Below are positions 1-64,000 of a stretch of DNA of 64,000 nucleotides, in pieces. A program made the position numbers and the translations under genes. The notes below the pieces were generated by a model. The model ran no database searches, was not told the DNA's origin, and was given only the letters and a program-made list of their open reading frames with translations. The first letter of the stretch is position 1. Each line of letters opens with the position of its first letter. Source of the DNA: Lachnospiraceae bacterium (GTDB lineage Bacteria; Bacillota; Clostridia; Lachnospirales; Lachnospiraceae); contig JAAUZT010000010.1 in NCBI GenBank assembly GCA_014804485.1, forward strand, positions 35,964 to 99,963, read 5' to 3'.

Positions 1-635
1 GCAAGGAAATCATTGCAGGCATATTTGATCATCTCCGCGGAGCGCCTGTCTACGGATACGATCGGCAGCTCGAAAGGCTCATAGATCTTCTTCAGTATAG
101 CCTCCGCCTCTTTGCTCTCCGTTCCGATAATAATCCTTGCTGCATGCAGTGTATCATGCACCGCGGAACCCTGCGCCAGAAATTCCGGATTAGATGCCAC
201 TTCAATCTTAACGTCTCTGGTCAGGAAGTCTCTGATAAACTGCTCCACCTTGTCATTGGTTCCCACCGGAACAGTAGATTTAACGACCACAAGACAATCC
301 CGTTCCACCGATTCCGCGATCTGTCTCGACACCGTTGCAATATAGCTTAAATTAGCGGAACCGTCCGGCTGTTCCGGCGTTCCCACACCGATGAAAATTG
401 CATCCACATCCCTGTAAGCACTCCGATAATCGGTCGTGTAATGCAGCCTGCCGGTGGCATTATTCTTCTGCATCAGCTCTTCTAATCCTTCTTCATAAAT
501 GGGAGAAACTCCGGACTCCATCATCTGTACTTTCTTCTCATCCACATCCACACAGGTAACATCATGCCCCTTCTCCGCGAAGCATACGCCCGCTACCAGC
601 CCAACATATCCCGTTCCAGCAACTGCAATTTTCAT
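1..635 (-). CDS. ugd: UDP-glucose 6-dehydrogenase, N-terminal part (cut by window edge)
   Basis: Oxidises UDP-glucose to UDP-glucuronate with NAD+ in the cytoplasm, supplying uronic acid for surface polysaccharide. The first 211 residues are visible. They start with a Rossmann loop (VAGTGYVGLVAG, residues 5-15) and later show the family motif NPEFL..GSA and, at the cut end, EMIKYACNDFLA, which carries the conserved Lys. The catalytic Cys would lie beyond the edge. The ATG at 635 is preceded by AAGGAG at good spacing. It is the last visible gene of the minus-strand series after the GT8 gene. A relative acting on UDP-GlcNAc or UDP-ManNAc (WbpA/WecC) is less likely, because the N-terminus reads like the TuaD/Ugd branch. 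An Ugd would not supply the UDP-GlcNAcA that the Wlb genes of this window need. Confidence 0.9.
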   Translation of the reverse strand, partial: MKIAVAGTGYVGLVAGVCFAEKGHDVTCVDVDEKKVQMMESGVSPIYEEGLEELMQKNNATGRLHYTTDYRSAYRDVDAIFIGVGTPEQPDGSANLSYIATVSRQIAESVERDCLVVVKSTVPVGTNDKVEQFIRDFLTRDVKIEVASNPEFLAQGSAVHDTLHAARIIIGTESKEAEAILKKIYEPFELPIVSVDRRSAEMIKYACNDFL

Positions 636-759
636 GATCCTGTTCTCCTTATCCTACGATTTTTTCTTTTATTATATTGCTTCGTTCTTATGATTCTGCT
701 TTATTCTTGTGATACCATTATGTTTTGCTACTTTGTTCTTATACAGCACTTCCTTTTAC

Positions 760-1698
760 TCACAGCTTCTCTCTGCTGAATATTTTTTTCATCTTCCGCG
801 CCCCTCTTTCAAGGAACGTCGGACCATGATAGTTCTTCGCCTTCTCCTCGTCAAACTGCTTTGCCAGTTCCGGGCGGCTATTGACATAATTCCACCACAG
901 ATATCCCAAGTTCGTATCATATCGTTTCCATGGTTTGTCTCCGGCATAGTGAATGATTGCCGGATGTTCTATGGCTTCCCTGCATTCCGGCTCTGTCAAT
1001 ATCCCCTCACTGACAAACCTGCCATACTCTTTCTCTTCCATATAGGCAAAACGATTATATCTGGGTGGCAGATAGCGTATCGCATCCTGACAGGTAATAT
1101 TTAAAATATCCTGGTCCTGATAGTACAATTTTTGTTGTGCCCACGCCTCCCACTGCCTCTCCAAATCTCTCTTTCGTATCTCGGAAAGATTTAAAAGCGT
1201 CACGCCGGCGTTTATATATTTTCCCCTCATATTTTCCATATGTTTCCAATAATCCCGATCACTGTTCCACTCCCATTTATCTGAAAAATTAACAGCCCCC
1301 TTGACAGCCGCCAGCACATACCCTTCCATAGGCCACTGCCATATTTCATCAGGACTGTCCAGAAAGAGAACATCCACATCCGTATAGAGTATCTTGTCCA
1401 CTTCCGGCAAAAGTCTGTGGAGTGCAAGTCTGAGATAAGTTCCCGCAGAGACCTCTCTAACCTCATATGATCCCTGATAGGGGTTCTCTATCGCTTTTAT
1501 CGTCAAAGTAGTACTTCTGTCTGTTGTTTCAATAATTTCTTTCAAGCGTTGTTCTATATATGCCGCCTCTTTCGTGCAAACACAGTAGATATGATAATGC
1601 ACATCCGCTGTTTTCGTATGATCCAGCAACGATGCCAGTGTTACCTGCACCTGTTTCGCAATATTCTGATCAAAACAAAAAGCAATGTTGATATACAT
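760..1698 (-). CDS. Glycosyltransferase family 8 protein
   Basis: A 312-residue GT-A retaining glycosyltransferase expected to use a UDP-hexose donor at the cytoplasmic side of the membrane. The GT8 hallmarks are the opening strand MYINIAFCFDQ, the metal-binding DxD motif (ILYTDVDVLF, D107/D109), and a C-terminal HYAGDKPWK element, which matches the family's H-x-x-G-x-x-K-P-W motif. Length is normal for the LgtC/GspA group. No signal peptide or membrane segment is seen. AGGA lies 7 nt before the ATG. It sits 80 bp after the GT2 gene and before ugd, suggesting a small glycan unit separate from the main block. Acceptor and sugar cannot be told from sequence. Confidence 0.9.
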   Translation of the reverse strand: MYINIAFCFDQNIAKQVQVTLASLLDHTKTADVHYHIYCVCTKEAAYIEQRLKEIIETTDRSTTLTIKAIENPYQGSYEVREVSAGTYLRLALHRLLPEVDKILYTDVDVLFLDSPDEIWQWPMEGYVLAAVKGAVNFSDKWEWNSDRDYWKHMENMRGKYINAGVTLLNLSEIRKRDLERQWEAWAQQKLYYQDQDILNITCQDAIRYLPPRYNRFAYMEEKEYGRFVSEGILTEPECREAIEHPAIIHYAGDKPWKRYDTNLGYLWWNYVNSRPELAKQFDEEKAKNYHGPTFLERGARKMKKIFSREKL

Positions 1699-1778
1699 AC
1701 AATTTTCCTATTCTTCGCAAATAAACCTATCTGATTTATTATAGCAACCTTTCCTCTCTATTGCGATATAAACATATA

Positions 1779-2546
1779 TCAAAACTGCCTAAGCACCCGT
1801 ATCGTTCTCCTCACGGTAATCCAAAGCGGATGACGTACCCCATTTTTCTTAAGCGCCTGATACCCTTCCTTGAAAGATACCAGATAATTGCGCAGTCCTG
1901 CGTTACTCGTCCCGCCATAGTACATGGCAATCAGAACCTCCGGCACATACGCCAGACAGTTATTCTCATCCTTGAGAAAACGAACCATAAATTCATAATC
2001 CGCAGCACAGCGATAACTGATATCGTAGCTGCCGTAACGCTCGTAGATTTCCCTTTTCAAAAAAAGCGTGGGGTGTCCCGGCATCCAACCGTCTCTTATT
2101 CTGCCTTCCCCCATATGCCATGTTCTGACAACACGTTCGCCCTCCACGTAAACCAAATCCGCATGTGCGCCTATGCATTTCTCACCGCCCTGCCCGATTG
2201 CCCGGACCAGCTTCGTGATCGCATCCGTCGTGCACAGCCTGTCATTGCACACCGCTACAATATCTCCGGTACACATACCCCAGGCCTTATTCATGGCATC
2301 ATACAAGCCTCTGTCCGGCTCTGAGATCCACTGCACGGTAATAGACGGATCGTCTGTCACATCTCTGCGATCGGAATGTCGTCCGGCAAATTCGCGGATC
2401 ACATCAAGCGTCCCGTCACCGGAACCGCCATCCACAATTACCACCTCTATCGAACCATAATCCTGCTTCTCAATACCCGCCAGAGTGACCGCCAGATCAT
2501 CCTTCACATTATATGTTGTTACCAATAAGGATACTTTTATCATCAT
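1779..2546 (-). CDS. Glycosyltransferase family 2 protein
   Basis: A 255-residue inverting GT-A glycosyltransferase. It opens with the GT2 strand KVSLLVTTYNVKDDL, followed by VVIVDGGSGDGT (nucleotide-binding loop, about residues 34-45), an acidic CND metal region near residue 100, and an AADYEFMVRFL segment in the place of the ED catalytic motif. It is cytoplasmic, with no membrane helix, so closer to WcaA-type enzymes than to GtrB. Two adjacent ATGs (2546, 2543) and an upstream TTG (2552) are possible starts; AAGG is 6 nt from the TTG but 12 nt from the first ATG, so the exact start is uncertain. It is divergent from the XRE regulator across a 233-bp spacer rich in ACAA/TTGT dyads. Confidence 0.88.
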   Translation of the reverse strand: MMIKVSLLVTTYNVKDDLAVTLAGIEKQDYGSIEVVIVDGGSGDGTLDVIREFAGRHSDRRDVTDDPSITVQWISEPDRGLYDAMNKAWGMCTGDIVAVCNDRLCTTDAITKLVRAIGQGGEKCIGAHADLVYVEGERVVRTWHMGEGRIRDGWMPGHPTLFLKREIYERYGSYDISYRCAADYEFMVRFLKDENNCLAYVPEVLIAMYYGGTSNAGLRNYLVSFKEGYQALKKNGVRHPLWITVRRTIRVLRQF

Positions 2547-2628
2547 GATCAAATTTTACCTTATTTTAGCAGAATATGCAATCAACCCTTTTCCGTTTGG
2601 TTCTGCATAGCTGTACCACGGATTGACA

Positions 2629-2740
2629 ACAATACATTGTAGATTCTATTTCAGTATTACTTTTTGTATATTTTCCGTTATACAACTTTTTGTTGTGCAA
2701 TAATGCTCGTAACAATTTATCTTCGGTAAACTTGTTACAA
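2629..2740. promoter_or_regulatory. Cluster of ACAA/TTGT dyads in a divergent intergenic region
   Basis: The 233-bp gap between the GT2 gene and the divergent XRE regulator carries several short perfect inverted repeats: ACAAT-AC-ATTGT (2629-2640), TTGTATA/TATACAA with an 8-nt spacer (2664-2685), ACAAC-TTTTT-GTTGT (2682-2696), GTAACAA/TTGTTAC (2709-2738) and TTGT-T-ACAA (2732-2740). Half-sites ACAA/TTGT recall the operators of 434-type repressors, to which XRE proteins are related, so autoregulation by the adjacent gene is a reasonable inference. A TTGACA hexamer occurs at 2623 (plus strand), but no matching -10 box is convincing, so no promoter is assigned. Confidence 0.4.
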
Positions 2741-2779
2741 ACCTTAAATTGGCTGGTTAAGAGAAGGAAAAGATTTTTT

Positions 2780-3124
2780 ATGAAAGAACTGCGCGAAATA
2801 ATAAGAGATTTGCGTGAAGATCACGATTTAAAACAGAAAACGGTTGCCGCACAACTGGGCATCTCGCAACAAACATATTCCAATTACGAAAACGGTCATC
2901 GCGAGATACCGATCTGTGCAGTTGTCGCCTTAGCAAATTTTTATAAGGTCAGCACTGATTATCTTCTGGGTACCGATACCGGTTATCCGGGCAACACCAA
3001 TCTTAAAAACACTTATCTGGATAACGTTACCATGCATGATGTAATATATGATATCCAGAAATTAAAACCGGAAGAGCGCCGTGATCTCATGAAATACATC
3101 CGGTATCTGAGTCACAATGACTGA
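2780..3124 (+). CDS. XRE-family helix-turn-helix transcriptional regulator
   Basis: A 114-residue DNA-binding protein and the only plus-strand gene in the window. Residues about 5-63 form a Cro/cI-type HTH (KTVAAQLGISQQTYSNYENG is the helix-turn-helix core) followed by the usual VSTDYLLG helix. The tail (LKPEERRDLMKYIRYLSHND) is a short helical segment and probable dimerisation element. The ATG at 2780 is chosen because GAGAAGGAAA precedes it at good spacing; an in-frame start 30 codons upstream lacks one. It faces the GT2 gene divergently and converges on the BspA-like gene. Target genes are unknown; the dyads upstream make self-control and control of the glycosyltransferases plausible. Confidence 0.9.
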   Translation: MKELREIIRDLREDHDLKQKTVAAQLGISQQTYSNYENGHREIPICAVVALANFYKVSTDYLLGTDTGYPGNTNLKNTYLDNVTMHDVIYDIQKLKPEERRDLMKYIRYLSHND

Positions 3125-3170
3125 CCGCAACAATCAAAATTATAACTACTGCATGTAAAAATCATTCCGT

Positions 3171-3202
3171 GTCAAGATCAATAATTACTTATTGATCTTG
3201 AC
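3171..3202. terminator. 14-bp perfect hairpin between convergent genes
   Basis: GTCAAGATCAATAA (3171-3184) is followed by a 4-nt loop and its exact complement (3189-3202). The hairpin includes the last codons and stop of the BspA-like gene and lies 47 bp after the regulator's stop. Position between convergent genes suggests a bidirectional transcription end or 3' stabiliser. The stem is AT-rich and no good U-tract follows on either strand, so it is not a classical intrinsic terminator. Confidence 0.4.
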
Positions 3203-6200
3203 ATTCATTGTAATTGCCGGACCGACAGTGTTGACACCCTGTCCGTCAAACATGGCATACATCGTTATTTTGTTGGTAGATCCGCCTGCAAAGGAAACTG
3301 TGTTCTTTAGTTTCACATGCACATCTATGGAGCCATCCTCCTGCGGTTCTCCGCATCTGATTTCGAAAGAATCCTGCGATTTTGTATCTTTCTCCCCGAA
3401 TACGACATCCGCAATATTACCGACACTGCCTTCCTTCGGCGTAACTCTAAAGGTCGCTTCGTACGCTTTATTGGACATATATAAGTTCAGATCATTTCTA
3501 TCGGCCGTCACCTTCGGCAGTACCTGCGCAGTCTTAATGTTCAATATACCAGCCCACATACCACCATAATTTTCAAGTACGACCCACATCCTAACCGGAT
3601 ATGTTTTCTTATTCTCCAGTTCAGCGCCGTCCCTAGGTGCCACATATACCTTACCGTCGAGAACTTCCGCACGGAAATACGCGCTCTCATCATCTTCGAG
3701 GTCCGGCTCTCTGCCATCGGCATCAAAGATCTGCACCTCTTCCACCGTATCCTTCAGATTTGTAAATGAGGGCGTATATACAATGCTGTTCTTCAGCGTA
3801 TACTCTCCCTGTCTGTCCACCAGATTCAGTACACCCTTCGGTGACATCTTCACGGAGATGGAACCGTTATAGACCTTCACGTTGAATTTCACGGCTTTCC
3901 CTTGGAATGTATTGGCACCGGAGTACACAGGCTTCATAGTAAATGCATATTTCTGCTGACTTACTCTGCTGATTAATTTGATCAAAAGGATATTGTCCTC
4001 AATTTCCCAATCGAAACACTCTTTGATATCCTCGGGCGTTCCTTTAGTTGTACACTCAATCGAATCTAACGTTTCTGCTACATCGATCTCATAACCCTCC
4101 GGCAATTTAACGTTCAGAGTAAGCTCTGCAGTCTCCGTATATTCGCCGCCCGATACTGCCGACAGATTCAGCGAGGGGGACCCCTTTACCGTCATACTCG
4201 GAAGTGTATTTACGACTTTTACCGTCAATGTAACCGCATTATAATGTTCTTCATTAATTCCCTCTACAAAGTCACATTTAAACTTATACGATCCCGCCTT
4301 GACATCCGGATCAACCGAGACGGTTCCCACACCATCTTTATATTCTACATGTAGATACTTCCCTTGATCCTCATTCTTGGCCGTTGACTGGAAGTAGAAA
4401 TCCTGGCTATCGGCCAATTCCGTATCACACTGATTGGAGATCAGATAGAATTTCTCTTCCTGGCCCGTATAGTTACTGTTCAAATTAACTGTTGCTGTTT
4501 TCAGCTTGATCTTCGGATCGGCTCCTGTTGCCTTAACGGTATAGGTGTACTTAAATGACTGCCCCTCTGCCCACTCACTGTTTCTGAGTAACAGAACCAC
4601 CTTGCCCGAGCTAAGGGGACTGTCATCTGTATGCATTTCTATCTGACCCTGATCATTAATAACGATATCTCTGCTTACGGCATCTACCCTACTCTCGGAA
4701 GACTTCTCAATCGTCCAGTCGCCTTCACCTTCATCCAATCTGACCTGCTCTTTGGTCTTTGTGTCTATCAACGTCAGTTTGATTGTTCTTGCGGCCGGTA
4801 ACGAATTATACGTATCCGAGGTTCTGTCTAACTTATAAGACGGTTTTACTGTCTGCGTCGGAACCGTGATCTTATATTTCTTAACCGCACTCTCTTTATA
4901 TCCCTCAAAGTGCAGTACCAGATTTCCGGTAGCGATCAGTTTATTCTGCTTCGTGAGGATCATCTGATCCTCCTTCTGTGTAATGATTCCGGTCTCCTCA
5001 TCGATCTGGAAGTTCTCGGTGAATAACCAGTCGTCCTTCTCCCGATCCGTAGACAACGGTTCTAACGTATACCGCGACACCTTTTCATTTCCCAGATTAG
5101 TGACAACAGGCTTCACCTCTGTACCGTCATTGGCGTAGAACAGATTAATCTTCGGCTGCTTCTTGTCAAATGCAACCTTGGGGTTGGGCAGGGATGATTT
5201 CACGGTGATCTTGAGTAGCGTGGGAATAACCCTGTCTCCCACCTTAACTTTCACGTTATAGACCTTTTCCTCTATTGAGGTATATCTTGGATTAATCGTA
5301 TAATAGTGTACCGTATCCGTGCTGCTTAATTTATCACGTTCGCACTTAAAATCATCCACAGGCAGCTTCTCATTTCCAGCATCAACCAGCTCAATGGTAT
5401 CCGGATTGATTATTGTCCCGCCATAAGCGCTAATAACCCGTATTACCGCTCCATCCACTTTATTTGGATTCAAAGTAATTGCAGTCGTGGACAGACGAGG
5501 GGTCTGATCAATGACCTGAATAATAAGTTTACGCGATATTGTCTTCTTGTCTGCGTTTGTCGCTGATGCTGTTATCGTCGCCTCGCCATTGGCACCCTTC
5601 GGAATAGTCACTGTATTCGTAGTGACTGCATTCGCCGTAGAAGAAGATGCAAGCCTTGCTACGCTACTGTCACTGGTGGTCCACTTCAGTGCAACTGACA
5701 TGTCTTCTAAATCCGCATCATATGCCAATGCCTCTAACTTAACGGTTCGTGCATCCTGACTGACAATCCTGCTATCCAAGGAAGCGATCTGTACCGTCTG
5801 CCCGCCAATTTCCTCCTCGGATATCGTAACAAACCTCTCGTCATTGTCAGCCACTGCCAGTTCTAAAGACTCAACTTCAGTCTTGGAAACATGTATAGTT
5901 ACCTGCTTGGGTATTTCGCCGTTGCCACCAGTCACTTTTATATTAATATGTGCGGTACCTTCCTTCATCGCAGTAACTATGCCAGTAGCATTGTCCACCT
6001 TAGCAATCTCAGGCTTGTCCGAACTAAAGTCTATCTTTGATGCCGGAATAACATTATGATCTCCATCAAGCAAGAACAGTCTTGTAGTCTGCCCAACCTT
6101 AAGTTCTGCCCTATCACCCCCATCAGATCCATTAGAAATTTCAATCGTCACATTTGTACCGACAATCGAACTGCTGCCCGATATATTCTCAAATTCAGCA

Positions 6201-8071
6201 GTAACTCTCGCACCGCCCTTAGGCATTATAAATGACCAATTATATTCTTTGTCTTTAATAATCTCTATACCATTATACTTGACAGAAACCAGCTTACTCT
6301 CCGCGGGCTTATAATCCAGAATAACATAAATAGTCGTGCCTTCTTTAACACCTTGTCCGCCGTTTTCTTTGTTTGGGTCCTTGATATCAGGAGTGGTAGT
6401 TCCGTCCGGTTTCACCGTCGATAATTTTATCCCTCCCTTTCCCGTTCCCAAAAGCGGCTCTTGAATACTACATTGATAATATTTTTCCGCAACCGCATCA
6501 TCGTCAACGAAGGTTATATATTCGTGGTAGAACGCATATTGTTCCACTTTGTCGCCTGCTGGACCAATCAGATACAAAGTTTTTACAATAGGAAGTGCCC
6601 CCTCCTCAATTATACAATACGGTAACTTGAGCTTCACACGAATCAATCCAGAACATTCCGCAAACGCATATTGTTCGATCAAACTCACATACCACAGTTC
6701 TATACTGCCAAGATTATAGCAACCCTTAAACGCATAGGCGCCAACCGTCTCCGTTTTACTAACGCTCAAAATTTCCACCGACACTAAGGATCGACAATCT
6801 GCAAATCCGTACCGCGGAATCGCTGTGAGTGCCTGCGGCAACGTAACCTCCCTCAACTCACTACAAGAAGCAAATGCATATGCCCCCATCGTGCTGATGT
6901 TTTTAGGGAAAACAATGGACTTCACAGCACGGCAGTCCTCAAATGCATGCTCACCTATACTCGTCAATGACTCCGGAAATGTGAAGATCATGTTGGAACA
7001 AAACTCTGCCAGCGCGGAACAGCCGTAAAATGCATAATCGCCAATACTGTTCAACGCACTCTTCTTAATGCTCTTCATATATACCATAAATAACCGCGAA
7101 TCCCCATAGAACGCACGATTACCAATGCTCTCAATCGTCGCAGGCAACGCAAACTGCGTCAACGCGCTACACCCCTCGAAAGCACTCTCCTCTATGACAG
7201 TTACGCCCGTAGGAATCGTCATACCCTTTAAAGAGGTACATCCCTTGAAAGCATTTGCATCAATCGTCACAACGCCCGTCGGCATCTTAATGTATGTAAT
7301 CCCCGTATTACCTGTAAAAGCACCGGATGCGATGCGCTTGATCCCTTGCGTCTCATCAAGCACCACATTGCCATCTACCTCGCTTTTATCCGCTTTCGTA
7401 ATACTCGTCAGTGTGCCGTTCTCATCCACGGTATAGACATACTGCTCATTAGCGTTATAAGTGATCCGCATACCCACTTCATCCTGAAAGGACATCATTC
7501 TGGGCGCAAGACTCTGAACCGCCGCCGGATTTTTCTCTTTCTCATCCAACTCCTCTTCTGCAGTCTCTACGTCTTCTCCTCTCAGTTCGCCAGCTTCCTC
7601 TGTATCATCGGAATCCAGTTCTTCTTCACCGCTTGGATTTTCTTCCTCCGATTCGCTCGGGTTTTCAGAGTCATTCTGGTCTTCTCCTGTCATGTCTCCC
7701 AGATTCTCCTGTCCGTTCTGCTCATCCCCTGTAGATGCGCCCGGATTCTCTTCTCCATTCTGATCATTCCCCGCAGAATCATCCGGGTTCTGCTGATCAT
7801 CTCCCGGATTCTCCTGTCCACTCTGATCTTCACCCGCAGAGTTGTTTGCCTCATCCTCTGTTGTCTGACCGCCGTTCTCACTGCCGTCCGGTGCAGCCTC
7901 CCCCTCGGAAGTCTGCGCGTCAGGTGCTTCCTCCGCGATCGAGCTTCCATTATCTTCAACTGCGGCGAAAGCCCCCGAAAGATTCGGTCCCGCTGCCAGA
8001 ACCGTCATTCCGTTTGTGCTCACCGCAAGACTGAATGCCAACAGTAACGCCAATACCCTTTGTTTTCTCAT
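3185..8071 (-). CDS. Large secreted BspA-type leucine-rich-repeat and Ig-like surface protein
   Basis: A 1628-residue exported protein. Residues 1-27 are a Sec signal peptide (MRKQRVLALLLAFSLAVSTN, cleavage near VLAAG). Residues about 35-190 form an acidic Gly/Asn/Glu/Asp linker of (N/D)-P-G-D/E-rich repeats. About residues 240-500 hold some ten BspA-like (LRR_5) repeats of the type I-G-x-x-A-F-x-G-C-x-x-L. About residues 560-640 form a small beta domain, and about 650-735 a Big_2-like domain (KVDNATGIVTAMKEGTAHIN). The rest is a series of beta-sandwich-like modules. There is no LPxTG motif or C-terminal membrane anchor, so it is released or held non-covalently. The start at 8071 is chosen for its GGTGGAGG site; a start nine codons upstream is possible. 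BspA proteins often bind host or matrix ligands; the ligand here is unknown. Confidence 0.85.
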   Translation of the reverse strand: MRKQRVLALLLAFSLAVSTNGMTVLAAGPNLSGAFAAVEDNGSSIAEEAPDAQTSEGEAAPDGSENGGQTTEDEANNSAGEDQSGQENPGDDQQNPDDSAGNDQNGEENPGASTGDEQNGQENLGDMTGEDQNDSENPSESEEENPSGEEELDSDDTEEAGELRGEDVETAEEELDEKEKNPAAVQSLAPRMMSFQDEVGMRITYNANEQYVYTVDENGTLTSITKADKSEVDGNVVLDETQGIKRIASGAFTGNTGITYIKMPTGVVTIDANAFKGCTSLKGMTIPTGVTVIEESAFEGCSALTQFALPATIESIGNRAFYGDSRLFMVYMKSIKKSALNSIGDYAFYGCSALAEFCSNMIFTFPESLTSIGEHAFEDCRAVKSIVFPKNISTMGAYAFASCSELREVTLPQALTAIPRYGFADCRSLVSVEILSVSKTETVGAYAFKGCYNLGSIELWYVSLIEQYAFAECSGLIRVKLKLPYCIIEEGALPIVKTLYLIGPAGDKVEQYAFYHEYITFVDDDAVAEKYYQCSIQEPLLGTGKGGIKLSTVKPDGTTTPDIKDPNKENGGQGVKEGTTIYVILDYKPAESKLVSVKYNGIEIIKDKEYNWSFIMPKGGARVTAEFENISGSSSIVGTNVTIEISNGSDGGDRAELKVGQTTRLFLLDGDHNVIPASKIDFSSDKPEIAKVDNATGIVTAMKEGTAHINIKVTGGNGEIPKQVTIHVSKTEVESLELAVADNDERFVTISEEEIGGQTVQIASLDSRIVSQDARTVKLEALAYDADLEDMSVALKWTTSDSSVARLASSSTANAVTTNTVTIPKGANGEATITASATNADKKTISRKLIIQVIDQTPRLSTTAITLNPNKVDGAVIRVISAYGGTIINPDTIELVDAGNEKLPVDDFKCERDKLSSTDTVHYYTINPRYTSIEEKVYNVKVKVGDRVIPTLLKITVKSSLPNPKVAFDKKQPKINLFYANDGTEVKPVVTNLGNEKVSRYTLEPLSTDREKDDWLFTENFQIDEETGIITQKEDQMILTKQNKLIATGNLVLHFEGYKESAVKKYKITVPTQTVKPSYKLDRTSDTYNSLPAARTIKLTLIDTKTKEQVRLDEGEGDWTIEKSSESRVDAVSRDIVINDQGQIEMHTDDSPLSSGKVVLLLRNSEWAEGQSFKYTYTVKATGADPKIKLKTATVNLNSNYTGQEEKFYLISNQCDTELADSQDFYFQSTAKNEDQGKYLHVEYKDGVGTVSVDPDVKAGSYKFKCDFVEGINEEHYNAVTLTVKVVNTLPSMTVKGSPSLNLSAVSGGEYTETAELTLNVKLPEGYEIDVAETLDSIECTTKGTPEDIKECFDWEIEDNILLIKLISRVSQQKYAFTMKPVYSGANTFQGKAVKFNVKVYNGSISVKMSPKGVLNLVDRQGEYTLKNSIVYTPSFTNLKDTVEEVQIFDADGREPDLEDDESAYFRAEVLDGKVYVAPRDGAELENKKTYPVRMWVVLENYGGMWAGILNIKTAQVLPKVTADRNDLNLYMSNKAYEATFRVTPKEGSVGNIADVVFGEKDTKSQDSFEIRCGEPQEDGSIDVHVKLKNTVSFAGGSTNKITMYAMFDGQGVNTVGPAITMNVKINK

Positions 8072-8179
8072 TTTTCCTCCACCTTTTCCGTATATCACTG
8101 TGAACCACGTTTTCTCTTCCGAAACGCGACTATACTCTCCATCCGCTTCGTTTTCTGTGTTACAATTTCGTAATGCAAA

Positions 8180-8217
8180 AAGCGTAAGCCTGTCTCTTTT
8201 CCGACAAACTTACGCTT
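8180..8217. repeat. 9-bp inverted repeat at the transcription start of the BspA-like gene
   Basis: AAGCGTAAG (8180-8188) and CTTACGCTT (8209-8217) are perfect inverted repeats with an inner TGTC/GACA pairing. The dyad directly follows the -10 box at 8218-8223, so it covers the predicted +1. It could be an operator, or in RNA a weak terminator for the small upstream gene (only five U on the minus strand). The sequence alone cannot decide between these. Confidence 0.45.
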
Positions 8218-8246
8218 ATTGTATCATTTCTAATTGTATGGTGCAA
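8218..8246 (-). promoter_or_regulatory. Sigma-A promoter of the BspA-like gene
   Basis: On the minus strand, TTGCAC (8241-8246) is separated by exactly 17 nt from TACAAT (8218-8223). Predicted start near 8211 gives a leader of about 140 nt before the ATG at 8071. No gene other than the BspA-like one lies downstream in this direction before the convergent regulator. Confidence 0.7.
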
Positions 8247-8291
8247 GAGGTTACACTACAAGATATTGTGTTTTTAAGGAAAATTTAAGAT

Positions 8292-8465
8292 TATTTTTTG
8301 ATCGTTCCTTGGACTGACTTATTCAGCCTTGTCCGGTTCCGGTTTGTACTGTTCCTCTCCTGTCTCGATATAAAGAATAAAATCATTGATCTTCTTTTCA
8401 CTCCATCCTGCCGCCCTTAACCCCAAAACCAATCTTGCGTTTTCCTGCATATTCATAACTTCCAT
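8292..8465 (-). CDS. Small 57-residue protein of unknown function
   Basis: The 497-bp gap between the two giant surface genes contains a short open frame starting MEVMNMQENARLVLGLRAAG and continuing WSEKKINDFILYIETGEEQ, then a basic tail ending GTIKK. The ATG at 8465 has a strong GGAGGAGA site 4-5 nt upstream. The composition is that of a soluble two-helix protein, with no signal peptide or membrane helix. A weak promoter (TTGCAT at 8529-8534, 19-nt spacer, TATTAT at 8504-8509) lies upstream. The body reads like a real helical domain rather than random sequence. I do not recognise a family, and the function is unknown. The reading frame after residue 41 depends on base-perfect sequence here. 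Confidence 0.6.
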
Positions 8466-8568
8466 GTACTCTCCTCCGCTATTCTCTTTGTTCCTGTTTT
8501 GTTATAATACTATGATATCACACATGGCATGCAAAATCATGTCCTTCTTCTAAGAAAACATTATTTTT

Positions 8569-11500
8569 CTACAACAATAAATTTCTCCACCATACCAAAG
8601 TTTTCGATCCTATCGTATAGGTGATTTTCTTCTCGCCGCCGTAATTGCCGATTCCTCTTATGATCACGGTAGCCTTTCCCTTATTTATATGATTGGTGTA
8701 CGTGTCTTCATCAATCACATAATCCACTCCGCATACAAGCTCGTCCGGATTGCCGCTCATGGTTACCTTCAACTCCTCCGGTGTCAGTGTAATTGCCCTT
8801 CCGTTCCGGTAAACCTGTGCCTTGGCAGTCACTTTCGCCTTAGCGATATCCGCCTCCACAATACGATATGTGGCTGAAATTGCTGCCGGGCTCTCCTCAC
8901 CTTCACTTGCCTCACCCGCATAGGTCCCCATTCCTTTTGCCATGACACGAATCCTGGTGCCGGCCGCAGGAATATCTTCCGCCTCTACCAGATCACCCTC
9001 TCTTCTGTCAATCTTATTTCCATCAGCATCGTTCCAGCTCACAGATTCCGCGTAGGTATAGATCAGATTTCTGTCATAATCCTTGCCCGCCGCCAGTTTG
9101 CTGCCGTTACAGTCTTTCAGTACCACCGAACTCTTCCATGTATTCTTTTTACCTTTGTATACCATATCCTTGGCAGTCATCGTAATTTTCCCGTTATTCT
9201 GATCCAGCCGGCCATCCGTAATCGTATAAGTTCCGCTGATCGTACCTTTAAAATTACCCTTTCCGGTTATCGTGATCTTCGGAAGCTTCTTTTCATCGCG
9301 TTCCGCCGGGTCGATGGGTGTGACCGCATTATTGTTGCTATACCTGACCGTATAATCCTTGCCCGCCGTCAGTTCATCTTCGTTATAATACAGAAGTACC
9401 ACCGGCTTTGTACCGCCTTTGACATAAGGCGCCGTGATCTCCGAAAGCGTTGCAATCTGTTTCAGCCGTTCCGGCTTATCCAATGTGTAAGGCTCATCCT
9501 GTGTATAATATTTCATGGTAATCGCCGGATTCTGCCCACCGTCATCGGAACTGATATTATAAGCCGTTATTTTATAGGTCTTCCTGATCTGTCCCGTATA
9601 CTCATTAATCCCCTTAAAAGTGATGGAAGCCGTGCCGGCCTTATCGATATTCGCATAGACTGTCACATAATCACCAGTCAGCCCATTATCCGTACTCTCA
9701 GTCAGAATCTGATCTTCTAATGTCAGTGTGTATGCTCCGTAGGGCTGTCTGGCATCTTCTTCATTTCCGGTATATTCTCTGTTGGTGATTCCTTCCACTT
9801 TCGCCTTTGCAATAGATGTACCGTTAATCTTATAATTAATACTCTTGCTGCCCGCATAGCCACTGCCCTCGACTGCGGTGATCGTCGCCGTGGCGGTTCC
9901 GATCGCAGTATTGTTGGTATAGGTCACCGTGTAATCACCTGTCAGGCCGCCATCCACACTCTTCACAAGTGTCTGATCTTTGAAAGTCACCTTAAGCTCC
10001 GGCTTAATGCCGATTCCCTGCTCCTTATCCACCAACTCTTTCCGATAAGTCTGATTGGGAATCTTCGCTATGGACACCTTGCTCATCAGTACTTTCTGCG
10101 TGATGATCTGACGAATCGTGATCGTACCGCTGTACCCGCCCTTACCTTGAATCACAATGGGATAGGTACCGGCCGTCTTATAAGCGCCTGTCTCCGTCAG
10201 CGGGTAAGTTACCGTATAATCCGTATTTCTGGTCAGCTTCTTTCCGCCTCGATATACCGTCGGTACGCTCTTAATGACTTTGCCGCTGTAAGCAACTGTG
10301 ATATTATCCGCCGTGATGTCCGTATCGGTCAGGGCTTTCGGAATAATATTAAACGTTACCTGCTGCGTACCGACATAATTTCCTTTACCTTTGACAGTAA
10401 TGGCAGGTGCCGCTTTACCTTCCTGATTGACATTCTTATTATTCTTATAGGACACCGTGTAATCTCTATTCAGAGCCAGCTCGATCAGCTCTCTCTCCCC
10501 ATTATCGTAAATCACACTGTCGTACACCTGTACAACCGGCTTAATCGCGCTGCCGGTATAGATCTGATCCCCGACGGGCAGCACATAGAATCCTTTGCCC
10601 TGCTCTTCGTAATACGGATAAAGCACAATATTCTTGCTGTAGACAGTGGTCGTCTCGTCGAACCTGCTCCCTGTGCCATTTTCGCCGGTGTACCAGCCGA
10701 TAAAGATACTTTCTGCCGGATTATATCCTCCCGCAAGAAGCATCTGCTCTCTTGCCCGCAGCGTTTCCTCGGACAATGTACCGCCGTAGAGCACCCGCTG
10801 GGGCTCGCCCAGCACAGTCATGCCATTCGTGCCCGGCTTCATAAACGTAACGGTACAGTTTTCCACTATGACGGTATGCTCCGCCGTATAACCGCGCTCA
10901 CACCCCGACACTCTCGCCGTAATCACCGCCGTGTTTTTATTCGGATCGCTGCCCACCGCCGTCACTTTTCCGTTCTCTACTGTGGCAACAGCCGGATTAG
11001 AGGTGCTCCAGACCACACTTGTATCCGAGGTGGTGTCCTTGGGATAATATTCCGCAGACAAATTAATACTCTGCCCCGCAAGCAGTGTCGTCCGATCCGC
11101 CGGGTCTGTCTCCTGTGCATTTCGATTCGTCAGGGTAATCCCGCAAATCGGCGCGCTGACATATACCGTACAGGAAGCCGTCTGACCGCCCGCTTTGGCT
11201 GCCTTCGCAATGATCTCCACTTTTCCTGCACCGACAGCACTCACGACCGCCTTGGAATCATCTGTCGGGTCTGCCTTGACCGTGGCAATCTTCGCATTTT
11301 TGGAAGTCCATGTGATCTTTCGATCCGCCGTCGTATCCGCCGGATCAAAAGAAACCTGCAAAGCTGCCTGATCCGTGTTTCCTGCTATCTCCGCCGGACT
11401 AAGTCCCGTAGTATCCTGCACCACCGTATCGGGACGACGCAGGGAAACCTCCTCTTTATCAAGCATAATTGCCCGTAAGGATATGATTACTTTAACCTTG

Positions 11501-13596
11501 CAGGACACCTCTACTTCCTGATAAGTTGCCGTGATAACGGCTTCTCCCGCTTTTCCGGATTCCTCGCCGCCCGCTATCTTCACCAGGCCGTCCTGTACTG
11601 TTACGACAGACGTATCGTTGCTTTTCCATGCCGCCTCGGATGGATTCACCTCGACATCATCCACATACAGTTTTAACTGATGTCCGCTCTCGCAGTCAGC
11701 CGCCTTGCTTCTGTCCAATGTGATACTCGTACTACTCAGGCGCAGCGTCGGGTAGTACTGATCTTCCGGCATGTTATCAAACACCGGAATCTTGAAAACA
11801 AAGGCACTGTTTAAGGATCCTGCATTCGCATACATCTTCCTCGTGCTGGAAGATTCGCTGGAAGGCGCCTGGATATTCTGCATATACTGATGCTCATAGA
11901 CTCCGTACGGGCTGTTCTTATCAACATTAAACTTCTCCAGATATATGGTATCCTGATATTTCAGAATATAATTATTGCCGATCGTAGCCGCACCGCCTTC
12001 AAGGGATTTATAGCGTGTATTCCAGCCCATCTCCTTTGCATACGTCAATCCTTTGACGATCTTTTCCGCCGTAGAAGCGCCATTGACGCCCACGTTGAAG
12101 AAATTGTAATAACCTTCATATCCCGGGTATGTGCCGGAAATCAGTCCTGAAGTGCCCTGACCCTGCTCCTGATATACGCGGGAAGCAAGATGGATCGGGC
12201 TCAGCTTCCTACCCTTACCGATTTCATAGAAGGCCTTAGCATAAGTACGGTCCTGCGAATCGTCCGCCAGTTTTCCCTTCATAAACGTCCCGTTTAAAAA
12301 AGTCTGCACCGCCTCCTCGGTATGATAGGATGCGTTGAACGTCAGCTGCTCAAACTGGAAAATTGAAGTTTCCGTCAGGAAATTACGCGGGTCCATATGA
12401 TATGCCACCGCCGGCTGCGTCGCATAATACCACCCGCTTTCGCTTGGACACGCTTCCCCGACCCATCCATTGGAAGAGTTGCTCGTCGTCTTCTGAATCA
12501 GACTCTTAGCTCCCATCTCCTTAGAAACCGATGTGTTAAAATCAAGTCCTGTCTTCATGGGGACGAAAGTCCAGTTCGGATGTTCGTTCTTCAAACTTCT
12601 GAGCGCAGCTTGATAGGACCCCGGAAACGCATTGATATCCGAAGTGTCCACGGCATACGGAAGCATGCTATAGGCTGTCATTCCGTACGCGGTAATGCCA
12701 TATTCCTCATCCTCTCCCTCTAAGATCGGGCGCAGATATTTCTCCTCCCATGCGATCCAGTCCTCATCGGAATAAGCCAGATAATAGCTCTGCACATATC
12801 CCATGCCCTCTACGCCATCCAGCCAGAACTGCACGAGATACCAGACATCATCCTCCGTAATCTTTATTCCCTTAATATACAGTGTCTGTCCAATTTCAAG
12901 TGTTGCTGTAACAGCACTGTCCTTATCTGCGCTGCTGCGGGCACCATAGCTGTCCGTATGATAGAGAAGTGCCATCAGATCTTTCTCTGTAAGCAGCTGA
13001 TCGAAGGCCTCTTCCGCGGATTTGATCCGCGCATACCGTTTTGCGGCTGAGTCTTCTATATCGTTTTCCGAAACAGATGTAAGATCATTCTCTGAAACTG
13101 AATCCACGTCGTTCTCTGATACAGAGTCGATGTTAACTCCATCAGTGGATTCATCCGTACCCTCCCCGTCATCTGCTGTATCCGAGCCATCATTGTAATT
13201 CGGATCGTCCTTGTCTGTTTCGCCGCTGTCACCCGAATCGCCGTTGCTGTCATTTGGATCGGTATCGCCTGCATTCTCACTACCAGCCGTGGCATCCGCA
13301 TCACTCCCCTGACCAGAGTCATCCGTGTCCCCGATATCATCCGTCTGACCTGCCTCGACACTGGCTTCATCATGATCGGCACCCTCGTTATTATCTGTAT
13401 AACCTTGGCCTGTGCTGCCACTCGATTCGCCCACGCCTTCTTCGGTCAAAGCTGCCATATCATTCTGTGTCGCTTCTATCCCCACGCCCGTCTCTTTAGC
13501 CAACGCATTAAGTGGTGTACTTCCCAAGCACAGTGCGAGGCATAAGATTATGGCAATCCATCTGTATATCATCTCGTGAGCTCTGTGAATTCTCAT
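8569..13596 (-). CDS. Secreted LytB-like N-acetylglucosaminidase with SH3-like and Ig-like domains
   Basis: A 1675-residue exported peptidoglycan hydrolase. Signal peptide residues 1-35 (WIAIILCLALCLGS), then an acidic Asp/Gly/Ser/Thr linker ending in three SVSEND repeats (about 160-185). An SH3-like segment (IGQTLYIKG...GYVQSYYLAY) lies around 220-290, and a glucosaminidase domain around 320-600. The probable catalytic Glu is in SRVYQEQGQG, and the glycine/aromatic-rich loop GYEGYYNFFNVG is typical of the LytB group. Three Big_2-like domains follow, then an InlB-B/Flg_new repeat (FIGWYTGENGTGSRF), then several MBG-like sandwiches (YTVSYKNNKNV and similar). It ends abruptly with KTLVWWRNLLL and has no sorting signal. 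It should cleave glycan strands at the septum or wall. GGGAGAG before the ATG at 13596 decides the start. Confidence 0.85.
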   Translation of the reverse strand: MRIHRAHEMIYRWIAIILCLALCLGSTPLNALAKETGVGIEATQNDMAALTEEGVGESSGSTGQGYTDNNEGADHDEASVEAGQTDDIGDTDDSGQGSDADATAGSENAGDTDPNDSNGDSGDSGETDKDDPNYNDGSDTADDGEGTDESTDGVNIDSVSENDVDSVSENDLTSVSENDIEDSAAKRYARIKSAEEAFDQLLTEKDLMALLYHTDSYGARSSADKDSAVTATLEIGQTLYIKGIKITEDDVWYLVQFWLDGVEGMGYVQSYYLAYSDEDWIAWEEKYLRPILEGEDEEYGITAYGMTAYSMLPYAVDTSDINAFPGSYQAALRSLKNEHPNWTFVPMKTGLDFNTSVSKEMGAKSLIQKTTSNSSNGWVGEACPSESGWYYATQPAVAYHMDPRNFLTETSIFQFEQLTFNASYHTEEAVQTFLNGTFMKGKLADDSQDRTYAKAFYEIGKGRKLSPIHLASRVYQEQGQGTSGLISGTYPGYEGYYNFFNVGVNGASTAEKIVKGLTYAKEMGWNTRYKSLEGGAATIGNNYILKYQDTIYLEKFNVDKNSPYGVYEHQYMQNIQAPSSESSSTRKMYANAGSLNSAFVFKIPVFDNMPEDQYYPTLRLSSTSITLDRSKAADCESGHQLKLYVDDVEVNPSEAAWKSNDTSVVTVQDGLVKIAGGEESGKAGEAVITATYQEVEVSCKVKVIISLRAIMLDKEEVSLRRPDTVVQDTTGLSPAEIAGNTDQAALQVSFDPADTTADRKITWTSKNAKIATVKADPTDDSKAVVSAVGAGKVEIIAKAAKAGGQTASCTVYVSAPICGITLTNRNAQETDPADRTTLLAGQSINLSAEYYPKDTTSDTSVVWSTSNPAVATVENGKVTAVGSDPNKNTAVITARVSGCERGYTAEHTVIVENCTVTFMKPGTNGMTVLGEPQRVLYGGTLSEETLRAREQMLLAGGYNPAESIFIGWYTGENGTGSRFDETTTVYSKNIVLYPYYEEQGKGFYVLPVGDQIYTGSAIKPVVQVYDSVIYDNGERELIELALNRDYTVSYKNNKNVNQEGKAAPAITVKGKGNYVGTQQVTFNIIPKALTDTDITADNITVAYSGKVIKSVPTVYRGGKKLTRNTDYTVTYPLTETGAYKTAGTYPIVIQGKGGYSGTITIRQIITQKVLMSKVSIAKIPNQTYRKELVDKEQGIGIKPELKVTFKDQTLVKSVDGGLTGDYTVTYTNNTAIGTATATITAVEGSGYAGSKSINYKINGTSIAKAKVEGITNREYTGNEEDARQPYGAYTLTLEDQILTESTDNGLTGDYVTVYANIDKAGTASITFKGINEYTGQIRKTYKITAYNISSDDGGQNPAITMKYYTQDEPYTLDKPERLKQIATLSEITAPYVKGGTKPVVLLYYNEDELTAGKDYTVRYSNNNAVTPIDPAERDEKKLPKITITGKGNFKGTISGTYTITDGRLDQNNGKITMTAKDMVYKGKKNTWKSSVVLKDCNGSKLAAGKDYDRNLIYTYAESVSWNDADGNKIDRREGDLVEAEDIPAAGTRIRVMAKGMGTYAGEASEGEESPAAISATYRIVEADIAKAKVTAKAQVYRNGRAITLTPEELKVTMSGNPDELVCGVDYVIDEDTYTNHINKGKATVIIRGIGNYGGEKKITYTIGSKTLVWWRNLLL

Positions 13597-13663
13597 GATA
13601 AATCTCTCCCTTTTATATCCGTGTAAGGTTATAATCGTTATTATGCTATGTCTACTGTTTTTT

Positions 13664-13692
13664 ATCATAGCACATTTTTATGAGCTTTCCAA
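13664..13692 (-). promoter_or_regulatory. Sigma-A promoter of the LytB-like gene
   Basis: TTGGAA (13687-13692) and an extended -10, TGCTATGAT (hexamer 13664-13669), are separated by 17 nt on the minus strand. Predicted start near 13657, about 60 nt before the ATG at 13596. It lies downstream of the terminator that closes the glycan block, so this gene is transcribed independently. Confidence 0.65.
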
Positions 13693-13775
13693 TGTCATGT
13701 TATGTAAATCTATTTTTTATAAAAACAGAAAATTAACTTCACACGCTCTCGAAACATATTTTTTCACAGAATAGT

Positions 13776-13797
13776 AAAACGCCGGAATTTTCCGACG
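13776..13797 (-). terminator. Intrinsic terminator closing the glycan gene block
   Basis: Minus-strand RNA would fold CGUCGGAA-AA-UUCCGGCG (13780-13797), an 8-bp stem with one G-U pair, followed at once by UUUU. The G-U pair becomes C-A on the other strand, so the hairpin is built for minus-strand transcripts. It sits 7 bp after the stop of the broken small gene at 13804-13928 and ends the long series of glycan genes. Confidence 0.75.
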
Positions 13798-13803
13798 TCT
13801 TCC

Positions 13804-13928
13804 TTATACTTTATAATAATCCGAATCAAGCCCTATATCCCGAATTCTCCGCCATGTAAGATACTGCTTAACTGCGTAAATTGATTCATATCACTCAACT
13901 CCCGCAGCAGTTCTTTCATATCTGACAT
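13804..13928 (-). pseudogene. Small gene with an apparent one-base frameshift
   Basis: The 382-bp gap between the LytB-like gene and the membrane protein gene holds a short frame starting at 13928 after a GAGG site (MSDMKELLRELSDMNQF..., stop at 13833). A second frame overlaps it and ends at TAA 13804-13806 with a very protein-like sequence (ESIYAVKQYLTWRRIRDIGL then DSDYYKV). Joining the two with a one-base shift at about 13887 gives a plausible protein of about 41 residues that ends directly before the terminator. This may be a sequencing error, a disrupted gene or a programmed frameshift. The family is not recognised. Confidence 0.4.
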
Positions 13929-13978
13929 TCAAACCTCAATAATCAACTCAACTTTCCATACGGATAGTTTCAGCATAT

Positions 13979-15481
13979 TCATTTAAGCACCACATGTGTC
14001 CCGTAAGCAACCCGGCACGCCACCTTATCGTATCTGCTTTGATTATTAATGGCATCCAGATCATAAAACCGTGGATCCAGATCCTTCGGATAGGCAGGAA
14101 CTTCAATCTCTTCCATCCCCACTTTCCTTGCAATCCGAATATTTTCGCGCCACTCATCCGCAACTTGATGAACTGCCGACATATCTGTATAATTGCTTGC
14201 AGCCAAAAGGATTACCATCGCTACGCTTAGTCCTGCCAACACATTCTGTACTCTTTCAATCTTCCCTTTCCCCATGATAGTACGATCCGCCACAAGCCTC
14301 CATAGCTCGAGAAAAAACTTAGTAATACCGATAATTAACATTACATTCGCCGCAAGCATACCATAACTAACCACCCGTGCAACCAGTCCCCATGTTATTG
14401 CAGACATTATAAATCCCATAAACCAATCCAAATTATTTACAAGTATCGCCAGAATATCCTTCACCGATAAAATCTTCTTTCTCAACAGCACTGCAAAGAG
14501 AACAATAAGAACCGGCAATACAACAACCGGAACAATCCAAATCTTATAACCCACAAAAGCATGGATATAGATACTGTTGAGCAGCCTCTTGGCCAACGGC
14601 ACCGTGCGAAGCGCAGATTCATGACTTTGCTGTGCGCGGTTAAAGTTACCCGGGGCAAAGAAACAGATACAGAATCCGACAATATAACCGATATACATAA
14701 ATAAATAGCGGACAGATATCTTGCGATAATTTTTCAGCCAGAATCTGGTCAACTGCGTCAACAAAACCGCCCCAAAGATTACTCCGTAAGCTTCGTGAGA
14801 AAGCCCTGCCAAAAACCCAAGCAAATTAATTCCTATAATAGTCTTGGTTTCTGGCAGATCAGAGGACTTCATATATACTCGGTGAATTGCTGTATAAAAT
14901 AATAAATACAAAATCACTGATATCACATATATATTGATAAAAGTATACATTACCAATCTCGTCATGTAGGCATACGAATAGCTGGGAATGTAGAAGAGTA
15001 ATATCCCTGTCAGCAAAATAACTGCCGGTACTTTCATGCTGTCCTTAATACTGCCACAAATAATCCTCACCACTAACAATAACATTACAAGCTGTAGCAG
15101 CATAATATAAAGGCTGAGCATCGTCCAATTCATTCCATCCGGAAGAGAAAAAATCATTCGGATCAGCGGAATAACAAGTTTAGTTATAACCCTTCCGTTC
15201 CACGTAAAATACGATTCGACGAGTTTAACCCACGTTGTATGCAGTGAATAATCCAGATTTAGTTCACATTCTCCCTCTACAATACGGTCGTCCAGATAAT
15301 CGCTATCCGGATTATTTGATACCAGACCGTTCACATCATCCCCGTAAAGCGGCATATCATAGCGTAGCAAAAAAAGGAACAACGCCAACACCGCAACTAT
15401 AAACACACTGCACAGATTCCGATATAAACATCCGCCCTTCATTACCTGCACGTTCTCATGTCTCACTCCATCACCTTGCAT
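13979..15481 (-). CDS. Polytopic membrane protein, DUF6056-like
   Basis: A 500-residue integral membrane protein with about ten hydrophobic segments. The first follows a short basic N-terminus (LCSVFIVAVLALFLFLLRY), then comes an extracytoplasmic loop with the conserved ESYFTWNGRVITK element. The loop acids (YGDDVNG) and the W-N-G-R motif match proteins annotated DUF6056, a group found in polysaccharide loci that resembles GT-C-fold glycosyltransferases. A role as lipid-linked glycosyltransferase or polymerase is possible but not shown. It is the last intact gene of the block, 18 bp after rfbG, and no other Wzy-like polymerase is visible in the window. AAGGAG precedes the ATG at 15481; an internal ATG 14 codons in is an alternative. 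Confidence 0.7.
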   Translation of the reverse strand: MQGDGVRHENVQVMKGGCLYRNLCSVFIVAVLALFLFLLRYDMPLYGDDVNGLVSNNPDSDYLDDRIVEGECELNLDYSLHTTWVKLVESYFTWNGRVITKLVIPLIRMIFSLPDGMNWTMLSLYIMLLQLVMLLLVVRIICGSIKDSMKVPAVILLTGILLFYIPSYSYAYMTRLVMYTFINIYVISVILYLLFYTAIHRVYMKSSDLPETKTIIGINLLGFLAGLSHEAYGVIFGAVLLTQLTRFWLKNYRKISVRYLFMYIGYIVGFCICFFAPGNFNRAQQSHESALRTVPLAKRLLNSIYIHAFVGYKIWIVPVVVLPVLIVLFAVLLRKKILSVKDILAILVNNLDWFMGFIMSAITWGLVARVVSYGMLAANVMLIIGITKFFLELWRLVADRTIMGKGKIERVQNVLAGLSVAMVILLAASNYTDMSAVHQVADEWRENIRIARKVGMEEIEVPAYPKDLDPRFYDLDAINNQSRYDKVACRVAYGTHVVLK

Positions 15482-15499
15482 CTGCGCATATCTCCTTCC

Positions 15500-16621
15500 T
15501 TAATGCAACGAATTGTTTGTTTCTGACAAGAATTCCTTCACCTGACTTTCCATTACTCGTCCGACATCCTCACCCTTGCTATATGCAATCGCCCACACTA
15601 CAATCTTCTCCATCGCCTGCTCTACATCCCATACAGGGCTCCAGCCGAATGTCCCTTTTAACTTAGAACAGTCCAGCTTCAAAAAATTAGCCTCATGGGG
15701 CCCGCCATCGTATTCGTTCTTCCAGGTGACCTGTTTACCTGTCGCCTGATTCCATTTCTCGCAAAACAACGTAACAAGTTCACCTGTCTCATAGCAGTCA
15801 GTTTCATTCGGCCCAACATTATAACATCCACTATAATCAGGATTCTCGTACTGCCTTGCCGCCAGCATCAGATACACCGCGACCGGTTCCAACACATGCT
15901 GATAAGGTCTGGTAGAATAAGGGTTTCTGACAATAATCTGCCTGTTCTCCAAAACAGCTCTTACACAGTCCGGAATGATTCTATCGGGTGCAAAGTCACC
16001 CCCACCGATCACATTGCCTGCACGTGCGGTAGAAATCGCCGCCGGGCGAGATGTCGGCTCCTTATCATACTCTTGCGGTTGAAAATAAGAATTCCTATAA
16101 CTGCTTGTCACCAACTCCGAACAGGATTTTGAATTGGAATATGGATCATAACCGTTCAATTCTTCATTCTCCCGATATCCCCATTCCCATTCTTTATTAA
16201 GGTACACCTTGTCAGTTGTAACATTCACAAAAGAGCGTACATCAGGATGCGTGCGAACGCACTCCAATACATTGACCGTCCCCATCACATTCACCTCATA
16301 TGTGTAAACAGGGCTGCGATATGATTCCCGCACAATCGGCTGTGCTGCCATATGAATGACCACCTCCGGCCTCACCTTGTCAAACACGCTCTGCAAATGC
16401 TCCAGATCCCTCACGTCTCCCATAATGGAATTAATCTTCTGTTCAACACCGCTCAGACTAAAAACGTTCGGGTTCGTAGGCGGCTCCAATGCATACCCTG
16501 TCACTTGTGCTCCTGCATGTACTAATACTATACACATCCATGTCCCTTTAAATCCTGTATGTCCTGTGATCAGTACTCTTTTTCCTTTAAAAAAATCCAA
16601 TCCAAAGTCAAACTGTGTCAT
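15500..16621 (-). CDS. rfbG: CDP-glucose 4,6-dehydratase
   Basis: Converts CDP-D-glucose to CDP-4-keto-6-deoxy-D-glucose with tightly bound NAD+, the second step of the CDP-3,6-dideoxyhexose pathway. This 373-residue extended SDR has the Rossmann loop LITGHTGFKGTWM near residue 20, the catalytic YSNSK motif, and the RfbG-specific RPAAISTARAGNVIGGGDF segment. Length is normal for the family. It lies 34 bp after rfbH, in the order rfbF-rfbH-rfbG, which places three consecutive enzymes of one pathway together. CDP rather than dTDP specificity is supported by the neighbouring RfbF and RfbH. Confidence 0.95.
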   Translation of the reverse strand: MTQFDFGLDFFKGKRVLITGHTGFKGTWMCIVLVHAGAQVTGYALEPPTNPNVFSLSGVEQKINSIMGDVRDLEHLQSVFDKVRPEVVIHMAAQPIVRESYRSPVYTYEVNVMGTVNVLECVRTHPDVRSFVNVTTDKVYLNKEWEWGYRENEELNGYDPYSNSKSCSELVTSSYRNSYFQPQEYDKEPTSRPAAISTARAGNVIGGGDFAPDRIIPDCVRAVLENRQIIVRNPYSTRPYQHVLEPVAVYLMLAARQYENPDYSGCYNVGPNETDCYETGELVTLFCEKWNQATGKQVTWKNEYDGGPHEANFLKLDCSKLKGTFGWSPVWDVEQAMEKIVVWAIAYSKGEDVGRVMESQVKEFLSETNNSLH

Positions 16622-16655
16622 AGTCCTACTCTTTCCACAATCACTGTCCTAGTCT

Positions 16656-18014
16656 TTATAACTGCATGACCGCACTAATCAGCGTCTTCGCCATATAGTC
16701 GATCATCTCGTCCGACATGCCCGGATAAACACCGATCCAGAACGTATCCTCCATAATGCGGTCCGTGTTCGTCAGCTCACCCACGATCCGATACCCCTCG
16801 CCTTTTGCTCTCATTTCATCGAAACACGGGTGTTTCGTCAGATTACCTGCAAAAAGCATTCTGGTCTGGATACCGTGAGCCTCCATATACGGTACGACCT
16901 TATCACGGCTTACACCTTCTTTGCAAGTAACCATAAATCCGAACCAGCTTGGATTAGAGTCCTCACAGGCTTCCGGCAGAATCAGCTTATCCGTAATGTG
17001 CTCTGTCTCATCCGCCGCCAGAAGCGCCGCCTTTAACCTGTCGAAGTTATACCGTCTTCTCTCTACGAAAGAAGGGAATTTCTCTAGCTGTGCACAGCCG
17101 ATCGCCGCCTGCATGTCCGTAGCTTTCAGATTATATCCGAAGTGAGAATACACATATTTATGGTCATAGCCAAGCGGCAGTTCACCATACTGCCTGTCAA
17201 AACGGTGTCCACACAGATTGTCCCTTCCAGACGGGCAGACGCAGTCACGCCCCCAGTCTCTGAAAGAACGAATGCACTTATGAAGCAACTGGTTATCCGT
17301 ATATACTGCACCGCCCTCACCCATTGTCATATGATGCGGCGGATAGAAGCTGGAAGTCCCGATATCACCGACCGTACCTGTCAGTTCCGTTGTCCCGTTT
17401 ATTGTATATTCCGAACCGAGGGCATCACAGTTGTCCTCCACCAGCCAGAGGTTATGTTTCTTGCAAAATGTACTGACTGCTTTCAAGTCAAACGGATTCC
17501 CAAGCGTATGTGCGATCATAACCGCTTTGGTCTTCTCCGACAACGCCTCATCTAACATCGTCACGTCAATATTATACTGCGGGATAGTTACATCCACGAA
17601 CACCGGCACTGCGCCGTACTGAATCATAGGCGCCACCGTTGTGGGAAATCCTGCCGCTACGGTGATAATCTCATCCCCACGCTTAATTGCCCGCTCTCCC
17701 AGAAACGGCGAAGTCAACGCCATAAATGCAAGAAGGTTTGCCGATGAACCGGAATTCACGAGAGAACAGTATTTCACCCCCAGATACTCCGCCATCTTCT
17801 TTTCAAATTCATCCGTATACCGCCCTGCCGTCAACCAGAATTCCAGCGCACTGTCCACCAGATTGACCAGCTCTGCACTGTCGTAGACTCTGGACGCATA
17901 GGGAATCCTCTGCCCTTCCTCATATGATTTCTTCACATTGTGATAAGTGTCACAATAGTCCTTCACCAAATTTAATATTTCTTCTTTTGCCTGTTGTTCT
18001 GTTTTCTGATTCAT
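16656..18014 (-). CDS. rfbH: CDP-4-keto-6-deoxy-glucose 3-dehydrase (E1, PLP and Fe-S)
   Basis: Removes the C3 hydroxyl of CDP-4-keto-6-deoxyglucose to give CDP-3,6-dideoxy-4-keto-glucose. The 452-residue aminotransferase-fold protein has His227 where aminotransferases carry the PLP-binding Lys (SFYPPHHMTMGEGG), the mark of the dehydrase. Cys196, Cys258, Cys260 and Cys268 form a C-x61-C-x-C-x7-C pattern close to the [2Fe-2S] motif known for E1, so the enzyme looks intact. E1 needs an NADH-dependent iron-sulfur flavin reductase (E3); none is present in the window, so a reductase encoded elsewhere must serve. AAGGAG precedes the ATG; rfbF ends 10 bp upstream. Confidence 0.95.
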   Translation of the reverse strand: MNQKTEQQAKEEILNLVKDYCDTYHNVKKSYEEGQRIPYASRVYDSAELVNLVDSALEFWLTAGRYTDEFEKKMAEYLGVKYCSLVNSGSSANLLAFMALTSPFLGERAIKRGDEIITVAAGFPTTVAPMIQYGAVPVFVDVTIPQYNIDVTMLDEALSEKTKAVMIAHTLGNPFDLKAVSTFCKKHNLWLVEDNCDALGSEYTINGTTELTGTVGDIGTSSFYPPHHMTMGEGGAVYTDNQLLHKCIRSFRDWGRDCVCPSGRDNLCGHRFDRQYGELPLGYDHKYVYSHFGYNLKATDMQAAIGCAQLEKFPSFVERRRYNFDRLKAALLAADETEHITDKLILPEACEDSNPSWFGFMVTCKEGVSRDKVVPYMEAHGIQTRMLFAGNLTKHPCFDEMRAKGEGYRIVGELTNTDRIMEDTFWIGVYPGMSDEMIDYMAKTLISAVMQL

Positions 18015-18024
18015 GTTTTTCTCC

Positions 18025-18798
18025 TTACCAGATTTTCCAAGGTGCTGCTCCGCCGCTCCATAAGTCCTCTAAATATGCTCTGTCGTGCACAGTATCCATA
18101 GGTGACCAGAATCCGGTGTGTCTGTATGCTGCCATCTGCCCATCCTGCGCCAGTTGCTCAAATGGCGATGACTCTAACATCTCGGATCCGTCACCGAGAT
18201 AATCAAAGATTTCCCTATTCAGCACCATAAACCCGGCATTTACCCAAGACTGGTCTTTTCTGGCCTTCTCTTTAAAGTTTTCGATGATACCGTCGTCACT
18301 GATCTTAATCGCTCCGAATCTTCCTGCAGGCTGTGTCGTTGTGATCGTTGCCGTTTTGCCGTGTTCTCTATGGAAAGCAAGCAACGCCGGAATATCCACA
18401 TCCGCCACACCATCCCCATAAGTCAGCATAAAACTCTCATCTTTTCCGATATAATCCCGTATCTGCAAAATACGGCCGGCGGTCAGAGTCTCCAGCCCGG
18501 TATTCGCCAATGTCACCCTCCACGGTTCGGCCGTAGAATTATGATATTCCCTTGATTTATCCAACAGGCTGAATGTAGCATCCGATTGGTACATGTAATA
18601 GTGGACAAAATAATCCTTGATCATATGCCCTTTATAGCCACAACAGATAATGAAATCATTGTATCCGTAAGTGGAATATATTTTCATGATATGCCAGAGA
18701 ATCGGTCTGTCCCCGATCTCTACCATCGGTTTCGGTTTTAAGACCGACTCTTCACTGATGCGGCTTCCTTTACCGCCGGCTAAGATGACTACTTTCAT
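18025..18798 (-). CDS. rfbF: Glucose-1-phosphate cytidylyltransferase
   Basis: Makes CDP-D-glucose from glucose-1-phosphate and CTP, the first step of the CDP-dideoxyhexose branch. The 257-residue GT-A nucleotidyltransferase has an intact signature loop (LAGGKGSRISEES), KPKPMVEIG, the RfbF-specific IICCGYKGHMIKDYF, and YGDGVADVD for metal binding. It is immediately followed by rfbH and rfbG in the expected pathway order. A diverged paralog lies 40 bp upstream. Family assignment is firm. Confidence 0.95.
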   Translation of the reverse strand: MKVVILAGGKGSRISEESVLKPKPMVEIGDRPILWHIMKIYSTYGYNDFIICCGYKGHMIKDYFVHYYMYQSDATFSLLDKSREYHNSTAEPWRVTLANTGLETLTAGRILQIRDYIGKDESFMLTYGDGVADVDIPALLAFHREHGKTATITTTQPAGRFGAIKISDDGIIENFKEKARKDQSWVNAGFMVLNREIFDYLGDGSEMLESSPFEQLAQDGQMAAYRHTGFWSPMDTVHDRAYLEDLWSGGAAPWKIW

Positions 18799-18838
18799 GT
18801 ATAGTTCTTCTTTCTTCTTTATATCTTCAATTAAATTG

Positions 18839-19609
18839 CTACTGAGTCTTAACCCACGGTGCTATTCCGGCATTCCAAAGGTTTTCCATATCTACCCGAT
18901 CCCGATATGTTTCAACGGGCGCCCAGAATCCGCCATGTTTATAAGTAACTAACTGTGACCGTTCGGTCAAACTATTAACCAACGCCTGTTCCAGGCTATA
19001 ATTACCGCCAATAAAATCAAAAACTTTTTTATGCAATACATACATTCCGGCATTTGCCCATGCCTGGCTTGTTTTAATGTCCTCTTCACTCCGCACTACT
19101 TGACCTTCGTTTCCTATCATAACTGCTTTATTTCTGCCTGTCGGCCGGGCTACTACCATTGTTGCCAGCTTATGCTGCTTATCATGCTCTTCTATCAACC
19201 GGTCAATCCGGATATCAAATAGGCAATCACCGTCTGTAACTATAAAATCATCCTCTTCAATATAATCCCGTATCTGCGCCACACGCTGTCCTGTCGCCGC
19301 ATACATTCCGGTATCTACAACCGTTACTTTCCAATTTTCTGTACGGCTCTTATGAACTTGTATCATATTCGTCTGCAGATCAACCGTTATATCGGACTGG
19401 TAAATATAATAATCCATAAAGTACTCTTTAATCATATTTACTTTATATCCGCCGCAAATAATGAATTCATTTAACCCATACGAGGCAAAATATTGCATAA
19501 TATGCCACAATAGCGGTTTGCCCCCTATCTCCGCCATTGGTTTCGGTATTCCTATTTGTTCATTACTTATTGTACTTCTTTGTCCTCCTGCAAGAATAAC
19601 TACCTTCAT
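18839..19609 (-). CDS. RfbF-like sugar nucleotidyltransferase with altered nucleotide loop
   Basis: A 256-residue paralog of the adjacent rfbF: it shares the WHIMQYFASYGLNEFIICGG block, the YYIYQSDIT segment and the W-A-P-V-E-T-Y-R-D-R end region. The nucleotide-binding signature differs: GGKGSR of RfbF is GGQRSTIS here, so the third Gly and the signature Arg are replaced, while PKPMAEIG and the DGDCLFDI metal region remain. It may use another sugar phosphate or nucleotide, or have lost activity. The ATG at 19609 overlaps the stop of the flippase gene by four bases (ATGA) and has AAGGGG upstream, implying translational coupling. Confidence 0.8.
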   Translation of the reverse strand: MKVVILAGGQRSTISNEQIGIPKPMAEIGGKPLLWHIMQYFASYGLNEFIICGGYKVNMIKEYFMDYYIYQSDITVDLQTNMIQVHKSRTENWKVTVVDTGMYAATGQRVAQIRDYIEEDDFIVTDGDCLFDIRIDRLIEEHDKQHKLATMVVARPTGRNKAVMIGNEGQVVRSEEDIKTSQAWANAGMYVLHKKVFDFIGGNYSLEQALVNSLTERSQLVTYKHGGFWAPVETYRDRVDMENLWNAGIAPWVKTQ

Positions 19610-20880
19610 GATTTTATCCCCTTCAAACAACGATTCAAAATTACACTATATACAATACACAAAAGCAGCATCAACATCATATAGGACAGCACTGCCCCCA
19701 ATGTTCCATACAACGAAACAATATGCTTTACCGTCACAAATGCAATGATCGAAATCACCCCATATGCTACCATCATTTTTTTCTGGTTTCGCATTATCGT
19801 TAGTACAACTCCAAGATAGCCTGATGCCGCCAATAATCCGCTTGCGACAAGTAATAGCATGAGTTCCGCCTTATACTGCCGTAAATCAGTTTTGTAAAGA
19901 AGAGACAATACCGGTATTCCCAAAATATATGCCCCTATCAGACATACCCCTGTCAATCCTGCTATAATCAGAATCTGTCTTTTAATTCGATGTAATAATT
20001 GGTCAAAATTCCCCTCGTTCCATTCAATCGACATATATACTAACGTGGGTTGATAAATAAATCCATTTAAAAGTCCAATGACAAAAACAGGCATTGCCAC
20101 AAAACCGTAACACGCCTGTACTTCATCTGTCATAACAGCGTCAATAGCATACTTGGGTGCATTATTAACATAAAAGGCAAAAAAAGTACTGCAAAAAAGC
20201 GGAAATACATTCCATAGGAGATCTCTCATTTGCGAAAAGGGCACCGTCCCAACCGAATGAAGCACTTTCCGGTCCTGCACCATACAATATATGTTATATG
20301 TTCTTCCGATTGTAAAACATAAGACGAGTATAGATACGCCAAGACATATCAATAATGTTATCATCAGATTTCTACTAATACAAAGTATAATCACAAAAGA
20401 AACCAAAATGCCCGTCCAACGGCTGCAAAACATCTTTGCTCCAACAGCCAGATATCCTAACCGCTGATAGTACCCCCAAACCACATCTTCTGCTGCTTCC
20501 ACGGCATATATCATGCATATGGCAAAAATTATTCCGATTTTATAAAAATTATAACCCAGAATCACATAGGCATATCCCAAATACGACATACTTGCTATAA
20601 TCATCAGCAAAAGCGTAATCAAACGACTTTTTACATAAACTGCAAAAGAATATCGCTGTTCAACATCTGTCACCTGATAATTCCTTACCCCGAATTTGCC
20701 TATTGTCATCATCAAGTTACCTATTGCAAATGCTATGGTCAACATGCCTGCATCTGATAAATTCGTTATTCTGGTAACAATCATCGACATGATTACAGCC
20801 TCAGCCGCATTAATCAATCCAGCTGTCGTATTCCAAATATAATCCTGTCTAGATCGTTTTGTCGCATTTTCCATGTCCAT
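19606..20880 (-). CDS. Wzx-type polysaccharide flippase
   Basis: A 424-residue integral membrane protein of the oligosaccharide/MVF superfamily, with about twelve hydrophobic segments. It would move lipid-linked repeat units across the membrane. The N-terminal TAGLINAAEAVIMSMIVTRI helix and the following TNLSDAGMLTIAFAIGN are typical of Wzx proteins; the DVVWGYYQRLG loop is also characteristic. It is followed by the RfbF-like gene with a 4-bp overlap. The start is uncertain: ATG at 20880 is chosen, but neither it, the ATG at 20874 nor an upstream TTG (20895) has a good ribosome site. A second possible exporter lies at 33182-34984. Confidence 0.85.
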   Translation of the reverse strand: MDMENATKRSRQDYIWNTTAGLINAAEAVIMSMIVTRITNLSDAGMLTIAFAIGNLMMTIGKFGVRNYQVTDVEQRYSFAVYVKSRLITLLLMIIASMSYLGYAYVILGYNFYKIGIIFAICMIYAVEAAEDVVWGYYQRLGYLAVGAKMFCSRWTGILVSFVIILCISRNLMITLLICLGVSILVLCFTIGRTYNIYCMVQDRKVLHSVGTVPFSQMRDLLWNVFPLFCSTFFAFYVNNAPKYAIDAVMTDEVQACYGFVAMPVFVIGLLNGFIYQPTLVYMSIEWNEGNFDQLLHRIKRQILIIAGLTGVCLIGAYILGIPVLSLLYKTDLRQYKAELMLLLVASGLLAASGYLGVVLTIMRNQKKMMVAYGVISIIAFVTVKHIVSLYGTLGAVLSYMMLMLLLCIVYSVILNRCLKGIKS

Positions 20881-20907
20881 ACCATTTTTCAACAAATTTA
20901 TATTTGA

Positions 20908-21879
20908 TCAATCATTATTATATTCAGCCGACGTGTTAATCTTCTCATCATCAATATTCAATTTCTCACTCAGAATTACATCCGGCTGTTTTGATACTTT
21001 ACGAAGAATAGCTCCTATATATTCACCCAGCACTCCCATAAAGAGCAATTGAACAGACCCCAAAAACAGCATTCCTATTAATATAGGGGCTATGCCCATT
21101 GGAAATCTATTCCATACAGTAAACTTCATAATTGTATAAACAACTCCCAGCATAAAACTAATAATCGACATACAAAAACCCGCTATTGTCATTAGTCGTA
21201 ACGGACCCGTAGAAGTATTCACCAAACTATTTAAAGCAAAAGTCAAATATCGCCATATGTTATAACTGGACTTTCCACTACGTCTTTTTTCCTGCTTATA
21301 CTGTATCAGCTTTACTTCATATCCCATATCCGCTATCGCATTCCTCATTACAATGTCGTCATCGATTTTCATAATTTCATTTATTATTTCTCTGTCATAC
21401 AAAGTAATTCCCGACATATGCGCATATTGAGGCACCTCTGAAAACTCATTAATAATCTTATAGTACAGATGGCGTAAAAAATATTTTAATTTTCCTTCTT
21501 CTGAGCCAATCTTTTGCCCTCCTACTACCTTATACCCCTGTTCCCAATACTTAATAAACTCCGGTATTAGTTCTGGTGGTTCTTGAAAATCACAGGCTAT
21601 GGAAATAACAGCATCTCCTGTACAATATCGAAAATGCGACTTCCGCCCACGTCCCCCTGTACCATAGTTTCTATTACGCATAAGAACCTTAATATGAGAA
21701 TCTGCCTCTGCCAGTTCGCGCAGCCGCTGTTTAGTCGCATCTGTGGAACAATTATCTCTAAAAATAATTTCATATTCATAATCTAAGGTCTTCATAATAT
21801 TACTTACAGCCTCTGCCATTGGCTTTACATTATTTTCCTCGTTATAGCAGGGTATATTAATACTAATTTTTTTTCTCAT
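20908..21879 (-). CDS. Membrane-anchored GT2 glycosyltransferase, GtrB/DPM-like
   Basis: A 323-residue protein with a GT-A domain (residues 1 to about 215; INIPCYNEENNVKPM, then CDFQEPPELIP with the acidic metal site) and two C-terminal transmembrane helices (about 228-255 and 264-290). This architecture is that of bactoprenol-phosphate glucosyltransferases such as GtrB, which make undecaprenyl-phosphate-linked sugars for extracytoplasmic GT-C enzymes. The polytopic protein at 13979-15481 could be such a partner, by inference only. Codons 2-4 contain an A8 run. It lies 28 bp before the flippase start in a visibly AT-rich stretch. Confidence 0.88.
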   Translation of the reverse strand: MRKKISINIPCYNEENNVKPMAEAVSNIMKTLDYEYEIIFRDNCSTDATKQRLRELAEADSHIKVLMRNRNYGTGGRGRKSHFRYCTGDAVISIACDFQEPPELIPEFIKYWEQGYKVVGGQKIGSEEGKLKYFLRHLYYKIINEFSEVPQYAHMSGITLYDREIINEIMKIDDDIVMRNAIADMGYEVKLIQYKQEKRRSGKSSYNIWRYLTFALNSLVNTSTGPLRLMTIAGFCMSIISFMLGVVYTIMKFTVWNRFPMGIAPILIGMLFLGSVQLLFMGVLGEYIGAILRKVSKQPDVILSEKLNIDDEKINTSAEYNND

Positions 21880-21942
21880 GCTCTTCTGTTCCTTTACTTT
21901 TATAAAATGACTTAACTATTCACACACTCTATGACAGTTTGC

Positions 21943-22869
21943 CTATTTAATATCCCCCAAATATGTCGCACAAAAAGCTGCATGACCAATATTGATTTTA
22001 TTATCCTGATTTCTTTCATGCAATCTTCCCATTTCATCTGCTATTACTCTAAGTTCATCAGCTAGCCATGAATTAAAATTATCATTTCTTTCCAGCATAA
22101 CCTTCACTTTTTTGGAAAATGTACCTTTTCCATGTAAAACATCTACATTTACCACATTATCACAATCAAAACTTGCCCCTATCTGTTTTTGAAAGGCATA
22201 AAACAAAAAGGTGCGAAACTGATTCGGACAAAATAATTCATACATTACTTGAAACTTCATCACGGGAATTGTCTGATAAAGCAAAAGCCATTTCATACAA
22301 CTATACCCCAAAAAAGCCATTAAAATATTGCGAGCACCTACAAAATTATTTGACAAATTATTAGTCAAATGCCCATAAACACGCGAATAATAGTAATCTA
22401 AAACCCCCAAAAAGGATAACTGTGACAACAAAGTGTCTATATTCTTTTTCAAATATCCGGAATCCCAAATATAATCCGAATATAGAATTTCAAAAATTAA
22501 CTGGCTCGTATAATCAGCTCTATGTTTGTTTGAAAAAGGAATACTCGCTTGACTATCACGCATAAAAATCGAAGGATATTTACATATAGTTTTATAATAT
22601 TGTTTGTTACTAAAATTAATATGATTTATCTCAATCATATTGACGTCAAAATTGGTCTCACAATCAGAGAATACATACTCCCTCAGATCAGTATTCCCTC
22701 GGTCAAAAATCAAATAAAAATCCAAGTCACTCATTGGTGTAGCTATTTCATAAACCATAGTACTATGCGCACCGCCAAACAAACATTGCACATTTAATTT
22801 TTTTTCAACTCTGGCAATAAACTCCTCATCAACGCATATACTATATTTTCTATTATCATAAATCAGCAT
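21943..22869 (-). CDS. Uncharacterised protein with nucleotidyltransferase-like N-terminus
   Basis: A 308-residue soluble protein. The region around residues 30-55 (LFGGAHSTMVYEIATPMSDL then DFYLIF) fits the polymerase-beta-type NTase pattern: a GG/GS turn followed by an S-D-x-D pair, with a possible third acid in NFDVNMIEI. The rest is helical with no motif I recognise. The start overlaps the stop of the upstream three-domain gene by 14 bp and lacks a clear ribosome site, so translation is probably coupled. It follows the ParB-like pair and precedes GtrB. It might transfer a nucleotidyl or phospho group to a glycan intermediate or to a partner protein. No function can be assigned. Confidence 0.65.
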   Translation of the reverse strand: MLIYDNRKYSICVDEEFIARVEKKLNVQCLFGGAHSTMVYEIATPMSDLDFYLIFDRGNTDLREYVFSDCETNFDVNMIEINHINFSNKQYYKTICKYPSIFMRDSQASIPFSNKHRADYTSQLIFEILYSDYIWDSGYLKKNIDTLLSQLSFLGVLDYYYSRVYGHLTNNLSNNFVGARNILMAFLGYSCMKWLLLYQTIPVMKFQVMYELFCPNQFRTFLFYAFQKQIGASFDCDNVVNVDVLHGKGTFSKKVKVMLERNDNFNSWLADELRVIADEMGRLHERNQDNKINIGHAAFCATYLGDIK

Positions 22870-24295
22870 TTTTCATTAGGTATACTCCCACCTGCTCCCC
22901 TCTATATATTCCTGAAAACATCCATTCACTGTTATCATGTTTACAACACAGTGATGTGACGATAATAGCAAGCTTTACTCTGTGAACATCTTCCCCCATA
23001 CCGCGTTGATGTATAATGGCAAAATCAAATACACTATCTTCTTTTTCCGCTTTACTCTGTGAATCAAGATTCATCAGCCGATCAATCAATATTGTATTTT
23101 CATCGTCCGCATCAACCAGATACGGAATACAACCACAACGTTTAAAATACCTGCAAAAGAATCCCGAATCATGCAAATCCAAATATACAGTCTTACCATT
23201 CAACGTATTTGTATATGCATCCTGATAAATAGACTCAGCTATTTTTTCAATAGAAACTTTTAGCAAGCGATAAAGAAACTGTTCATCATTACAGGTTATA
23301 TCATAAAAGAACGGATTTTCTATCGGCGCATTCAATTCATTGATGCAATTCTGTACAATATACTCCTGCAACCGAGCTACGGAATCCATATTGACCCACT
23401 TACAATAATCTTCTTTTCCCATTTTAACCGGCAAATAATTCTTTCCCTTTACCGCTAAAAAAACCGCTCTATGCTTTCCGCTACACAGATTAAAATATCC
23501 TTTCTCATTCCATTGTACATATGGCGCTTGCTCTACAAAGAAATCCGGTTTCACATCGTATAAATGATTCATCTTAACAAAGACTTCTCTTCTATTGTAT
23601 ATCACATTTTTTCGCCATGCTTCAGTAATACTAAACTGATCAATCTTATTCGCAGCCGATTCGCAATATCTCACATATAGATCTGTATTGCATTTTTCTA
23701 TTCCTAAGACACATTTTACAAATTTAATGTGAGGTATCAGAAAAAGAATCGGCATATCTGACTCGATACTTTTATTCATATTTCTTTTACCACAAAATAT
23801 AAGTGATATCGGTAACAGCACGGTTATATCGTTGTCATTTTCACAAAGTATAGCATTATTAGAAACCTTCGCACTACTTTTCCTATAAGATTGTGGAATT
23901 TTTATTTCTCCGCACTGATTTTCCATAACTAAATCATATGCACGATTAATTACACTCTCTTGCTCATCTCCATCTCCAATGACACAATTGTACGGTCGAA
24001 ATATCAATTTGCTAAATCCATGATCAATTAATTCATTTGCAATCCTTGTATGCTCAAATACATTTTTAACAGTCACAATAACAACAGCATCCTGTAATTT
24101 TCCGACCGTATCAAGTGTATATACCGGAAGTCCATACAAATTGTCAATTTCGTTACCTCTTTTATCTATAAAAGCAATCACATTGTAATTTGCTCTCGAT
24201 AGTTTTTCATAAATCAAACAGCCTATTGATGCCGCTCCATATAAAATAATCTGGGTGTGAACATCAATACTAAAAAAATCTTGTTCATTAATCAT
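22856..24295 (-). CDS. Three-domain protein: Rossmann-like, ParB-like, degenerate methyltransferase-like (copy 2)
   Basis: A 479-residue protein I cannot name. Residues about 12-105 form a Rossmann-like unit (IILYGAASIG...VIAFIDKRG...VVIVTVKN), the same module seen in four other proteins of this locus. The middle (about 245-300) has NLCSGKHRAVFLAVKGK, a G-x-H-R motif in a ParB/sulfiredoxin-like setting. Residues about 375-440 (VYLDLHDSGFFCRYFKRCG, then YLVDADDENT) resemble the first strands of an SAM methyltransferase whose glycine loop is lost. It is paralogous to the next gene upstream (24359-25846). Possible roles are nucleotide-dependent modification of a sugar or protein, or regulation of glycan assembly. 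No membrane segments. Confidence 0.6.
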   Translation of the reverse strand: MINEQDFFSIDVHTQIILYGAASIGCLIYEKLSRANYNVIAFIDKRGNEIDNLYGLPVYTLDTVGKLQDAVVIVTVKNVFEHTRIANELIDHGFSKLIFRPYNCVIGDGDEQESVINRAYDLVMENQCGEIKIPQSYRKSSAKVSNNAILCENDNDITVLLPISLIFCGKRNMNKSIESDMPILFLIPHIKFVKCVLGIEKCNTDLYVRYCESAANKIDQFSITEAWRKNVIYNRREVFVKMNHLYDVKPDFFVEQAPYVQWNEKGYFNLCSGKHRAVFLAVKGKNYLPVKMGKEDYCKWVNMDSVARLQEYIVQNCINELNAPIENPFFYDITCNDEQFLYRLLKVSIEKIAESIYQDAYTNTLNGKTVYLDLHDSGFFCRYFKRCGCIPYLVDADDENTILIDRLMNLDSQSKAEKEDSVFDFAIIHQRGMGEDVHRVKLAIIVTSLCCKHDNSEWMFSGIYRGEQVGVYLMKNADL

Positions 24296-24358
24296 TCATC
24301 TTCTCCTGCTTTTTGTAAAAATTGCATTCAAACTTACCATGAGATGCCACGGAACTTC

Positions 24359-25846
24359 TCACTTAATAAAAGCAATCACCTTATTTACCGCCTCACCATT
24401 ACAATACTGCATTATCAGTTCATGAGTCGAAAAATTTAACTTCTGCATCAATAATTCGACATCCTCTTCAATACTTTCTGTTTCCCAAAACAAAACCCGC
24501 TTCGTTTTTTGATCCAGAAACTGTAAATACCTGTCGCTTTTCTTATACTCTTTGGATTTTCCCATTACAAATGTCATGTCAAAAGCTTCATCTTGTAATT
24601 CTGCTAAATCCTGCGCATACTGTACTTCAACATCACGTATTCCAAGCAATATATTCAGCAATTTTGCAAATTGATATTCCTTCCATTCGGTTTCAACAGC
24701 TACTATTCTTCCTTTATCATTTTGTAGCTTCATTTTACTTATATAACGTGCAAAATAGGAATTGTAATCACTGATATCCAATATACTTAATTGCTCTATT
24801 ATATTCACCCCTATATAGCTTTGAATCGCTCCCAATACTGAGGGCTCAACGTCCTCCCTTTCACATGGAAAATCATGAAATGCCGGATGTTCAATCGGTG
24901 TCACTGTATGGGTAATTTCGTTTGTCCTCATAAAGTCAATAATATCATTAAGTGCTGTTGTCTTATATTTTTCAATAAATTCGTCAGTATCCATTTTTAC
25001 AGGAATAAATGCAAGGTTCTGCAGATACAGAAATATACATCTGTGCAATCCGTCTGTAATATTTAATCCACCTCTGTCATTCATCACCACTTTAGGGGCA
25101 GACGCAATGAAAAAATCCATTCCCCTATTTAATTCCCGCTTGTACATATGCCACAATTGATATCTGTCGAGTATTTTTTCCTTTATATACTCACCTTGTT
25201 TATCTAAATAATTTTGGGCAGACAAATACTCTCGTAAATTTCTCCCATCGATGCCCTTCTCATAATATTCAAAAAGTGCTTGATAATGCACCGCCGCTGC
25301 CAAACTCCGCCCATAATATTTTATATTTTCAGTAACCACCTGCTGTCTTGCATTGTTTACAAATATATTCTGCGTTTTCATCCAAAAAGTTGTTTCTGCA
25401 TTATTTTGGTCAATAATTCCGTTCTCAGCTCGAATAGAATATATCGGTAATAACTCGTCATAAAATGGGATAGGTTCATCAAATCTATAAGAATTGGCAA
25501 TCAAAAGATTATAGATCTTCCGCATATTGTTCATCTGGTTTATTTTTCCCCTAAAACTTGCAGGCAGGAAAATAACCCTGTTAATCCCAGCGGCAAAAAT
25601 ATGTTCCGCAATATTTTGATGTGCAATCGCATTCTGCAGGGAAATTATAACTGTAATATCCATCTCGGCCATATCCCCAATCTGATCTGCAGAATATATT
25701 TTTATTTCTGTTTTTCCTTGAACATATTTATCAATAAAAACAATATCATTAAATCCATTCTGCTCCAAATATTTCTTTATTCTAATTCCATTTGGAGTAT
25801 ATCCATATATTCCTATCGTTTTCCCTTTATCTAATCTATACGGCAT
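24359..25846 (-). CDS. Three-domain protein: Rossmann-like, ParB-like, degenerate methyltransferase-like (copy 1)
   Basis: A 495-residue paralog of the following gene with the same layout. The Rossmann-like part covers residues 9-95 (IGIYGYTPNG, DIVFIDKYV, VIISLQNA). The ParB-like motif NITDGLHRCIFLYLQNL is at 262-278, with G266-L-H-R269. A methyltransferase-like C-terminal part (about 353-455) reads LSILDISDYNSYFARY, then IVAVETEWKEYQFAKLLNIL and FDMTFVMGKS, which follow the order of SAM-fold motifs I, II and IV but lack the GxGxG loop. The two copies share the order FF-x-x-x-A-P ahead of G-x-H-R. It starts 12 bp after the hexapeptide acyltransferase gene. Function unknown; retention of two diverged copies argues for a selected role. 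Confidence 0.6.
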   Translation of the reverse strand: MPYRLDKGKTIGIYGYTPNGIRIKKYLEQNGFNDIVFIDKYVQGKTEIKIYSADQIGDMAEMDITVIISLQNAIAHQNIAEHIFAAGINRVIFLPASFRGKINQMNNMRKIYNLLIANSYRFDEPIPFYDELLPIYSIRAENGIIDQNNAETTFWMKTQNIFVNNARQQVVTENIKYYGRSLAAAVHYQALFEYYEKGIDGRNLREYLSAQNYLDKQGEYIKEKILDRYQLWHMYKRELNRGMDFFIASAPKVVMNDRGGLNITDGLHRCIFLYLQNLAFIPVKMDTDEFIEKYKTTALNDIIDFMRTNEITHTVTPIEHPAFHDFPCEREDVEPSVLGAIQSYIGVNIIEQLSILDISDYNSYFARYISKMKLQNDKGRIVAVETEWKEYQFAKLLNILLGIRDVEVQYAQDLAELQDEAFDMTFVMGKSKEYKKSDRYLQFLDQKTKRVLFWETESIEEDVELLMQKLNFSTHELIMQYCNGEAVNKVIAFIK

Positions 25847-25857
25847 TTTATGTTCCC

Positions 25858-26901
25858 CTACATATCTTCAAAAGAAATGTCAATTCTTCTGTCCCATGTA
25901 TGATTTTCTTTTATTACTCTTGCCGGATTTCCTGCGATAATGCAGTTCTTCTCTGTATGCAATTTCACTAAACTATTAGCTCCGACAATACACCCATCAC
26001 CAATATCTGCATTATGTAATACTGTTGCACCCTTTCCAATCCACACGTGATTACCTATTTTTACATACTCTTCATTTAATCGCGCTGTATTGATCTTCTG
26101 AACCAAGTCGAAAATGCTATGCCCGCCATAAGCTATTACGGACACATCATTAGATAACATACTATCATTTCCAATTTCGACATAAGCATTTTCCCCATTT
26201 AAACATAAGAAGCGCTCTCCTACCGTTACGCTGTCGCCAAGCTTTATGGTCGCACCCCTTGATGTTATTCTTGAGCCTTTAGCTATTACACTACTCTTTC
26301 CCATTTCCAAGACTCCTCCATTAATTGCCTCCAATTGCACCTCTTTACATATTTTAACATAATCGCCTATCACAACGCTCGCTTCATTCTCTACAATGAT
26401 ATGCGCAGATTTTTTTGCCTCCATCCCTTTTCCGATCCTCACTCTATTGTTATACCCAATCATTGTAATACTACAATTAATCTCCGCATCATCAAACTCA
26501 ATTGTATTGCCGTAAATATCCTTATATGCTCCGCCACATTTAGTAACTGTTATCTGCGGAATATCCTTGGATATATAAATATAATCAACATTTTCCTGCA
26601 TCTGAAAACGGTGCAGACAATCTGTTATCTCTTTTCTGACACCTACCACTGCTACTAAGACAAATATTGTATCATTTGCCATCATTTGTGGCTTAACAAC
26701 CGGAAATCCCTGATAAAATTGCTGTTCCTTATGCGCATCAATATAACATTTTACCCTAATATTTTCTTTTTCCAGTACTCGCTGTAGCTCTCCCCCACCG
26801 GCATAAGCCCCCCAAATAGCGACCTCTCTTCCACTGATAAGCTTCTTAAGCTGCGTAAAATCTACATTTTTCAACCACTGCCCGATTATTTTATAATCCA
26901 C
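25858..26901 (-). CDS. Rossmann-like module fused to left-handed beta-helix acyltransferase
   Basis: A 347-residue protein. Residues about 20-110 are the Rossmann-like module of this locus (EVAIWGAYAGGGELQRVL, VKCYIDAHKE, FVLVAVVGV). Residues about 125-330 are hexapeptide repeats ending with the xenobiotic/maltose acyltransferase signature (IGNHVWIGKGATVLHNADIG, then IIAGNPARVIKEN). It should O- or N-acylate a sugar with acetyl-CoA or a similar donor in the cytoplasm. The beta-helix C-terminus is intact, including the loop that normally carries the active-site His region. It lies between neuC and the ParB-like pair. The fused N-terminus may bind a nucleotide-sugar or another ligand; that is inference. 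Confidence 0.8.
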   Translation of the reverse strand: MDYKIIGQWLKNVDFTQLKKLISGREVAIWGAYAGGGELQRVLEKENIRVKCYIDAHKEQQFYQGFPVVKPQMMANDTIFVLVAVVGVRKEITDCLHRFQMQENVDYIYISKDIPQITVTKCGGAYKDIYGNTIEFDDAEINCSITMIGYNNRVRIGKGMEAKKSAHIIVENEASVVIGDYVKICKEVQLEAINGGVLEMGKSSVIAKGSRITSRGATIKLGDSVTVGERFLCLNGENAYVEIGNDSMLSNDVSVIAYGGHSIFDLVQKINTARLNEEYVKIGNHVWIGKGATVLHNADIGDGCIVGANSLVKLHTEKNCIIAGNPARVIKENHTWDRRIDISFEDM

Positions 26902-26919
26902 GTTAACATCCTCTTAGAA

Positions 26920-28068
26920 CTAATATGTCATTCTCTTATTAATATCCAATTTCACGTCTGCCAGATAATCCGCAATCAGACATCCCGCGTTTCCATTTCC
27001 GAAAATGGGCTCCGATTCATATTTCCCATGCAGAAGCTGTTTTTCTACTGCCTCACGAATAGCCTCCGCCTTGTTCTCTACATACATGGCATTTTTCCCA
27101 TGCTCTCTGCCTTCCTGTCTGTTGCCCACGATTACCGTGGGCGTTCCCAGCCATGAAGCTTCTCTTATAAACGAACTGGAATTACCTACTGCACATGCGG
27201 CATTAGCCAACAGTTTATTATATATCTCCGGCGGAAAGTTCTTATAGTATCGATACGGCAAAGCTCTATGTTGCTCACGAAAAACGCGCAGTCCCTTGGA
27301 AACCCTGTCGCTCCCCGCATCGATATTCGGCCACAATACCAGTTTCTGCTCGGGAAAATACTGTAAAGTCTCCAGAGTTTCCATAACCTGCTCATATCCA
27401 TCATTCAACTCTGTAGTAACCGGATGCTGAATCATCAGGATGTAAGGTTTCTGCATGTCGATCTTACTCCCGACTCCAGTTCCGAGATATTTTCTACATT
27501 CTTCGTCCAAACTTAAATCCTGTTCAGCCAACGTGTCAATCGACGGGCAACCCGAGTTCAGGATTCTCCATTCCTCTTCTCCCATCTTGATAAGCCGCTG
27601 ACGGCTCAGTTCCGTAGATGGGAAATGATAATGCGCAAGTTTTGTAATGGCATGCCGCACTGTTTCGTCAATGTTTCCTGTGATCTCTCCCCCTTGGATA
27701 TGTGCCAGTGGTATATTTAAATAACTGGCAGCAATAGCCGTAGCCATTGTCTCAAAGCGATCCGCCACGGTGATGACAATATCCGGTTTAAGTTCCTCAA
27801 ATGCAGTTGATAATTCAATAATACCAAGCGCGGTAGACTTAGCCTGTGTAGCAAGGCTTTCCCCTTCAAGCATATAGTATATTTTCTTATCAGGTTTAAA
27901 GCCATCTGCCTCTACTACCTCTACAGCTTTTCCATAACGATCCAATAACATGGAAGCGCCTACGATCAATTGAAGCTGTAGCTTATCATGCTGCTTTATA
28001 GCTTTCAAAACCGGTTTTACTCTTCCATAATTCGCCCTACTTGCAACAACTACACATATTTTTCTCAT
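26920..28068 (-). CDS. neuC: UDP-GlcNAc 2-epimerase (hydrolysing), NeuC/LegG family
   Basis: A 382-residue GT-B-fold enzyme that releases UDP from a UDP-GlcNAc-type sugar and inverts C2, giving ManNAc or its 2,4-diacetamido-6-deoxy relative, the precursor of nonulosonic acids. Motifs: VVVASRANYGRVKPVL, DRFETMATAIAASY, HIQGGEITGNIDETVRH, IMIQHPVTTE, GNSSSFIREA and PTVIVGNRQEGRE. It follows neuB at 28127 by 58 bp, forming a synthase/epimerase pair. A second NeuC lies at 54934-56121; the two are clearly diverged and may handle different substrates. The ATG at 28068 is preferred over one six codons upstream, with AAGGA about 9 nt before it. Confidence 0.9.
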   Translation of the reverse strand: MRKICVVVASRANYGRVKPVLKAIKQHDKLQLQLIVGASMLLDRYGKAVEVVEADGFKPDKKIYYMLEGESLATQAKSTALGIIELSTAFEELKPDIVITVADRFETMATAIAASYLNIPLAHIQGGEITGNIDETVRHAITKLAHYHFPSTELSRQRLIKMGEEEWRILNSGCPSIDTLAEQDLSLDEECRKYLGTGVGSKIDMQKPYILMIQHPVTTELNDGYEQVMETLETLQYFPEQKLVLWPNIDAGSDRVSKGLRVFREQHRALPYRYYKNFPPEIYNKLLANAACAVGNSSSFIREASWLGTPTVIVGNRQEGREHGKNAMYVENKAEAIREAVEKQLLHGKYESEPIFGNGNAGCLIADYLADVKLDINKRMTY

Positions 28069-28126
28069 TCTTCTATATCCTTCCATGCTATTACACTGTC
28101 TCGCATTATATTAGTTTTCATTTTTC

Positions 28127-29167
28127 TTAATTTTCAATATTCTCCCATTTAATCACAGTATCCTTGGAAATATCCAATAAATTTTTCCGGCCTAATACTT
28201 TGTCATAATCTGCAACAGCTATGCCATCCGGGCAAAATGGTTTTTTTATCCCTACGGCGTCATCATTTATGATTTCGCCAGCTCTCAAATCACGTTTTGC
28301 ATAGATACTTTTTGAAAACATAGCTCTTAGCGCCTTCTTGCTATCAGACAACTCGTTTTTATCGTTCCGGGCCTCCAACATTTTGCTGATAAATTCAGCA
28401 CCTTCCACAATTTGCTTCAACTCGTCTATTGTCACCGATGCCTTCACATCCGGTCCAAACATTTCTCTGCTCATAGTCACGTGCACTTCAATAGCTCTGG
28501 CACCAAGTGCAACTGCCGCCAAGGAAGGATATATTGTAGCAGAATGATCCGAAATTCCAATCGGACTCTGATAACGTTTTTGATAATAATGAATCCGTTT
28601 TATCGGGATTTCTTCCGGCTTTGAGGGATATGCTGTAGTGCATTCCATCAAAAGTAAAGGATTGCCTGCCGCTTGCACTCTTCTAACCTGCTGATCAATA
28701 TCATCCAAAGTGCTCAGTCCCGTGGAAAGTATAATGGGTTTCCCCGTATCTAGCGCCTGCTTTAACAGTACATCGTTGAACACCTCTCCGGAACCGAATT
28801 TCCATGCAGGTACGCCAATCTTATCCAACATTTTCAACGCTGCCACGGAAAAGGGTGAACTCAAAAAATCCAGCCCCATTTCCACCGCATGATCATATAA
28901 TCCCTGCCATTGCTCAGAGGTGAACTCCATACGCTTCCAATAATCATATCTGGTCTTGTCACAATAACTGAAATTCACCCGAAAAGGCTCGCCAGGTGTA
29001 CTCTCTTCTTCCGCAATATGTGTCTGAAACTTAATTGCGTCCGCACCCGATTTTGCTACCGCATCAATAAAGGCATGAGCCTGTCCCAAACTGCCATCGT
29101 GATTTTGAGATATCTCAGCAATTATATAATTCTTCTGTTTATTATCGAAAAAATCTTCAATTTTCAT
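28127..29167 (-). CDS. neuB: Nonulosonic acid synthase, NeuB family (divergent copy)
   Basis: Condenses a mannosamine-type hexosamine with PEP to a nine-carbon 2-keto acid. The 346-residue protein has a TIM-barrel synthase domain (YIIAEISQNHDGSLGQ; IKFQTH; GISDHS) and a C-terminal SAF/antifreeze-like domain (about 285-345). Of the three NeuB proteins in this window it is the most divergent: the usual IEKHFT is IEVHVT, the GPDH motif reads GPDV, and the KRPGTGISP element of the SAF linker is replaced by KKPFCPDGIAV. The metal-binding histidines of SDH and E-x-H remain. It pairs with neuC downstream and follows the FkbM gene by 15 bp. Confidence 0.9.
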   Translation of the reverse strand: MKIEDFFDNKQKNYIIAEISQNHDGSLGQAHAFIDAVAKSGADAIKFQTHIAEEESTPGEPFRVNFSYCDKTRYDYWKRMEFTSEQWQGLYDHAVEMGLDFLSSPFSVAALKMLDKIGVPAWKFGSGEVFNDVLLKQALDTGKPIILSTGLSTLDDIDQQVRRVQAAGNPLLLMECTTAYPSKPEEIPIKRIHYYQKRYQSPIGISDHSATIYPSLAAVALGARAIEVHVTMSREMFGPDVKASVTIDELKQIVEGAEFISKMLEARNDKNELSDSKKALRAMFSKSIYAKRDLRAGEIINDDAVGIKKPFCPDGIAVADYDKVLGRKNLLDISKDTVIKWENIEN

Positions 29168-29182
29168 ACTCTATCTGTTCAC

Positions 29183-30349
29183 TTACGGGATACAATACAA
29201 AATCGTCCCGCTAAAACCTTTCGTATAGTGCCTAAAATAATACTTATAGTTAAGCTGCCATGAATCAATTAACTCTAAAATCTCAAACAAATCTTCTGAC
29301 TTATGATAAACACAGATTGCTAATTTAGGTCTGCTTTTCTTAATTAGTTCCGCCGCACCTTTCAATGCAGATAACTCCGCTCCTTCTATATCCATTTTGA
29401 TAAAAGTGGGCTGATCCGCTACAATCTCATCCAACGCGACAATGTCCACACTCTCTGTTCCATCCTCATCTATATGTCCGAAGTCATCTTGACCGGCTCC
29501 TGCAAAACTCAGCACTCCTGCCTTTTCTCCAACGCCAGCCGGTGTAAAAATAACATCCCGTACGTCTTTTAAATTTTCTTTTGCCTTGTTATATAAAACC
29601 ATGCTCGGCTCAAAATAATATATCTTTTTATATATACCGCCTGTAAAATTCAAAAAAGCCAAAACAGTATCTCCAATATATCCTCCACAGTCAACAAACA
29701 CCTCTCCATTCTGTGGCTCTACAACTCCCGAGTCAAAATATTCAACACCGTCCCCGTTCTCGTTCGTTCTGTCATACGCTTTTTGTATCCACGCAGATTT
29801 CATTGTAAAGCGATAATTCAATATACAGTCCACCACTTCTTTTGAAGTTTCATCCGCACATTTCTGAAATATCCTTTTATAATTTTCTCTATAAACATCC
29901 AAATTACCTAAGCTATCCAGAAGTGCTTTATCTCCATTCCATTCTTTCAATCCGTCATCCAGAAACTGCAAAATCTGACAATACAAACACTGATTAGATA
30001 ATGTTCTTTCTATCTGTTTCTCTATTTCCCTGAAAGACCGTGAACAAACAATAATCAAGTCATTCGTGTTAACCATATCGGGATTGATAACCGGCACATT
30101 ATCAATTAACGTTCCCGCAAGATTTTTATTGTTATCTATAAATGCAATTACCCCCCCCCTCTCTCTCAAAATTGCGGAGTGTTTTAATTGTTTATACGTA
30201 AATCTTCCAAGTAATCCCGTCCCCCATATATAAACATTTTGACTATGGTCTATATATGGCTGATACTCTTTTCTCAGTTCCTGTTTCAGTGTCTCCTTAT
30301 TAAATTGGCTGCACAGTCGACGCAGACTTTCATACTTAATTTCTGTCAT
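29183..30349 (-). CDS. FkbM-family methyltransferase with Rossmann-like N-terminal module (carries G9 tract)
   Basis: A 388-residue protein. The locus-specific Rossmann-like module covers about residues 38-130 (VYIWGTGLLGRFTYKQL, VIAFIDNN, LIIVCSRSF). The FkbM SAM-dependent O-methyltransferase domain covers about 210-380 (VFVDCGGYIGDTV as motif I, YYFEPS, then FIKMDIEGAELSALKGA). The FkbM domain looks intact, and the likely substrate is a sugar hydroxyl of the glycan. Codons 62-67 (RERGGV) are written with a (GA)4-G9 tract at 30151-30167. Losing one G gives an immediate TAA, and gaining one gives a stop within about six codons after the tract, so the gene may switch by slippage. GGGGAG precedes the ATG. 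A paralog lies at 35067-36137. Confidence 0.88.
   Translation of the reverse strand: MTEIKYESLRRLCSQFNKETLKQELRKEYQPYIDHSQNVYIWGTGLLGRFTYKQLKHSAILRERGGVIAFIDNNKNLAGTLIDNVPVINPDMVNTNDLIIVCSRSFREIEKQIERTLSNQCLYCQILQFLDDGLKEWNGDKALLDSLGNLDVYRENYKRIFQKCADETSKEVVDCILNYRFTMKSAWIQKAYDRTNENGDGVEYFDSGVVEPQNGEVFVDCGGYIGDTVLAFLNFTGGIYKKIYYFEPSMVLYNKAKENLKDVRDVIFTPAGVGEKAGVLSFAGAGQDDFGHIDEDGTESVDIVALDEIVADQPTFIKMDIEGAELSALKGAAELIKKSRPKLAICVYHKSEDLFEILELIDSWQLNYKYYFRHYTKGFSGTILYCIP
30151..30167 (-). repeat. Compound (GA)4-G9 simple-sequence tract inside a methyltransferase gene
   Basis: On the plus strand, nine C (30151-30159) are followed by TCTCTCTC (30160-30167). On the coding strand this reads (GA)4 then G9, in codons 62-67 of the FkbM gene. 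It is the only homopolymer of G or C this long that I saw in the window. Such tracts slip during replication and are classic contingency loci in glycan genes of other bacteria. The present length keeps the frame open. Confidence 0.75.
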
Positions 30350-30366
30350 CCTCTAATCTCCCCATT

Positions 30367-31290
30367 TCATATTGTTATAAAATCAGATTTTACCGTTTTA
30401 TGGATTCCCTCCGGAAAAGAAACCTTCGGACAAAATCCCGTATCCATTTTCAATCGGCTTATGTCTCCAACAAGATACATAACCTGTCCGTCTGTATATT
30501 CTTTCTTCCCGATTCCATCCAGAAGAAAAGGCGCATTCACAATTTCCGCAATATCAGAAATATAGTCTGCAAGTTTTCTCCCATATCCCGATGAGATGCT
30601 ATATTTAACACCCGGAACACCCTGATCGGCAATTCCAAGCAACGCATCCGCCACATCACCCACATACACATAATCCCATATCTGTTCACATTTAGTAAAC
30701 GCAATTTTTTTCTTGTATATTGCTGCGTCAAGGCAGGACATGACCATCGTACGCATCTTATCTCCCGGACCGTACGCGCTGAGAAGCCGCGGCCAATAAA
30801 AATCTATTCCGTATCGCCCACACAATTCCATTCCCTTTTCATAAGCACGACACTTAGCAATCGCATACGCAGTCTCCGGATGATCCGGTGTTAATTCCGA
30901 TATCGGATCCAACACCCGTCCGCACTCCGCTTGCGATCCTATACCCAAAATCTTCCTACATCCAATCCTTCTCCCCAGGTTGATAACCTTTTCCAAATAA
31001 TCCACATTTTGCATCTGGCCTTCCAGGTTATATCGAGGATTATCATATCTGCTGCTCCAGCCAATATGATAAATCATTGCCACAGAATTCACCCCATCTA
31101 TCATATCAATATCTTTGAGATCAGATTCTATTATCTGAATCCTCTCTGATATGGGAATACACTCTTTACGCAATGAATCAGACGAAACAATTGCAACTAT
31201 CTCATACTGCTGCATTTTAAGAATTTTTTCAATCAATGCTCTTCCAATAAAGCTGGTTGCGCCTGTTATAATTACTTTCTTATTAACCAT
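30367..31290 (-). CDS. NAD(P)-dependent epimerase/dehydratase/reductase, extended SDR
   Basis: A 307-residue extended SDR with the Rossmann loop VIITGATSFIGRALIE, the catalytic Tyr-x-x-x-Lys in TAYAIAKCRAYEKG, and the Pro-Arg-Leu-Leu substrate region PRLLSAYGPGD. The ATG at 31290 lies inside the last codons of the ThDP-enzyme gene (8-bp overlap) with GGAG in front, so the two are co-translated. That coupling suggests it works on the product of the ThDP enzyme. In yersiniose synthesis a reductase (YerF) acts after the ThDP enzyme YerE, and this protein is a candidate for that step. It could instead be an unrelated nucleotide-sugar epimerase. Confidence 0.85.
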   Translation of the reverse strand: MVNKKVIITGATSFIGRALIEKILKMQQYEIVAIVSSDSLRKECIPISERIQIIESDLKDIDMIDGVNSVAMIYHIGWSSRYDNPRYNLEGQMQNVDYLEKVINLGRRIGCRKILGIGSQAECGRVLDPISELTPDHPETAYAIAKCRAYEKGMELCGRYGIDFYWPRLLSAYGPGDKMRTMVMSCLDAAIYKKKIAFTKCEQIWDYVYVGDVADALLGIADQGVPGVKYSISSGYGRKLADYISDIAEIVNAPFLLDGIGKKEYTDGQVMYLVGDISRLKMDTGFCPKVSFPEGIHKTVKSDFITI

Positions 31291-33070
31291 CAATTAACTC
31301 CGTATATGTTTTGAAATCTGAATATTTGTGATACAAATCTCTGTCTAGCAACGGAGACAAATCTGAGATCGGAGGTGAAACAATGGAACCATCCTCCCGC
31401 ACAATATTACCAAGTTTTGGCTCAATCGTCTGCTCTTCATCCTCATATATCTCGCAAATTGCAAACCCATCCTCTCCTAAAACTGCCTGCATGACTTCAG
31501 GAAGGTTTTCTCCTTGATTACAGGAAAAGTAAGGAAATCCATAGGCAAACGCTATTTTTTTAATATCCGGTAAAATAAGTCCCGTTTCCTTTGTACAACC
31601 TGACAGTCTGCCAAAATTCTTTGACTGGGAAAGAATAATAGAACGATATCCCCCATTATTGAAAACAAATAATTTTATCGGAAGATTATAGCTGACTATT
31701 GTCTGCAATTCCTGTATATTCATCTGGAAACTCCCATCACCGGCACAACAGATAACCTGCCCCCGGGATGCAATAGCCGCTCCAATAGACGCCGGAATGT
31801 CATATCCCATAGTCCCACAGTTCACATTTCCCCACATTCTTTGTGTTTTCTGCTCAACACCACACTGCTTTATCGCTACAGACGAACAACTATTACCCAT
31901 AATGCAGATTGCGTCCTCATCCATATATTTTTTCAGCACATGCGCAAAATAGTATGCATTGACGCCTTTCGCTTCCCCATACCTTGCCTGATAAATTGGG
32001 AATCTTTCTCTCACTTCCCGGCAATATGCAAGCCATTTACTATCTATATCCGGCTGGAAATTTCGGTCAAGCAGCCACTGTATAAAGTTCTTCAGATCAG
32101 CATTCACCGGATAATGAATCTTAACGGTCTCTTTCTTTAATTCTTCCTCATCAACATCTACAACAATCTTGATCGAGTTCGGTGAAAAATCCTTATAATT
32201 AAAACCGATCTGCCCAAAGGACAACCTACACCCAAGAACCAGCAAAACATCCGCATTCTGAACAATAAAGTTACCCGCTCTACCACCATTTATTCCAAAA
32301 TTACCATAATTCTTCTCATGTCCAAGTGGTAACAGATCTGCAATACTCTTAGCCATCAACACCGGAATATCAGTCTTATCGCATAACGCCAGGAACTCGT
32401 CATATGCCTCTCCTGTCCTGACCGCCGATCCTGCCAAAATAACAGGGCGTCTGCTTGTCCGCAGCACATTTAAGATTTCCTCCTGATAAAGGAACTCTGT
32501 GTCTTCGTCCGGAACAAACTCCTCCATCTGCTCCTCGTCAACCTGCATTCCCTGTATATCTAACGGGATGTCAACCCAGCAGGGTCCTCTCCTGCCGCTG
32601 TTCGCATAATAAATTGCCTTCTGCAGTTCATACTTTATCTTATAAGCGTCTGTCACGGTAACCGCATACTTCGTCATGGGCTTGACCGAATCTACAATAT
32701 TATACTCCTGCTCTCCAAACTGCCTTAATTTTAATCCTGTGCTTTTTATTGTAGCTGTTGTCTTTACCTGCCCGGATATTACCAACATAGGAATATTGTC
32801 AAGCCATGCGCACAATACACCAGTCAGAGTATTCGTTCCACCCGGTCCGGTAGTCACACACACTACAGGCATTCGGTTATGCACACGCGCATAGGCCTCT
32901 GCTGCTATTGCAGCACCCTGTTCATGCAGAAAATATACACATTCCAGATCATCTGCACTGCCAAATGCATCATTCAAATGCATTGCCCCGCCGCCTGTAA
33001 GAGTAAAGCAATGCGCAATATGACTCTCCACTAAAATATCTTTTACAATATCTGCTACTCTTTTCTTCAT
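31283..33070 (-). CDS. Thiamine-diphosphate enzyme, acetolactate-synthase fold, probable YerE-like sugar acetyl transferase
   Basis: A 595-residue ThDP enzyme. The N-terminal PYR domain has the proton-relay Glu50 in FLHEQGAAIAAEAYAR. A central domain follows (about 195-340), then the PP domain with the ThDP/Mg motif GDGSFQMN and NNGGYRS. It lacks the acetolactate synthase regulatory partner IlvN and sits among glycan genes. With rfbF, rfbG and rfbH in the same transcript and an overlapping SDR, the best analogy is YerE. That enzyme takes a two-carbon unit from pyruvate and adds it to C4 of CDP-3,6-dideoxy-4-keto-glucose to build yersiniose. This function is inference; true acetolactate synthase is less likely. 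A consensus promoter lies 50 bp upstream. Confidence 0.8.
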   Translation of the reverse strand: MKKRVADIVKDILVESHIAHCFTLTGGGAMHLNDAFGSADDLECVYFLHEQGAAIAAEAYARVHNRMPVVCVTTGPGGTNTLTGVLCAWLDNIPMLVISGQVKTTATIKSTGLKLRQFGEQEYNIVDSVKPMTKYAVTVTDAYKIKYELQKAIYYANSGRRGPCWVDIPLDIQGMQVDEEQMEEFVPDEDTEFLYQEEILNVLRTSRRPVILAGSAVRTGEAYDEFLALCDKTDIPVLMAKSIADLLPLGHEKNYGNFGINGGRAGNFIVQNADVLLVLGCRLSFGQIGFNYKDFSPNSIKIVVDVDEEELKKETVKIHYPVNADLKNFIQWLLDRNFQPDIDSKWLAYCREVRERFPIYQARYGEAKGVNAYYFAHVLKKYMDEDAICIMGNSCSSVAIKQCGVEQKTQRMWGNVNCGTMGYDIPASIGAAIASRGQVICCAGDGSFQMNIQELQTIVSYNLPIKLFVFNNGGYRSIILSQSKNFGRLSGCTKETGLILPDIKKIAFAYGFPYFSCNQGENLPEVMQAVLGEDGFAICEIYEDEEQTIEPKLGNIVREDGSIVSPPISDLSPLLDRDLYHKYSDFKTYTELIDG

Positions 33071-33128
33071 ATGTTATCCGATCCTATGCCGATATTTCTT
33101 ACAATCAGCACATTTTACTTATTTCTAT

Positions 33129-33157
33129 ATTCTATTTCCCATGCCTATAAATGTCAA
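33129..33157 (-). promoter_or_regulatory. Consensus sigma-A promoter upstream of the ThDP-enzyme gene
   Basis: TTGACA (33152-33157), 17-nt spacer, TAGAAT (33129-33134) on the minus strand. Predicted start near 33122 gives a 50-nt leader before the ATG at 33070. It lies in the 111-bp gap after the ABC transporter gene and would drive the module that runs to the terminator at 13776-13797. Confidence 0.75.
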
Positions 33158-33181
33158 GGAACGTATTGCCGCCTCTCTGTG

Positions 33182-34984
33182 CTAAAATATTTCTTCCTTT
33201 TTCCTCTCCACAGCCCGTCCATCTGCAATCTCATAGATCACGTCACAATTCCTAATCGTCGTCAGTCTGTGCGCTACAATAATAAGCGTTTTATTCCCCT
33301 GCAGGGAATCAATAGCTTCCATAACCGCCGTCTCCGTCTCATTATCAAGTGCCGATGTTGCTTCATCCAATATCAAAATCTCAGGATTATAATACAGGGC
33401 TCTTGCAATAGCTACCCGCTGCCGCTGACCGCCCGAAAATCTGACACCCCTGTCACCCACAATCGTATCAAGTCTGTCCGGAAGCCCCGTCACAAACTCT
33501 TTAAGCTGTGCCTGTTCTAATGCCTGCCATACCATTTCATCATTCGGCTCGTCCACACCAAATGCTACATTATTGCGTATCGTATCATCCGTCAGATAGA
33601 CTGACTGCGGAATATAACCTACACTGTTACTCCACTGTTCAGAGATTGTCCTAATATCCACTCCTTTATACTTGATGCAGCCTTCCTGTGGTCTGTAAAG
33701 CCCCAGAATAATATCTGCCAGAGTCGTCTTGCCTGCACCGGAATGCCCGATCAGGGCCACCGAGCTTCCTTTATGAATATGCAGTGTAATGCCGTTTAAA
33801 ACCTCCTTCTCTGCCGCGGGATACTTCCAACGAACATTGTCAACTTCAAGATAACTGCCACCCTGTTCCATCTCCGTAACAACCACTCCACTCTCCTGAT
33901 CCTGCTGTATCAAAAGTCGGATATCCTCCTGCACCGCCTGTTCTGCCGCCCTGACTTCTTTAAGGTGTTCATAAGTCTTATTCAGAGAGGGAACAAAATA
34001 AATAATTTGATTAACGCTGCTGCTGATCCTGCCCAGAGAAGGAAGAATACGAAATGCCCCTACTGCAAAAGCAGCTAACTGAGGGATGAACGTAGTCGTG
34101 TCAGTCCCACTGTAGACACGAAAACTGACTGAAAGGATCAAACCTGCCACACATACGGCTTCAATAATATATGCCGGACTTTCGGAAGCAACAGTCTGAC
34201 CGATCAGCGCCTTCTGCTGTCTCTCAAAGGCTCTCTCATAGCGATTGACAAAAAACTGCTGCCTATGCATTACAATAACTTCTTTAATCCCTTGAAACGC
34301 TTGTAAGGAGTGCTTCTGTGCTTCTCCGTTACTAAGCCTGTATTCCACACCAAGTCTTTGCATCGGCTTTCGAAATCCCAGAACAACACTGACAAAACAA
34401 ATAACTGCAAGCACAATCACGCTTACCGCCATCATGAAATCTGTTTTCACAATAAAGACTATTATCGCAAATGATGTAAGTATCTCCGCAATTACACGAA
34501 ACGCATGGTGCATCATCTGATAGACCGCACTCACATCCCCCATAATTCCCCGAAGTAATTCGCTTGTATTTACTTGCACGAAAAAGAGATATCCCCTCTT
34601 CATATAAGATTTCATCATTAATACGCTTAATTCCCTCTGCACCTTTGTAGAATATCTGATTCTATAATAGGAGAGAATCGTCAAATATAAATTCTTGAAA
34701 ATATAGACAAGCGCAATGCCGATTCCCAATATCAAGACCATCTGTGTAGAATCCGCAACATCAAAAAAGTCCACCAGCGGCTTAAGATACTTATTCTGCA
34801 GCAATGCCTCCGGATCCATCATTGCCTGTACGAAAGGTATAATAATAGACACGCCCAATGTCTCAACAATGGCACCGACTAAAGTCATAAGCAAAATGAC
34901 TAATCCATGTCGCTTCTGCTGTCCCGTCAATATAAACTGAAACTTATTCCAGATATCTCTTACTTTATTTAATTCATGCAACAT
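33182..34984 (-). CDS. ABC exporter (fused membrane and ATPase domains), PglK/MsbA-like flippase candidate
   Basis: A 600-residue half-transporter: six hydrophobic segments in about residues 25-330, then a nucleotide-binding domain (about 370-595) with Walker A (LIGHSGAGKTTLADI), signature FSGGQRQRVAIARAL, Walker B ILILDEATSALD, and the H-loop IVAHRLTTI. All ATPase motifs are intact. In glycan loci such proteins flip lipid-linked oligosaccharides (PglK in Campylobacter, also MsbA-type lipid exporters), so this is a second possible flippase beside the Wzx. ATG 34984 has AGGAG six bases upstream, better than the ATG two codons earlier. Substrate unknown; a peptide or lipid exporter cannot be excluded. 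Confidence 0.85.
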   Translation of the reverse strand: MLHELNKVRDIWNKFQFILTGQQKRHGLVILLMTLVGAIVETLGVSIIIPFVQAMMDPEALLQNKYLKPLVDFFDVADSTQMVLILGIGIALVYIFKNLYLTILSYYRIRYSTKVQRELSVLMMKSYMKRGYLFFVQVNTSELLRGIMGDVSAVYQMMHHAFRVIAEILTSFAIIVFIVKTDFMMAVSVIVLAVICFVSVVLGFRKPMQRLGVEYRLSNGEAQKHSLQAFQGIKEVIVMHRQQFFVNRYERAFERQQKALIGQTVASESPAYIIEAVCVAGLILSVSFRVYSGTDTTTFIPQLAAFAVGAFRILPSLGRISSSVNQIIYFVPSLNKTYEHLKEVRAAEQAVQEDIRLLIQQDQESGVVVTEMEQGGSYLEVDNVRWKYPAAEKEVLNGITLHIHKGSSVALIGHSGAGKTTLADIILGLYRPQEGCIKYKGVDIRTISEQWSNSVGYIPQSVYLTDDTIRNNVAFGVDEPNDEMVWQALEQAQLKEFVTGLPDRLDTIVGDRGVRFSGGQRQRVAIARALYYNPEILILDEATSALDNETETAVMEAIDSLQGNKTLIIVAHRLTTIRNCDVIYEIADGRAVERKKEEIF

Positions 34985-35066
34985 AGCCATCTCCTGAACC
35001 GGATTCTCATCAAATATGCCTAGCTGTATACTAAACGATATAATTCCGCAAAATACTATTCATTAA

Positions 35067-36137
35067 CTAATTTTCCGGAATTGCAACCAAATGTGTGTGT
35101 ACTCCTGACCGCAAAATATATCTATATTTACAACCCTCTTTTTCTAAAAAGCAGGGAATAGTATATATATCTTCAATATGATGATATACACATATGGCCA
35201 TATACGGTTTGTATTTTTTGATATATTTCATACCACCCTTTAATATATCAAGTTCCAGCCCTTCCACATCCATCTTGATCACCAGCCGGCCTTCAATATT
35301 CAGGTTTTCCTCATCTAATGGTACTATTCTTATTATTGTTCCTGCTTCCCCTTGAGCATCCGTCACCCCAAACATACTGGAAGACTTAGCAAAAACCTTA
35401 TCTTCTCGTCTCGCCCCCAGCGCTTTATTGAATGCAATGACATCCTTTTCATATGACTTACTCTTTATATTGTCACACAACATCTTGTAATTGCACTCTT
35501 CCGGTTCATAAGCATAATATCGACATATCTTATCACCATACAAGTTATACAGTTCGTCAATCGTATCCCCCACATATGCACCCAGATCAAGAATCGTCAT
35601 ATGATCGTTTCCATTTAACTCATTCAGATAGAAATATCCATCCACACCCTGCATGCCCTTGTTCTGCATATAGGATTTAAACATAAAATCTTTTTCTTTT
35701 CTCGTCTTCACGATAAAATCTAATATTTCCTTTGTAATGGCCTCATTTATATCATATATATTATATAACTCCTGTTCATAGTGCAGTATGAACTGATTGC
35801 TGTATGCCAATAATTTATCGTCATACTCTACATTTACCAGCATCAACCACAAAAACGGAGCAACCTTGATATCATATCGTTCTAATTCTTCTCCAAGTGT
35901 CTCCTGTAATCTTATATAGATATCATCAAAAAAACACGACGCAATAATAATCGTCCTGGAATCGTAATCTTTAATCGCATCCGGAGATATTATCGGTATG
36001 CCCTCAATACTCTTTCCCCACTTTGCAGGATTAGCATCGGCAACACATACAGGCATTAATTTATGTGTATGCATTATTCTCAATACTTTTGATGTTCCGC
36101 TTCCGGCTCCGTATAAAATTATATTCTCTCTTGCCAT
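35067..36137 (-). CDS. FkbM-family methyltransferase with Rossmann-like N-terminal module (second copy)
   Basis: A 356-residue paralog of the gene at 29183. The Rossmann-like unit is at residues about 4-100 (NIILYGAGSGTSKVL, VCVADANP, TIIIASCFFDD) and the FkbM methyltransferase domain at about 195-350 (TILDLGAYVGDTIDELY, YYAYEPEECN, LVIKMDVEGLELDILKGG). It should O-methylate a sugar; the catalytic core looks whole. No simple repeat is present, so unlike its paralog it should be constitutively in frame. The ATG at 36137 is chosen for its GAGG site; ATGs at 36158 and 36179 would overlap the preceding acyltransferase gene. Confidence 0.87.
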   Translation of the reverse strand: MARENIILYGAGSGTSKVLRIMHTHKLMPVCVADANPAKWGKSIEGIPIISPDAIKDYDSRTIIIASCFFDDIYIRLQETLGEELERYDIKVAPFLWLMLVNVEYDDKLLAYSNQFILHYEQELYNIYDINEAITKEILDFIVKTRKEKDFMFKSYMQNKGMQGVDGYFYLNELNGNDHMTILDLGAYVGDTIDELYNLYGDKICRYYAYEPEECNYKMLCDNIKSKSYEKDVIAFNKALGARREDKVFAKSSSMFGVTDAQGEAGTIIRIVPLDEENLNIEGRLVIKMDVEGLELDILKGGMKYIKKYKPYMAICVYHHIEDIYTIPCFLEKEGCKYRYILRSGVHTHLVAIPEN

Positions 36138-36150
36138 TATTTCCTCTTTC

Positions 36151-36960
36151 TTAATCATTATTTGTTTCCTGTCCATCATAAGTACACAGATTCCTGCTTC
36201 TGTTATTAAGAATGTCTTCCTTCATCAACTCGTACGCCTTGTCCAGACTGAGAAGCCGGAAGTTCACTCCGTTGATCTCATATGTTCTCACCGCACTCGC
36301 TTCAATAAACTTTTCCTCCATAGGATTGAGGGTAACATGCACATTCTTATCTAAATCCCGCACAAACATGGAATAGGTTCTTATTTCTTCCTTTCCCTGT
36401 TCATCAATATATCCCGCTGTAAATTCCTTTATATACCGATATGGAACGTTTCCCTCCCATTCTTCCGCATAATGCGCAAAAGTAAAGCTGTCCTGATAGC
36501 TGACATCTATAAAAAGATTTTTCGCCCGGACTTCCTTTAGATAAGCGAAAGGCGAATCCTGCCCGAAGGAGTCTTTGTTCTCCATTTCATATAGTCTCTT
36601 GGCATCCTTGCCCCACACCGCAAAAGAGTATAGCGGATGCTTTGTCCTGACATAATCCTTCCTCTTTAATGCCACCTTTCCTAAGCTACCTGTCCTACTG
36701 GGGGTCCGGTGATAATCGAAAGTGACACCTTTGCAAAAATCCCAGTTAAAAGTCGGAAGAAGTATCGTTCCTTCGCTTCCCACTGTCTCCATCAGGCTTT
36801 CCAGAAATATATTCAGGTCAGTATCATCTTCATGTTCCAAACATTGGAACAACAATCCTTTCAAGTCGGAAGAAATCAGTAACGTATCGCCCTTATTAAT
36901 AGCCAGTTTGTCTACTATATCCCTCAAATGAACATATTCTTTATACCTATCATCACACAT
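36151..36960 (-). CDS. AAC(3)-family N-acyltransferase
   Basis: A 269-residue member of the aminoglycoside 3-N-acetyltransferase (antibiotic_NAT) family, recognised by KGDTLLISSDLKGLL, EGTILLPTFNWDF, the conserved HRTPSRTGSLGKVALKR and HPLYSFAVWG segments, and SFTFAHYAEEW. In this setting it most likely acylates an amino sugar or nucleotide-sugar in the cytoplasm using acetyl-CoA or another acyl donor, rather than giving drug resistance. It lies 6 bp after the capsule-type glycosyltransferase gene and just before the second FkbM gene. ATG 36960 is preferred over a TTG one codon earlier. Confidence 0.85.
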   Translation of the reverse strand: MCDDRYKEYVHLRDIVDKLAINKGDTLLISSDLKGLLFQCLEHEDDTDLNIFLESLMETVGSEGTILLPTFNWDFCKGVTFDYHRTPSRTGSLGKVALKRKDYVRTKHPLYSFAVWGKDAKRLYEMENKDSFGQDSPFAYLKEVRAKNLFIDVSYQDSFTFAHYAEEWEGNVPYRYIKEFTAGYIDEQGKEEIRTYSMFVRDLDKNVHVTLNPMEEKFIEASAVRTYEINGVNFRLLSLDKAYELMKEDILNNRSRNLCTYDGQETNND

Positions 36961-36966
36961 CAAAAT

Positions 36967-38472
36967 TTATTCTCCGCTATCTTTCACAAGCTTAACGATC
37001 AATTCCGGAAATACCCTGTCTCTTTCATCGACATGATAAGACAGATTATGTGCCGCCATGGTATACAGTTTCAAATCCTTCAAAGTCGTTGTCTTCTTAT
37101 GCTCCTGAATATCCTGTATCGCCTGCCTGCATTCCTTCACCGTCCGCACATGATACGCAAGCGGCGACGCATTCTTATAAGAATAGCCGAACAAAATCGC
37201 AGACACTCCGTAGAACTGTGACTCCCAGCATGCAGTTCCCGTCAGGGAGGCAACTGCAAAAGCATTTTTAATCAACTCATAAGTTGAACACTCCATCTTC
37301 ATCAGCCTGACCTGCGGCATCCTCAGCATATCCTGATAATAAGATATACCTCCGAAGAAAGCGAGTTGTGCAGGATGCGCCTTCACATACACATGCATAT
37401 CTTTCGGAATGCTCCGGCATAATATCTGCAATGGAAAAATCTGATCCGTATAGGCTCCGCCACCCAAAGGATTAGAAGTTGCTTCCGGTTGATAGTGAAG
37501 CGCAAAATAGATATACTTTTCTCCGGGCTTGGGCAACTCGGATACCTTCTCATAGAAATCATTGACTTCCTTCGTCTCTTTCCAATACGGTCTCGCATAG
37601 ATCCACTGCTTATATGTGGCGGGAACAGTGCTCAGCAATTTCGGTATCCTCGCAAGAGAAGCACCCAAAAATCCGATTCCCATACCATATTTCTCATACT
37701 CTTTACCCAGAATGCCCCGCCATACCCGAATCAGGTTCGTTTCACCATATCTGGCACGGAATGTCTGTCGCAGTTTATTACCCTTCATATAAGCCGGTTT
37801 CATTTTATCAGGATCAAGAGATGTCCACTTGGCGAACTCCTCTTTTGTATTGCCCTCCAGTTCAATATCCTCTGCTGACTTATCCCTGTACACTTCCTGT
37901 AGCCTCTCATACTCCTCTCTGATGGCCTTGTCGGAAGTCATATAATCAGTTAGTGGATAATCCCTGTTAGGGATCAAAGAAGCAAACGCCATCATCACGG
38001 GAATATTCTTCATCTTGCACAAATGATAGATGATCGATCCATATCCTTCATGAGGTATCCTTGTAAAAAAGACATGTGTAATCTGCTTCCGCTCCAGCAT
38101 ACTGTTCCAAAAGAGCAAATTACGCATGAATATACGATAATGGCTCTCCCATGCGCTGCTGACCTGAAAATCATAGCGCTGTTCAAATCTTCTCTGCTGG
38201 TTTATAATTTCAACGACATAGGGATTCATATACTCAAAAACCTCATCCTCAAGCGGAATGAATTCCCATAACTCCAACTGCTCATCCGTGAAAATCCCTC
38301 TGGCAACATCTTCCCTCAAATAACAGGTTCCCAGATCATCATAATACTTCAGATCATCCTTATCGTTCACGATCATATAAAGGTTATCCACCTCTATCTC
38401 AGACAACGCCTTATCAATCATCGCCCTGTTAAGCAATTTCTCCATTACCCCCGGCAACAGAAGATTAATCAT
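36967..38472 (-). CDS. Capsule-synthesis GT-B-like protein
   Basis: A 501-residue soluble protein. The C-terminal half has features of capsule polysaccharide biosynthesis proteins (KpsS/Capsule_synth type): YIYFALHYQPEATSNPLGG, a Y-x-D-Q-I stretch, DMHVYVKAHPAQ with the conserved H-P pair, and SLTGTACWESQFYG. The N-terminal half has no motif I know. It may transfer a sugar, possibly a nonulosonic acid from a CMP donor, since it directly follows neuB; that is inference. GGGAGGAG precedes the ATG. The gene lies 12 bp after neuB and 6 bp before the AAC(3)-family gene, a tight operon. Confidence 0.7.
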   Translation of the reverse strand: MINLLLPGVMEKLLNRAMIDKALSEIEVDNLYMIVNDKDDLKYYDDLGTCYLREDVARGIFTDEQLELWEFIPLEDEVFEYMNPYVVEIINQQRRFEQRYDFQVSSAWESHYRIFMRNLLFWNSMLERKQITHVFFTRIPHEGYGSIIYHLCKMKNIPVMMAFASLIPNRDYPLTDYMTSDKAIREEYERLQEVYRDKSAEDIELEGNTKEEFAKWTSLDPDKMKPAYMKGNKLRQTFRARYGETNLIRVWRGILGKEYEKYGMGIGFLGASLARIPKLLSTVPATYKQWIYARPYWKETKEVNDFYEKVSELPKPGEKYIYFALHYQPEATSNPLGGGAYTDQIFPLQILCRSIPKDMHVYVKAHPAQLAFFGGISYYQDMLRMPQVRLMKMECSTYELIKNAFAVASLTGTACWESQFYGVSAILFGYSYKNASPLAYHVRTVKECRQAIQDIQEHKKTTTLKDLKLYTMAAHNLSYHVDERDRVFPELIVKLVKDSGE

Positions 38473-38484
38473 TTATACTCCTCC

Positions 38485-39522
38485 CTAAACCATTTCCCAC
38501 GTAAGTACCGTATCTTCGGGTGCGTCACACAGCATAGTCCTTCCAAGCACTACCTCTATGTCTTTTGGAGAAATACCCGTGCCCGGTCTCTTTGCTATTA
38601 CATCCTCTACCGTGACTATCTCCCCCTTCTTTATATCCCTTGTCAGAACAAGAGAACGCCTCGCTTCCCTCCTAGGAATCAGCTCGCAGGGCAGAACCTC
38701 CTTCTTCTCTTGTCCGCTGATCTGCGTAATTAGTTCAAAATTCCGGATTGCTTTTGCGAAATCGGCCGGATCGCCTGCATGGTAATGGTCATTTCCCTGC
38801 AAAGTCTTGTTCAATGTAAAATGCTTCTCGATAACCTCCGCGCCATACAAATATGCTGTTGTAAGAATCGTCATCGTCTCATCCGGCAGCGTATGATCAC
38901 TGTAACCGATCTTATACTCCGGAAATATTCTCTTCAAAGTCTTAATAATATTCAGATTTGCATCCTCGTTCTTACAGGGATAAGAAAGGACACAGTGCAT
39001 CAGGCATAACTCCTGACATCCTGCTTCCTCCAATACACGAACCGCCTCCTCAACCTCCGAAAGATAGGATGCGCCCACCGACAGCAATACCGGTTTACCT
39101 TTCGCTGCAATATAGCGCAGAAACGGATGATTGGTAAGATCAGAAGATGAAATTTTAAAAATATCCACCATGTCTGTAAGATAATCCGCCGACGCATAAT
39201 CAAAGGGCGTAGACATGAACTCAATCCCTATTTCCTTACTGTATCTACACAGCTCTCCGTATTCCTCTGCATTAAAGTGGTCAAACTTCTTGAATAGTTC
39301 ATGCTGTGTCTTAGTGGGTTCCTTAGTCGTATCCCAGTATGCAGGAGAGTTTTTGGAAACAATAGTATCCGCCTTGTAGGACTGGAATTTGACCGCGTCA
39401 ATCCCCGCCTGTTTCGCTTCAAAGATATATTTCTTCGCCGCCTCTAACGGCGTTATAATTAATTCTTTTGCCGTATCATAATAGTTGACACCGATTTCGG
39501 CAATCACATAAGGTTTATTCAT
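38485..39522 (-). CDS. neuB: Nonulosonic acid synthase, NeuB/PseI/LegI family (second copy)
   Basis: A 345-residue PEP-dependent synthase for a nine-carbon sugar acid. The barrel domain carries YVIAEIGVNYYD, AVKFQSYKAD, GYSDHTLPD and IEKHFTLNKTLQGNDH; the C-terminal SAF domain starts near residue 280 with AKRPGTGISP. One departure from the usual motif is NYYD in place of NHNG near the N-terminus. In pathway terms it belongs with the upstream NeuA-PseG fusion, legB and CBS-nucleotidyltransferase genes, which together supply a 2,4-diamino-2,4,6-trideoxyhexose route. Legionaminic or pseudaminic type cannot be decided, because the 4-aminotransferase is not in this group. Confidence 0.9.
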   Translation of the reverse strand: MNKPYVIAEIGVNYYDTAKELIITPLEAAKKYIFEAKQAGIDAVKFQSYKADTIVSKNSPAYWDTTKEPTKTQHELFKKFDHFNAEEYGELCRYSKEIGIEFMSTPFDYASADYLTDMVDIFKISSSDLTNHPFLRYIAAKGKPVLLSVGASYLSEVEEAVRVLEEAGCQELCLMHCVLSYPCKNEDANLNIIKTLKRIFPEYKIGYSDHTLPDETMTILTTAYLYGAEVIEKHFTLNKTLQGNDHYHAGDPADFAKAIRNFELITQISGQEKKEVLPCELIPRREARRSLVLTRDIKKGEIVTVEDVIAKRPGTGISPKDIEVVLGRTMLCDAPEDTVLTWEMV

Positions 39523-39587
39523 ATAAGCGTTCCATTCCTTTCTTCAATTCTGTCTCCATGCAAACCCTGCCCCTAATTTGGGGGTTA

Positions 39588-40871
39588 TCATCTATAACTC
39601 AGCATCTCCTGTTCTGTCAACACCTTCACCATATCGATCAATTTACCAGCCGGATATTCAATGATGTTACTGATATCAATCAAATCGTTCCTACCGTCGG
39701 CATACAGAATAAAGTCTTGCAGCTTGCGTACCTCATCATATATCCCTTTCTTACTCACCGCGGGATATAGTCCGCGCCTGCCCAATTGCGGTTCACACAG
39801 ACAATTAATACGATAATGTCTATTACATTCTAATATTCCGATGCATTCCGTCATCACTTCATAAGCACCTTGTAAACCGTCCGGCGAGATCAGTTCCAGA
39901 TTATCTCCTGACGTATGGTACTCCGGATAATCATAGAATTTCGTTCTGGAAAAGGTACAGAGTGGGATATCCACCCCCGGAAAACAATATTGCCTTTCAT
40001 CCGATCCTCTTTCCAGATAAGAACACTCTTTATATCCTCTGCCTCTGTACTTTAACACATTGGTCAATACCTTGTCTGCCAGCGTATCCGCATACCGCGA
40101 ATGCACGATCGTATACTGCATATCATCACCTACACAGGTCAGGTTAAATCCGGCAATGACCCGCTCCTTCATCTGCGGCAGGTTCCTGCTTAGGTAAGTG
40201 ATCGCCCCAATCGTCTCCGGCACCAGAATCAGCCGATAACTGTATCGTCTGCTTGGCATATTACGGATATAATCTGCCAGTGCAATCAGCACGCTTGGAC
40301 CCGAACATTCATTATTAGCCATGGATGGGTGACAGACATAGGATGAGAAAAAAATCTCCTTCTCCGGCTCTTCCGTACCCGGGATCAATACCTCGCCATA
40401 AGTCAGACTTCCCTGCGGATCCATAGTGCTTCTGATCACAGCGTGATATCTGCCTTCCGGCAGTGCATCAAGCATTGTCTGCGTCATGCAGAAGCCCGTT
40501 CTCGGCGTATAGTAAGATGTAACATACGGAATCAATTCCGGCTGCTCAGGCAGAGTATGAACACACTTCTTCAACTCCTCTAAATCCACCCACTTATCCA
40601 TCGGCAGGGAATATCCAACCACATGCAGGTTATTCTCTGCAAAATCAATAATCCTCTCCCCTGCCTCATTCTCGATATATCCTTCCGTAATATTCCACTC
40701 ATCCGGAATGGTCCAGTCGAAAACCTGCGTGCCGCAAGGCACCTCATAAATTTTCAGTTCACTGCTGTATTCCTGCAGGATCTTCAATGTCTCCCTGACT
40801 CCGTTCCCGGTTATACTCCGGCAGATCGGAAATATCCGGGAAGCAATCTTCATCATGTCCTGACCATCCAT
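39588..40871 (-). CDS. DUF4910/DUF2172 aminopeptidase-like protein
   Basis: A 427-residue protein of the group with an M28-type peptidase fold and a DUF2172-like insert. Seen here: FPICRSITGNGVRETL near the N-terminus, VFDWTIPDEWNI, SSYVCHPSMANNECSGPSV (the His, Asn and Glu positions match the metal site), LVPETIGAITYL, and YHTSGDNLE. Members are recurrent in glycan and nonulosonic acid loci of unknown role. They might remove an acyl or aminoacyl group from a sugar rather than cleave peptides, which is inference. The ATG at 40871 is the first ATG in the frame; an upstream TTG (40958) adds an unconvincing Cys/Lys-rich extension. It lies between the NeuA-PseG gene and neuB. Confidence 0.75.
   Translation of the reverse strand: MDGQDMMKIASRIFPICRSITGNGVRETLKILQEYSSELKIYEVPCGTQVFDWTIPDEWNITEGYIENEAGERIIDFAENNLHVVGYSLPMDKWVDLEELKKCVHTLPEQPELIPYVTSYYTPRTGFCMTQTMLDALPEGRYHAVIRSTMDPQGSLTYGEVLIPGTEEPEKEIFFSSYVCHPSMANNECSGPSVLIALADYIRNMPSRRYSYRLILVPETIGAITYLSRNLPQMKERVIAGFNLTCVGDDMQYTIVHSRYADTLADKVLTNVLKYRGRGYKECSYLERGSDERQYCFPGVDIPLCTFSRTKFYDYPEYHTSGDNLELISPDGLQGAYEVMTECIGILECNRHYRINCLCEPQLGRRGLYPAVSKKGIYDEVRKLQDFILYADGRNDLIDISNIIEYPAGKLIDMVKVLTEQEMLSYR
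39591..39620 (-). promoter_or_regulatory. Possible promoter for the middle neuB gene
   Basis: TTGACA (39615-39620), 18-nt spacer, TATAGA (39591-39596) on the minus strand, lying over the last codons of the DUF4910 gene. The predicted start near 39584 would give a leader of about 60 nt containing a CCCC/GGGG hairpin before the ATG of neuB at 39522. The spacer is one base longer than in the other promoters here. Confidence 0.45.
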
Positions 40872-40962
40872 GTCTTTCTTTTTCCTTCCATTGCACCTTG
40901 CTGCTCTTTGCTCTCCCGCCTGGCACTCCTCCACACCACATGTCTGTATGGCCGCCAAAATT

Positions 40963-42597
40963 CTACTTATTACTTTCCAGTATGATTCGCTTCACTCTCC
41001 TGATCCCGCCTGACAGATTCAGCTTTGCCATACTTTCCTTCATCTGTTTCCTGATCTGAGGTGTATGAATAAGCCAAAGCAATGTCTCCCGCAAGGTATC
41101 TTCCTCTACTTCGCCGCCGTTTCCAAGATTAATAAAACCATTCTTCATGTAGCCGAACTCATGTGTTGTTTCCCGATCATTCTGCGCCAGGATAATAGTC
41201 GGAACCTTCATTGTTGCAAGCTCATACATAGTTCTTCCCTGCGAAGAGATCGCAATATCCGACTCTGCCATATAGGTCGATATGACTTTCACATCTTTAA
41301 TAACACGGACATCCTGTTCACACTGCGCGACCGCTTCCGCAAACTCCTCATCCCGGTTAAATCCAAGCCCCAGCACAAACTGATAAACGATCGGCAGCTC
41401 AACCGGCATGGAACGAATAACATTCAGAACCTTCTCCGTATATTTCCCCGGATCGGTTCCGCCAAAAACAATCAAAACCTGCTTTACTTCCTCTGAGAAC
41501 TCCTTTGGCCCGGTAATTAGGAACTCGTCCCGAAGGCAGTAATACCTATGTCCCCAAAAATACTGCTCGTCAGAACCGTTCTTCTCATAGAGTGCATTGA
41601 TCACCGCATTTGCAAGGTGACCACCCTCCCCCATATCCTCGATATTGACAACCCGTTCCGCCCACGGCTTCATAGCGTACATATACTCTTCTGTCGTATC
41701 CAAAATATCGTTGATCAGTACATCCGGGTGCTCCTGCTTAAGCAGTTCCGCAAATGCGGCATCATCCTTCACGACTTTATACTTGATAAACCGCTTGTCC
41801 AGCTTCTCCATCCCCAGTCCGGACTTCTCTGAAACAACGATCAACACCTCATGCTCCGTCAGATTATCAAAAAGCAAAATACTGCGGTAAATATGCCCCA
41901 GTCCGATCTCGGGATAGCCGTCTGTCCTGATCACAATTTTCTTGCGATTCAGCCTCATCTCACAGATCGTCCAGTCAGCATAATCATCTATGTCCACCGA
42001 CTCTTCATCAGGCACCTCATACAAGTTGATATTCTTACCCAGTCTGGAATATTCGGTAACGAACTCCCTCTTCGTAATAACAAAAGCACCCGTCTCCATC
42101 AAATGCTTAGGCAGATACTGCCGGTTCAGCCGCTTCTCATAGAGCGGAAAGTAAGCTCCATCCTTCTCACCCCAAGACAGATGTGGCTTGTTGACAGCAC
42201 TGATCATCGTATCTACCTTCATTTCAAAAAAAGACTGTAGCGCCTGATCAAATGTCTCCGCCCGCAATAACGGCGATGTCGGCTGCATTGTAATCACAAC
42301 ATCCACACCGCCGTTGTCCTTTTCATAGCATTCCACGGCATGGTGAATGACCGGATCAAGAGTCACATCGTCTCCCGCAAGATGTGCCGGCCTGGAAATC
42401 ACCTTAGCGCCATACATAGCAGATATATCCGCGATCTCATCATCGTCCGTACTGACGAGCACATCTGATATCATCTCTGTACGCAATGCAGTTCGGATTG
42501 CATAGGCGATCAACGGCCTGTTATTCATCAGCCGCACATTCTTGCGCGGTATTCCTTTCGATCCTCCTCTTGCGGGGATAATTGCAATTATTTTCAT
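40963..42597 (-). CDS. Bifunctional CMP-nonulosonate cytidylyltransferase / PseG-like UDP-sugar hydrolase
   Basis: A 544-residue fusion. Residues 1 to about 222 are a NeuA-type cytidylyltransferase (IIPARGGSKGIPRKN, VSTDDDEIADI, MQPTSPLLR, ETGAFVITKREF, ESVDIDDYADW), which activates a nonulosonic acid with CTP. Residues about 226-544 resemble PseG, the UDP-sugar hydrolase that frees 2,4-diacetamido-2,4,6-trideoxyhexose from UDP (VIRTDGYPEIGLGHIYRS with the catalytic His, VLIVFGGTDPGKYTEKVL, ISSQGRTMYELA). The two halves catalyse steps before and after the NeuB reaction. The ATG at 42597 with GGAG upstream is used. Its own hydrolase makes a separate NeuC unnecessary for this branch. Confidence 0.9.
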   Translation of the reverse strand: MKIIAIIPARGGSKGIPRKNVRLMNNRPLIAYAIRTALRTEMISDVLVSTDDDEIADISAMYGAKVISRPAHLAGDDVTLDPVIHHAVECYEKDNGGVDVVITMQPTSPLLRAETFDQALQSFFEMKVDTMISAVNKPHLSWGEKDGAYFPLYEKRLNRQYLPKHLMETGAFVITKREFVTEYSRLGKNINLYEVPDEESVDIDDYADWTICEMRLNRKKIVIRTDGYPEIGLGHIYRSILLFDNLTEHEVLIVVSEKSGLGMEKLDKRFIKYKVVKDDAAFAELLKQEHPDVLINDILDTTEEYMYAMKPWAERVVNIEDMGEGGHLANAVINALYEKNGSDEQYFWGHRYYCLRDEFLITGPKEFSEEVKQVLIVFGGTDPGKYTEKVLNVIRSMPVELPIVYQFVLGLGFNRDEEFAEAVAQCEQDVRVIKDVKVISTYMAESDIAISSQGRTMYELATMKVPTIILAQNDRETTHEFGYMKNGFINLGNGGEVEEDTLRETLLWLIHTPQIRKQMKESMAKLNLSGGIRRVKRIILESNK

Positions 42598-42686
42598 AGT
42601 TTTCTCCATACCGAAATATTCCGTTCGGAAGTATTTTCTTTATTCATCCAACATAGTCTCCACCGAGTTACGAATCTTCCTGATCT

Positions 42687-43670
42687 TTACATATTATAGC
42701 AATCCACTTTATATCGATCCATATGATCTCTAATCCACGCAATTGTCTCGGCAATACCCTCTTCAAAAGTATACTGCATCTTCCATTTCGTCAACTCCTG
42801 AATCTTCGTATTGCTGCCGAGAAGCCTGTTTACCTCACTCTTCTCCGGCCGCAGTCTCTCCTCATCACATATGATCTTCGCCCCCGGATTGATCTGTGAA
42901 ATGATCTCCTGTGCCAGATCACCGATAGAGATTTCCCTCTGTGTAGCAATATTGATTTCTTCTCCGATGGTTTTATCCGACTCAGCAATGGCAATAAAGC
43001 CGACCGCTGTATCCTTCACATAATTAAAATCTCTCGTTGGCGTCAGCGAACCGAGCTTTATCTCTTCTTTTCCCGCCAGTAACTGCGTGATGATCGTCGG
43101 AATAACCGCTCGTGCTGACTGTCTGGGTCCGTAGGTGTTGAAGGGTCTCACAATCGAAACAGGCAGATCAAAACTCCTATAGAAACTCTCTGCCAGACGA
43201 TCCGCCCCGATCTTGGTTGCTGAGTAAGGAGACTGCCCCTGATAGGGATGTTTCTCGTCAATAGGAACATAAAGTGCCGTGCCATATACTTCAGAAGTGG
43301 AAGTAATAAGTACCCTGGACATATCCAGATCTCTGGCCGCCTGCAGGACGTTCAATGTACCCTTGATATTTGTATCCACATAAGAATCCGGCGAATGGTA
43401 GCTGAACGGTATGGCGATCAGCGCCGCCAGATGAAACACTTCTTCCGTTCCCTTCATAGCAGTCCTGACACCGTTAGGATCTCTGATATCACCACAGAAA
43501 ACCTCCACATGTTTCATAATGTCCTCCGACAGTGTATCCAGCCAGCCCCATGTATTGAAAGAATTATAGTAGGCAAACGCTTTAACTTCATAGCCCCTCT
43601 TAACCAATTCTTCTGTCAAATGGCTTCCGATAAATCCGTCCGCTCCTGTGACTAAAACCTTTTTTCCCAT
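42687..43670 (-). CDS. legB: NAD-dependent 4,6-dehydratase, LegB-like
   Basis: Forms a 4-keto-6-deoxy derivative of a UDP- or GDP-linked N-acetylglucosamine, the first committed step towards legionaminic-type sugars. The 327-residue extended SDR has VLVTGADGFIGSHLTEEL, the LegB-typical AYYNSFNTWGWLDTLSEDI, the S-T-S-E-V-Y-G-T segment, and the catalytic YSATKIGAD. It is flanked by a CBS-domain nucleotidyltransferase upstream and the NeuA-PseG fusion downstream. No LegC-type aminotransferase follows. ATG 43670 is chosen at the start of homology; the AGGAG is about 13 nt away, so the start is slightly uncertain. Confidence 0.85.
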   Translation of the reverse strand: MGKKVLVTGADGFIGSHLTEELVKRGYEVKAFAYYNSFNTWGWLDTLSEDIMKHVEVFCGDIRDPNGVRTAMKGTEEVFHLAALIAIPFSYHSPDSYVDTNIKGTLNVLQAARDLDMSRVLITSTSEVYGTALYVPIDEKHPYQGQSPYSATKIGADRLAESFYRSFDLPVSIVRPFNTYGPRQSARAVIPTIITQLLAGKEEIKLGSLTPTRDFNYVKDTAVGFIAIAESDKTIGEEINIATQREISIGDLAQEIISQINPGAKIICDEERLRPEKSEVNRLLGSNTKIQELTKWKMQYTFEEGIAETIAWIRDHMDRYKVDCYNM

Positions 43671-43770
43671 TATTATATCTATGCTCCTTTCAAAGTCCAG
43701 AGCCATTGTGTATAACAGCGTTCTCCGGATTGAAAAAAATAATTTTCATTCGTTTCTCCCGTGATTTACT

Positions 43771-44838
43771 CTACAGATTATCCAATCGTTGTTTCATCTT
43801 CTCCAACTCATCAAACTGCCCCATGTCCATCCATGCAGCATCCTGAATCAGATAACTTCCTACTCTGTCTCCCCGTGCAATACATTGTTCGATGACATCC
43901 GTAATATGGATAAAGGTATTTTGCGGTATTCGTTCCACAAAAGAAGGCTCTATAATATAAAATCCCGTATTCACATAATAGTCAAACTGCGGCTTCTCCT
44001 TCATCTCCACAATTTGCTGATCCCGGTTCAGCGTGACAGTTCCATAAGGTATCTCAAAATTTTTCTGCGCACAGACCATCGTGATCATATTGCCGCTTTT
44101 TTTATGATAATCCAGAATATCAGCGTAATCGGCATCAATCAGAATATCGCAGTTGGACATAAAAAAAGTATCCTCTACCTTATCCGTCAACAGGCGCAGA
44201 CCACCTCCGGTTCCAAGATACTCATTTTCTTCCACAAACATAATATCTCTGCGAATCTCGTTATCCGCATAATAAGCCTTAATGAAATCCTTCTTGTAAT
44301 TGACGACCATCATGACCTGTGTACATCCGTACGCCGCGAAACGATCCATAATGTGTTCCGTGATCGTCTTATCTCCGACCGGAATCAACGGTTTCGGCAG
44401 AATATCGGTGTAGGGGCGCAGTCTCATTCCCTTGCCGCCCGCCATGATCACAAGCGGTATCTGCAGGTTTCTTTGCTGCCGCAGCCCATGATCCGCTACC
44501 ATATTCCGCATTTCATCCCTCAAAAACCTAATCTCTATAATTTCTTTCTTTTCATTCACGATGGGCACGGCAGTGACAGCGCGGCGCCTCATCACCTCTC
44601 CCGCCTGCTGTGCCTGATCAGCCCTTAAATAGATGGGATCACCATGAGCGATCTTGCACACAGGCTGCTCCAGATCACCGTTCTGCAAAATATATCTTCG
44701 AATATCACCGTCCGTCACGACTGCACATAGCTTCATACCCTGACACACAAAAGCAATTCCTCTTGCGCCGGCGTTAATCTGTTTCATAGTATCTATAACA
44801 CTTGTATTCTCTTCTACAATATAATCTTGAATGTGCAT
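43771..44838 (-). CDS. CBS-domain sugar-1-phosphate nucleotidyltransferase, PtmE-like
   Basis: A 355-residue protein: two CBS repeats (about 1-120; ISVIDT-like helix, AVVTDGDIRRYIL, TAVPIVNEKKEI) followed by a nucleotidyltransferase (about 128-355) with MAGGKGMRLRPYTDILPKPL, IPVGDKTITEHIM, and FFMSNCDILIDADY. Campylobacter PtmE, a glucosamine-1-phosphate guanylyltransferase of the legionaminate pathway, has the same domain order, and the next gene is legB, so a role in making the nucleotide-linked starting sugar is likely. The nucleotide (GTP, UTP or CTP) is not decided by sequence. ATG 44838 follows GGAAGTGA; the open frame extends 63 codons further upstream but lacks protein-like sequence. 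Confidence 0.85.
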   Translation of the reverse strand: MHIQDYIVEENTSVIDTMKQINAGARGIAFVCQGMKLCAVVTDGDIRRYILQNGDLEQPVCKIAHGDPIYLRADQAQQAGEVMRRRAVTAVPIVNEKKEIIEIRFLRDEMRNMVADHGLRQQRNLQIPLVIMAGGKGMRLRPYTDILPKPLIPVGDKTITEHIMDRFAAYGCTQVMMVVNYKKDFIKAYYADNEIRRDIMFVEENEYLGTGGGLRLLTDKVEDTFFMSNCDILIDADYADILDYHKKSGNMITMVCAQKNFEIPYGTVTLNRDQQIVEMKEKPQFDYYVNTGFYIIEPSFVERIPQNTFIHITDVIEQCIARGDRVGSYLIQDAAWMDMGQFDELEKMKQRLDNL

Positions 44839-44878
44839 CTGATCACTTCCATCCTCGCATTGTCGAATAATTACAATC

Positions 44879-44907
44879 AGTATAACAAACCTACTATCAA
44901 AAGACAA
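44879..44907 (-). promoter_or_regulatory. Sigma-A promoter upstream of the PtmE-like/legB module
   Basis: TTGTCT (44902-44907), 17-nt spacer, extended -10 TGTTATACT (hexamer 44879-44884) on the minus strand. Predicted start near 44872, about 34 nt before the ATG at 44838. It resembles the promoter at 54153-54181, sharing TTGTCTTTT and a TG-N-TATAC box. Confidence 0.7.
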
Positions 44908-44935
44908 GCCTGGCCACAGATCCTCGACTTTGAAT

Positions 44936-46963
44936 TCATGATTCCACAAAATGAACCACATTCTCCTTCTTCGCCAAGAGTTTCCCTGGCACCTTCGGAT
45001 AGCCAAGCGCCACCGCCGCCCACACAATATGCTGCGTCGGCACCTGATAGCTATTTAATAGTTCTCGGATCTCCAGCTCATCACACAGTGTCATAAGCGG
45101 ATTCAACCAGACTGAACCAAGCCCGTAAGATTGTGCCGCCAGCATCATATTCTCCGCCGCACAGGAAGCATCTTGTATCCCGTCTTTATTTCTGCGGTCA
45201 TTGGAGACCAGAATCAGTATCTGCGGATTTTCAAACCCATAGAAATGTACCTTCCTCTCTTCCGCCTTGGCACGCGTGATCTCCTTTAACTCTTTTATCT
45301 TATCCTGCGACTTTAATACGGTAAATCTCCAAGTCTGCATATTATGACCTGAGGGTGCATAGTAACCAGTCTTAATGATCATATCCAGAATCCTATTATC
45401 AATAGGCTGATCAGTAAATTCCCTCACGCTTCGCCTTGCAAGCAGGTTGCAGATTATCGGGTTCATCAAGTCAACACTGCCACGTTCTTCATACATTCTA
45501 TGCAGCGCTTTGCGATCCAGTTTCTGCATTTTATTCCGCGGCAGTTCATCCACCTGAATAAACTCTTGCGGTAGCTTATACTTTTCCATACGGTTCGCCA
45601 AGTATTTTAGCAGAGCACCCTCATCAGCCATCCCGTTCTCCACCACCACATACAGCACTGGCACCTGCCCAACTATCCCTTCCGGATCATCCACACCGAT
45701 ACACGCGCATTCTTTGATCTCGTCATATTCCTGCGCTATGTTCTCCACTTCTATGGGAGAAACCTTTTCTCCGCCAACATTGATGATATCATCGGCTCGT
45801 CCCAACATGAACACAAAGCCGTCTTCATCTATATAAATCAGATCATTAGTATATAGCCAGTCATCCCGAATTGTCTCATCCGTTAATACCGGCTCATTCC
45901 AGTATCCTTCCATCCGCATCCTACCATGTAAAAGCATTCTTCCAGCAGTATCCATATCTTTGGCAGCCACCTCATTGCCATCCAAACCAACTGCCTTTAC
46001 TTCAATTCCTTCCAATGGTCTGCCGATAGATGCCAGTTTATCGGGATGGTTTGTGATGTCAAGGAAAACTGCGCCGCCTGTCTCCGTTGACCCCCATGTA
46101 TTAAATAACTGCGTATCTGGCAACAACCTAAGCAATTTCTTTTTCATATCCACGCTCACAGATCCGGCACCAAACTCTATATACCGCAACTGTCCGATCA
46201 CAGGTGCAAAATGCTCCTGCATCTGCCTGTATATCACCTCCATGGAAGCCGGCACGCAAACCATAGCCGTACAGTGATGTAGCCCTATATTTGTCTCTAT
46301 CTCCTTCGCAAACGTAAAACCACTCTGCAGTACAATCGTTGCCCCCAGATACAGAGTTGAGCGCAATACACGCATACCGAAAGAATGATTAAGCGGTAGT
46401 GGATTTAATACAATATCATCCCCGCGCATACGTATTCCATTGCAGGTATTCAGCATATTTGCGTAAATACATCTATAGCTCAGCATAGCGCCTTTCGGCT
46501 TTCCCGTCGTACCCGTGGTGAAAATCAGTTCGCAAAGTTGCCCCTCCTCCGGTTCAGCATAGTCAATATACTCCTGTTCCTGTACAGACTCTTTATAAAG
46601 CTGTTTAAGAGAAACCGTCCTAATCTCCTCTGGCAATTTCTTGCCGTCTGCCAAAAAAATATCCGCCTGCGTCATTTCCCATATGTCCTGAATATTTTCC
46701 GGTTTCGCAAATTTGTCAATGCCTACCGTAACAGCCCCAATGTACTGAATCGATAAAAGCCCCGCGATATATTCCGGCTTGGAAACGGCGTTGAGCATCA
46801 CCCTGTGCCCTTTCCCAATTCCCATTTCATGGAGAAGGGTCGCCATCCCTATAATCCGTTTCTTGAGTTCCCCGTAGGTTACTGTTACATTCTTAAAACA
46901 GACAGCTTTTTTCTCCGGCTGGGTATCCCCATATTCCAATATCTTCCCTACCAATGTTTCCAT
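44936..46963 (-). CDS. AMP-forming acyl ligase fused to a nitroreductase
   Basis: A 675-residue fusion. Residues 1 to about 510 are an ANL-superfamily ligase: P-loop LIFTTGTTGKPKGAM, FNTWGSTETGG (A5), YTNDLIYIDEDGFVFMLGR (A7/A8), and the catalytic Lys of MQKLDRKAL (A10). It would activate a carboxylate with ATP and load it onto the carrier protein encoded just upstream. Residues about 520-675 are a nitroreductase-fold flavoenzyme with intact FMN contacts (LARRSVREF, APSGHNMQTW, YGLGSVW). The flavin part may oxidise or reduce the tethered acyl group, as nitroreductase-fold oxidases do in peptide biosynthesis; that is inference. The ATG at 46963 has GGGAG six bases away. The paralogous ligase at 60980-62455 lacks the flavin domain. 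Confidence 0.9.
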   Translation of the reverse strand: METLVGKILEYGDTQPEKKAVCFKNVTVTYGELKKRIIGMATLLHEMGIGKGHRVMLNAVSKPEYIAGLLSIQYIGAVTVGIDKFAKPENIQDIWEMTQADIFLADGKKLPEEIRTVSLKQLYKESVQEQEYIDYAEPEEGQLCELIFTTGTTGKPKGAMLSYRCIYANMLNTCNGIRMRGDDIVLNPLPLNHSFGMRVLRSTLYLGATIVLQSGFTFAKEIETNIGLHHCTAMVCVPASMEVIYRQMQEHFAPVIGQLRYIEFGAGSVSVDMKKKLLRLLPDTQLFNTWGSTETGGAVFLDITNHPDKLASIGRPLEGIEVKAVGLDGNEVAAKDMDTAGRMLLHGRMRMEGYWNEPVLTDETIRDDWLYTNDLIYIDEDGFVFMLGRADDIINVGGEKVSPIEVENIAQEYDEIKECACIGVDDPEGIVGQVPVLYVVVENGMADEGALLKYLANRMEKYKLPQEFIQVDELPRNKMQKLDRKALHRMYEERGSVDLMNPIICNLLARRSVREFTDQPIDNRILDMIIKTGYYAPSGHNMQTWRFTVLKSQDKIKELKEITRAKAEERKVHFYGFENPQILILVSNDRRNKDGIQDASCAAENMMLAAQSYGLGSVWLNPLMTLCDELEIRELLNSYQVPTQHIVWAAVALGYPKVPGKLLAKKENVVHFVES

Positions 46964-47052
46964 CTTCGTCTCCCATATATACAAATACCCGTCCTATTTT
47001 CCCACGCTGTTTTCAGTTTATAATGCATTCGCCTCCAAGATATCATCTTGTA

Positions 47053-47280
47053 TCACGCCTGCAACCGTTGAACCATCGCCACCATCGCATCAATAGAATT
47101 AAAATTCTCAGGCATGATTTCCTCATAAGGAATATCAATTCCATACTCCATGCTGAGCGTGCTAATCACAGAAACGATTGTCAAAGAATCCAAAATACCG
47201 TCATCCACCAATTCATCAGATGCGGTAAAATCAATCTCCGGGTTCTCTGTTGCTAATAATTGTAATAATTCTTCTCTCAT
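47053..47280 (-). CDS. Acyl/peptidyl carrier protein
   Basis: A 75-residue carrier protein. The phosphopantetheine site is Ser in VDDGILDSLTIVSVI (about residue 32), flanked by acidic helices, as in DltC and polyketide carrier proteins. It lies between a GNAT-like transferase (89 bp upstream) and the ligase-nitroreductase fusion (89 bp downstream). The three make a complete load-hold-transfer set. A ribosome site (GAGAAGAG) precedes the ATG. A second carrier of the same type is at 60741-60980. Confidence 0.9.
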   Translation of the reverse strand: MREELLQLLATENPEIDFTASDELVDDGILDSLTIVSVISTLSMEYGIDIPYEEIMPENFNSIDAMVAMVQRLQA

Positions 47281-47369
47281 CTGCTCAACTCTTCTCTTTC
47301 TTCAGTCACTCTCACTAAATCTCCACTAAATATCAACTACCGCAATACCATAACTCCTCTACATATTTA

Positions 47370-48395
47370 TCATAGATTTGGCCTATCCTGGTCTCCGTCC
47401 GCCTTACAAAACAAGACTCCGTCTACCGGATAGTGCACCCAAATATCTACATTTCTCTGTTCAAAAGGATGGAAGTAATTTGGTATGATATTTGCATCAT
47501 CGTCTTTCCTTAGTGTAAACCCTGCCTCATAAATATAGCGTTCTTCAAATCCCATACAATAAAAATCAATATATTCATACTGCTCTTTCATCGAGTCAAA
47601 GAAACTGCCCAAACACCCAAAGCAACTCTGTTCTCCTACATAATCCACAATTCTCAGCGCCTTGCGGTCATCTACAGTCTCTTCCCGAAATACGATAATC
47701 GCCTTAGATCTTCCTTCTGTTGAGATTCCATAAACCTTATATTCATATATAGGATGTTCAAAAAAACGTCTTCTTATATAGTTTTTATCTTTGTAGGGTA
47801 TGCTATCCTTATTCAGCAACTCTGTATAATTTTCATCAAATGCTTTAAAATCATTTATTTCTTGAATTTCAACCGACAGCTCCGCAGCAGATCCGTTGAC
47901 AGCAGCACTTTTCGGAAGATATTCAATGCAGGCAATATGAAAATCCTGCTTTTTACAAAGCCTGTAAAAATGCTTCATCTTACCGGCCTTACGATTTGGC
48001 AGAATCTTCATAATTGAAATTGTTGTTTTAGGATTTGCGCCAATTCCAAGTTTATATCGAACCATTTCTTCCAATCGTATAGACAATTCCAATCCCAGCA
48101 ACGGAATATTTCCTTCCTTAACCTTCCATATGCTTCCCCATATATCCATACATTCTTCGTCATGTGATGCCTTAAGATATCCCAGAATCCCTTCCAGCGT
48201 ATCTTGCTGTCTGTCGATTGCCAAAATGAAATTTACACTGCCATTCGGTTCCAGAAACTCATACTCAAAAAAAGAACGGTTGACTGCTAAAATATGTCCT
48301 TTTTTCCAATAGGCATCAATAAATGCCATGATCTGTGCAATATCATCCTTTGCTGCCAGGCGGATTACATATTTTTCATCATATTTAATATTCAA
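47370..48395 (-). CDS. GNAT-like acyltransferase of the ligase-carrier module
   Basis: A 341-residue protein with a GNAT-like N-terminal half (YVIRLAAKDDIAQIMAFI, then AIDRQQDTLEGILGYLKA) and a C-terminal half that ends NVDIWVHYPVDG...ADGDQDRPNL. The protein at 57187-58179 matches it along the whole length, including the YKDK-Y-I-x-R-x-F-x-H-P-x-Y motif, the I-D-F-Y-C-x-G motif, the ANIIPNYFHPFE-type end and the DQDRP tail. Both lie beside a carrier protein and an AMP ligase, so it probably transfers the carrier-bound acyl group to an amino sugar. The TTG at 48395 is chosen because GGAGG lies six bases upstream and it matches the paralog's start; an in-frame ATG at 48467 has no ribosome site. 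Confidence 0.75.
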   Translation of the reverse strand: MNIKYDEKYVIRLAAKDDIAQIMAFIDAYWKKGHILAVNRSFFEYEFLEPNGSVNFILAIDRQQDTLEGILGYLKASHDEECMDIWGSIWKVKEGNIPLLGLELSIRLEEMVRYKLGIGANPKTTISIMKILPNRKAGKMKHFYRLCKKQDFHIACIEYLPKSAAVNGSAAELSVEIQEINDFKAFDENYTELLNKDSIPYKDKNYIRRRFFEHPIYEYKVYGISTEGRSKAIIVFREETVDDRKALRIVDYVGEQSCFGCLGSFFDSMKEQYEYIDFYCMGFEERYIYEAGFTLRKDDDANIIPNYFHPFEQRNVDIWVHYPVDGVLFCKADGDQDRPNL

Positions 48396-48467
48396 GGCAG
48401 ACCTCCATCCTGCACCCAGATCGTCGGCCACATGTCTATCCATGACGATCATATTCCGGCCAATCAT

Positions 48468-49592
48468 TTAGCCACTGATTTTAAGCAGCACGTCAATGAT
48501 CCGTTCTTGGTCCCCCTCAGTTAAATACGCCGAAAACGGGATTGAAAATGTTCTGTCCGCATAGTCAACAGTATTTTCAAAAGTTTCATCACCCATAAAG
48601 CAGTCTGCAAATACTTTCATGCGGTGCATGGGGTTAGGATAATAAACAATTGTCGGAATGCCTTCTTCCTGCAATTTAGCCCGCACCTCATCCCGATGTG
48701 TCTGATCTTCTGCCAGAAGTGCATACTGCGCATAGGAAGATACCGTATTTTCACTAATAAAGGGAATCACAAACTTATCCTTCAATGCCTCATCATATCG
48801 TGCGGCAATCTCCTGTCTTCTTGCTATCTCTTCATCTAAGACTGCCAGTTTGGGAAGCATGACTGCCGCCTGCAGGGTATCTAATCTGGCGTTCATTCCG
48901 ACCCTGACATTATCATACTTACTGCTTCCCTTTCCGTGGACACGCAAAGACTTAAGCAGATCCCTCATTTCCTCACTATCGGTAAATACTGCACCACCGT
49001 CCCCGTAACACCCCAAAGGTTTCGACGGGAAAAAGGACGTTGCCCCGATGTCTCCCAGCGATCCGCACTTTCTACCCTTATAGGAAGCTCCCGTTCCCTG
49101 CGCCGCATCCTCGATCAATAAAAGCTCGTATTTGTCTGTAATCTCGCGCAATCTGTCATAATCTGCCGGGTTCCCGATAAAATCCACTGCTACCACAGCT
49201 TTCGGCTTCAGTGCCCCTTTAGCTATAACAGCCTTGATCTGTCTTTCCAGGCTATCCGGGCTGATATTGTAGGTATCTTTATCAATATCACAGAAAACAG
49301 GTTCCGCCCCCAACATAAATGCCGGTTCCACCGATGCCACAAAGGTCATGTCGGGGCAGAAGACCGCATCTCCTCTGCCGATTCCGTGTGCCATGTAGAT
49401 CAACTGCAGCGCATCCGTTCCGCTGGAACATCCTATCGCATACTTAATGCCCACATACGCAGCAAGTTTCTCCTCAAACTCTTCGACTTGTTTCCCTATA
49501 ATAAAGTTGGTGTCTTCCAACACTCTGTTTATGTTTTGATCGATCTCACTCTTTAATGCATGATACTGTGCCTTTAAATCAATAAACTCCAT
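48468..49592 (-). CDS. wlbC: UDP-2-acetamido-3-oxo-glucuronate aminotransferase, WlbC/WbpE-like
   Basis: A 374-residue DegT/DnrJ/EryC1 PLP aminotransferase. It starts MEFIDLKAQYHALKSEI, which is typical of WbpE/WlbC, and has the PLP Lys in SFFPSKPLGCYGDGGA, VEDAAQG-like IEDAAQGTGASYKG, and VRVGMNARLDTLQAAV. It would convert the 3-keto-uronate made by WlbA to the 3-amino sugar using glutamate. It follows wlbA and wlbB in the same direction, completing the set. A use in the legionaminate route (LegC step) is possible but less likely given this context. GGAGG is six bases before the ATG at 49592. Confidence 0.88.
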   Translation of the reverse strand: MEFIDLKAQYHALKSEIDQNINRVLEDTNFIIGKQVEEFEEKLAAYVGIKYAIGCSSGTDALQLIYMAHGIGRGDAVFCPDMTFVASVEPAFMLGAEPVFCDIDKDTYNISPDSLERQIKAVIAKGALKPKAVVAVDFIGNPADYDRLREITDKYELLLIEDAAQGTGASYKGRKCGSLGDIGATSFFPSKPLGCYGDGGAVFTDSEEMRDLLKSLRVHGKGSSKYDNVRVGMNARLDTLQAAVMLPKLAVLDEEIARRQEIAARYDEALKDKFVIPFISENTVSSYAQYALLAEDQTHRDEVRAKLQEEGIPTIVYYPNPMHRMKVFADCFMGDETFENTVDYADRTFSIPFSAYLTEGDQERIIDVLLKISG

Positions 49593-49653
49593 ACTGTTCC
49601 TCCACTGCACATATTTCAGACGCATCACACTTTTCTGCTTCCGCGAAAGTATA

Positions 49654-50241
49654 TCACGGCTCTATTTCTTCAGCCTTCACTTCACCACCGGATGACACTT
49701 TATACTGTCGACCACATTCCGGACATCGCCACAAGTCTGCTTCTTCCTGCAGCCTACCTCCGCACATACAAACATATCCCACAGTTCTTCCGGGATTGCC
49801 TACCACAAGATGATATTCGTCCACATCATGAGTCACTACCGTCCCGGCTCCCACCATAGCATACCGTCCTATTGTGTTTCCGCACACAATCGTCGCATTT
49901 GCGCCAATTGTGGCACCTCTTCGAATAATTGTTTCTTTAAACTCATGCTTTCTCTCAATAAAACTCCGGGGATTGATCACATTGGTGAACACGCAATTGG
50001 GGCCCAGAAAAACATCGTCCTCACATACCACACCCTGGTACAAAGCAACATTGTTCTTCACCTTCACATTATTGCCTATGCGCACACCGTTCTCGACAAA
50101 TACATTCTGCCCGATATTACAATTTGTGCCAATAACGGAACTGCCCATGATATTACAGAACTGCCATATCCTTGTCCCCTCGCCGATTTGCGCATCATCG
50201 CTGACCAGGCTGGTGGGGTCTGCCTGATATCCTTTATTCAT
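49654..50241 (-). CDS. wlbB: UDP-3-amino-uronate N-acetyltransferase, WlbB/WbpD-like, with zinc ribbon
   Basis: A 195-residue left-handed beta-helix acetyltransferase that N-acetylates the C3 amino group of UDP-GlcNAc3NA. Hexapeptide repeats run from about residue 12 to 150 (IGEGTRIWQFCNI, GQNVFVENGVRIG, LGPNCVFTNVINPRS), the family's WbpD signature. A C-terminal zinc ribbon (C-x-C ... C-x-x-C, about residues 155-180) is appended, as in several WbpD relatives. It starts 20 bp after wlbA. ATG 50241 fits the start of homology; the frame is open for 22 more codons. Confidence 0.88.
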   Translation of the reverse strand: MNKGYQADPTSLVSDDAQIGEGTRIWQFCNIMGSSVIGTNCNIGQNVFVENGVRIGNNVKVKNNVALYQGVVCEDDVFLGPNCVFTNVINPRSFIERKHEFKETIIRRGATIGANATIVCGNTIGRYAMVGAGTVVTHDVDEYHLVVGNPGRTVGYVCMCGGRLQEEADLWRCPECGRQYKVSSGGEVKAEEIEP

Positions 50242-50261
50242 TCTTCTGCCTTTCCGTCGTG

Positions 50262-51344
50262 CTATCTCTTTTCTCTGAATCTGCCGGCAAAATCCATTGT
50301 ACTGCAATCCTGCATAGGAAACTTAATGGTTTGTCCGGTATCGGCCGCCTTGTAAATTGCTAGTACCAGCTCAAGCGCCCTGCGTCCCGCCTCGGCATCC
50401 ACATAAGGTGCACGATCCTGTTCAATAGCCTGAATCACATCTGCGTACAACTTGGAATGCCCGAATCCGTATACATTAGGCGGATTCTCATGACACTCTT
50501 TCTTGATTTCCTCCGGATCATCCAGATAATCCGAGAATCTCCACTCTTCAATAATATTTACAGCTTCTCCACCCGCTTTGACCGTACCCTTCTCCCCGAA
50601 AATATATAAAGTCTCTTCCAAGTTCCTGGGATATATATTCGTTGTACCTTCCACAATGCCGTAGCTTCCGTTCTTGAATCTGATCAAGGCAATTCCGAGA
50701 TCTTCCGCCTCAATATAATCATGTTTGAGACGATCCGTGAAGCCTATGACCTCCTCAATCTCATCCCCCATCATCCAACGCAGCAGATCAATATCATGGA
50801 TACACTGGTTCATCAGCGCTCCGCCGTCCTGTTCCCAGGTGCCGCGCCATTTGGCACGGGCATAGTACTCGTAATCCCTTGCCCATCTGATATGTGCCGT
50901 TCCGTAATACAATCTGCCGAACCGCTGCATCTCAATCGCTTCCCTGATCTTTAAGACAGACTTATTGAACCTGTTCTGATGACAGGCGCATACTTTAACA
51001 TTCTTTTCCCGTGCCCTCCCAATGATTTCGTCCGCATCCTTCAGTGAAAGCGCTATGGGCTTCTCAATGATAAGATTGCAGCCCGCGTCAATACAATCCA
51101 ATGCGATCTGTGCATGTTTACCACTCTCTGTCGCAATGGCAACAAGTTCTGGTTTTATTTCCTCAAGCATCTTATGATAATCGGTATACTGCGCCACATC
51201 TGCCGACAGCTTGTGCTTCAGCATCTTGTCCTTCATGTTATCCGGCACAATGTCGCATAATGCTGCTATTTCCAAATGATTATTTAAAGCTGCTACAACG
51301 TGGTTAGGTGATATCCTCCCACAACCGATCAATGCGTATTTCAT
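50262..51344 (-). CDS. wlbA: UDP-N-acetylglucosaminuronate 3-dehydrogenase, WlbA/WbpB-like (Gfo/Idh/MocA)
   Basis: A 360-residue NAD(P)-dependent oxidoreductase that oxidises C3 of UDP-GlcNAcA. It begins MKYALIGCGRISPNHVVAAL and has the active-site EKPIALSLKDAD stretch (Lys of E-K-P), then the family sequence QNRFNKSVLKIREAI and GALMNQCIHDIDLL. It is first of a contiguous WlbA-WlbB-WlbC set. The 6-dehydrogenase that makes UDP-GlcNAcA is not visible in the block. GAGGG precedes the ATG at 51344. Confidence 0.88.
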   Translation of the reverse strand: MKYALIGCGRISPNHVVAALNNHLEIAALCDIVPDNMKDKMLKHKLSADVAQYTDYHKMLEEIKPELVAIATESGKHAQIALDCIDAGCNLIIEKPIALSLKDADEIIGRAREKNVKVCACHQNRFNKSVLKIREAIEMQRFGRLYYGTAHIRWARDYEYYARAKWRGTWEQDGGALMNQCIHDIDLLRWMMGDEIEEVIGFTDRLKHDYIEAEDLGIALIRFKNGSYGIVEGTTNIYPRNLEETLYIFGEKGTVKAGGEAVNIIEEWRFSDYLDDPEEIKKECHENPPNVYGFGHSKLYADVIQAIEQDRAPYVDAEAGRRALELVLAIYKAADTGQTIKFPMQDCSTMDFAGRFREKR

Positions 51345-51393
51345 TTCGTTCCCTCTTATCATTTTCGCTTTTACTGATTTACTGTTCCATTGC

Positions 51394-52536
51394 TTAATGT
51401 TTCTTTTCTCTTTTACTGTTTCCCGTCACTCTGTCGATGAACCGGTTATACCGTTCCATATAATGCCCGATATTACTCCTGAACTTCCTGTCTGCCTGCT
51501 TGACATGTGAACATTTCTGAATAACCGCGGCAAGCGACTCCTCGCTTTCCGGTTCATAGAAATGGATCTTGTCCCGCAGTTCATCCCCCGACTGCATCTT
51601 CTCTATATCCGGCTCATGTCCGGGAATGATGACCCCTGCGCCGGCAAAAAGTCCCTCGTAGATCGTCCTCCCAATACAGAACTGCGGTTCCCCACGTATA
51701 ATATAATCGCTGACGCGGTATATGCTGCCCGTGTCTTTCATCTCTCCGCAATATATGACACGCTCGTCAATTTCCGTCATCTTTGCACAGTCACGCCCAT
51801 ATGCATGATCGTTATTACCCACGATCAAAAGTCTGCTGTCCGGGTTTTCGTGTCTCATAAATGACCTGAGAACAAATTTTGATCCTTTGTTGTCTCCCAC
51901 CTGTCCAAGCATCGCAAATATTGTGTTTGCCTGTGTTACACCGCATTTTCTCAGACTGTCCTCATAATCGGCATCTGCAACCCACGTCATATCAAAGGGA
52001 TTATTTAACACCATCGCACGCTTATTCCTCATAATCGCCTCGATGGGTATTCTCGTCGCTTCATCAATATAGATGATTCCCGCGGTCCTCTCCAAAGCCT
52101 TGACAAACTGTCCGATCCTGCGGTATTGCGGATTGATGATCTCCCTGGCATGAACAATATACCTGGCATTATCATCTATGATAGGGAATAAAACAAGTGA
52201 ATTCAAATGCACATAATCATATCCACCATGCCTGATCACTCTTGTCCTTTTTCTCTTACAGAAAAAAGCCATGATATTATTAACAATGTGCGAACACTCA
52301 CTGAGTACACTCACCTTGTCATAATACTGGCAACGGTATCTGGGCATCCATACCGTATAAATATTCTTCAAATGGCCTCCAAGCAAACTCCTTAGTTCCT
52401 CTTCATCCGCCTTACGGGTAAAACTCTTACAGATCAACAGATCATAGTCATACTCTATATTTTGAAGAACGCCTGTTATACTCCGATTTGCGCCGTATAT
52501 AAAAATGCCTTCGTGTAATACGAATAATGCTTTCAT
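51394..52536 (-). CDS. GT-B glycosyltransferase, GT4-like
   Basis: A 380-residue glycosyltransferase of GT-B fold. It starts MKALFVLHEGIFIYGANRSI (GT4 N-terminal strand with G-A/G-R-S), and the C-terminal half shows the GT4 arrangement FAMLGQVGDNKGSKFVLRSF, RLLIVGNND, RVIYCGEMKD, and IGRTIYEGLFAGAGVIIPG, where the E-x7-E motif is partly recognisable. It is cytoplasmic with no signal peptide. ATG 52536 has AAAGGA nine bases upstream; the open frame extends further but without protein-like sequence. It follows the capsule-type gene by 49 bp. Donor unknown. Confidence 0.8.
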   Translation of the reverse strand: MKALFVLHEGIFIYGANRSITGVLQNIEYDYDLLICKSFTRKADEEELRSLLGGHLKNIYTVWMPRYRCQYYDKVSVLSECSHIVNNIMAFFCKRKRTRVIRHGGYDYVHLNSLVLFPIIDDNARYIVHAREIINPQYRRIGQFVKALERTAGIIYIDEATRIPIEAIMRNKRAMVLNNPFDMTWVADADYEDSLRKCGVTQANTIFAMLGQVGDNKGSKFVLRSFMRHENPDSRLLIVGNNDHAYGRDCAKMTEIDERVIYCGEMKDTGSIYRVSDYIIRGEPQFCIGRTIYEGLFAGAGVIIPGHEPDIEKMQSGDELRDKIHFYEPESEESLAAVIQKCSHVKQADRKFRSNIGHYMERYNRFIDRVTGNSKREKKH

Positions 52537-52585
52537 TAAATAAAATCCTTTACACCTTTTCCATATGGATTTTACCATATCTTGG

Positions 52586-54067
52586 CTATCTTGAACAGTC
52601 TGAATTGCTGACATCACATGGCGTGGTCGTACTGCGGTCATTCATAATCAGGTCAATCTCTCGTTTCATATTCTCCAGAGCGTTTTCCTTCCAGAAATTA
52701 CTTTTCTGCTCTGTTGCTGAAGCATCGGATAATATCAACTGATACAGATCCTGGGCAGAATCAAAAAATTTTGCTATCCCCATCTCACACAGCTCAGCCA
52801 CTGCAGGATACGCCCCTTCCCGCATGATATAAGTCCTCAGATTAAATTCAAGGCCTTCAAAAGTTGCCGTTGACCCGTATCCGCCGATCTGATATGTGGA
52901 TGCCGCAAACAACTCATACAGATCAACTTTATTATTATCAATCACCTCTATGCCGGAAGCCGCCAGCTTCACATACCTCTCCTTCCACCTCTCATACTCA
53001 CCGGGATGCAATTTATATACGATCCTGTATTGCGATTCATCTATCAGTTCATTCAACTCTGTCGCGATCTCCGACATCATTTCTCCAATCTTGGGCTGGG
53101 AGATGAAAATGATCTGATAAGGATATCTTTTGTCCGTTTTCTTTTTGGCTTCTTTCGCTCTCTCACATAAATGAGGGAACCCGATCTCCTTAAGCCTGTC
53201 CTGCGGAAGTGGAATACGCGCCATACTCAGCCAATATCCAGAAAAGGCGAAAAAATATTGCGGAAACTGTTTAACCTGTGTACCGGGATAATAATTATAT
53301 GCCACGTGAGTTTTTCCTGCCGCTCCATGCTGTAATTCTACCGTCGGAATATGCCGCTCTGCTGCCAGCTCATTAACGATCATGCAGTCAATGTTATATC
53401 CCACCACTTCCAGAATAATATGAGGGTTGACGCAATCTAGTATTTTGCCAAATTCTTTTCGTTTCGTTTGATATACGTAATATCCGCACACCATTTTATC
53501 AAGAACTGATTCAATATTATACTCAACATGATAAGCTCTGCTGATCTCATCTATCGGCTTACAGATCTTATCACGCAAAGTTTTTCTAATCCCGACAACC
53601 TGCTCCTTATGCAAGAACTGCCAGCAATACCAATGTAGCATTGTTTTTATTTCGATCAGATCCGTATACACAAGATTTTCTGTTTTCACAGGTCTGAAAT
53701 GCTTTTGAAAATAGGGTCTCTCCAAGACAATACTGTCAGGATATTCCGCTGCGATCCTGTCCGTATAAATACATTCATAACAATCTCCCGACCATACTCT
53801 GCGCTCCGCATTCAAGATCAATACACTATGCTTTCCTCTCGGAAGTCTGCTAAACAGCAGTGCATATTTTACAGTGCCCAGCCTTGCCTTCGCCTGCTGC
53901 CATTTAGAGCGTATCGGATATACATACAATGCTCCTCCCGAATCCAGCTTATTCATGATCTCTCTCTCTACAACGTGTCGAAAATACGTCCAATATGCAA
54001 ACCCGTTAATTTTGTCTTGGATCAGTCCGTATTTATGTTCAATTTTCAAAAAAGGTTCCAAATCCAT
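52586..54067 (-). CDS. Capsule/teichoic-type GT-B transferase
   Basis: A 493-residue soluble protein with C-terminal GT-B features found in capsule sialyl-, glycerophospho- and polysaccharide transferases: VELQHGAAGKTHVAYNY, a YFFAFSGYW segment, YRIVYKLHPGEYERW with the conserved H-P, and a QIGGYGSTATFEGL loop. The N-terminal half is not recognised. It lies directly downstream of a clear promoter and of the neuC-neuA genes, so it is a candidate CMP-nonulosonate transferase. The gene at 36967-38472 is similarly built. Function is inferred from fold-level motifs only. Confidence 0.68.
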   Translation of the reverse strand: MDLEPFLKIEHKYGLIQDKINGFAYWTYFRHVVEREIMNKLDSGGALYVYPIRSKWQQAKARLGTVKYALLFSRLPRGKHSVLILNAERRVWSGDCYECIYTDRIAAEYPDSIVLERPYFQKHFRPVKTENLVYTDLIEIKTMLHWYCWQFLHKEQVVGIRKTLRDKICKPIDEISRAYHVEYNIESVLDKMVCGYYVYQTKRKEFGKILDCVNPHIILEVVGYNIDCMIVNELAAERHIPTVELQHGAAGKTHVAYNYYPGTQVKQFPQYFFAFSGYWLSMARIPLPQDRLKEIGFPHLCERAKEAKKKTDKRYPYQIIFISQPKIGEMMSEIATELNELIDESQYRIVYKLHPGEYERWKERYVKLAASGIEVIDNNKVDLYELFAASTYQIGGYGSTATFEGLEFNLRTYIMREGAYPAVAELCEMGIAKFFDSAQDLYQLILSDASATEQKSNFWKENALENMKREIDLIMNDRSTTTPCDVSNSDCSR

Positions 54068-54152
54068 AAAAACACATCCATTCCGTTTGATTGTGCCCGC
54101 TTATTTCATATGCTTATCACACTTGTCAGTTGTACTGAAAATACGTTAGACC

Positions 54153-54181
54153 TGTATAGCAAGCTCCCTCTTAAAAGACAA
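54153..54181 (-). promoter_or_regulatory. Sigma-A promoter upstream of the GT-B/Wlb module
   Basis: TTGTCT (54176-54181), 17-nt spacer, extended -10 TGCTATACA (hexamer 54153-54158) on the minus strand. Predicted start near 54146 leaves an 80-nt leader before the ATG at 54067. It lies in the gap just after neuA and resembles the promoter at 44879-44907. Confidence 0.7.
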
Positions 54182-54193
54182 ACACGCTCATAA

Positions 54194-54886
54194 TTAAGTT
54201 AATCTTTTCGACAATATATATTCCGCCAGCATAAAATCGTACTCCGTGTCAATATCGACAGAGCTCGCAGACGACATCTTGTAGGCGTAGCAACCTTGAT
54301 CATAGGGACTTTCCATTTCCCAAAGATAGGATTCCTTCAAAATATATAACGCTCCGTTAATTCGATAATAAACAGGCAGCAACTGGCTCGGTGTGGAAGC
54401 GATTTCTCCGGATATAAAACCATCCATCCGACAATCTTCCTGTAATGTATTGGAATAAAGAGGTGAATGCTCCATTTCACATACACTGACTACTGCGTTC
54501 GCCCCCATACGGTCAAACAGTTCATATCCCTGTCTGATATCTTCCGCCGTTCTCAGCGGCGACGTCGGCTGTAAGACACATACACTTGCGAAGCTCTCCT
54601 CCAAGGATCTGTAACCGTCCAAAACCTCTTTTACTAAATCCCACGTACTCGCCATATCTGAAGAATTTTCCTCTTGTCTCAGAAAAGGAACCTCCGCACC
54701 ATATTCGCGTGCAATTGCGGCGTATTTCTCCGAATCGGTCGATACCATGATTCGATCAAACACACCGCTATCTATCGCCGCAATAACTGAATATGCTAAA
54801 AGAGGCTTATCCCGTAAGTCTTTGATATTTTTGTTTTTAAGCCTTTTAGAACCGCTTCTCGCCGGTATAATCGCCAAATTTTTCAT
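54194..54886 (-). CDS. neuA: CMP-nonulosonate cytidylyltransferase (NeuA family)
   Basis: Activates a sialic-acid-like sugar with CTP. The 230-residue enzyme carries the full NeuA motif series: LAIIPARSGSKRLKNKN, MVSTDSEKYAAIAREYGA, VCVLQPTSPLRTAEDI, INGALYI, and SSVDIDTEYDFMLAE. It is cytoplasmic, of normal length, with GGGAG before the ATG. Together with neuC 47 bp upstream and the neuB at 62738 it completes one nonulosonic acid route. It differs from the NeuA half of the fusion at 40963-42597 in the substrate loops, which suggests another substrate. Confidence 0.93.
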   Translation of the reverse strand: MKNLAIIPARSGSKRLKNKNIKDLRDKPLLAYSVIAAIDSGVFDRIMVSTDSEKYAAIAREYGAEVPFLRQEENSSDMASTWDLVKEVLDGYRSLEESFASVCVLQPTSPLRTAEDIRQGYELFDRMGANAVVSVCEMEHSPLYSNTLQEDCRMDGFISGEIASTPSQLLPVYYRINGALYILKESYLWEMESPYDQGCYAYKMSSASSVDIDTEYDFMLAEYILSKRLT

Positions 54887-54933
54887 TGATACTCCCGCTT
54901 ACTTCTCCTAAATTATAATTGTTGCAAATACCC

Positions 54934-56121
54934 TCAGATATCAAACTCGATATTATAAAATTTCTTTTTCAAATCAATCTCTGCCCCATCTTCTTCAATC
55001 AGATATTCCTTGATCCGACTGACAATACTCTCGGAGGGCTTTGCACCCGACTGTTTGCGCAACAGAATATCTTTTGCTATCTTTCCCCGAAATTCTACTG
55101 TCTCCACTTTTTTCATCGCTTCCTTGATCGCTACGGTATCAGGAGCACAGTTTACAATACTGACGGCCTGCACTCTTCCCCTCTGCCTGTCTCCGATATT
55201 GACCGTGGGAACTCCCAGCGCCGGCGCCTCCAGAATCCCGCTGGAAGAGTTTCCTATTACCATAGAACAATACTTCATGGCTGACAGATAGCGGATCATT
55301 CCCAACGACTCCGTCAAAAATATCCTCTCTCTTCTTTTCTCAGCGAATTTCTCCAGACACTCGTTAATCATTCTGCCTCCGGCATCCACATTGGCCTTCG
55401 TGATCAGATAACGATACTCTGTCATCTCGTCCATCACCCGTAGCAATTCATTTATCTGTTTAATCCCACTGCCTTCCTCCAGTGTCACCGGATGAAACGT
55501 GACCAAACAATACTTTTCTCCCAAGCTAAACTGTATCGCTTCCTCCAATTCTGACTTCTCCAACAGTTTCTGGCTAAGAATGTTTTCAACTCCTAATGCC
55601 CCCACGCAAAACACTCTGTCCGGATCTTCTCCCAACTGGATAACCCTCTTACGATATACCTCTGTGCTTGTAAAATGAAGAAAACTCATCTTTGTAATGC
55701 CATGCCTGATGGCATCATCAATGGCGCCTTCCGTCACTTCCCCGCCATGAATATGTGCAATTGGTATCTGCGCATTCATGGCCGCAATACAGACCGCCAT
55801 CGTCTCATAACGATCACCCAGAACAACGAGCATGTCCTGCTTGTTTTCAGCAAAAAAATGCCCGAACCTTACAAGGGCTTCCGCCATCGTTTCGGACATT
55901 CCAACCGCACCGTCTTCTTTAGATATAATAGGAATCTTAGCCATAATCGTGATTCCGTCTGCCTCAATCTCACGATAGGTTTCTCCAAATTCCTTCTCCA
56001 GGTGCATGCCGGTAACAATAACATTCACATGCAATGCAGATTCTTCGCGCAGCTTTAATATAACATTCTTCAGCAATCCGTACTCAGCTCTCGTTGCTGT
56101 CAGCACACATATCTCTTTCAT
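54934..56121 (-). CDS. neuC: UDP-GlcNAc 2-epimerase (hydrolysing), NeuC/LegG family (second copy)
   Basis: A 395-residue GT-B-fold hydrolysing 2-epimerase giving ManNAc or 2,4-diacetamido-2,4,6-trideoxymannose. Motifs: CVLTATRAEYGLLKNVI, LGDRYETMAVCIAAMN, HIHGGEVTEGAIDDAIRH, LVTFHPVTLEEGSG, VIGNSSSGILEAPALG and INIGDRQRGR-like NIGDRQRGRVQA. It follows the polysaccharide deacetylase by 2 bp and precedes neuA. It is diverged from the NeuC at 26920-28068 (GEV versus GEI loops and C-terminal parts), consistent with a different precursor. Confidence 0.92.
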   Translation of the reverse strand: MKEICVLTATRAEYGLLKNVILKLREESALHVNVIVTGMHLEKEFGETYREIEADGITIMAKIPIISKEDGAVGMSETMAEALVRFGHFFAENKQDMLVVLGDRYETMAVCIAAMNAQIPIAHIHGGEVTEGAIDDAIRHGITKMSFLHFTSTEVYRKRVIQLGEDPDRVFCVGALGVENILSQKLLEKSELEEAIQFSLGEKYCLVTFHPVTLEEGSGIKQINELLRVMDEMTEYRYLITKANVDAGGRMINECLEKFAEKRRERIFLTESLGMIRYLSAMKYCSMVIGNSSSGILEAPALGVPTVNIGDRQRGRVQAVSIVNCAPDTVAIKEAMKKVETVEFRGKIAKDILLRKQSGAKPSESIVSRIKEYLIEEDGAEIDLKKKFYNIEFDI

Positions 56122-56123
56122 TT

Positions 56124-57077
56124 CTATTTATTATTTCCTCTATAGTTTTCACTTTTAGGCGGAAAATCATTGCAATCAAACCTCGGAAGCAGATAACGAT
56201 CCTCAATTGCCAAATCCACAGCCCGAACCTCCGTTGTCATTCCCATCCTACAGCCTCTCTGCTGAATATATTCCACCACATCTTTATTATGACTTCCATA
56301 GGGATAATTCATCACCCACCCATTAGTGTCTATAAATTCATCCATAACATCCAATGCTTTGGAAATATCTTTCTGCATCTGCTGTCGCGTTAAATTACCC
56401 AGCCAATAATGATCATACCCGTGTATGCCGATGTGCATACCATGCCGCTTCATAGTGCAGATCTGTTCCCGCGACATATACAGTTCATACGCCAATACTT
56501 CCTCCGATACCCCTACATAGCGTTCAAACAGATCACTGGAAATAAGGTTTCTAGCCCGCTCCGGCAAAGCCGTCTGAAGCATACGTTTAACAAAAATCGT
56601 TTCCTTCGAATCAAACCGATTTGCAACCGCATACTCCTCAAAAAGCTCCTCGTTAGACGGATAGTCGTACTCCCGCCCACGATAGAAATTCATTCTCTCA
56701 AATACATCCGGCAAAAGTCTTCTGATATCTGCCGCAGCAAGAATGTAATGAATTTTATTGACATCGAGGAGGCTGTGCATATCGAAAGTCTTGCCCGGTA
56801 TAAAGAAAGAACCCTGCACCTCCTCTTCTTCGAGCACAGGCATAACATAAGTAAAATTATCGATATATCCGTCATCAAATGTCAGAAGAACCGAATTCTC
56901 AGGAAGCATAATCTGCCCATCGAGAGCCGCCAATACCTCTTCCGCCCGTACTACAGAAAAATTAGCTTTCAAAAAGGCGATCTGTTGCCGAAACAACTCT
57001 ATATCCATTCCTTTAATATTCGGATATCTGCTGTGTTTCAAATCCCGAACATAGTGATACATAACAATATAGAGCAT
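56124..57077 (-). CDS. Polysaccharide deacetylase (NodB domain)
   Basis: A 317-residue metal-dependent carbohydrate esterase family 4 protein that removes N-acetyl groups. It has the general-base motif SVLLTFDDGYIDNFTYV, the metal His pair in HIGIHGYDHY, and MNYPYGSHN (motif 3). No signal peptide is seen, so it probably acts in the cytoplasm on a nucleotide-sugar or lipid-linked intermediate rather than on cell-wall glycan. An N-deacetylated sugar would give the free amine that the adjacent acyltransferase system could acylate. It has a consensus promoter and AGGAGG upstream of its ATG. Confidence 0.88.
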   Translation of the reverse strand: MLYIVMYHYVRDLKHSRYPNIKGMDIELFRQQIAFLKANFSVVRAEEVLAALDGQIMLPENSVLLTFDDGYIDNFTYVMPVLEEEEVQGSFFIPGKTFDMHSLLDVNKIHYILAAADIRRLLPDVFERMNFYRGREYDYPSNEELFEEYAVANRFDSKETIFVKRMLQTALPERARNLISSDLFERYVGVSEEVLAYELYMSREQICTMKRHGMHIGIHGYDHYWLGNLTRQQMQKDISKALDVMDEFIDTNGWVMNYPYGSHNKDVVEYIQQRGCRMGMTTEVRAVDLAIEDRYLLPRFDCNDFPPKSENYRGNNK

Positions 57078-57091
57078 GCTATATCCTCCTA

Positions 57092-57120
57092 ATTTTACCC
57101 AATACCATTCTCCTTGTCAA
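57092..57120 (-). promoter_or_regulatory. Consensus sigma-A promoter of the deacetylase-neuC-neuA unit
   Basis: TTGACA (57115-57120), 17-nt spacer, TAAAAT (57092-57097) on the minus strand. The predicted start near 57085 would give an unusually short leader of about 8 nt, so transcription may begin a few bases earlier; the AGGAGG for the ATG at 57077 is at 57085-57090. Confidence 0.7.
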
Positions 57121-57186
57121 ATGCAGTGCTGATCATCCGGTCTCTTATATTTTCCAAGCAACTATATATATAATTAATTCTTGTAT

Positions 57187-58179
57187 CTAATAACTGCTTG
57201 GTCTGTCCTGATCCCCATCCCCACGGTATAAATGTAGTTTATCCAACACATTACTTACAAAATAAATATCAACATTCCTTGCCTCAAATGGTTCAAAATA
57301 ATTTGGAATAATATTAACATCATCCGATTCTCTTTTTATAAAACCAGATTGACGCATAATATCGTCTGAAATTCCATAGCAATAGAAATCAATATATTCA
57401 TATCCTCGCTCTTCCAATATACGATCCCATTCTCCCTCCAGGCCTATCAAATCTTCATCTTCACCAATATAATCAATGATTTTAGCCGCTTTTGAATGAT
57501 TAATCTCCACTTCTCGCATAATAACAAAAGATCGTCTTTCTTTATTAACTATTTCATATATTTCATATCGATAAACAGGGTGGTCAAAATACCGGTGTTT
57601 TATGTACTCTTTATCCTTATAAGGAATCTTGGTGGCCAGATATTCCTCTGTAAGATATTTAAACATATCATGAAAATCTTCTACATGTTTCAAATAATTA
57701 CCATTCTTATATCCACTACTAAATTTTTTTTCTTTTATAATAGCAATATGATATTCATCCAAATTCCTAATTCTATAATAGTGATTCATTTTCTCAACAT
57801 ACTGCCCATACATTCCCAATACTCGTCCTGATGTATTCATATTGATACCCGGAGAACACATATAACGACAATTCGTTAATTCCATCAATGAATCCCTAAT
57901 AGCTTTTCCTAACATAAAATAATTACTTGGAATAACCTTCCAAAGAGCCCCCGCAATATCCGGTGTATACATGCCATTCATAGGAATATATCCTTCTACA
58001 CCATATATTTTCCCATTCTCTTCAGCGATTATATATGTAAACATATCATTTCTATCTATATGTTGGTATTCCATAAATTCAGGTTTATTTGCCAAAATGT
58101 GATTTGAGCCCCAATACTCCCTTATAAACTCCATAACGCGTGGTATATCTTCTCTTTTTGCTAATCTAATTTCCATCAT
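57187..58179 (-). CDS. GNAT-like acyltransferase of the importer-linked module
   Basis: A 330-residue paralog of the protein at 47370-48395. It begins EIRLAKREDIPRVMEFIREY, with GNAT-like strand IIAEENGKIYGVEGYI; the C-terminal half has YKDKEYIKHRYFDHPVYRYE, YEYIDFYCYGISDDI, NIIPNYFEPFEARNVDIYF and the tail GDGDQDRPSSY. The two copies agree in the YKDK motif, the NIIPNYF motif and the terminal DQDRP. It should use the carrier-bound acyl group made by the ligase at the start of this operon. Its ATG shares a base with the stop of the ATPase gene (TAATG), and GAAGGA precedes it. A substrate with an amino sugar acceptor is inferred, not shown. Confidence 0.75.
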   Translation of the reverse strand: MMEIRLAKREDIPRVMEFIREYWGSNHILANKPEFMEYQHIDRNDMFTYIIAEENGKIYGVEGYIPMNGMYTPDIAGALWKVIPSNYFMLGKAIRDSLMELTNCRYMCSPGINMNTSGRVLGMYGQYVEKMNHYYRIRNLDEYHIAIIKEKKFSSGYKNGNYLKHVEDFHDMFKYLTEEYLATKIPYKDKEYIKHRYFDHPVYRYEIYEIVNKERRSFVIMREVEINHSKAAKIIDYIGEDEDLIGLEGEWDRILEERGYEYIDFYCYGISDDIMRQSGFIKRESDDVNIIPNYFEPFEARNVDIYFVSNVLDKLHLYRGDGDQDRPSSY

Positions 58180-58955
58180 TATCCTTCTTCTTGATTTGTT
58201 TGGTTATTAAGCTGCTCCATAATAATAGACATCATTTTCATCTTATCCACACTACTTCCGGTTGCGATATATGTGTTATCTAATGTAAACCCAATCTCAC
58301 CCGGATTAGCTTTCATAATAACAATTCGGTCACCGATCAATACCGCTTCCTCCACTCCATGTGTAACAAAAACAACAGAAATATCATATTTCAGGCATTT
58401 TTCTCTTACTAATTTCTGCAAATTATGTCTTGTAACCATATCCAGACTAGCAAACGGCTCATCCATAAGCAAAATTTTCGGTTTTAATGCTAATGCCCTT
58501 GCCACGGCAGCACGCTGTTTCATTCCACCAGATAACTGCCGCGGATACCTATTTCTATATTCGTAGAGACCAACTTCTTTTAATACAGCCTCCGCCTCTA
58601 AAACAGCACTTTTTCGATCCAAAGCAGTTTTAGTTATTAAAAGCGCATGTACAATATTTAACAAAATGGATTTCCAGGGAAAAAGTTGATTAAAATCCTG
58701 AAAAAGAAGTAATACATCTTTTGAGGGAGTACAATAATTACTATTATCGACTAAAATATTACCTTCATCAGGTTTTTCCAGTGCCGACATAATTCTTAAC
58801 AGAGTAGTCTTCCCACACCCAGAATATCCCAAAATACAAAGTACAGATTTTTTCATTACTTCCAGTGAGATATCTTGGATAACTTTCTGTGTGCCTTCAC
58901 TTGTTTGAAATGATTTGCTTATATGATCTACTCTAAGTATAATATCCTCCGTCAA
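58179..58955 (-). CDS. ABC importer ATPase, SsuB/TauB type
   Basis: A 258-residue ABC ATPase with Walker A ILGYSGCGKTTLLRI, Q-loop LFQDFNQLFPWKS, signature QLSGGMKQRAAVARAL, Walker B KILLMDEPFASLD, and H-loop VFVTHGVEEAV. The F-P-W-K stretch after the Q-loop is characteristic of the nitrate/sulfonate/taurine subfamily. It pairs with the permease and lipoprotein just upstream. A TTG start at 58955 is preferred because its TTGA overlaps the permease stop and GGGGAGG lies nine bases upstream; ATGs at 58973 and 58988 are alternatives without ribosome sites. Confidence 0.9.
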   Translation of the reverse strand: MTEDIILRVDHISKSFQTSEGTQKVIQDISLEVMKKSVLCILGYSGCGKTTLLRIMSALEKPDEGNILVDNSNYCTPSKDVLLLFQDFNQLFPWKSILLNIVHALLITKTALDRKSAVLEAEAVLKEVGLYEYRNRYPRQLSGGMKQRAAVARALALKPKILLMDEPFASLDMVTRHNLQKLVREKCLKYDISVVFVTHGVEEAVLIGDRIVIMKANPGEIGFTLDNTYIATGSSVDKMKMMSIIMEQLNNQTNQEEG

Positions 58956-59746
58956 TTGCCTGCCCCTCCCCATTTTTCTACCGTACATTTTTCTATTAGT
59001 CGGAACAAAAAGGCTTCTACTATTACACCTATGATAATAATCATTAACACCCCTACTAAAACATTCGTTATATTTGCATATGCACGGTTTACATAAATAT
59101 AATATCCCACTCCTCCAAGGGACCCTATCATTCCAAAGACCATTTCCGCACTAATTAACGCACGCCATGCCCTGCCCCAACCAATCCTTAATCCTGAAAT
59201 AACATAGGGCATCACCGAAAAAACATATATATCTTTGAAAATTCGAAACGGAGTCATTCCAATATTAAGAGCCCACTCTCTATAAACTTGCGGGACTGTA
59301 CGAAAGCCTGTCAGCAAATTTGTCACTAAAGGCCATAGCACCCCATGTACTATTAATGCAAGCATAGCTCCATTTCCTACCCCAAACCACATCATAATTA
59401 ATGGTAGTATCGCCATTCCGGGGAGTGGATTCAATAATGTACACAATGTCATAAAAAAACTTTCAAATACCTTTGAATATACACAACATAATGTAACCAT
59501 AATTGCAATGATAAAACTGATGATAAATCCAAGCAGCACCACGTAAAGTGAATTTAAAATCTGAAAAAAAAGTTTTCCCCTAGACAATTCATAAAACATC
59601 TGACTTACTACTTTGGAACATGGGGGTAAAATATAATCATTCACCAGGCCTAACCGCGACGCAAATTCCCAAATACACAAAATAAGAATGGTCCATAAAA
59701 ATGTCTGTCTTGATTTTGATTCCTTTAATTTATTCATCTTTTTCAC
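58952..59746 (-). CDS. ABC importer permease, SsuC/TauC type
   Basis: A 264-residue integral membrane permease with about six hydrophobic segments. The cytoplasmic EAA-like loop (YREWALNIGMTPFRIFKDI, then GRAWRALISAEMV) matches BPD_transp_1 proteins of the SsuC/TauC/NrtB group. It would form the pore for the substrate delivered by the lipoprotein upstream. The first codon is GTG at 59746; an ATG at 59737 is an alternative, and neither has a strong ribosome site, so coupling to the lipoprotein gene is likely. It is within an operon of only a few base pairs between genes. Confidence 0.9.
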   Translation of the reverse strand: MKKMNKLKESKSRQTFLWTILILCIWEFASRLGLVNDYILPPCSKVVSQMFYELSRGKLFFQILNSLYVVLLGFIISFIIAIMVTLCCVYSKVFESFFMTLCTLLNPLPGMAILPLIMMWFGVGNGAMLALIVHGVLWPLVTNLLTGFRTVPQVYREWALNIGMTPFRIFKDIYVFSVMPYVISGLRIGWGRAWRALISAEMVFGMIGSLGGVGYYIYVNRAYANITNVLVGVLMIIIIGVIVEAFLFRLIEKCTVEKWGGAGN

Positions 59747-59749
59747 TTT

Positions 59750-60715
59750 CTATTTCGGTATATTATCATAATTAGGAAGATTCTCAAATTTTGTAGGTTC
59801 TTTTGTAAGTATACCGGCCTCATATAAAAGTTCCGCCTGTTTATCATAACCTACAACTTCTTTCCTTGGCGGCATTCCTGCTAATACTCTGCTTACCTCT
59901 TCTTCCTCTACTCCGTACAATGACGCTAATATTTGAGCTGTCTCCTCCGCATGATCAGAAATAAATTGTAGAGTTTCATTTTGCGCAGCCAGAAAGGCAT
60001 CAATGATATCCTTATTTTCTTCTATATAATCAGAATGTGTTACAAACCCGTCTCCAATGCTATAATCCGTTATTACATCTGTCATATCCGCTATTAATTT
60101 CAAATTTTCGTTTTCCTCTGCCTTTACCATCATAGGGAACGAAAAAACTGCACCATTATAGTCGCTTGATGTCTGTAATGATGCAATTGCATCCGCCGCC
60201 GGTATTGGAGAAAGACAATCATCATATTTCATTGCGTCTCCGGAATACTCCTTACAATAAGCCAAAAATGCTATATGTAAATTTGTGCTCTTATTCGTTA
60301 TAGCAATGCTGGAAGTACTGGAAAAGTCATCTATCACCTCAATATCGCTGGAATTACTGTAAATATTGATCGGTGTAGAGCCGGAAAAGGAAAGTAATGT
60401 TAATGGAAGCCCATTTTCATACGCCGCTATATATGTCATTAAAGAAAAATCTGCAATATCTACATTTCTTGAAATTATAGCCTCCCTTAAATCCGGTCCG
60501 GTAGCTATTTGACTCCACTCAATCTCCACATCCGCTGGCAAATATTTCTCAAGTATTGCTTTTTCCTTCATAATCTGCGCTGTCGCCGAAACATATACCC
60601 CTGTCTGCGCTATTCGCACTACACGTTTTTGTCCCTCCCCACTGCCACATGCAACAAGGCCAAAAACCAAGCTTAATAACACTAAAATTGCTGTAACTTT
60701 TCTCATTACCGACAT
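59750..60715 (-). CDS. ABC importer substrate-binding lipoprotein, NMT1/SsuA type
   Basis: A 321-residue lipoprotein with a lipobox ending LVFGLVAC (lipid-modified Cys near residue 23), then a periplasmic-binding-protein-like fold (RIAQTGVYVSATAQIMKEK, GPDLREAIISRNVDIADFSL, LLSFSGSTPINIYSNSSDI) typical of the NMT1/SsuA/TauA group. These bind sulfonates, taurine, nitrate, thiamine precursors or aromatic acids. Its placement between a carrier-protein gene and a transferase gene suggests that the imported molecule is the substrate of the ligase. The ATG at 60715 has GAGGAG eight bases upstream. Confidence 0.9.
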   Translation of the reverse strand: MSVMRKVTAILVLLSLVFGLVACGSGEGQKRVVRIAQTGVYVSATAQIMKEKAILEKYLPADVEIEWSQIATGPDLREAIISRNVDIADFSLMTYIAAYENGLPLTLLSFSGSTPINIYSNSSDIEVIDDFSSTSSIAITNKSTNLHIAFLAYCKEYSGDAMKYDDCLSPIPAADAIASLQTSSDYNGAVFSFPMMVKAEENENLKLIADMTDVITDYSIGDGFVTHSDYIEENKDIIDAFLAAQNETLQFISDHAEETAQILASLYGVEEEEVSRVLAGMPPRKEVVGYDKQAELLYEAGILTKEPTKFENLPNYDNIPK

Positions 60716-60740
60716 TTTCAATTCTCCTCGATTATATCAT

Positions 60741-60980
60741 TTATTCATTTTTAATTTGCTTAATCATTTCCAAAAGTGTTTCTACCGTTTCAAAATTCTC
60801 CTGCTTTAAACAAGTTCCGGCAATTTTTATATCAAATTCTTTCTCCAACAACGTGACTAACGTAATAATATCTAAAGAATCTAATAATCCCTGATTTAGT
60901 ACCGTAGTTTTATTTACATTTTGTAATGTAGGCTTTATCTGATTAATTATTCCAATAATTTCTTCAATCTCTCTATTCAT
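60741..60980 (-). CDS. Acyl/aminoacyl carrier protein, DltC-like
   Basis: A 79-residue carrier protein. The phosphopantetheine Ser is in NQGLLDSLDIITLV (about residue 35), followed by an acidic helix and EFDIKIAGTCLKQENFETVE, the layout of DltC-type carriers. Its ATG shares a base with the ligase stop (TAATG), with GAGGGG upstream, so the two proteins are co-translated and probably act as partners. The importer lipoprotein follows by 25 bp. Confidence 0.9.
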   Translation of the reverse strand: MNREIEEIIGIINQIKPTLQNVNKTTVLNQGLLDSLDIITLVTLLEKEFDIKIAGTCLKQENFETVETLLEMIKQIKNE

Positions 60981-62455
60981 TATTTCACCCCTCGTAATTC
61001 TTTTCTTAATATTTTTCCATTATAGGCTCGTGGAAGCACATCCAATTCCTCTACTAATTTCGGTACTTTAAAAAACTCAAGTCTTTCCGTCAAATACGTC
61101 ATAATCTCCTGACGACTAAACACTTCTCCTCTCTTCATTACTACATATAGTTTGGGAATTTGTCCCACAACCTGATCCTCAACCGGAACACATACACACT
61201 CAGCTATTTTCTCATTTTTTAACATAATTTCTTCAATTTCAAGTGGTGCTATTTTATTGCCGCCACTATTTATTACATCATCCTTCCTTCCCAATAGATA
61301 TATATTTCCATCTTCTCCCCGATATCCAATATCATTTGTATAAATCTTACCATCTCGCAAAATTTTCTTGGTCAGTTCAGGTTCCTGCCAATATCCTTTC
61401 ATGTTCATAGGTCCCTCAAACACCATACACCCTAGATGCTCTCTTGTTGCATCTATTACTGTCCCAACCTCATCAACAAAACTTACTGTTGTATTTACAG
61501 TTGGTCGTCCAATACAAAACATCTTATCATGATCTTGACTAAAGTCAAAAATGCAGGTACACCCTGCTTCCGTTGCTCCATAAGTATTATACAATCTTAC
61601 ATCTGGTAATAATCTTCTTAATTCATTTCTTTCAGTTTCCGTAATCGGTGCTGATCCCAGTTGGATAAATCGCAGTTGTTTATTAAGTTCACCCAATTTT
61701 TCTCCAGAAAACTTTAACAATATTGACAGCATTGCCGGCACTAATGTAATTGCAGTCATCCGATACTTTTTTAACATGTCAAAAAAATCTTCCGCATAAA
61801 TTACACCATCAATAATGCCGATTGTACTTCCCCGATACATAGCGCCATAATATCTGCGTAATCCCAAAGAATGGTTGATCGGTGTCGGAATCAGTTCAAT
61901 ATCGTCTTCCAGTAAATTCACACTATCAATAACATTCTCTGCAATCGCTTTATTTGTCAAATGTGTAACTTCTATACCTTTGGGTTCCCCTGTCGTACCT
62001 GTTGTAAAAAGAATGTCTGCAAGACTTCCCTGTTCAGGAAATCTGTGTACTTGCTCTTGTACTTCTTTATCCAAATAAATTCCACTTTCACTAATATCTA
62101 ACAGATTAATATCTTTGACTGAAATATTCATTCTCCCGATTAACCATACAGATTTCATTCTTAACATAAGTTCAGAAATCCGCACATCAGACAGATTCTT
62201 TTCTAATGGTATTACAACTGCTCCTATCAAATGAAGAGCCGAAACTGCAATCAAAAAGAAAGATGTCTGTTCAGCCGCTATTGCCACTCTTGTACCTGTC
62301 TGAATTCCCTTGGACATCAACAAAGAGGCATATCCATTGATTGCATTCCAATGCTGCCTATATGTGATCACGCAATTTCGTTCTAAAATACATTCCTTAT
62401 CAGGATGTTCTTCTGACATCTTCTGTATATGTTGCAAAATAATTCTTTCTTCCAT
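60980..62455 (-). CDS. AMP-forming acyl/aminoacyl ligase
   Basis: A 491-residue ANL-superfamily ligase. Motifs: ILFTTGTTGEPKGIEV (A3), LYNTYGATEAGCTCIF (A5), YTNDIGYRGEDGNIYLLGRKDD (A7/A8 split around residue 390), and the catalytic Lys in YNGKILRKEL (A10). It activates a carboxylate with ATP and should load it on the carrier gene that overlaps its end. It is a paralog of the ligase half at 44936-46963, with matching INHSLGLR/LNHSFGMR and GSTETG/GATEAG blocks. The substrate-binding lipoprotein and importer follow in the same operon. ATG 62455 is chosen for its GAGGAAA site; the frame is open for seven more codons. Confidence 0.9.
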   Translation of the reverse strand: MEERIILQHIQKMSEEHPDKECILERNCVITYRQHWNAINGYASLLMSKGIQTGTRVAIAAEQTSFFLIAVSALHLIGAVVIPLEKNLSDVRISELMLRMKSVWLIGRMNISVKDINLLDISESGIYLDKEVQEQVHRFPEQGSLADILFTTGTTGEPKGIEVTHLTNKAIAENVIDSVNLLEDDIELIPTPINHSLGLRRYYGAMYRGSTIGIIDGVIYAEDFFDMLKKYRMTAITLVPAMLSILLKFSGEKLGELNKQLRFIQLGSAPITETERNELRRLLPDVRLYNTYGATEAGCTCIFDFSQDHDKMFCIGRPTVNTTVSFVDEVGTVIDATREHLGCMVFEGPMNMKGYWQEPELTKKILRDGKIYTNDIGYRGEDGNIYLLGRKDDVINSGGNKIAPLEIEEIMLKNEKIAECVCVPVEDQVVGQIPKLYVVMKRGEVFSRQEIMTYLTERLEFFKVPKLVEELDVLPRAYNGKILRKELRGVK

Positions 62456-62719
62456 GATTTCCTCTTTCATAACCAAAATCTACAATGTAATTTATCAAAT
62501 TATTACGCTTTGTCTCTTGATGTACTACAATGTCCCTTTACCTAATTGTCATAAGGTAATCCATGCCACTCCACTTGTAGTCAATGACTTTATTAAAAAT
62601 GTCTACTGCCATAGATATATTCTATCACATTAATTGATGCAGAAATTCCCAGACCACTGGTAATCACGTGAATTCCAAGGTGCATTATACTCCGTCAGAG
62701 TTAAATTTGACTATCCTTG

Positions 62720-62748
62720 ATTGTATCAAATTTTAAACTATATCGCAA
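62720..62748 (-). promoter_or_regulatory. Sigma-A promoter of the ligase-carrier-importer operon
   Basis: TTGCGA (62743-62748), 17-nt spacer, TACAAT (62720-62725) on the minus strand, lying over the last codons of neuB. Predicted start near 62713 leaves an untranslated leader of about 258 nt before the ATG at 62455. This 282-bp gap holds no recognisable gene, only a 24-residue open frame without a ribosome site and a weak ACTC/GAGT hairpin. Confidence 0.65.
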
Positions 62749-63769
62749 GCCAATTCACGTTCACGCAATAATGGCTGATCATCTCATCCGGCTCATAATC
62801 CTTGTCCGCCTTCAATCCGATCACATGATTCCACTGCATAGGCGAAATCCCGGTACCCGGCCGCTTTGCAGTCAGATTCGCCTCCGTAAACACTTCACCC
62901 TTTCGGATATTCGTCTTGGCCACAATACTCTTTCTTGCCACATCCCGGTTCTTTATTTCCGAAGCGGATGGTCTCTTGATTCCGTCCCCCAGCGCAACCT
63001 CTGTATTACGGATCGCCTGCACCATCGCCCGCAGTTCCTCCGGCTCTAAGCTCGCCTTGTGATCCGGCCCTTCCATATTGCGATCCAGCGTAAAATGTTT
63101 CTCGATCACCACCGCCCCCATGGCTGCGGCAGCAATCGGCACTTCAATGCCCTGTGTATGATCTGAGTAACCTACGGGCAACCTAAGTTCTTCCCTCAAA
63201 GTACACATAGCTCTCAGGTTCACATCCTGCATAGGTGTCGGATACTCCGTATTACAATGCAGCAGGGTAATCTCGCTGCTTCCGTTTTCCTTTAACACCC
63301 GAACCGCATCCTTCACTTCCTGCAGTTCACACATCCCGGTGGACATGATGACCGGTTTACCGGTTCGGGCGATCTCTCGCAGATAAGGATAATTCGTAAT
63401 TTCTCCGGAAGGAACTTTCATGATAGAGATTCCACATTCCACCAGCATTCTGATGCTATCTGTATCAAAGGGCGTGGACAGAAACATAATTCCCTTTGCC
63501 TTACAATAATCTATAAGTTCCCGGTGCACCACTTCCGTCAATTCCAGTTTCTTTAGCATTTCATACTGTGACTCTGACTTGTCCGCTGCATTGTTCTGCT
63601 GATATGCCGCTTTCTGAGCATCTTTTCGCACGAGACTGTCCGCTTTAAAAGTCTGAAATTTAACGGCATCTGCCCCTGCCTCTGCGGCTGCATCGATCAT
63701 TTTTCTGGCGATTTCGGGGCTGCCGTTATGATTTACCCCCGCCTCTGCTATCACAAATATCTTACTCAT
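62738..63769 (-). CDS. neuB: Nonulosonic acid synthase, NeuB/LegI family (third copy)
   Basis: A 343-residue PEP-dependent synthase with canonical motifs throughout: VIAEAGVNHNGSPEIARKMI, ADAVKFQTFKAD, VGYSDHTQGIEV, IEKHFTLDRNMEGPDHKASL, and the SAF domain with AKRPGTGISP near residue 305. It is the most typical of the three NeuB copies and pairs with the NeuD-like acetyltransferase gene upstream, whose stop overlaps its ATG by four bases (ATGA). The neuC and neuA needed for a complete route lie at 54934-56121 and 54194-54886, beyond the inserted importer operon. Confidence 0.93.
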   Translation of the reverse strand: MSKIFVIAEAGVNHNGSPEIARKMIDAAAEAGADAVKFQTFKADSLVRKDAQKAAYQQNNAADKSESQYEMLKKLELTEVVHRELIDYCKAKGIMFLSTPFDTDSIRMLVECGISIMKVPSGEITNYPYLREIARTGKPVIMSTGMCELQEVKDAVRVLKENGSSEITLLHCNTEYPTPMQDVNLRAMCTLREELRLPVGYSDHTQGIEVPIAAAAMGAVVIEKHFTLDRNMEGPDHKASLEPEELRAMVQAIRNTEVALGDGIKRPSASEIKNRDVARKSIVAKTNIRKGEVFTEANLTAKRPGTGISPMQWNHVIGLKADKDYEPDEMISHYCVNVNWLAI

Positions 63770-64000
63770 TTCAGGCTCCTTGTCCTTCTGCCATTCATTT
63801 CATACGCCATCTCATAATCTTTCACATTTTTTCTGAGCGTCGTACCCGCTGCAATAATACAATGCTCTCCTACTGTAATGCCCTGAATCACCGTGGATCC
63901 CGCACCTACAAAGGTTTCTCTGCCCACAGTTACACCGCCGCACAAAACCGTGCCTACAGAAATATGACTGAAATCCCCGACCTGACATTCATGCTCAATA
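63766..64000 (-). CDS. NeuD/PglD-like sugar O- or N-acetyltransferase, C-terminal part (cut by window edge)
   Basis: The 77 visible residues are hexapeptide repeats (CQVGDFSHISVGTVLCGGVT, VGRETFVGAGSTVIQG, VGEHCIIAAGTTLRKNV) ending in a short basic tail. This matches NeuD/PglD/LegH-type acetyltransferases, which often sit beside neuB. The His of the DFSHIS segment lies where the catalytic base of that family is expected. The stop overlaps the neuB start by four bases. The N-terminal Rossmann part, if any, is outside the window. Confidence 0.8.
   Translation of the reverse strand, partial: IEHECQVGDFSHISVGTVLCGGVTVGRETFVGAGSTVIQGITVGEHCIIAAGTTLRKNVKDYEMAYEMNGRRTRSLK

Follow-up and report, generated by a model that had tools for sequence, protein, structure and literature searches.

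Why do genes for an SsuABC-like importer lie between those for an AMP-forming ligase with its carrier protein and that for an acyltransferase? The question is raised by a stretch of 64,000 nt from a Lachnospiraceae bacterium (GCA_014804485.1, contig JAAUZT010000010.1, positions 35,964-99,963), to which we refer as the window. The initial annotation proposed that the importer supplies the ligase with an acid that ends up on an amino sugar.

Gene content of the locus

The six closely packed genes on which that proposal was built, for the ligase, carrier, lipoprotein, permease, ATPase and tandem-GNAT transferase, are real and lie as described (Table 1). A promoter claimed at 62720-62748 did not hold up. 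Such candidate sites are no better than chance, and the promoter was therefore dropped as evidence. The six-gene set is part of a sialic acid-type operon. The NeuB gene is found upstream of the set, and the deacetylase, NeuC and NeuA genes downstream of it, so that the sialic acid pathway genes are all present (NeuB and NeuC above their NCBIfam cutoffs, NeuA by Pfam). The deacetylase gene is located between those of the GNAT protein and NeuC, 2 bases from the latter, and hydropathy analysis of its product shows no hydrophobic segment; we take it to be cytosolic. The protein encoded at 52586-54067 has no match in Pfam, NCBIfam or the PDB. A second set, consisting of a ligase-nitroreductase fusion, a carrier, a GNAT protein and a DegT transaminase, is found about 9 kb away at 44936-49628 and has no importer.

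Table 1. Features of the two gene sets, in window coordinates
Feature	Position	Strand	Support
NeuB, nonulosonate (N-acetylneuraminate-type) synthase	62738..63769	-	TIGR03569, 517.6 bits (cutoff 399.65)
ANL (AMP-forming) ligase, predicted to activate the imported acid by adenylation and to charge the carrier with it	60980..62476	-	PF00501, 7.7e-55; PF13193, 1.3e-12
Acyl/DltC-like carrier protein, attachment serine in LLDSLD	60741..60980	-	PF00550, 22.7 bits (cutoff 20.8); HMM from 55 sister carriers, 4.5e-25
SsuA/NMT1-type substrate-binding lipoprotein (SBP)	59750..60721	-	
ABC importer permease, SsuC-like	58952..59746	-	PF00528, 3.1e-15
ABC importer ATPase, SsuB-like	58179..58988	-	PF00005, 6e-30
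Tandem-GNAT acyltransferase, putative carrier-dependent N-acyltransferase	57187..58179	-	No family hit; NMT/Eis fold; carrier in 9 of 10 relatives' loci
Polysaccharide (NodB-type) deacetylase, putative sugar-amine release	56124..57077	-	PF01522, 1.5e-23; TFDDG and HGYDH motifs by eye
NeuC, UDP-GlcNAc 2-epimerase (hydrolysing type)	54934..56121	-	TIGR03568, 444 bits (cutoff 235.9)
NeuA-like CMP-nonulosonate synthetase	54194..54886	-	PF02348 (CTP_transf_3), 3.6e-26
Second GNAT protein, same family, 39% identical to the first	47370..48467	-	G000:C10:83339-84328; set without importer
Second carrier protein, ILDSL	47053..47280	-	HMM, 6.4e-32
Second ANL ligase, 34% identical to the first, fused to a nitroreductase domain	44936..46984	-	PF00501, 5.5e-59; PF00881, 1.2e-24

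The window ligase has the AMP-binding and C-terminal domains of an ANL enzyme and a conserved C-terminal lysine, Lys488 (present in 83 of 84 aligned ligases), which we take to be the catalytic one. The Asp with which Dlt-type ligases bind the amino group of D-Ala is absent from it, as Ser203 aligns at this 235-like site and with the Asp of the FDIS motif of a gramicidin synthetase domain; the site numbering, the code positions and the amine-binding role of the Asp are assumed here. The serine argues against an alpha-amino acid as the ligase substrate. Arg207, in the same pocket segment, is nearly invariant (80 of 84). It was considered as a mark of importer-linked ligases and rejected, because it occurs in 37 of the 38 linked enzymes and equally in 43 of the 46 without a linked importer, and thus marks the whole subfamily. 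Judged by these residues, the substrate would lean towards a non-amino acid; a second acidic or polar group on it, suggested by Arg207, is a guess.

The carrier contains a PP-binding domain and the attachment serine, which is kept in 55 of 55 sister carriers, although the preceding residue is not Asp in 13 of them. An SBP fold, a permease and an ATPase make the importer one of the SsuABC/NMT1 type. Its SBP has the fold and belongs to the family of sulfonate and taurine binders, but scores only 65.8 bits against the curated cutoff of 163.5 bits of the aliphatic sulfonate family. Furthermore, it is only 18-26% identical to most ligase-linked SBPs, and its ligand may hence differ from theirs. The acyltransferase comprises two GNAT domains in one chain and shares the fold of NMT and Eis at 7-12% identity. 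No window ORF matches either of two sister MBOAT proteins, which are the DltB-like acyltransferases of related loci.

Linkage of the importer to carboxylate-activating ligases

The importer-fed reading had been made to depend on the importer accompanying the ligase in other genomes. The importer does recur beside the ligase elsewhere, and the reading withstood this check. Scanning a single genome for each species, with two general ANL motifs as patterns and the window ligase for confirmation, gave at least 469 relatives, of which we used the best 80. A possible bias of these 80 towards importers was considered: the scan relied on alignment A1, in which three of the four rows are from importer-linked loci that had been reached via the SBP (one row, L053, and L114 are one and the same region of a genome). 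The neighborhood thresholds were chosen by hand. An SBP and a permease of the importer family were found near the ligase in 33 of these best 80 of at least 469 relatives, the SBP always within 5 kb (at 11-4895 bases), and the ATPase was also present in 32 of the 33 loci. Where at least 6 kb was available on both sides, the importer was seen in 19 of 45 loci. A carrier was nearby in 58, an MBOAT in 45 and a GNAT protein in 4 of the same 80; 21 of the 33 importer-linked sets contain a DltB-like MBOAT. Neither acyltransferase was seen in 9 of the 33, and three of these (L103, L107 and L109) have at least 6 kb on both sides. Ligase and SBP share a strand in 19 of the 33 loci, so gene order has been shuffled while the two stayed, or again became, neighbors.

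For roughly half of the ligases no importer is found nearby, which counts against the importer-fed reading. The number of importers per 20 ligases falls with rank (12, 11, 8 and 2 among the best 80 of at least 469), the ranking being by the highest score against the query ligases, one of which is itself importer-linked. Two loci, L092 and L124, have only an SBP, at contig ends, and are not counted among the 33. The genomes of 32 of the remaining 45 loci, which have neither an SBP with a permease nor a contig-end SBP, were searched whole. Eight of them contain a strong family SBP (E up to 1e-120), about 8.8 kb from the ligase in L118, about 11 kb in L080 and on other contigs in the other six. 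In 24 of the 32 there is no strong family SBP: 7 have weaker SBPs only and 17 have none at E 1e-10. A family importer was thus seen somewhere in the genome for 43 of the best 80 of at least 469 ligases and not seen in 24 of the 32 genomes searched, with 13 loci outside the search. The near-twin loci L106 and L107 differ in this respect, as only L107 has the importer, and the genome of L106 holds no strong copy. Along the ligase tree the importer label changes 18 times, so that gain or loss is common.

In an evenly drawn sample of 246 genomes of the window's order, with up to eight importer and six ligase candidates scored per genome at first look, 18 genomes have an importer of the family at E up to 1e-50, and 6 have a ligase of the subfamily at E up to 1e-110. 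Four genomes (G000, which is that of the window, G110, G199 and G229) have both, each time in one locus and at most 4.4 kb apart, their detection being aided by query profiles that include the same or near-identical sequences. Fisher's test for co-occurrence gives p of 0.0003, or 0.003 without G000. The remaining two ligase genomes, G075 and G188, contain no family importer, either in the genome as a whole or in the 1.5-kb flanks.

The other 14 importers of the sample belong to one conserved set, defined by homology to L068, of a DegT transaminase, a GT2 glycosyltransferase, an ATP-grasp ligase, the SBP, the permease and a PMT-like membrane protein. Each of the 18 family importers lies no more than 5 kb from a ligase that activates carboxylates, an ANL enzyme in 4 cases and an ATP-grasp enzyme in 14. 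Since the family occurs beside both, their common element is carboxylate activation. As a control, the 1.5-kb flanks of 12 other SBPs of the order contain no full ligase, the only match being one of 174 aa and 37 bits in L026. In L068 itself, DegT, GT2, ATP-grasp and LysR are supported by Pfam and PMT only below the cutoff; its DegT, the only one tested, scores above the cutoff for dTDP-4-amino-4,6-dideoxygalactose (dTDP-Fuc4N) transaminases. An adjoining ATPase was seen only in L068 among the 14 sets, and a LysR gene in 13 of them, the exception (L199) being a 5.9-kb contig. A role of the SBP group L065-L071 in biotin synthesis was considered and discarded, the neighbors in L068 being the transaminase, GT2 and ATP-grasp proteins.

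According to an SBP tree which, like the ligase tree, was a quick search with long-branch warnings, the ANL-linked, ATP-grasp-linked and unlinked importers belong together (60 rows, L118 left out; support 93) and apart from the 12 other SBPs. Importers away from any seen ligase exist, although L177, drawn as unlinked, is the importer of L080 on the same 44,942-base contig. The window SBP groups with those of L072, L172 and L052. Its nearest relative after L072 is L172, whose SBP adjoins ATP-grasp and DegT genes. The distances among the ligases and those among the SBPs are correlated (Mantel r of 0.85, n = 35 with L072 left out, 2000 permutations, p of 0.0005), to which shared descent may partly contribute; the values for the other pairs are 0.93 (SBP-permease), 0.82 (ligase-permease), 0.75 (ligase-MBOAT) and 0.69 (ligase-carrier).

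The last enzyme of the sets varies, being either a DltB-like MBOAT or a GNAT protein. We also labeled the partner of the MBOAT as DltD-like by eye, from one N-terminal membrane segment and the GSS and D..H motifs in L078, L090 and L111; Pfam gave nothing useful for it. In the ligase tree, GNAT-linked ligases are found at separate places among MBOAT-linked ones (the window with L072 and, nearby, L092; L123; L150). L123 and L150 each contain NeuB, NeuC, NeuA, carrier, ligase, importer, GNAT and deacetylase genes, with the GNAT gene on the opposite strand in L123 and the importer in L150. Apparently, GNAT, deacetylase and NeuABC joined the importer-ligase-carrier set again in these two loci. Ten GNAT loci of other genomes (L055-L064, of which L063 and L064 are near copies) have a carrier in 9, a ligase in 8, a deacetylase in 3 (one of them weak) and NeuB in 1; with the window proteins as queries, an importer was found in none. 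The locus with NeuB, L062, has NeuC, NeuA, the deacetylase, GNAT, carrier and ligase as well, that is, all but the importer.

A possible N-acyl exchange on a sialic acid-type glycan

The genes present, the folds, the recurring linkage and the co-varying distances are direct observations. The chain from importer to ligase, carrier, transferase and amino sugar put forward in the initial annotation agrees with the linkage, with the co-varying distances, with the second type of carboxylate ligase and with the NeuB/C/A and deacetylase context; what it says of the ligand, the ligase substrate and the transfer stays a proposal. We consider it somewhat probable, from the protein families encoded, that the whole set is an importer-fed N-acyl exchange module for a sialic acid-type surface glycan. 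The lipoprotein, permease and ATPase would import an exogenous carboxylic acid, and the same molecule would be adenylated by the ligase and loaded onto the phosphopantetheine of the carrier. The cytosolic deacetylase, which had no part in the earlier scheme and which we propose makes the set one of acyl exchange, would take the N-acetyl group off a sugar of the NeuB/C/A pathway or its precursor. The tandem-GNAT protein would then move the carrier-bound acyl group onto the freed amine of this Neu-type acceptor. As ANL ligases with a carrier and a GNAT or MBOAT protein, and ATP-grasp ligases with amino sugar enzymes, are all served by the family, the simplest ligand is the carboxylic acid itself.

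Alternatively, SsuABC could be a nutrient transporter, for a sulfonate or a thiamin precursor, that merely lies in the operon while the ligase uses an endogenous acid. The fold and family of the SBP, the importers away from any seen ligase and the many ligases without a nearby importer are all in line with this. We nevertheless find it quite unlikely in view of the linkage in 33 of the best 80 of at least 469 ligases despite shuffled gene order, the ligase-SBP distance correlation of 0.85, and the two unrelated types of carboxylate ligase within 5 kb of which all 18 importers of the order sample lie. The SsuA/TauA-like character of the SBP and the fact that GNAT enzymes make amides would also suit uptake of the acceptor itself, taurine or another amine, which the ligase, carrier and GNAT protein would acylate with an endogenous acid. 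However, a DltB-like MBOAT, of a type whose targets are surface polymers, is part of 21 of the 33 linked sets, where no role for an imported amine is apparent. The DegT protein of the ATP-grasp sets would itself make the amine. This version appears very unlikely to us.

A further possibility keeps the importer feeding the ligase but takes another amino sugar of the locus as the acceptor, the NeuB/C/A neighbors merely sharing the glycan. It is unlikely, though conceivable: the second GNAT/carrier/ligase set with its DegT transaminase about 9 kb away and the 9 of 10 GNAT loci without NeuB speak for it, and the joint recurrence of NeuB, NeuC, NeuA, deacetylase, GNAT, carrier and ligase in the window, L062, L123 and L150 speaks against it. 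Extending the importer-fed exchange to the whole importer class, found mostly in gut and rumen Firmicutes, we see an even chance that it harvests environmental acids, derived from the diet, the host or neighbors, for the decoration of surface glycans via three interchangeable modules. These would be a ligase, carrier and GNAT protein acting on sialic acid-type sugars, a ligase, carrier and MBOAT acting on surface polymers, and an ATP-grasp enzyme acting on dTDP-amino sugars.

Relation to known systems

The acyl groups of glycans are usually thought to derive from the cell's own metabolism. If the importer-fed reading is true, the chemistry of the coat would depend on the acids available outside the cell, and the surface of gut bacteria would reflect, and change with, the small acids in their surroundings. 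This might affect immune recognition, the binding of phages and resistance to peptides. Many SsuABC-like importers would gain a testable role, with ligands that can be found, as ligase, binding protein and glycan must agree on one molecule. Each part is already known; the apparently new element would be an importer feeding glycan acylation, of which narrow searches of open-licence PubMed Central found no description, a weak absence.

With the Dlt operon (DltA ligase, DltC carrier, DltB MBOAT and DltD) the window shares an ANL ligase, a separate carrier and an acyltransferase. The sister loci have a DltB-like MBOAT (for that of L054, the one tested, LTA_dltB is the sole NCBIfam hit, below the cutoff), whereas the window has a GNAT protein instead, a serine at the Asp235-like site and, in addition, the importer. 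The SsuABC and TauABC sulfonate importers differ from that of the window, which is below the family cutoffs and tied to acyl-activating enzymes. Like the Arn system of enterobacteria, the ATP-grasp sets combine DegT and GT2 with a membrane protein that weakly resembles PMT; they add the ATP-grasp ligase and the importer, and the transaminase tested is of the dTDP-Fuc4N type. In Vibrio cholerae O1, a ligase, a carrier and a transferase likewise acylate an amino sugar, perosamine, with tetronate; there the acid is made by the cell and no importer is involved. In the synthesis of Nod factors, NodB deacetylates the sugar, NodF is the carrier and NodA N-acylates the freed amine. The window has a deacetylase with the same Pfam domain, a carrier and an acyltransferase of GNAT fold, a likeness of logic only, with the acyl group proposed to come from an imported acid via the ligase rather than from fatty acid synthesis, and in a sialic acid context.

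Nonulosonic acid and acyl-transfer genes of the window

The three NeuB-family synthases, together with the NeuC-like proteins, point to probably more than one nonulosonic acid. Pfam, NCBIfam and PDB sequence searches returned no match for the 493-aa protein, which its location alone marks as a candidate for a new glycosyltransferase type.

Window features and their positions
Feature	Position
NeuC-like protein	26920-28086
NeuB-family synthase	28127-29167
NeuB-family synthase	38485-39522
Second ligase/carrier/GNAT set	44936-48467
493-aa protein downstream of NeuA	52586-54067
NeuC-like protein	54934-56121
NeuB-family synthase	62738-63769

The ligase of the second set is fused to a nitroreductase domain, and the acyl group may thus be oxidised while carrier-bound, ahead of transfer.

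The importer in other genomes

Two near-identical neighbourhoods, L106 (9983-11479) and L107 (9989-14134), differ in that the importer follows the ligase in L107 and is absent from L106, which is a recent importer gain or loss. In locus L052 (9607-19915), the importer-ligase set is followed by radical SAM genes (B12-type, SPASM), a carrier and a cytidylyltransferase-RraA fusion; here the acyl group is perhaps modified. Importers of the same family also lie on a different contig from the genome's ligase (L173-L176, L178, L179). By eye, those of L175, L178 and L179 have LysR-like neighbours, and the L175 neighbour has LysR-like NCBIfam matches below cutoffs.

Importer loci with an ATP-grasp ligase

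A DegT/GT2/ATP-grasp/SBP/permease/PMT-like set is conserved across 14 loci (L065-L071, L199-L205), 13 of which contain LysR and only one of which (L068) was seen to have an adjacent ATPase. This set is similar to the Arn system.
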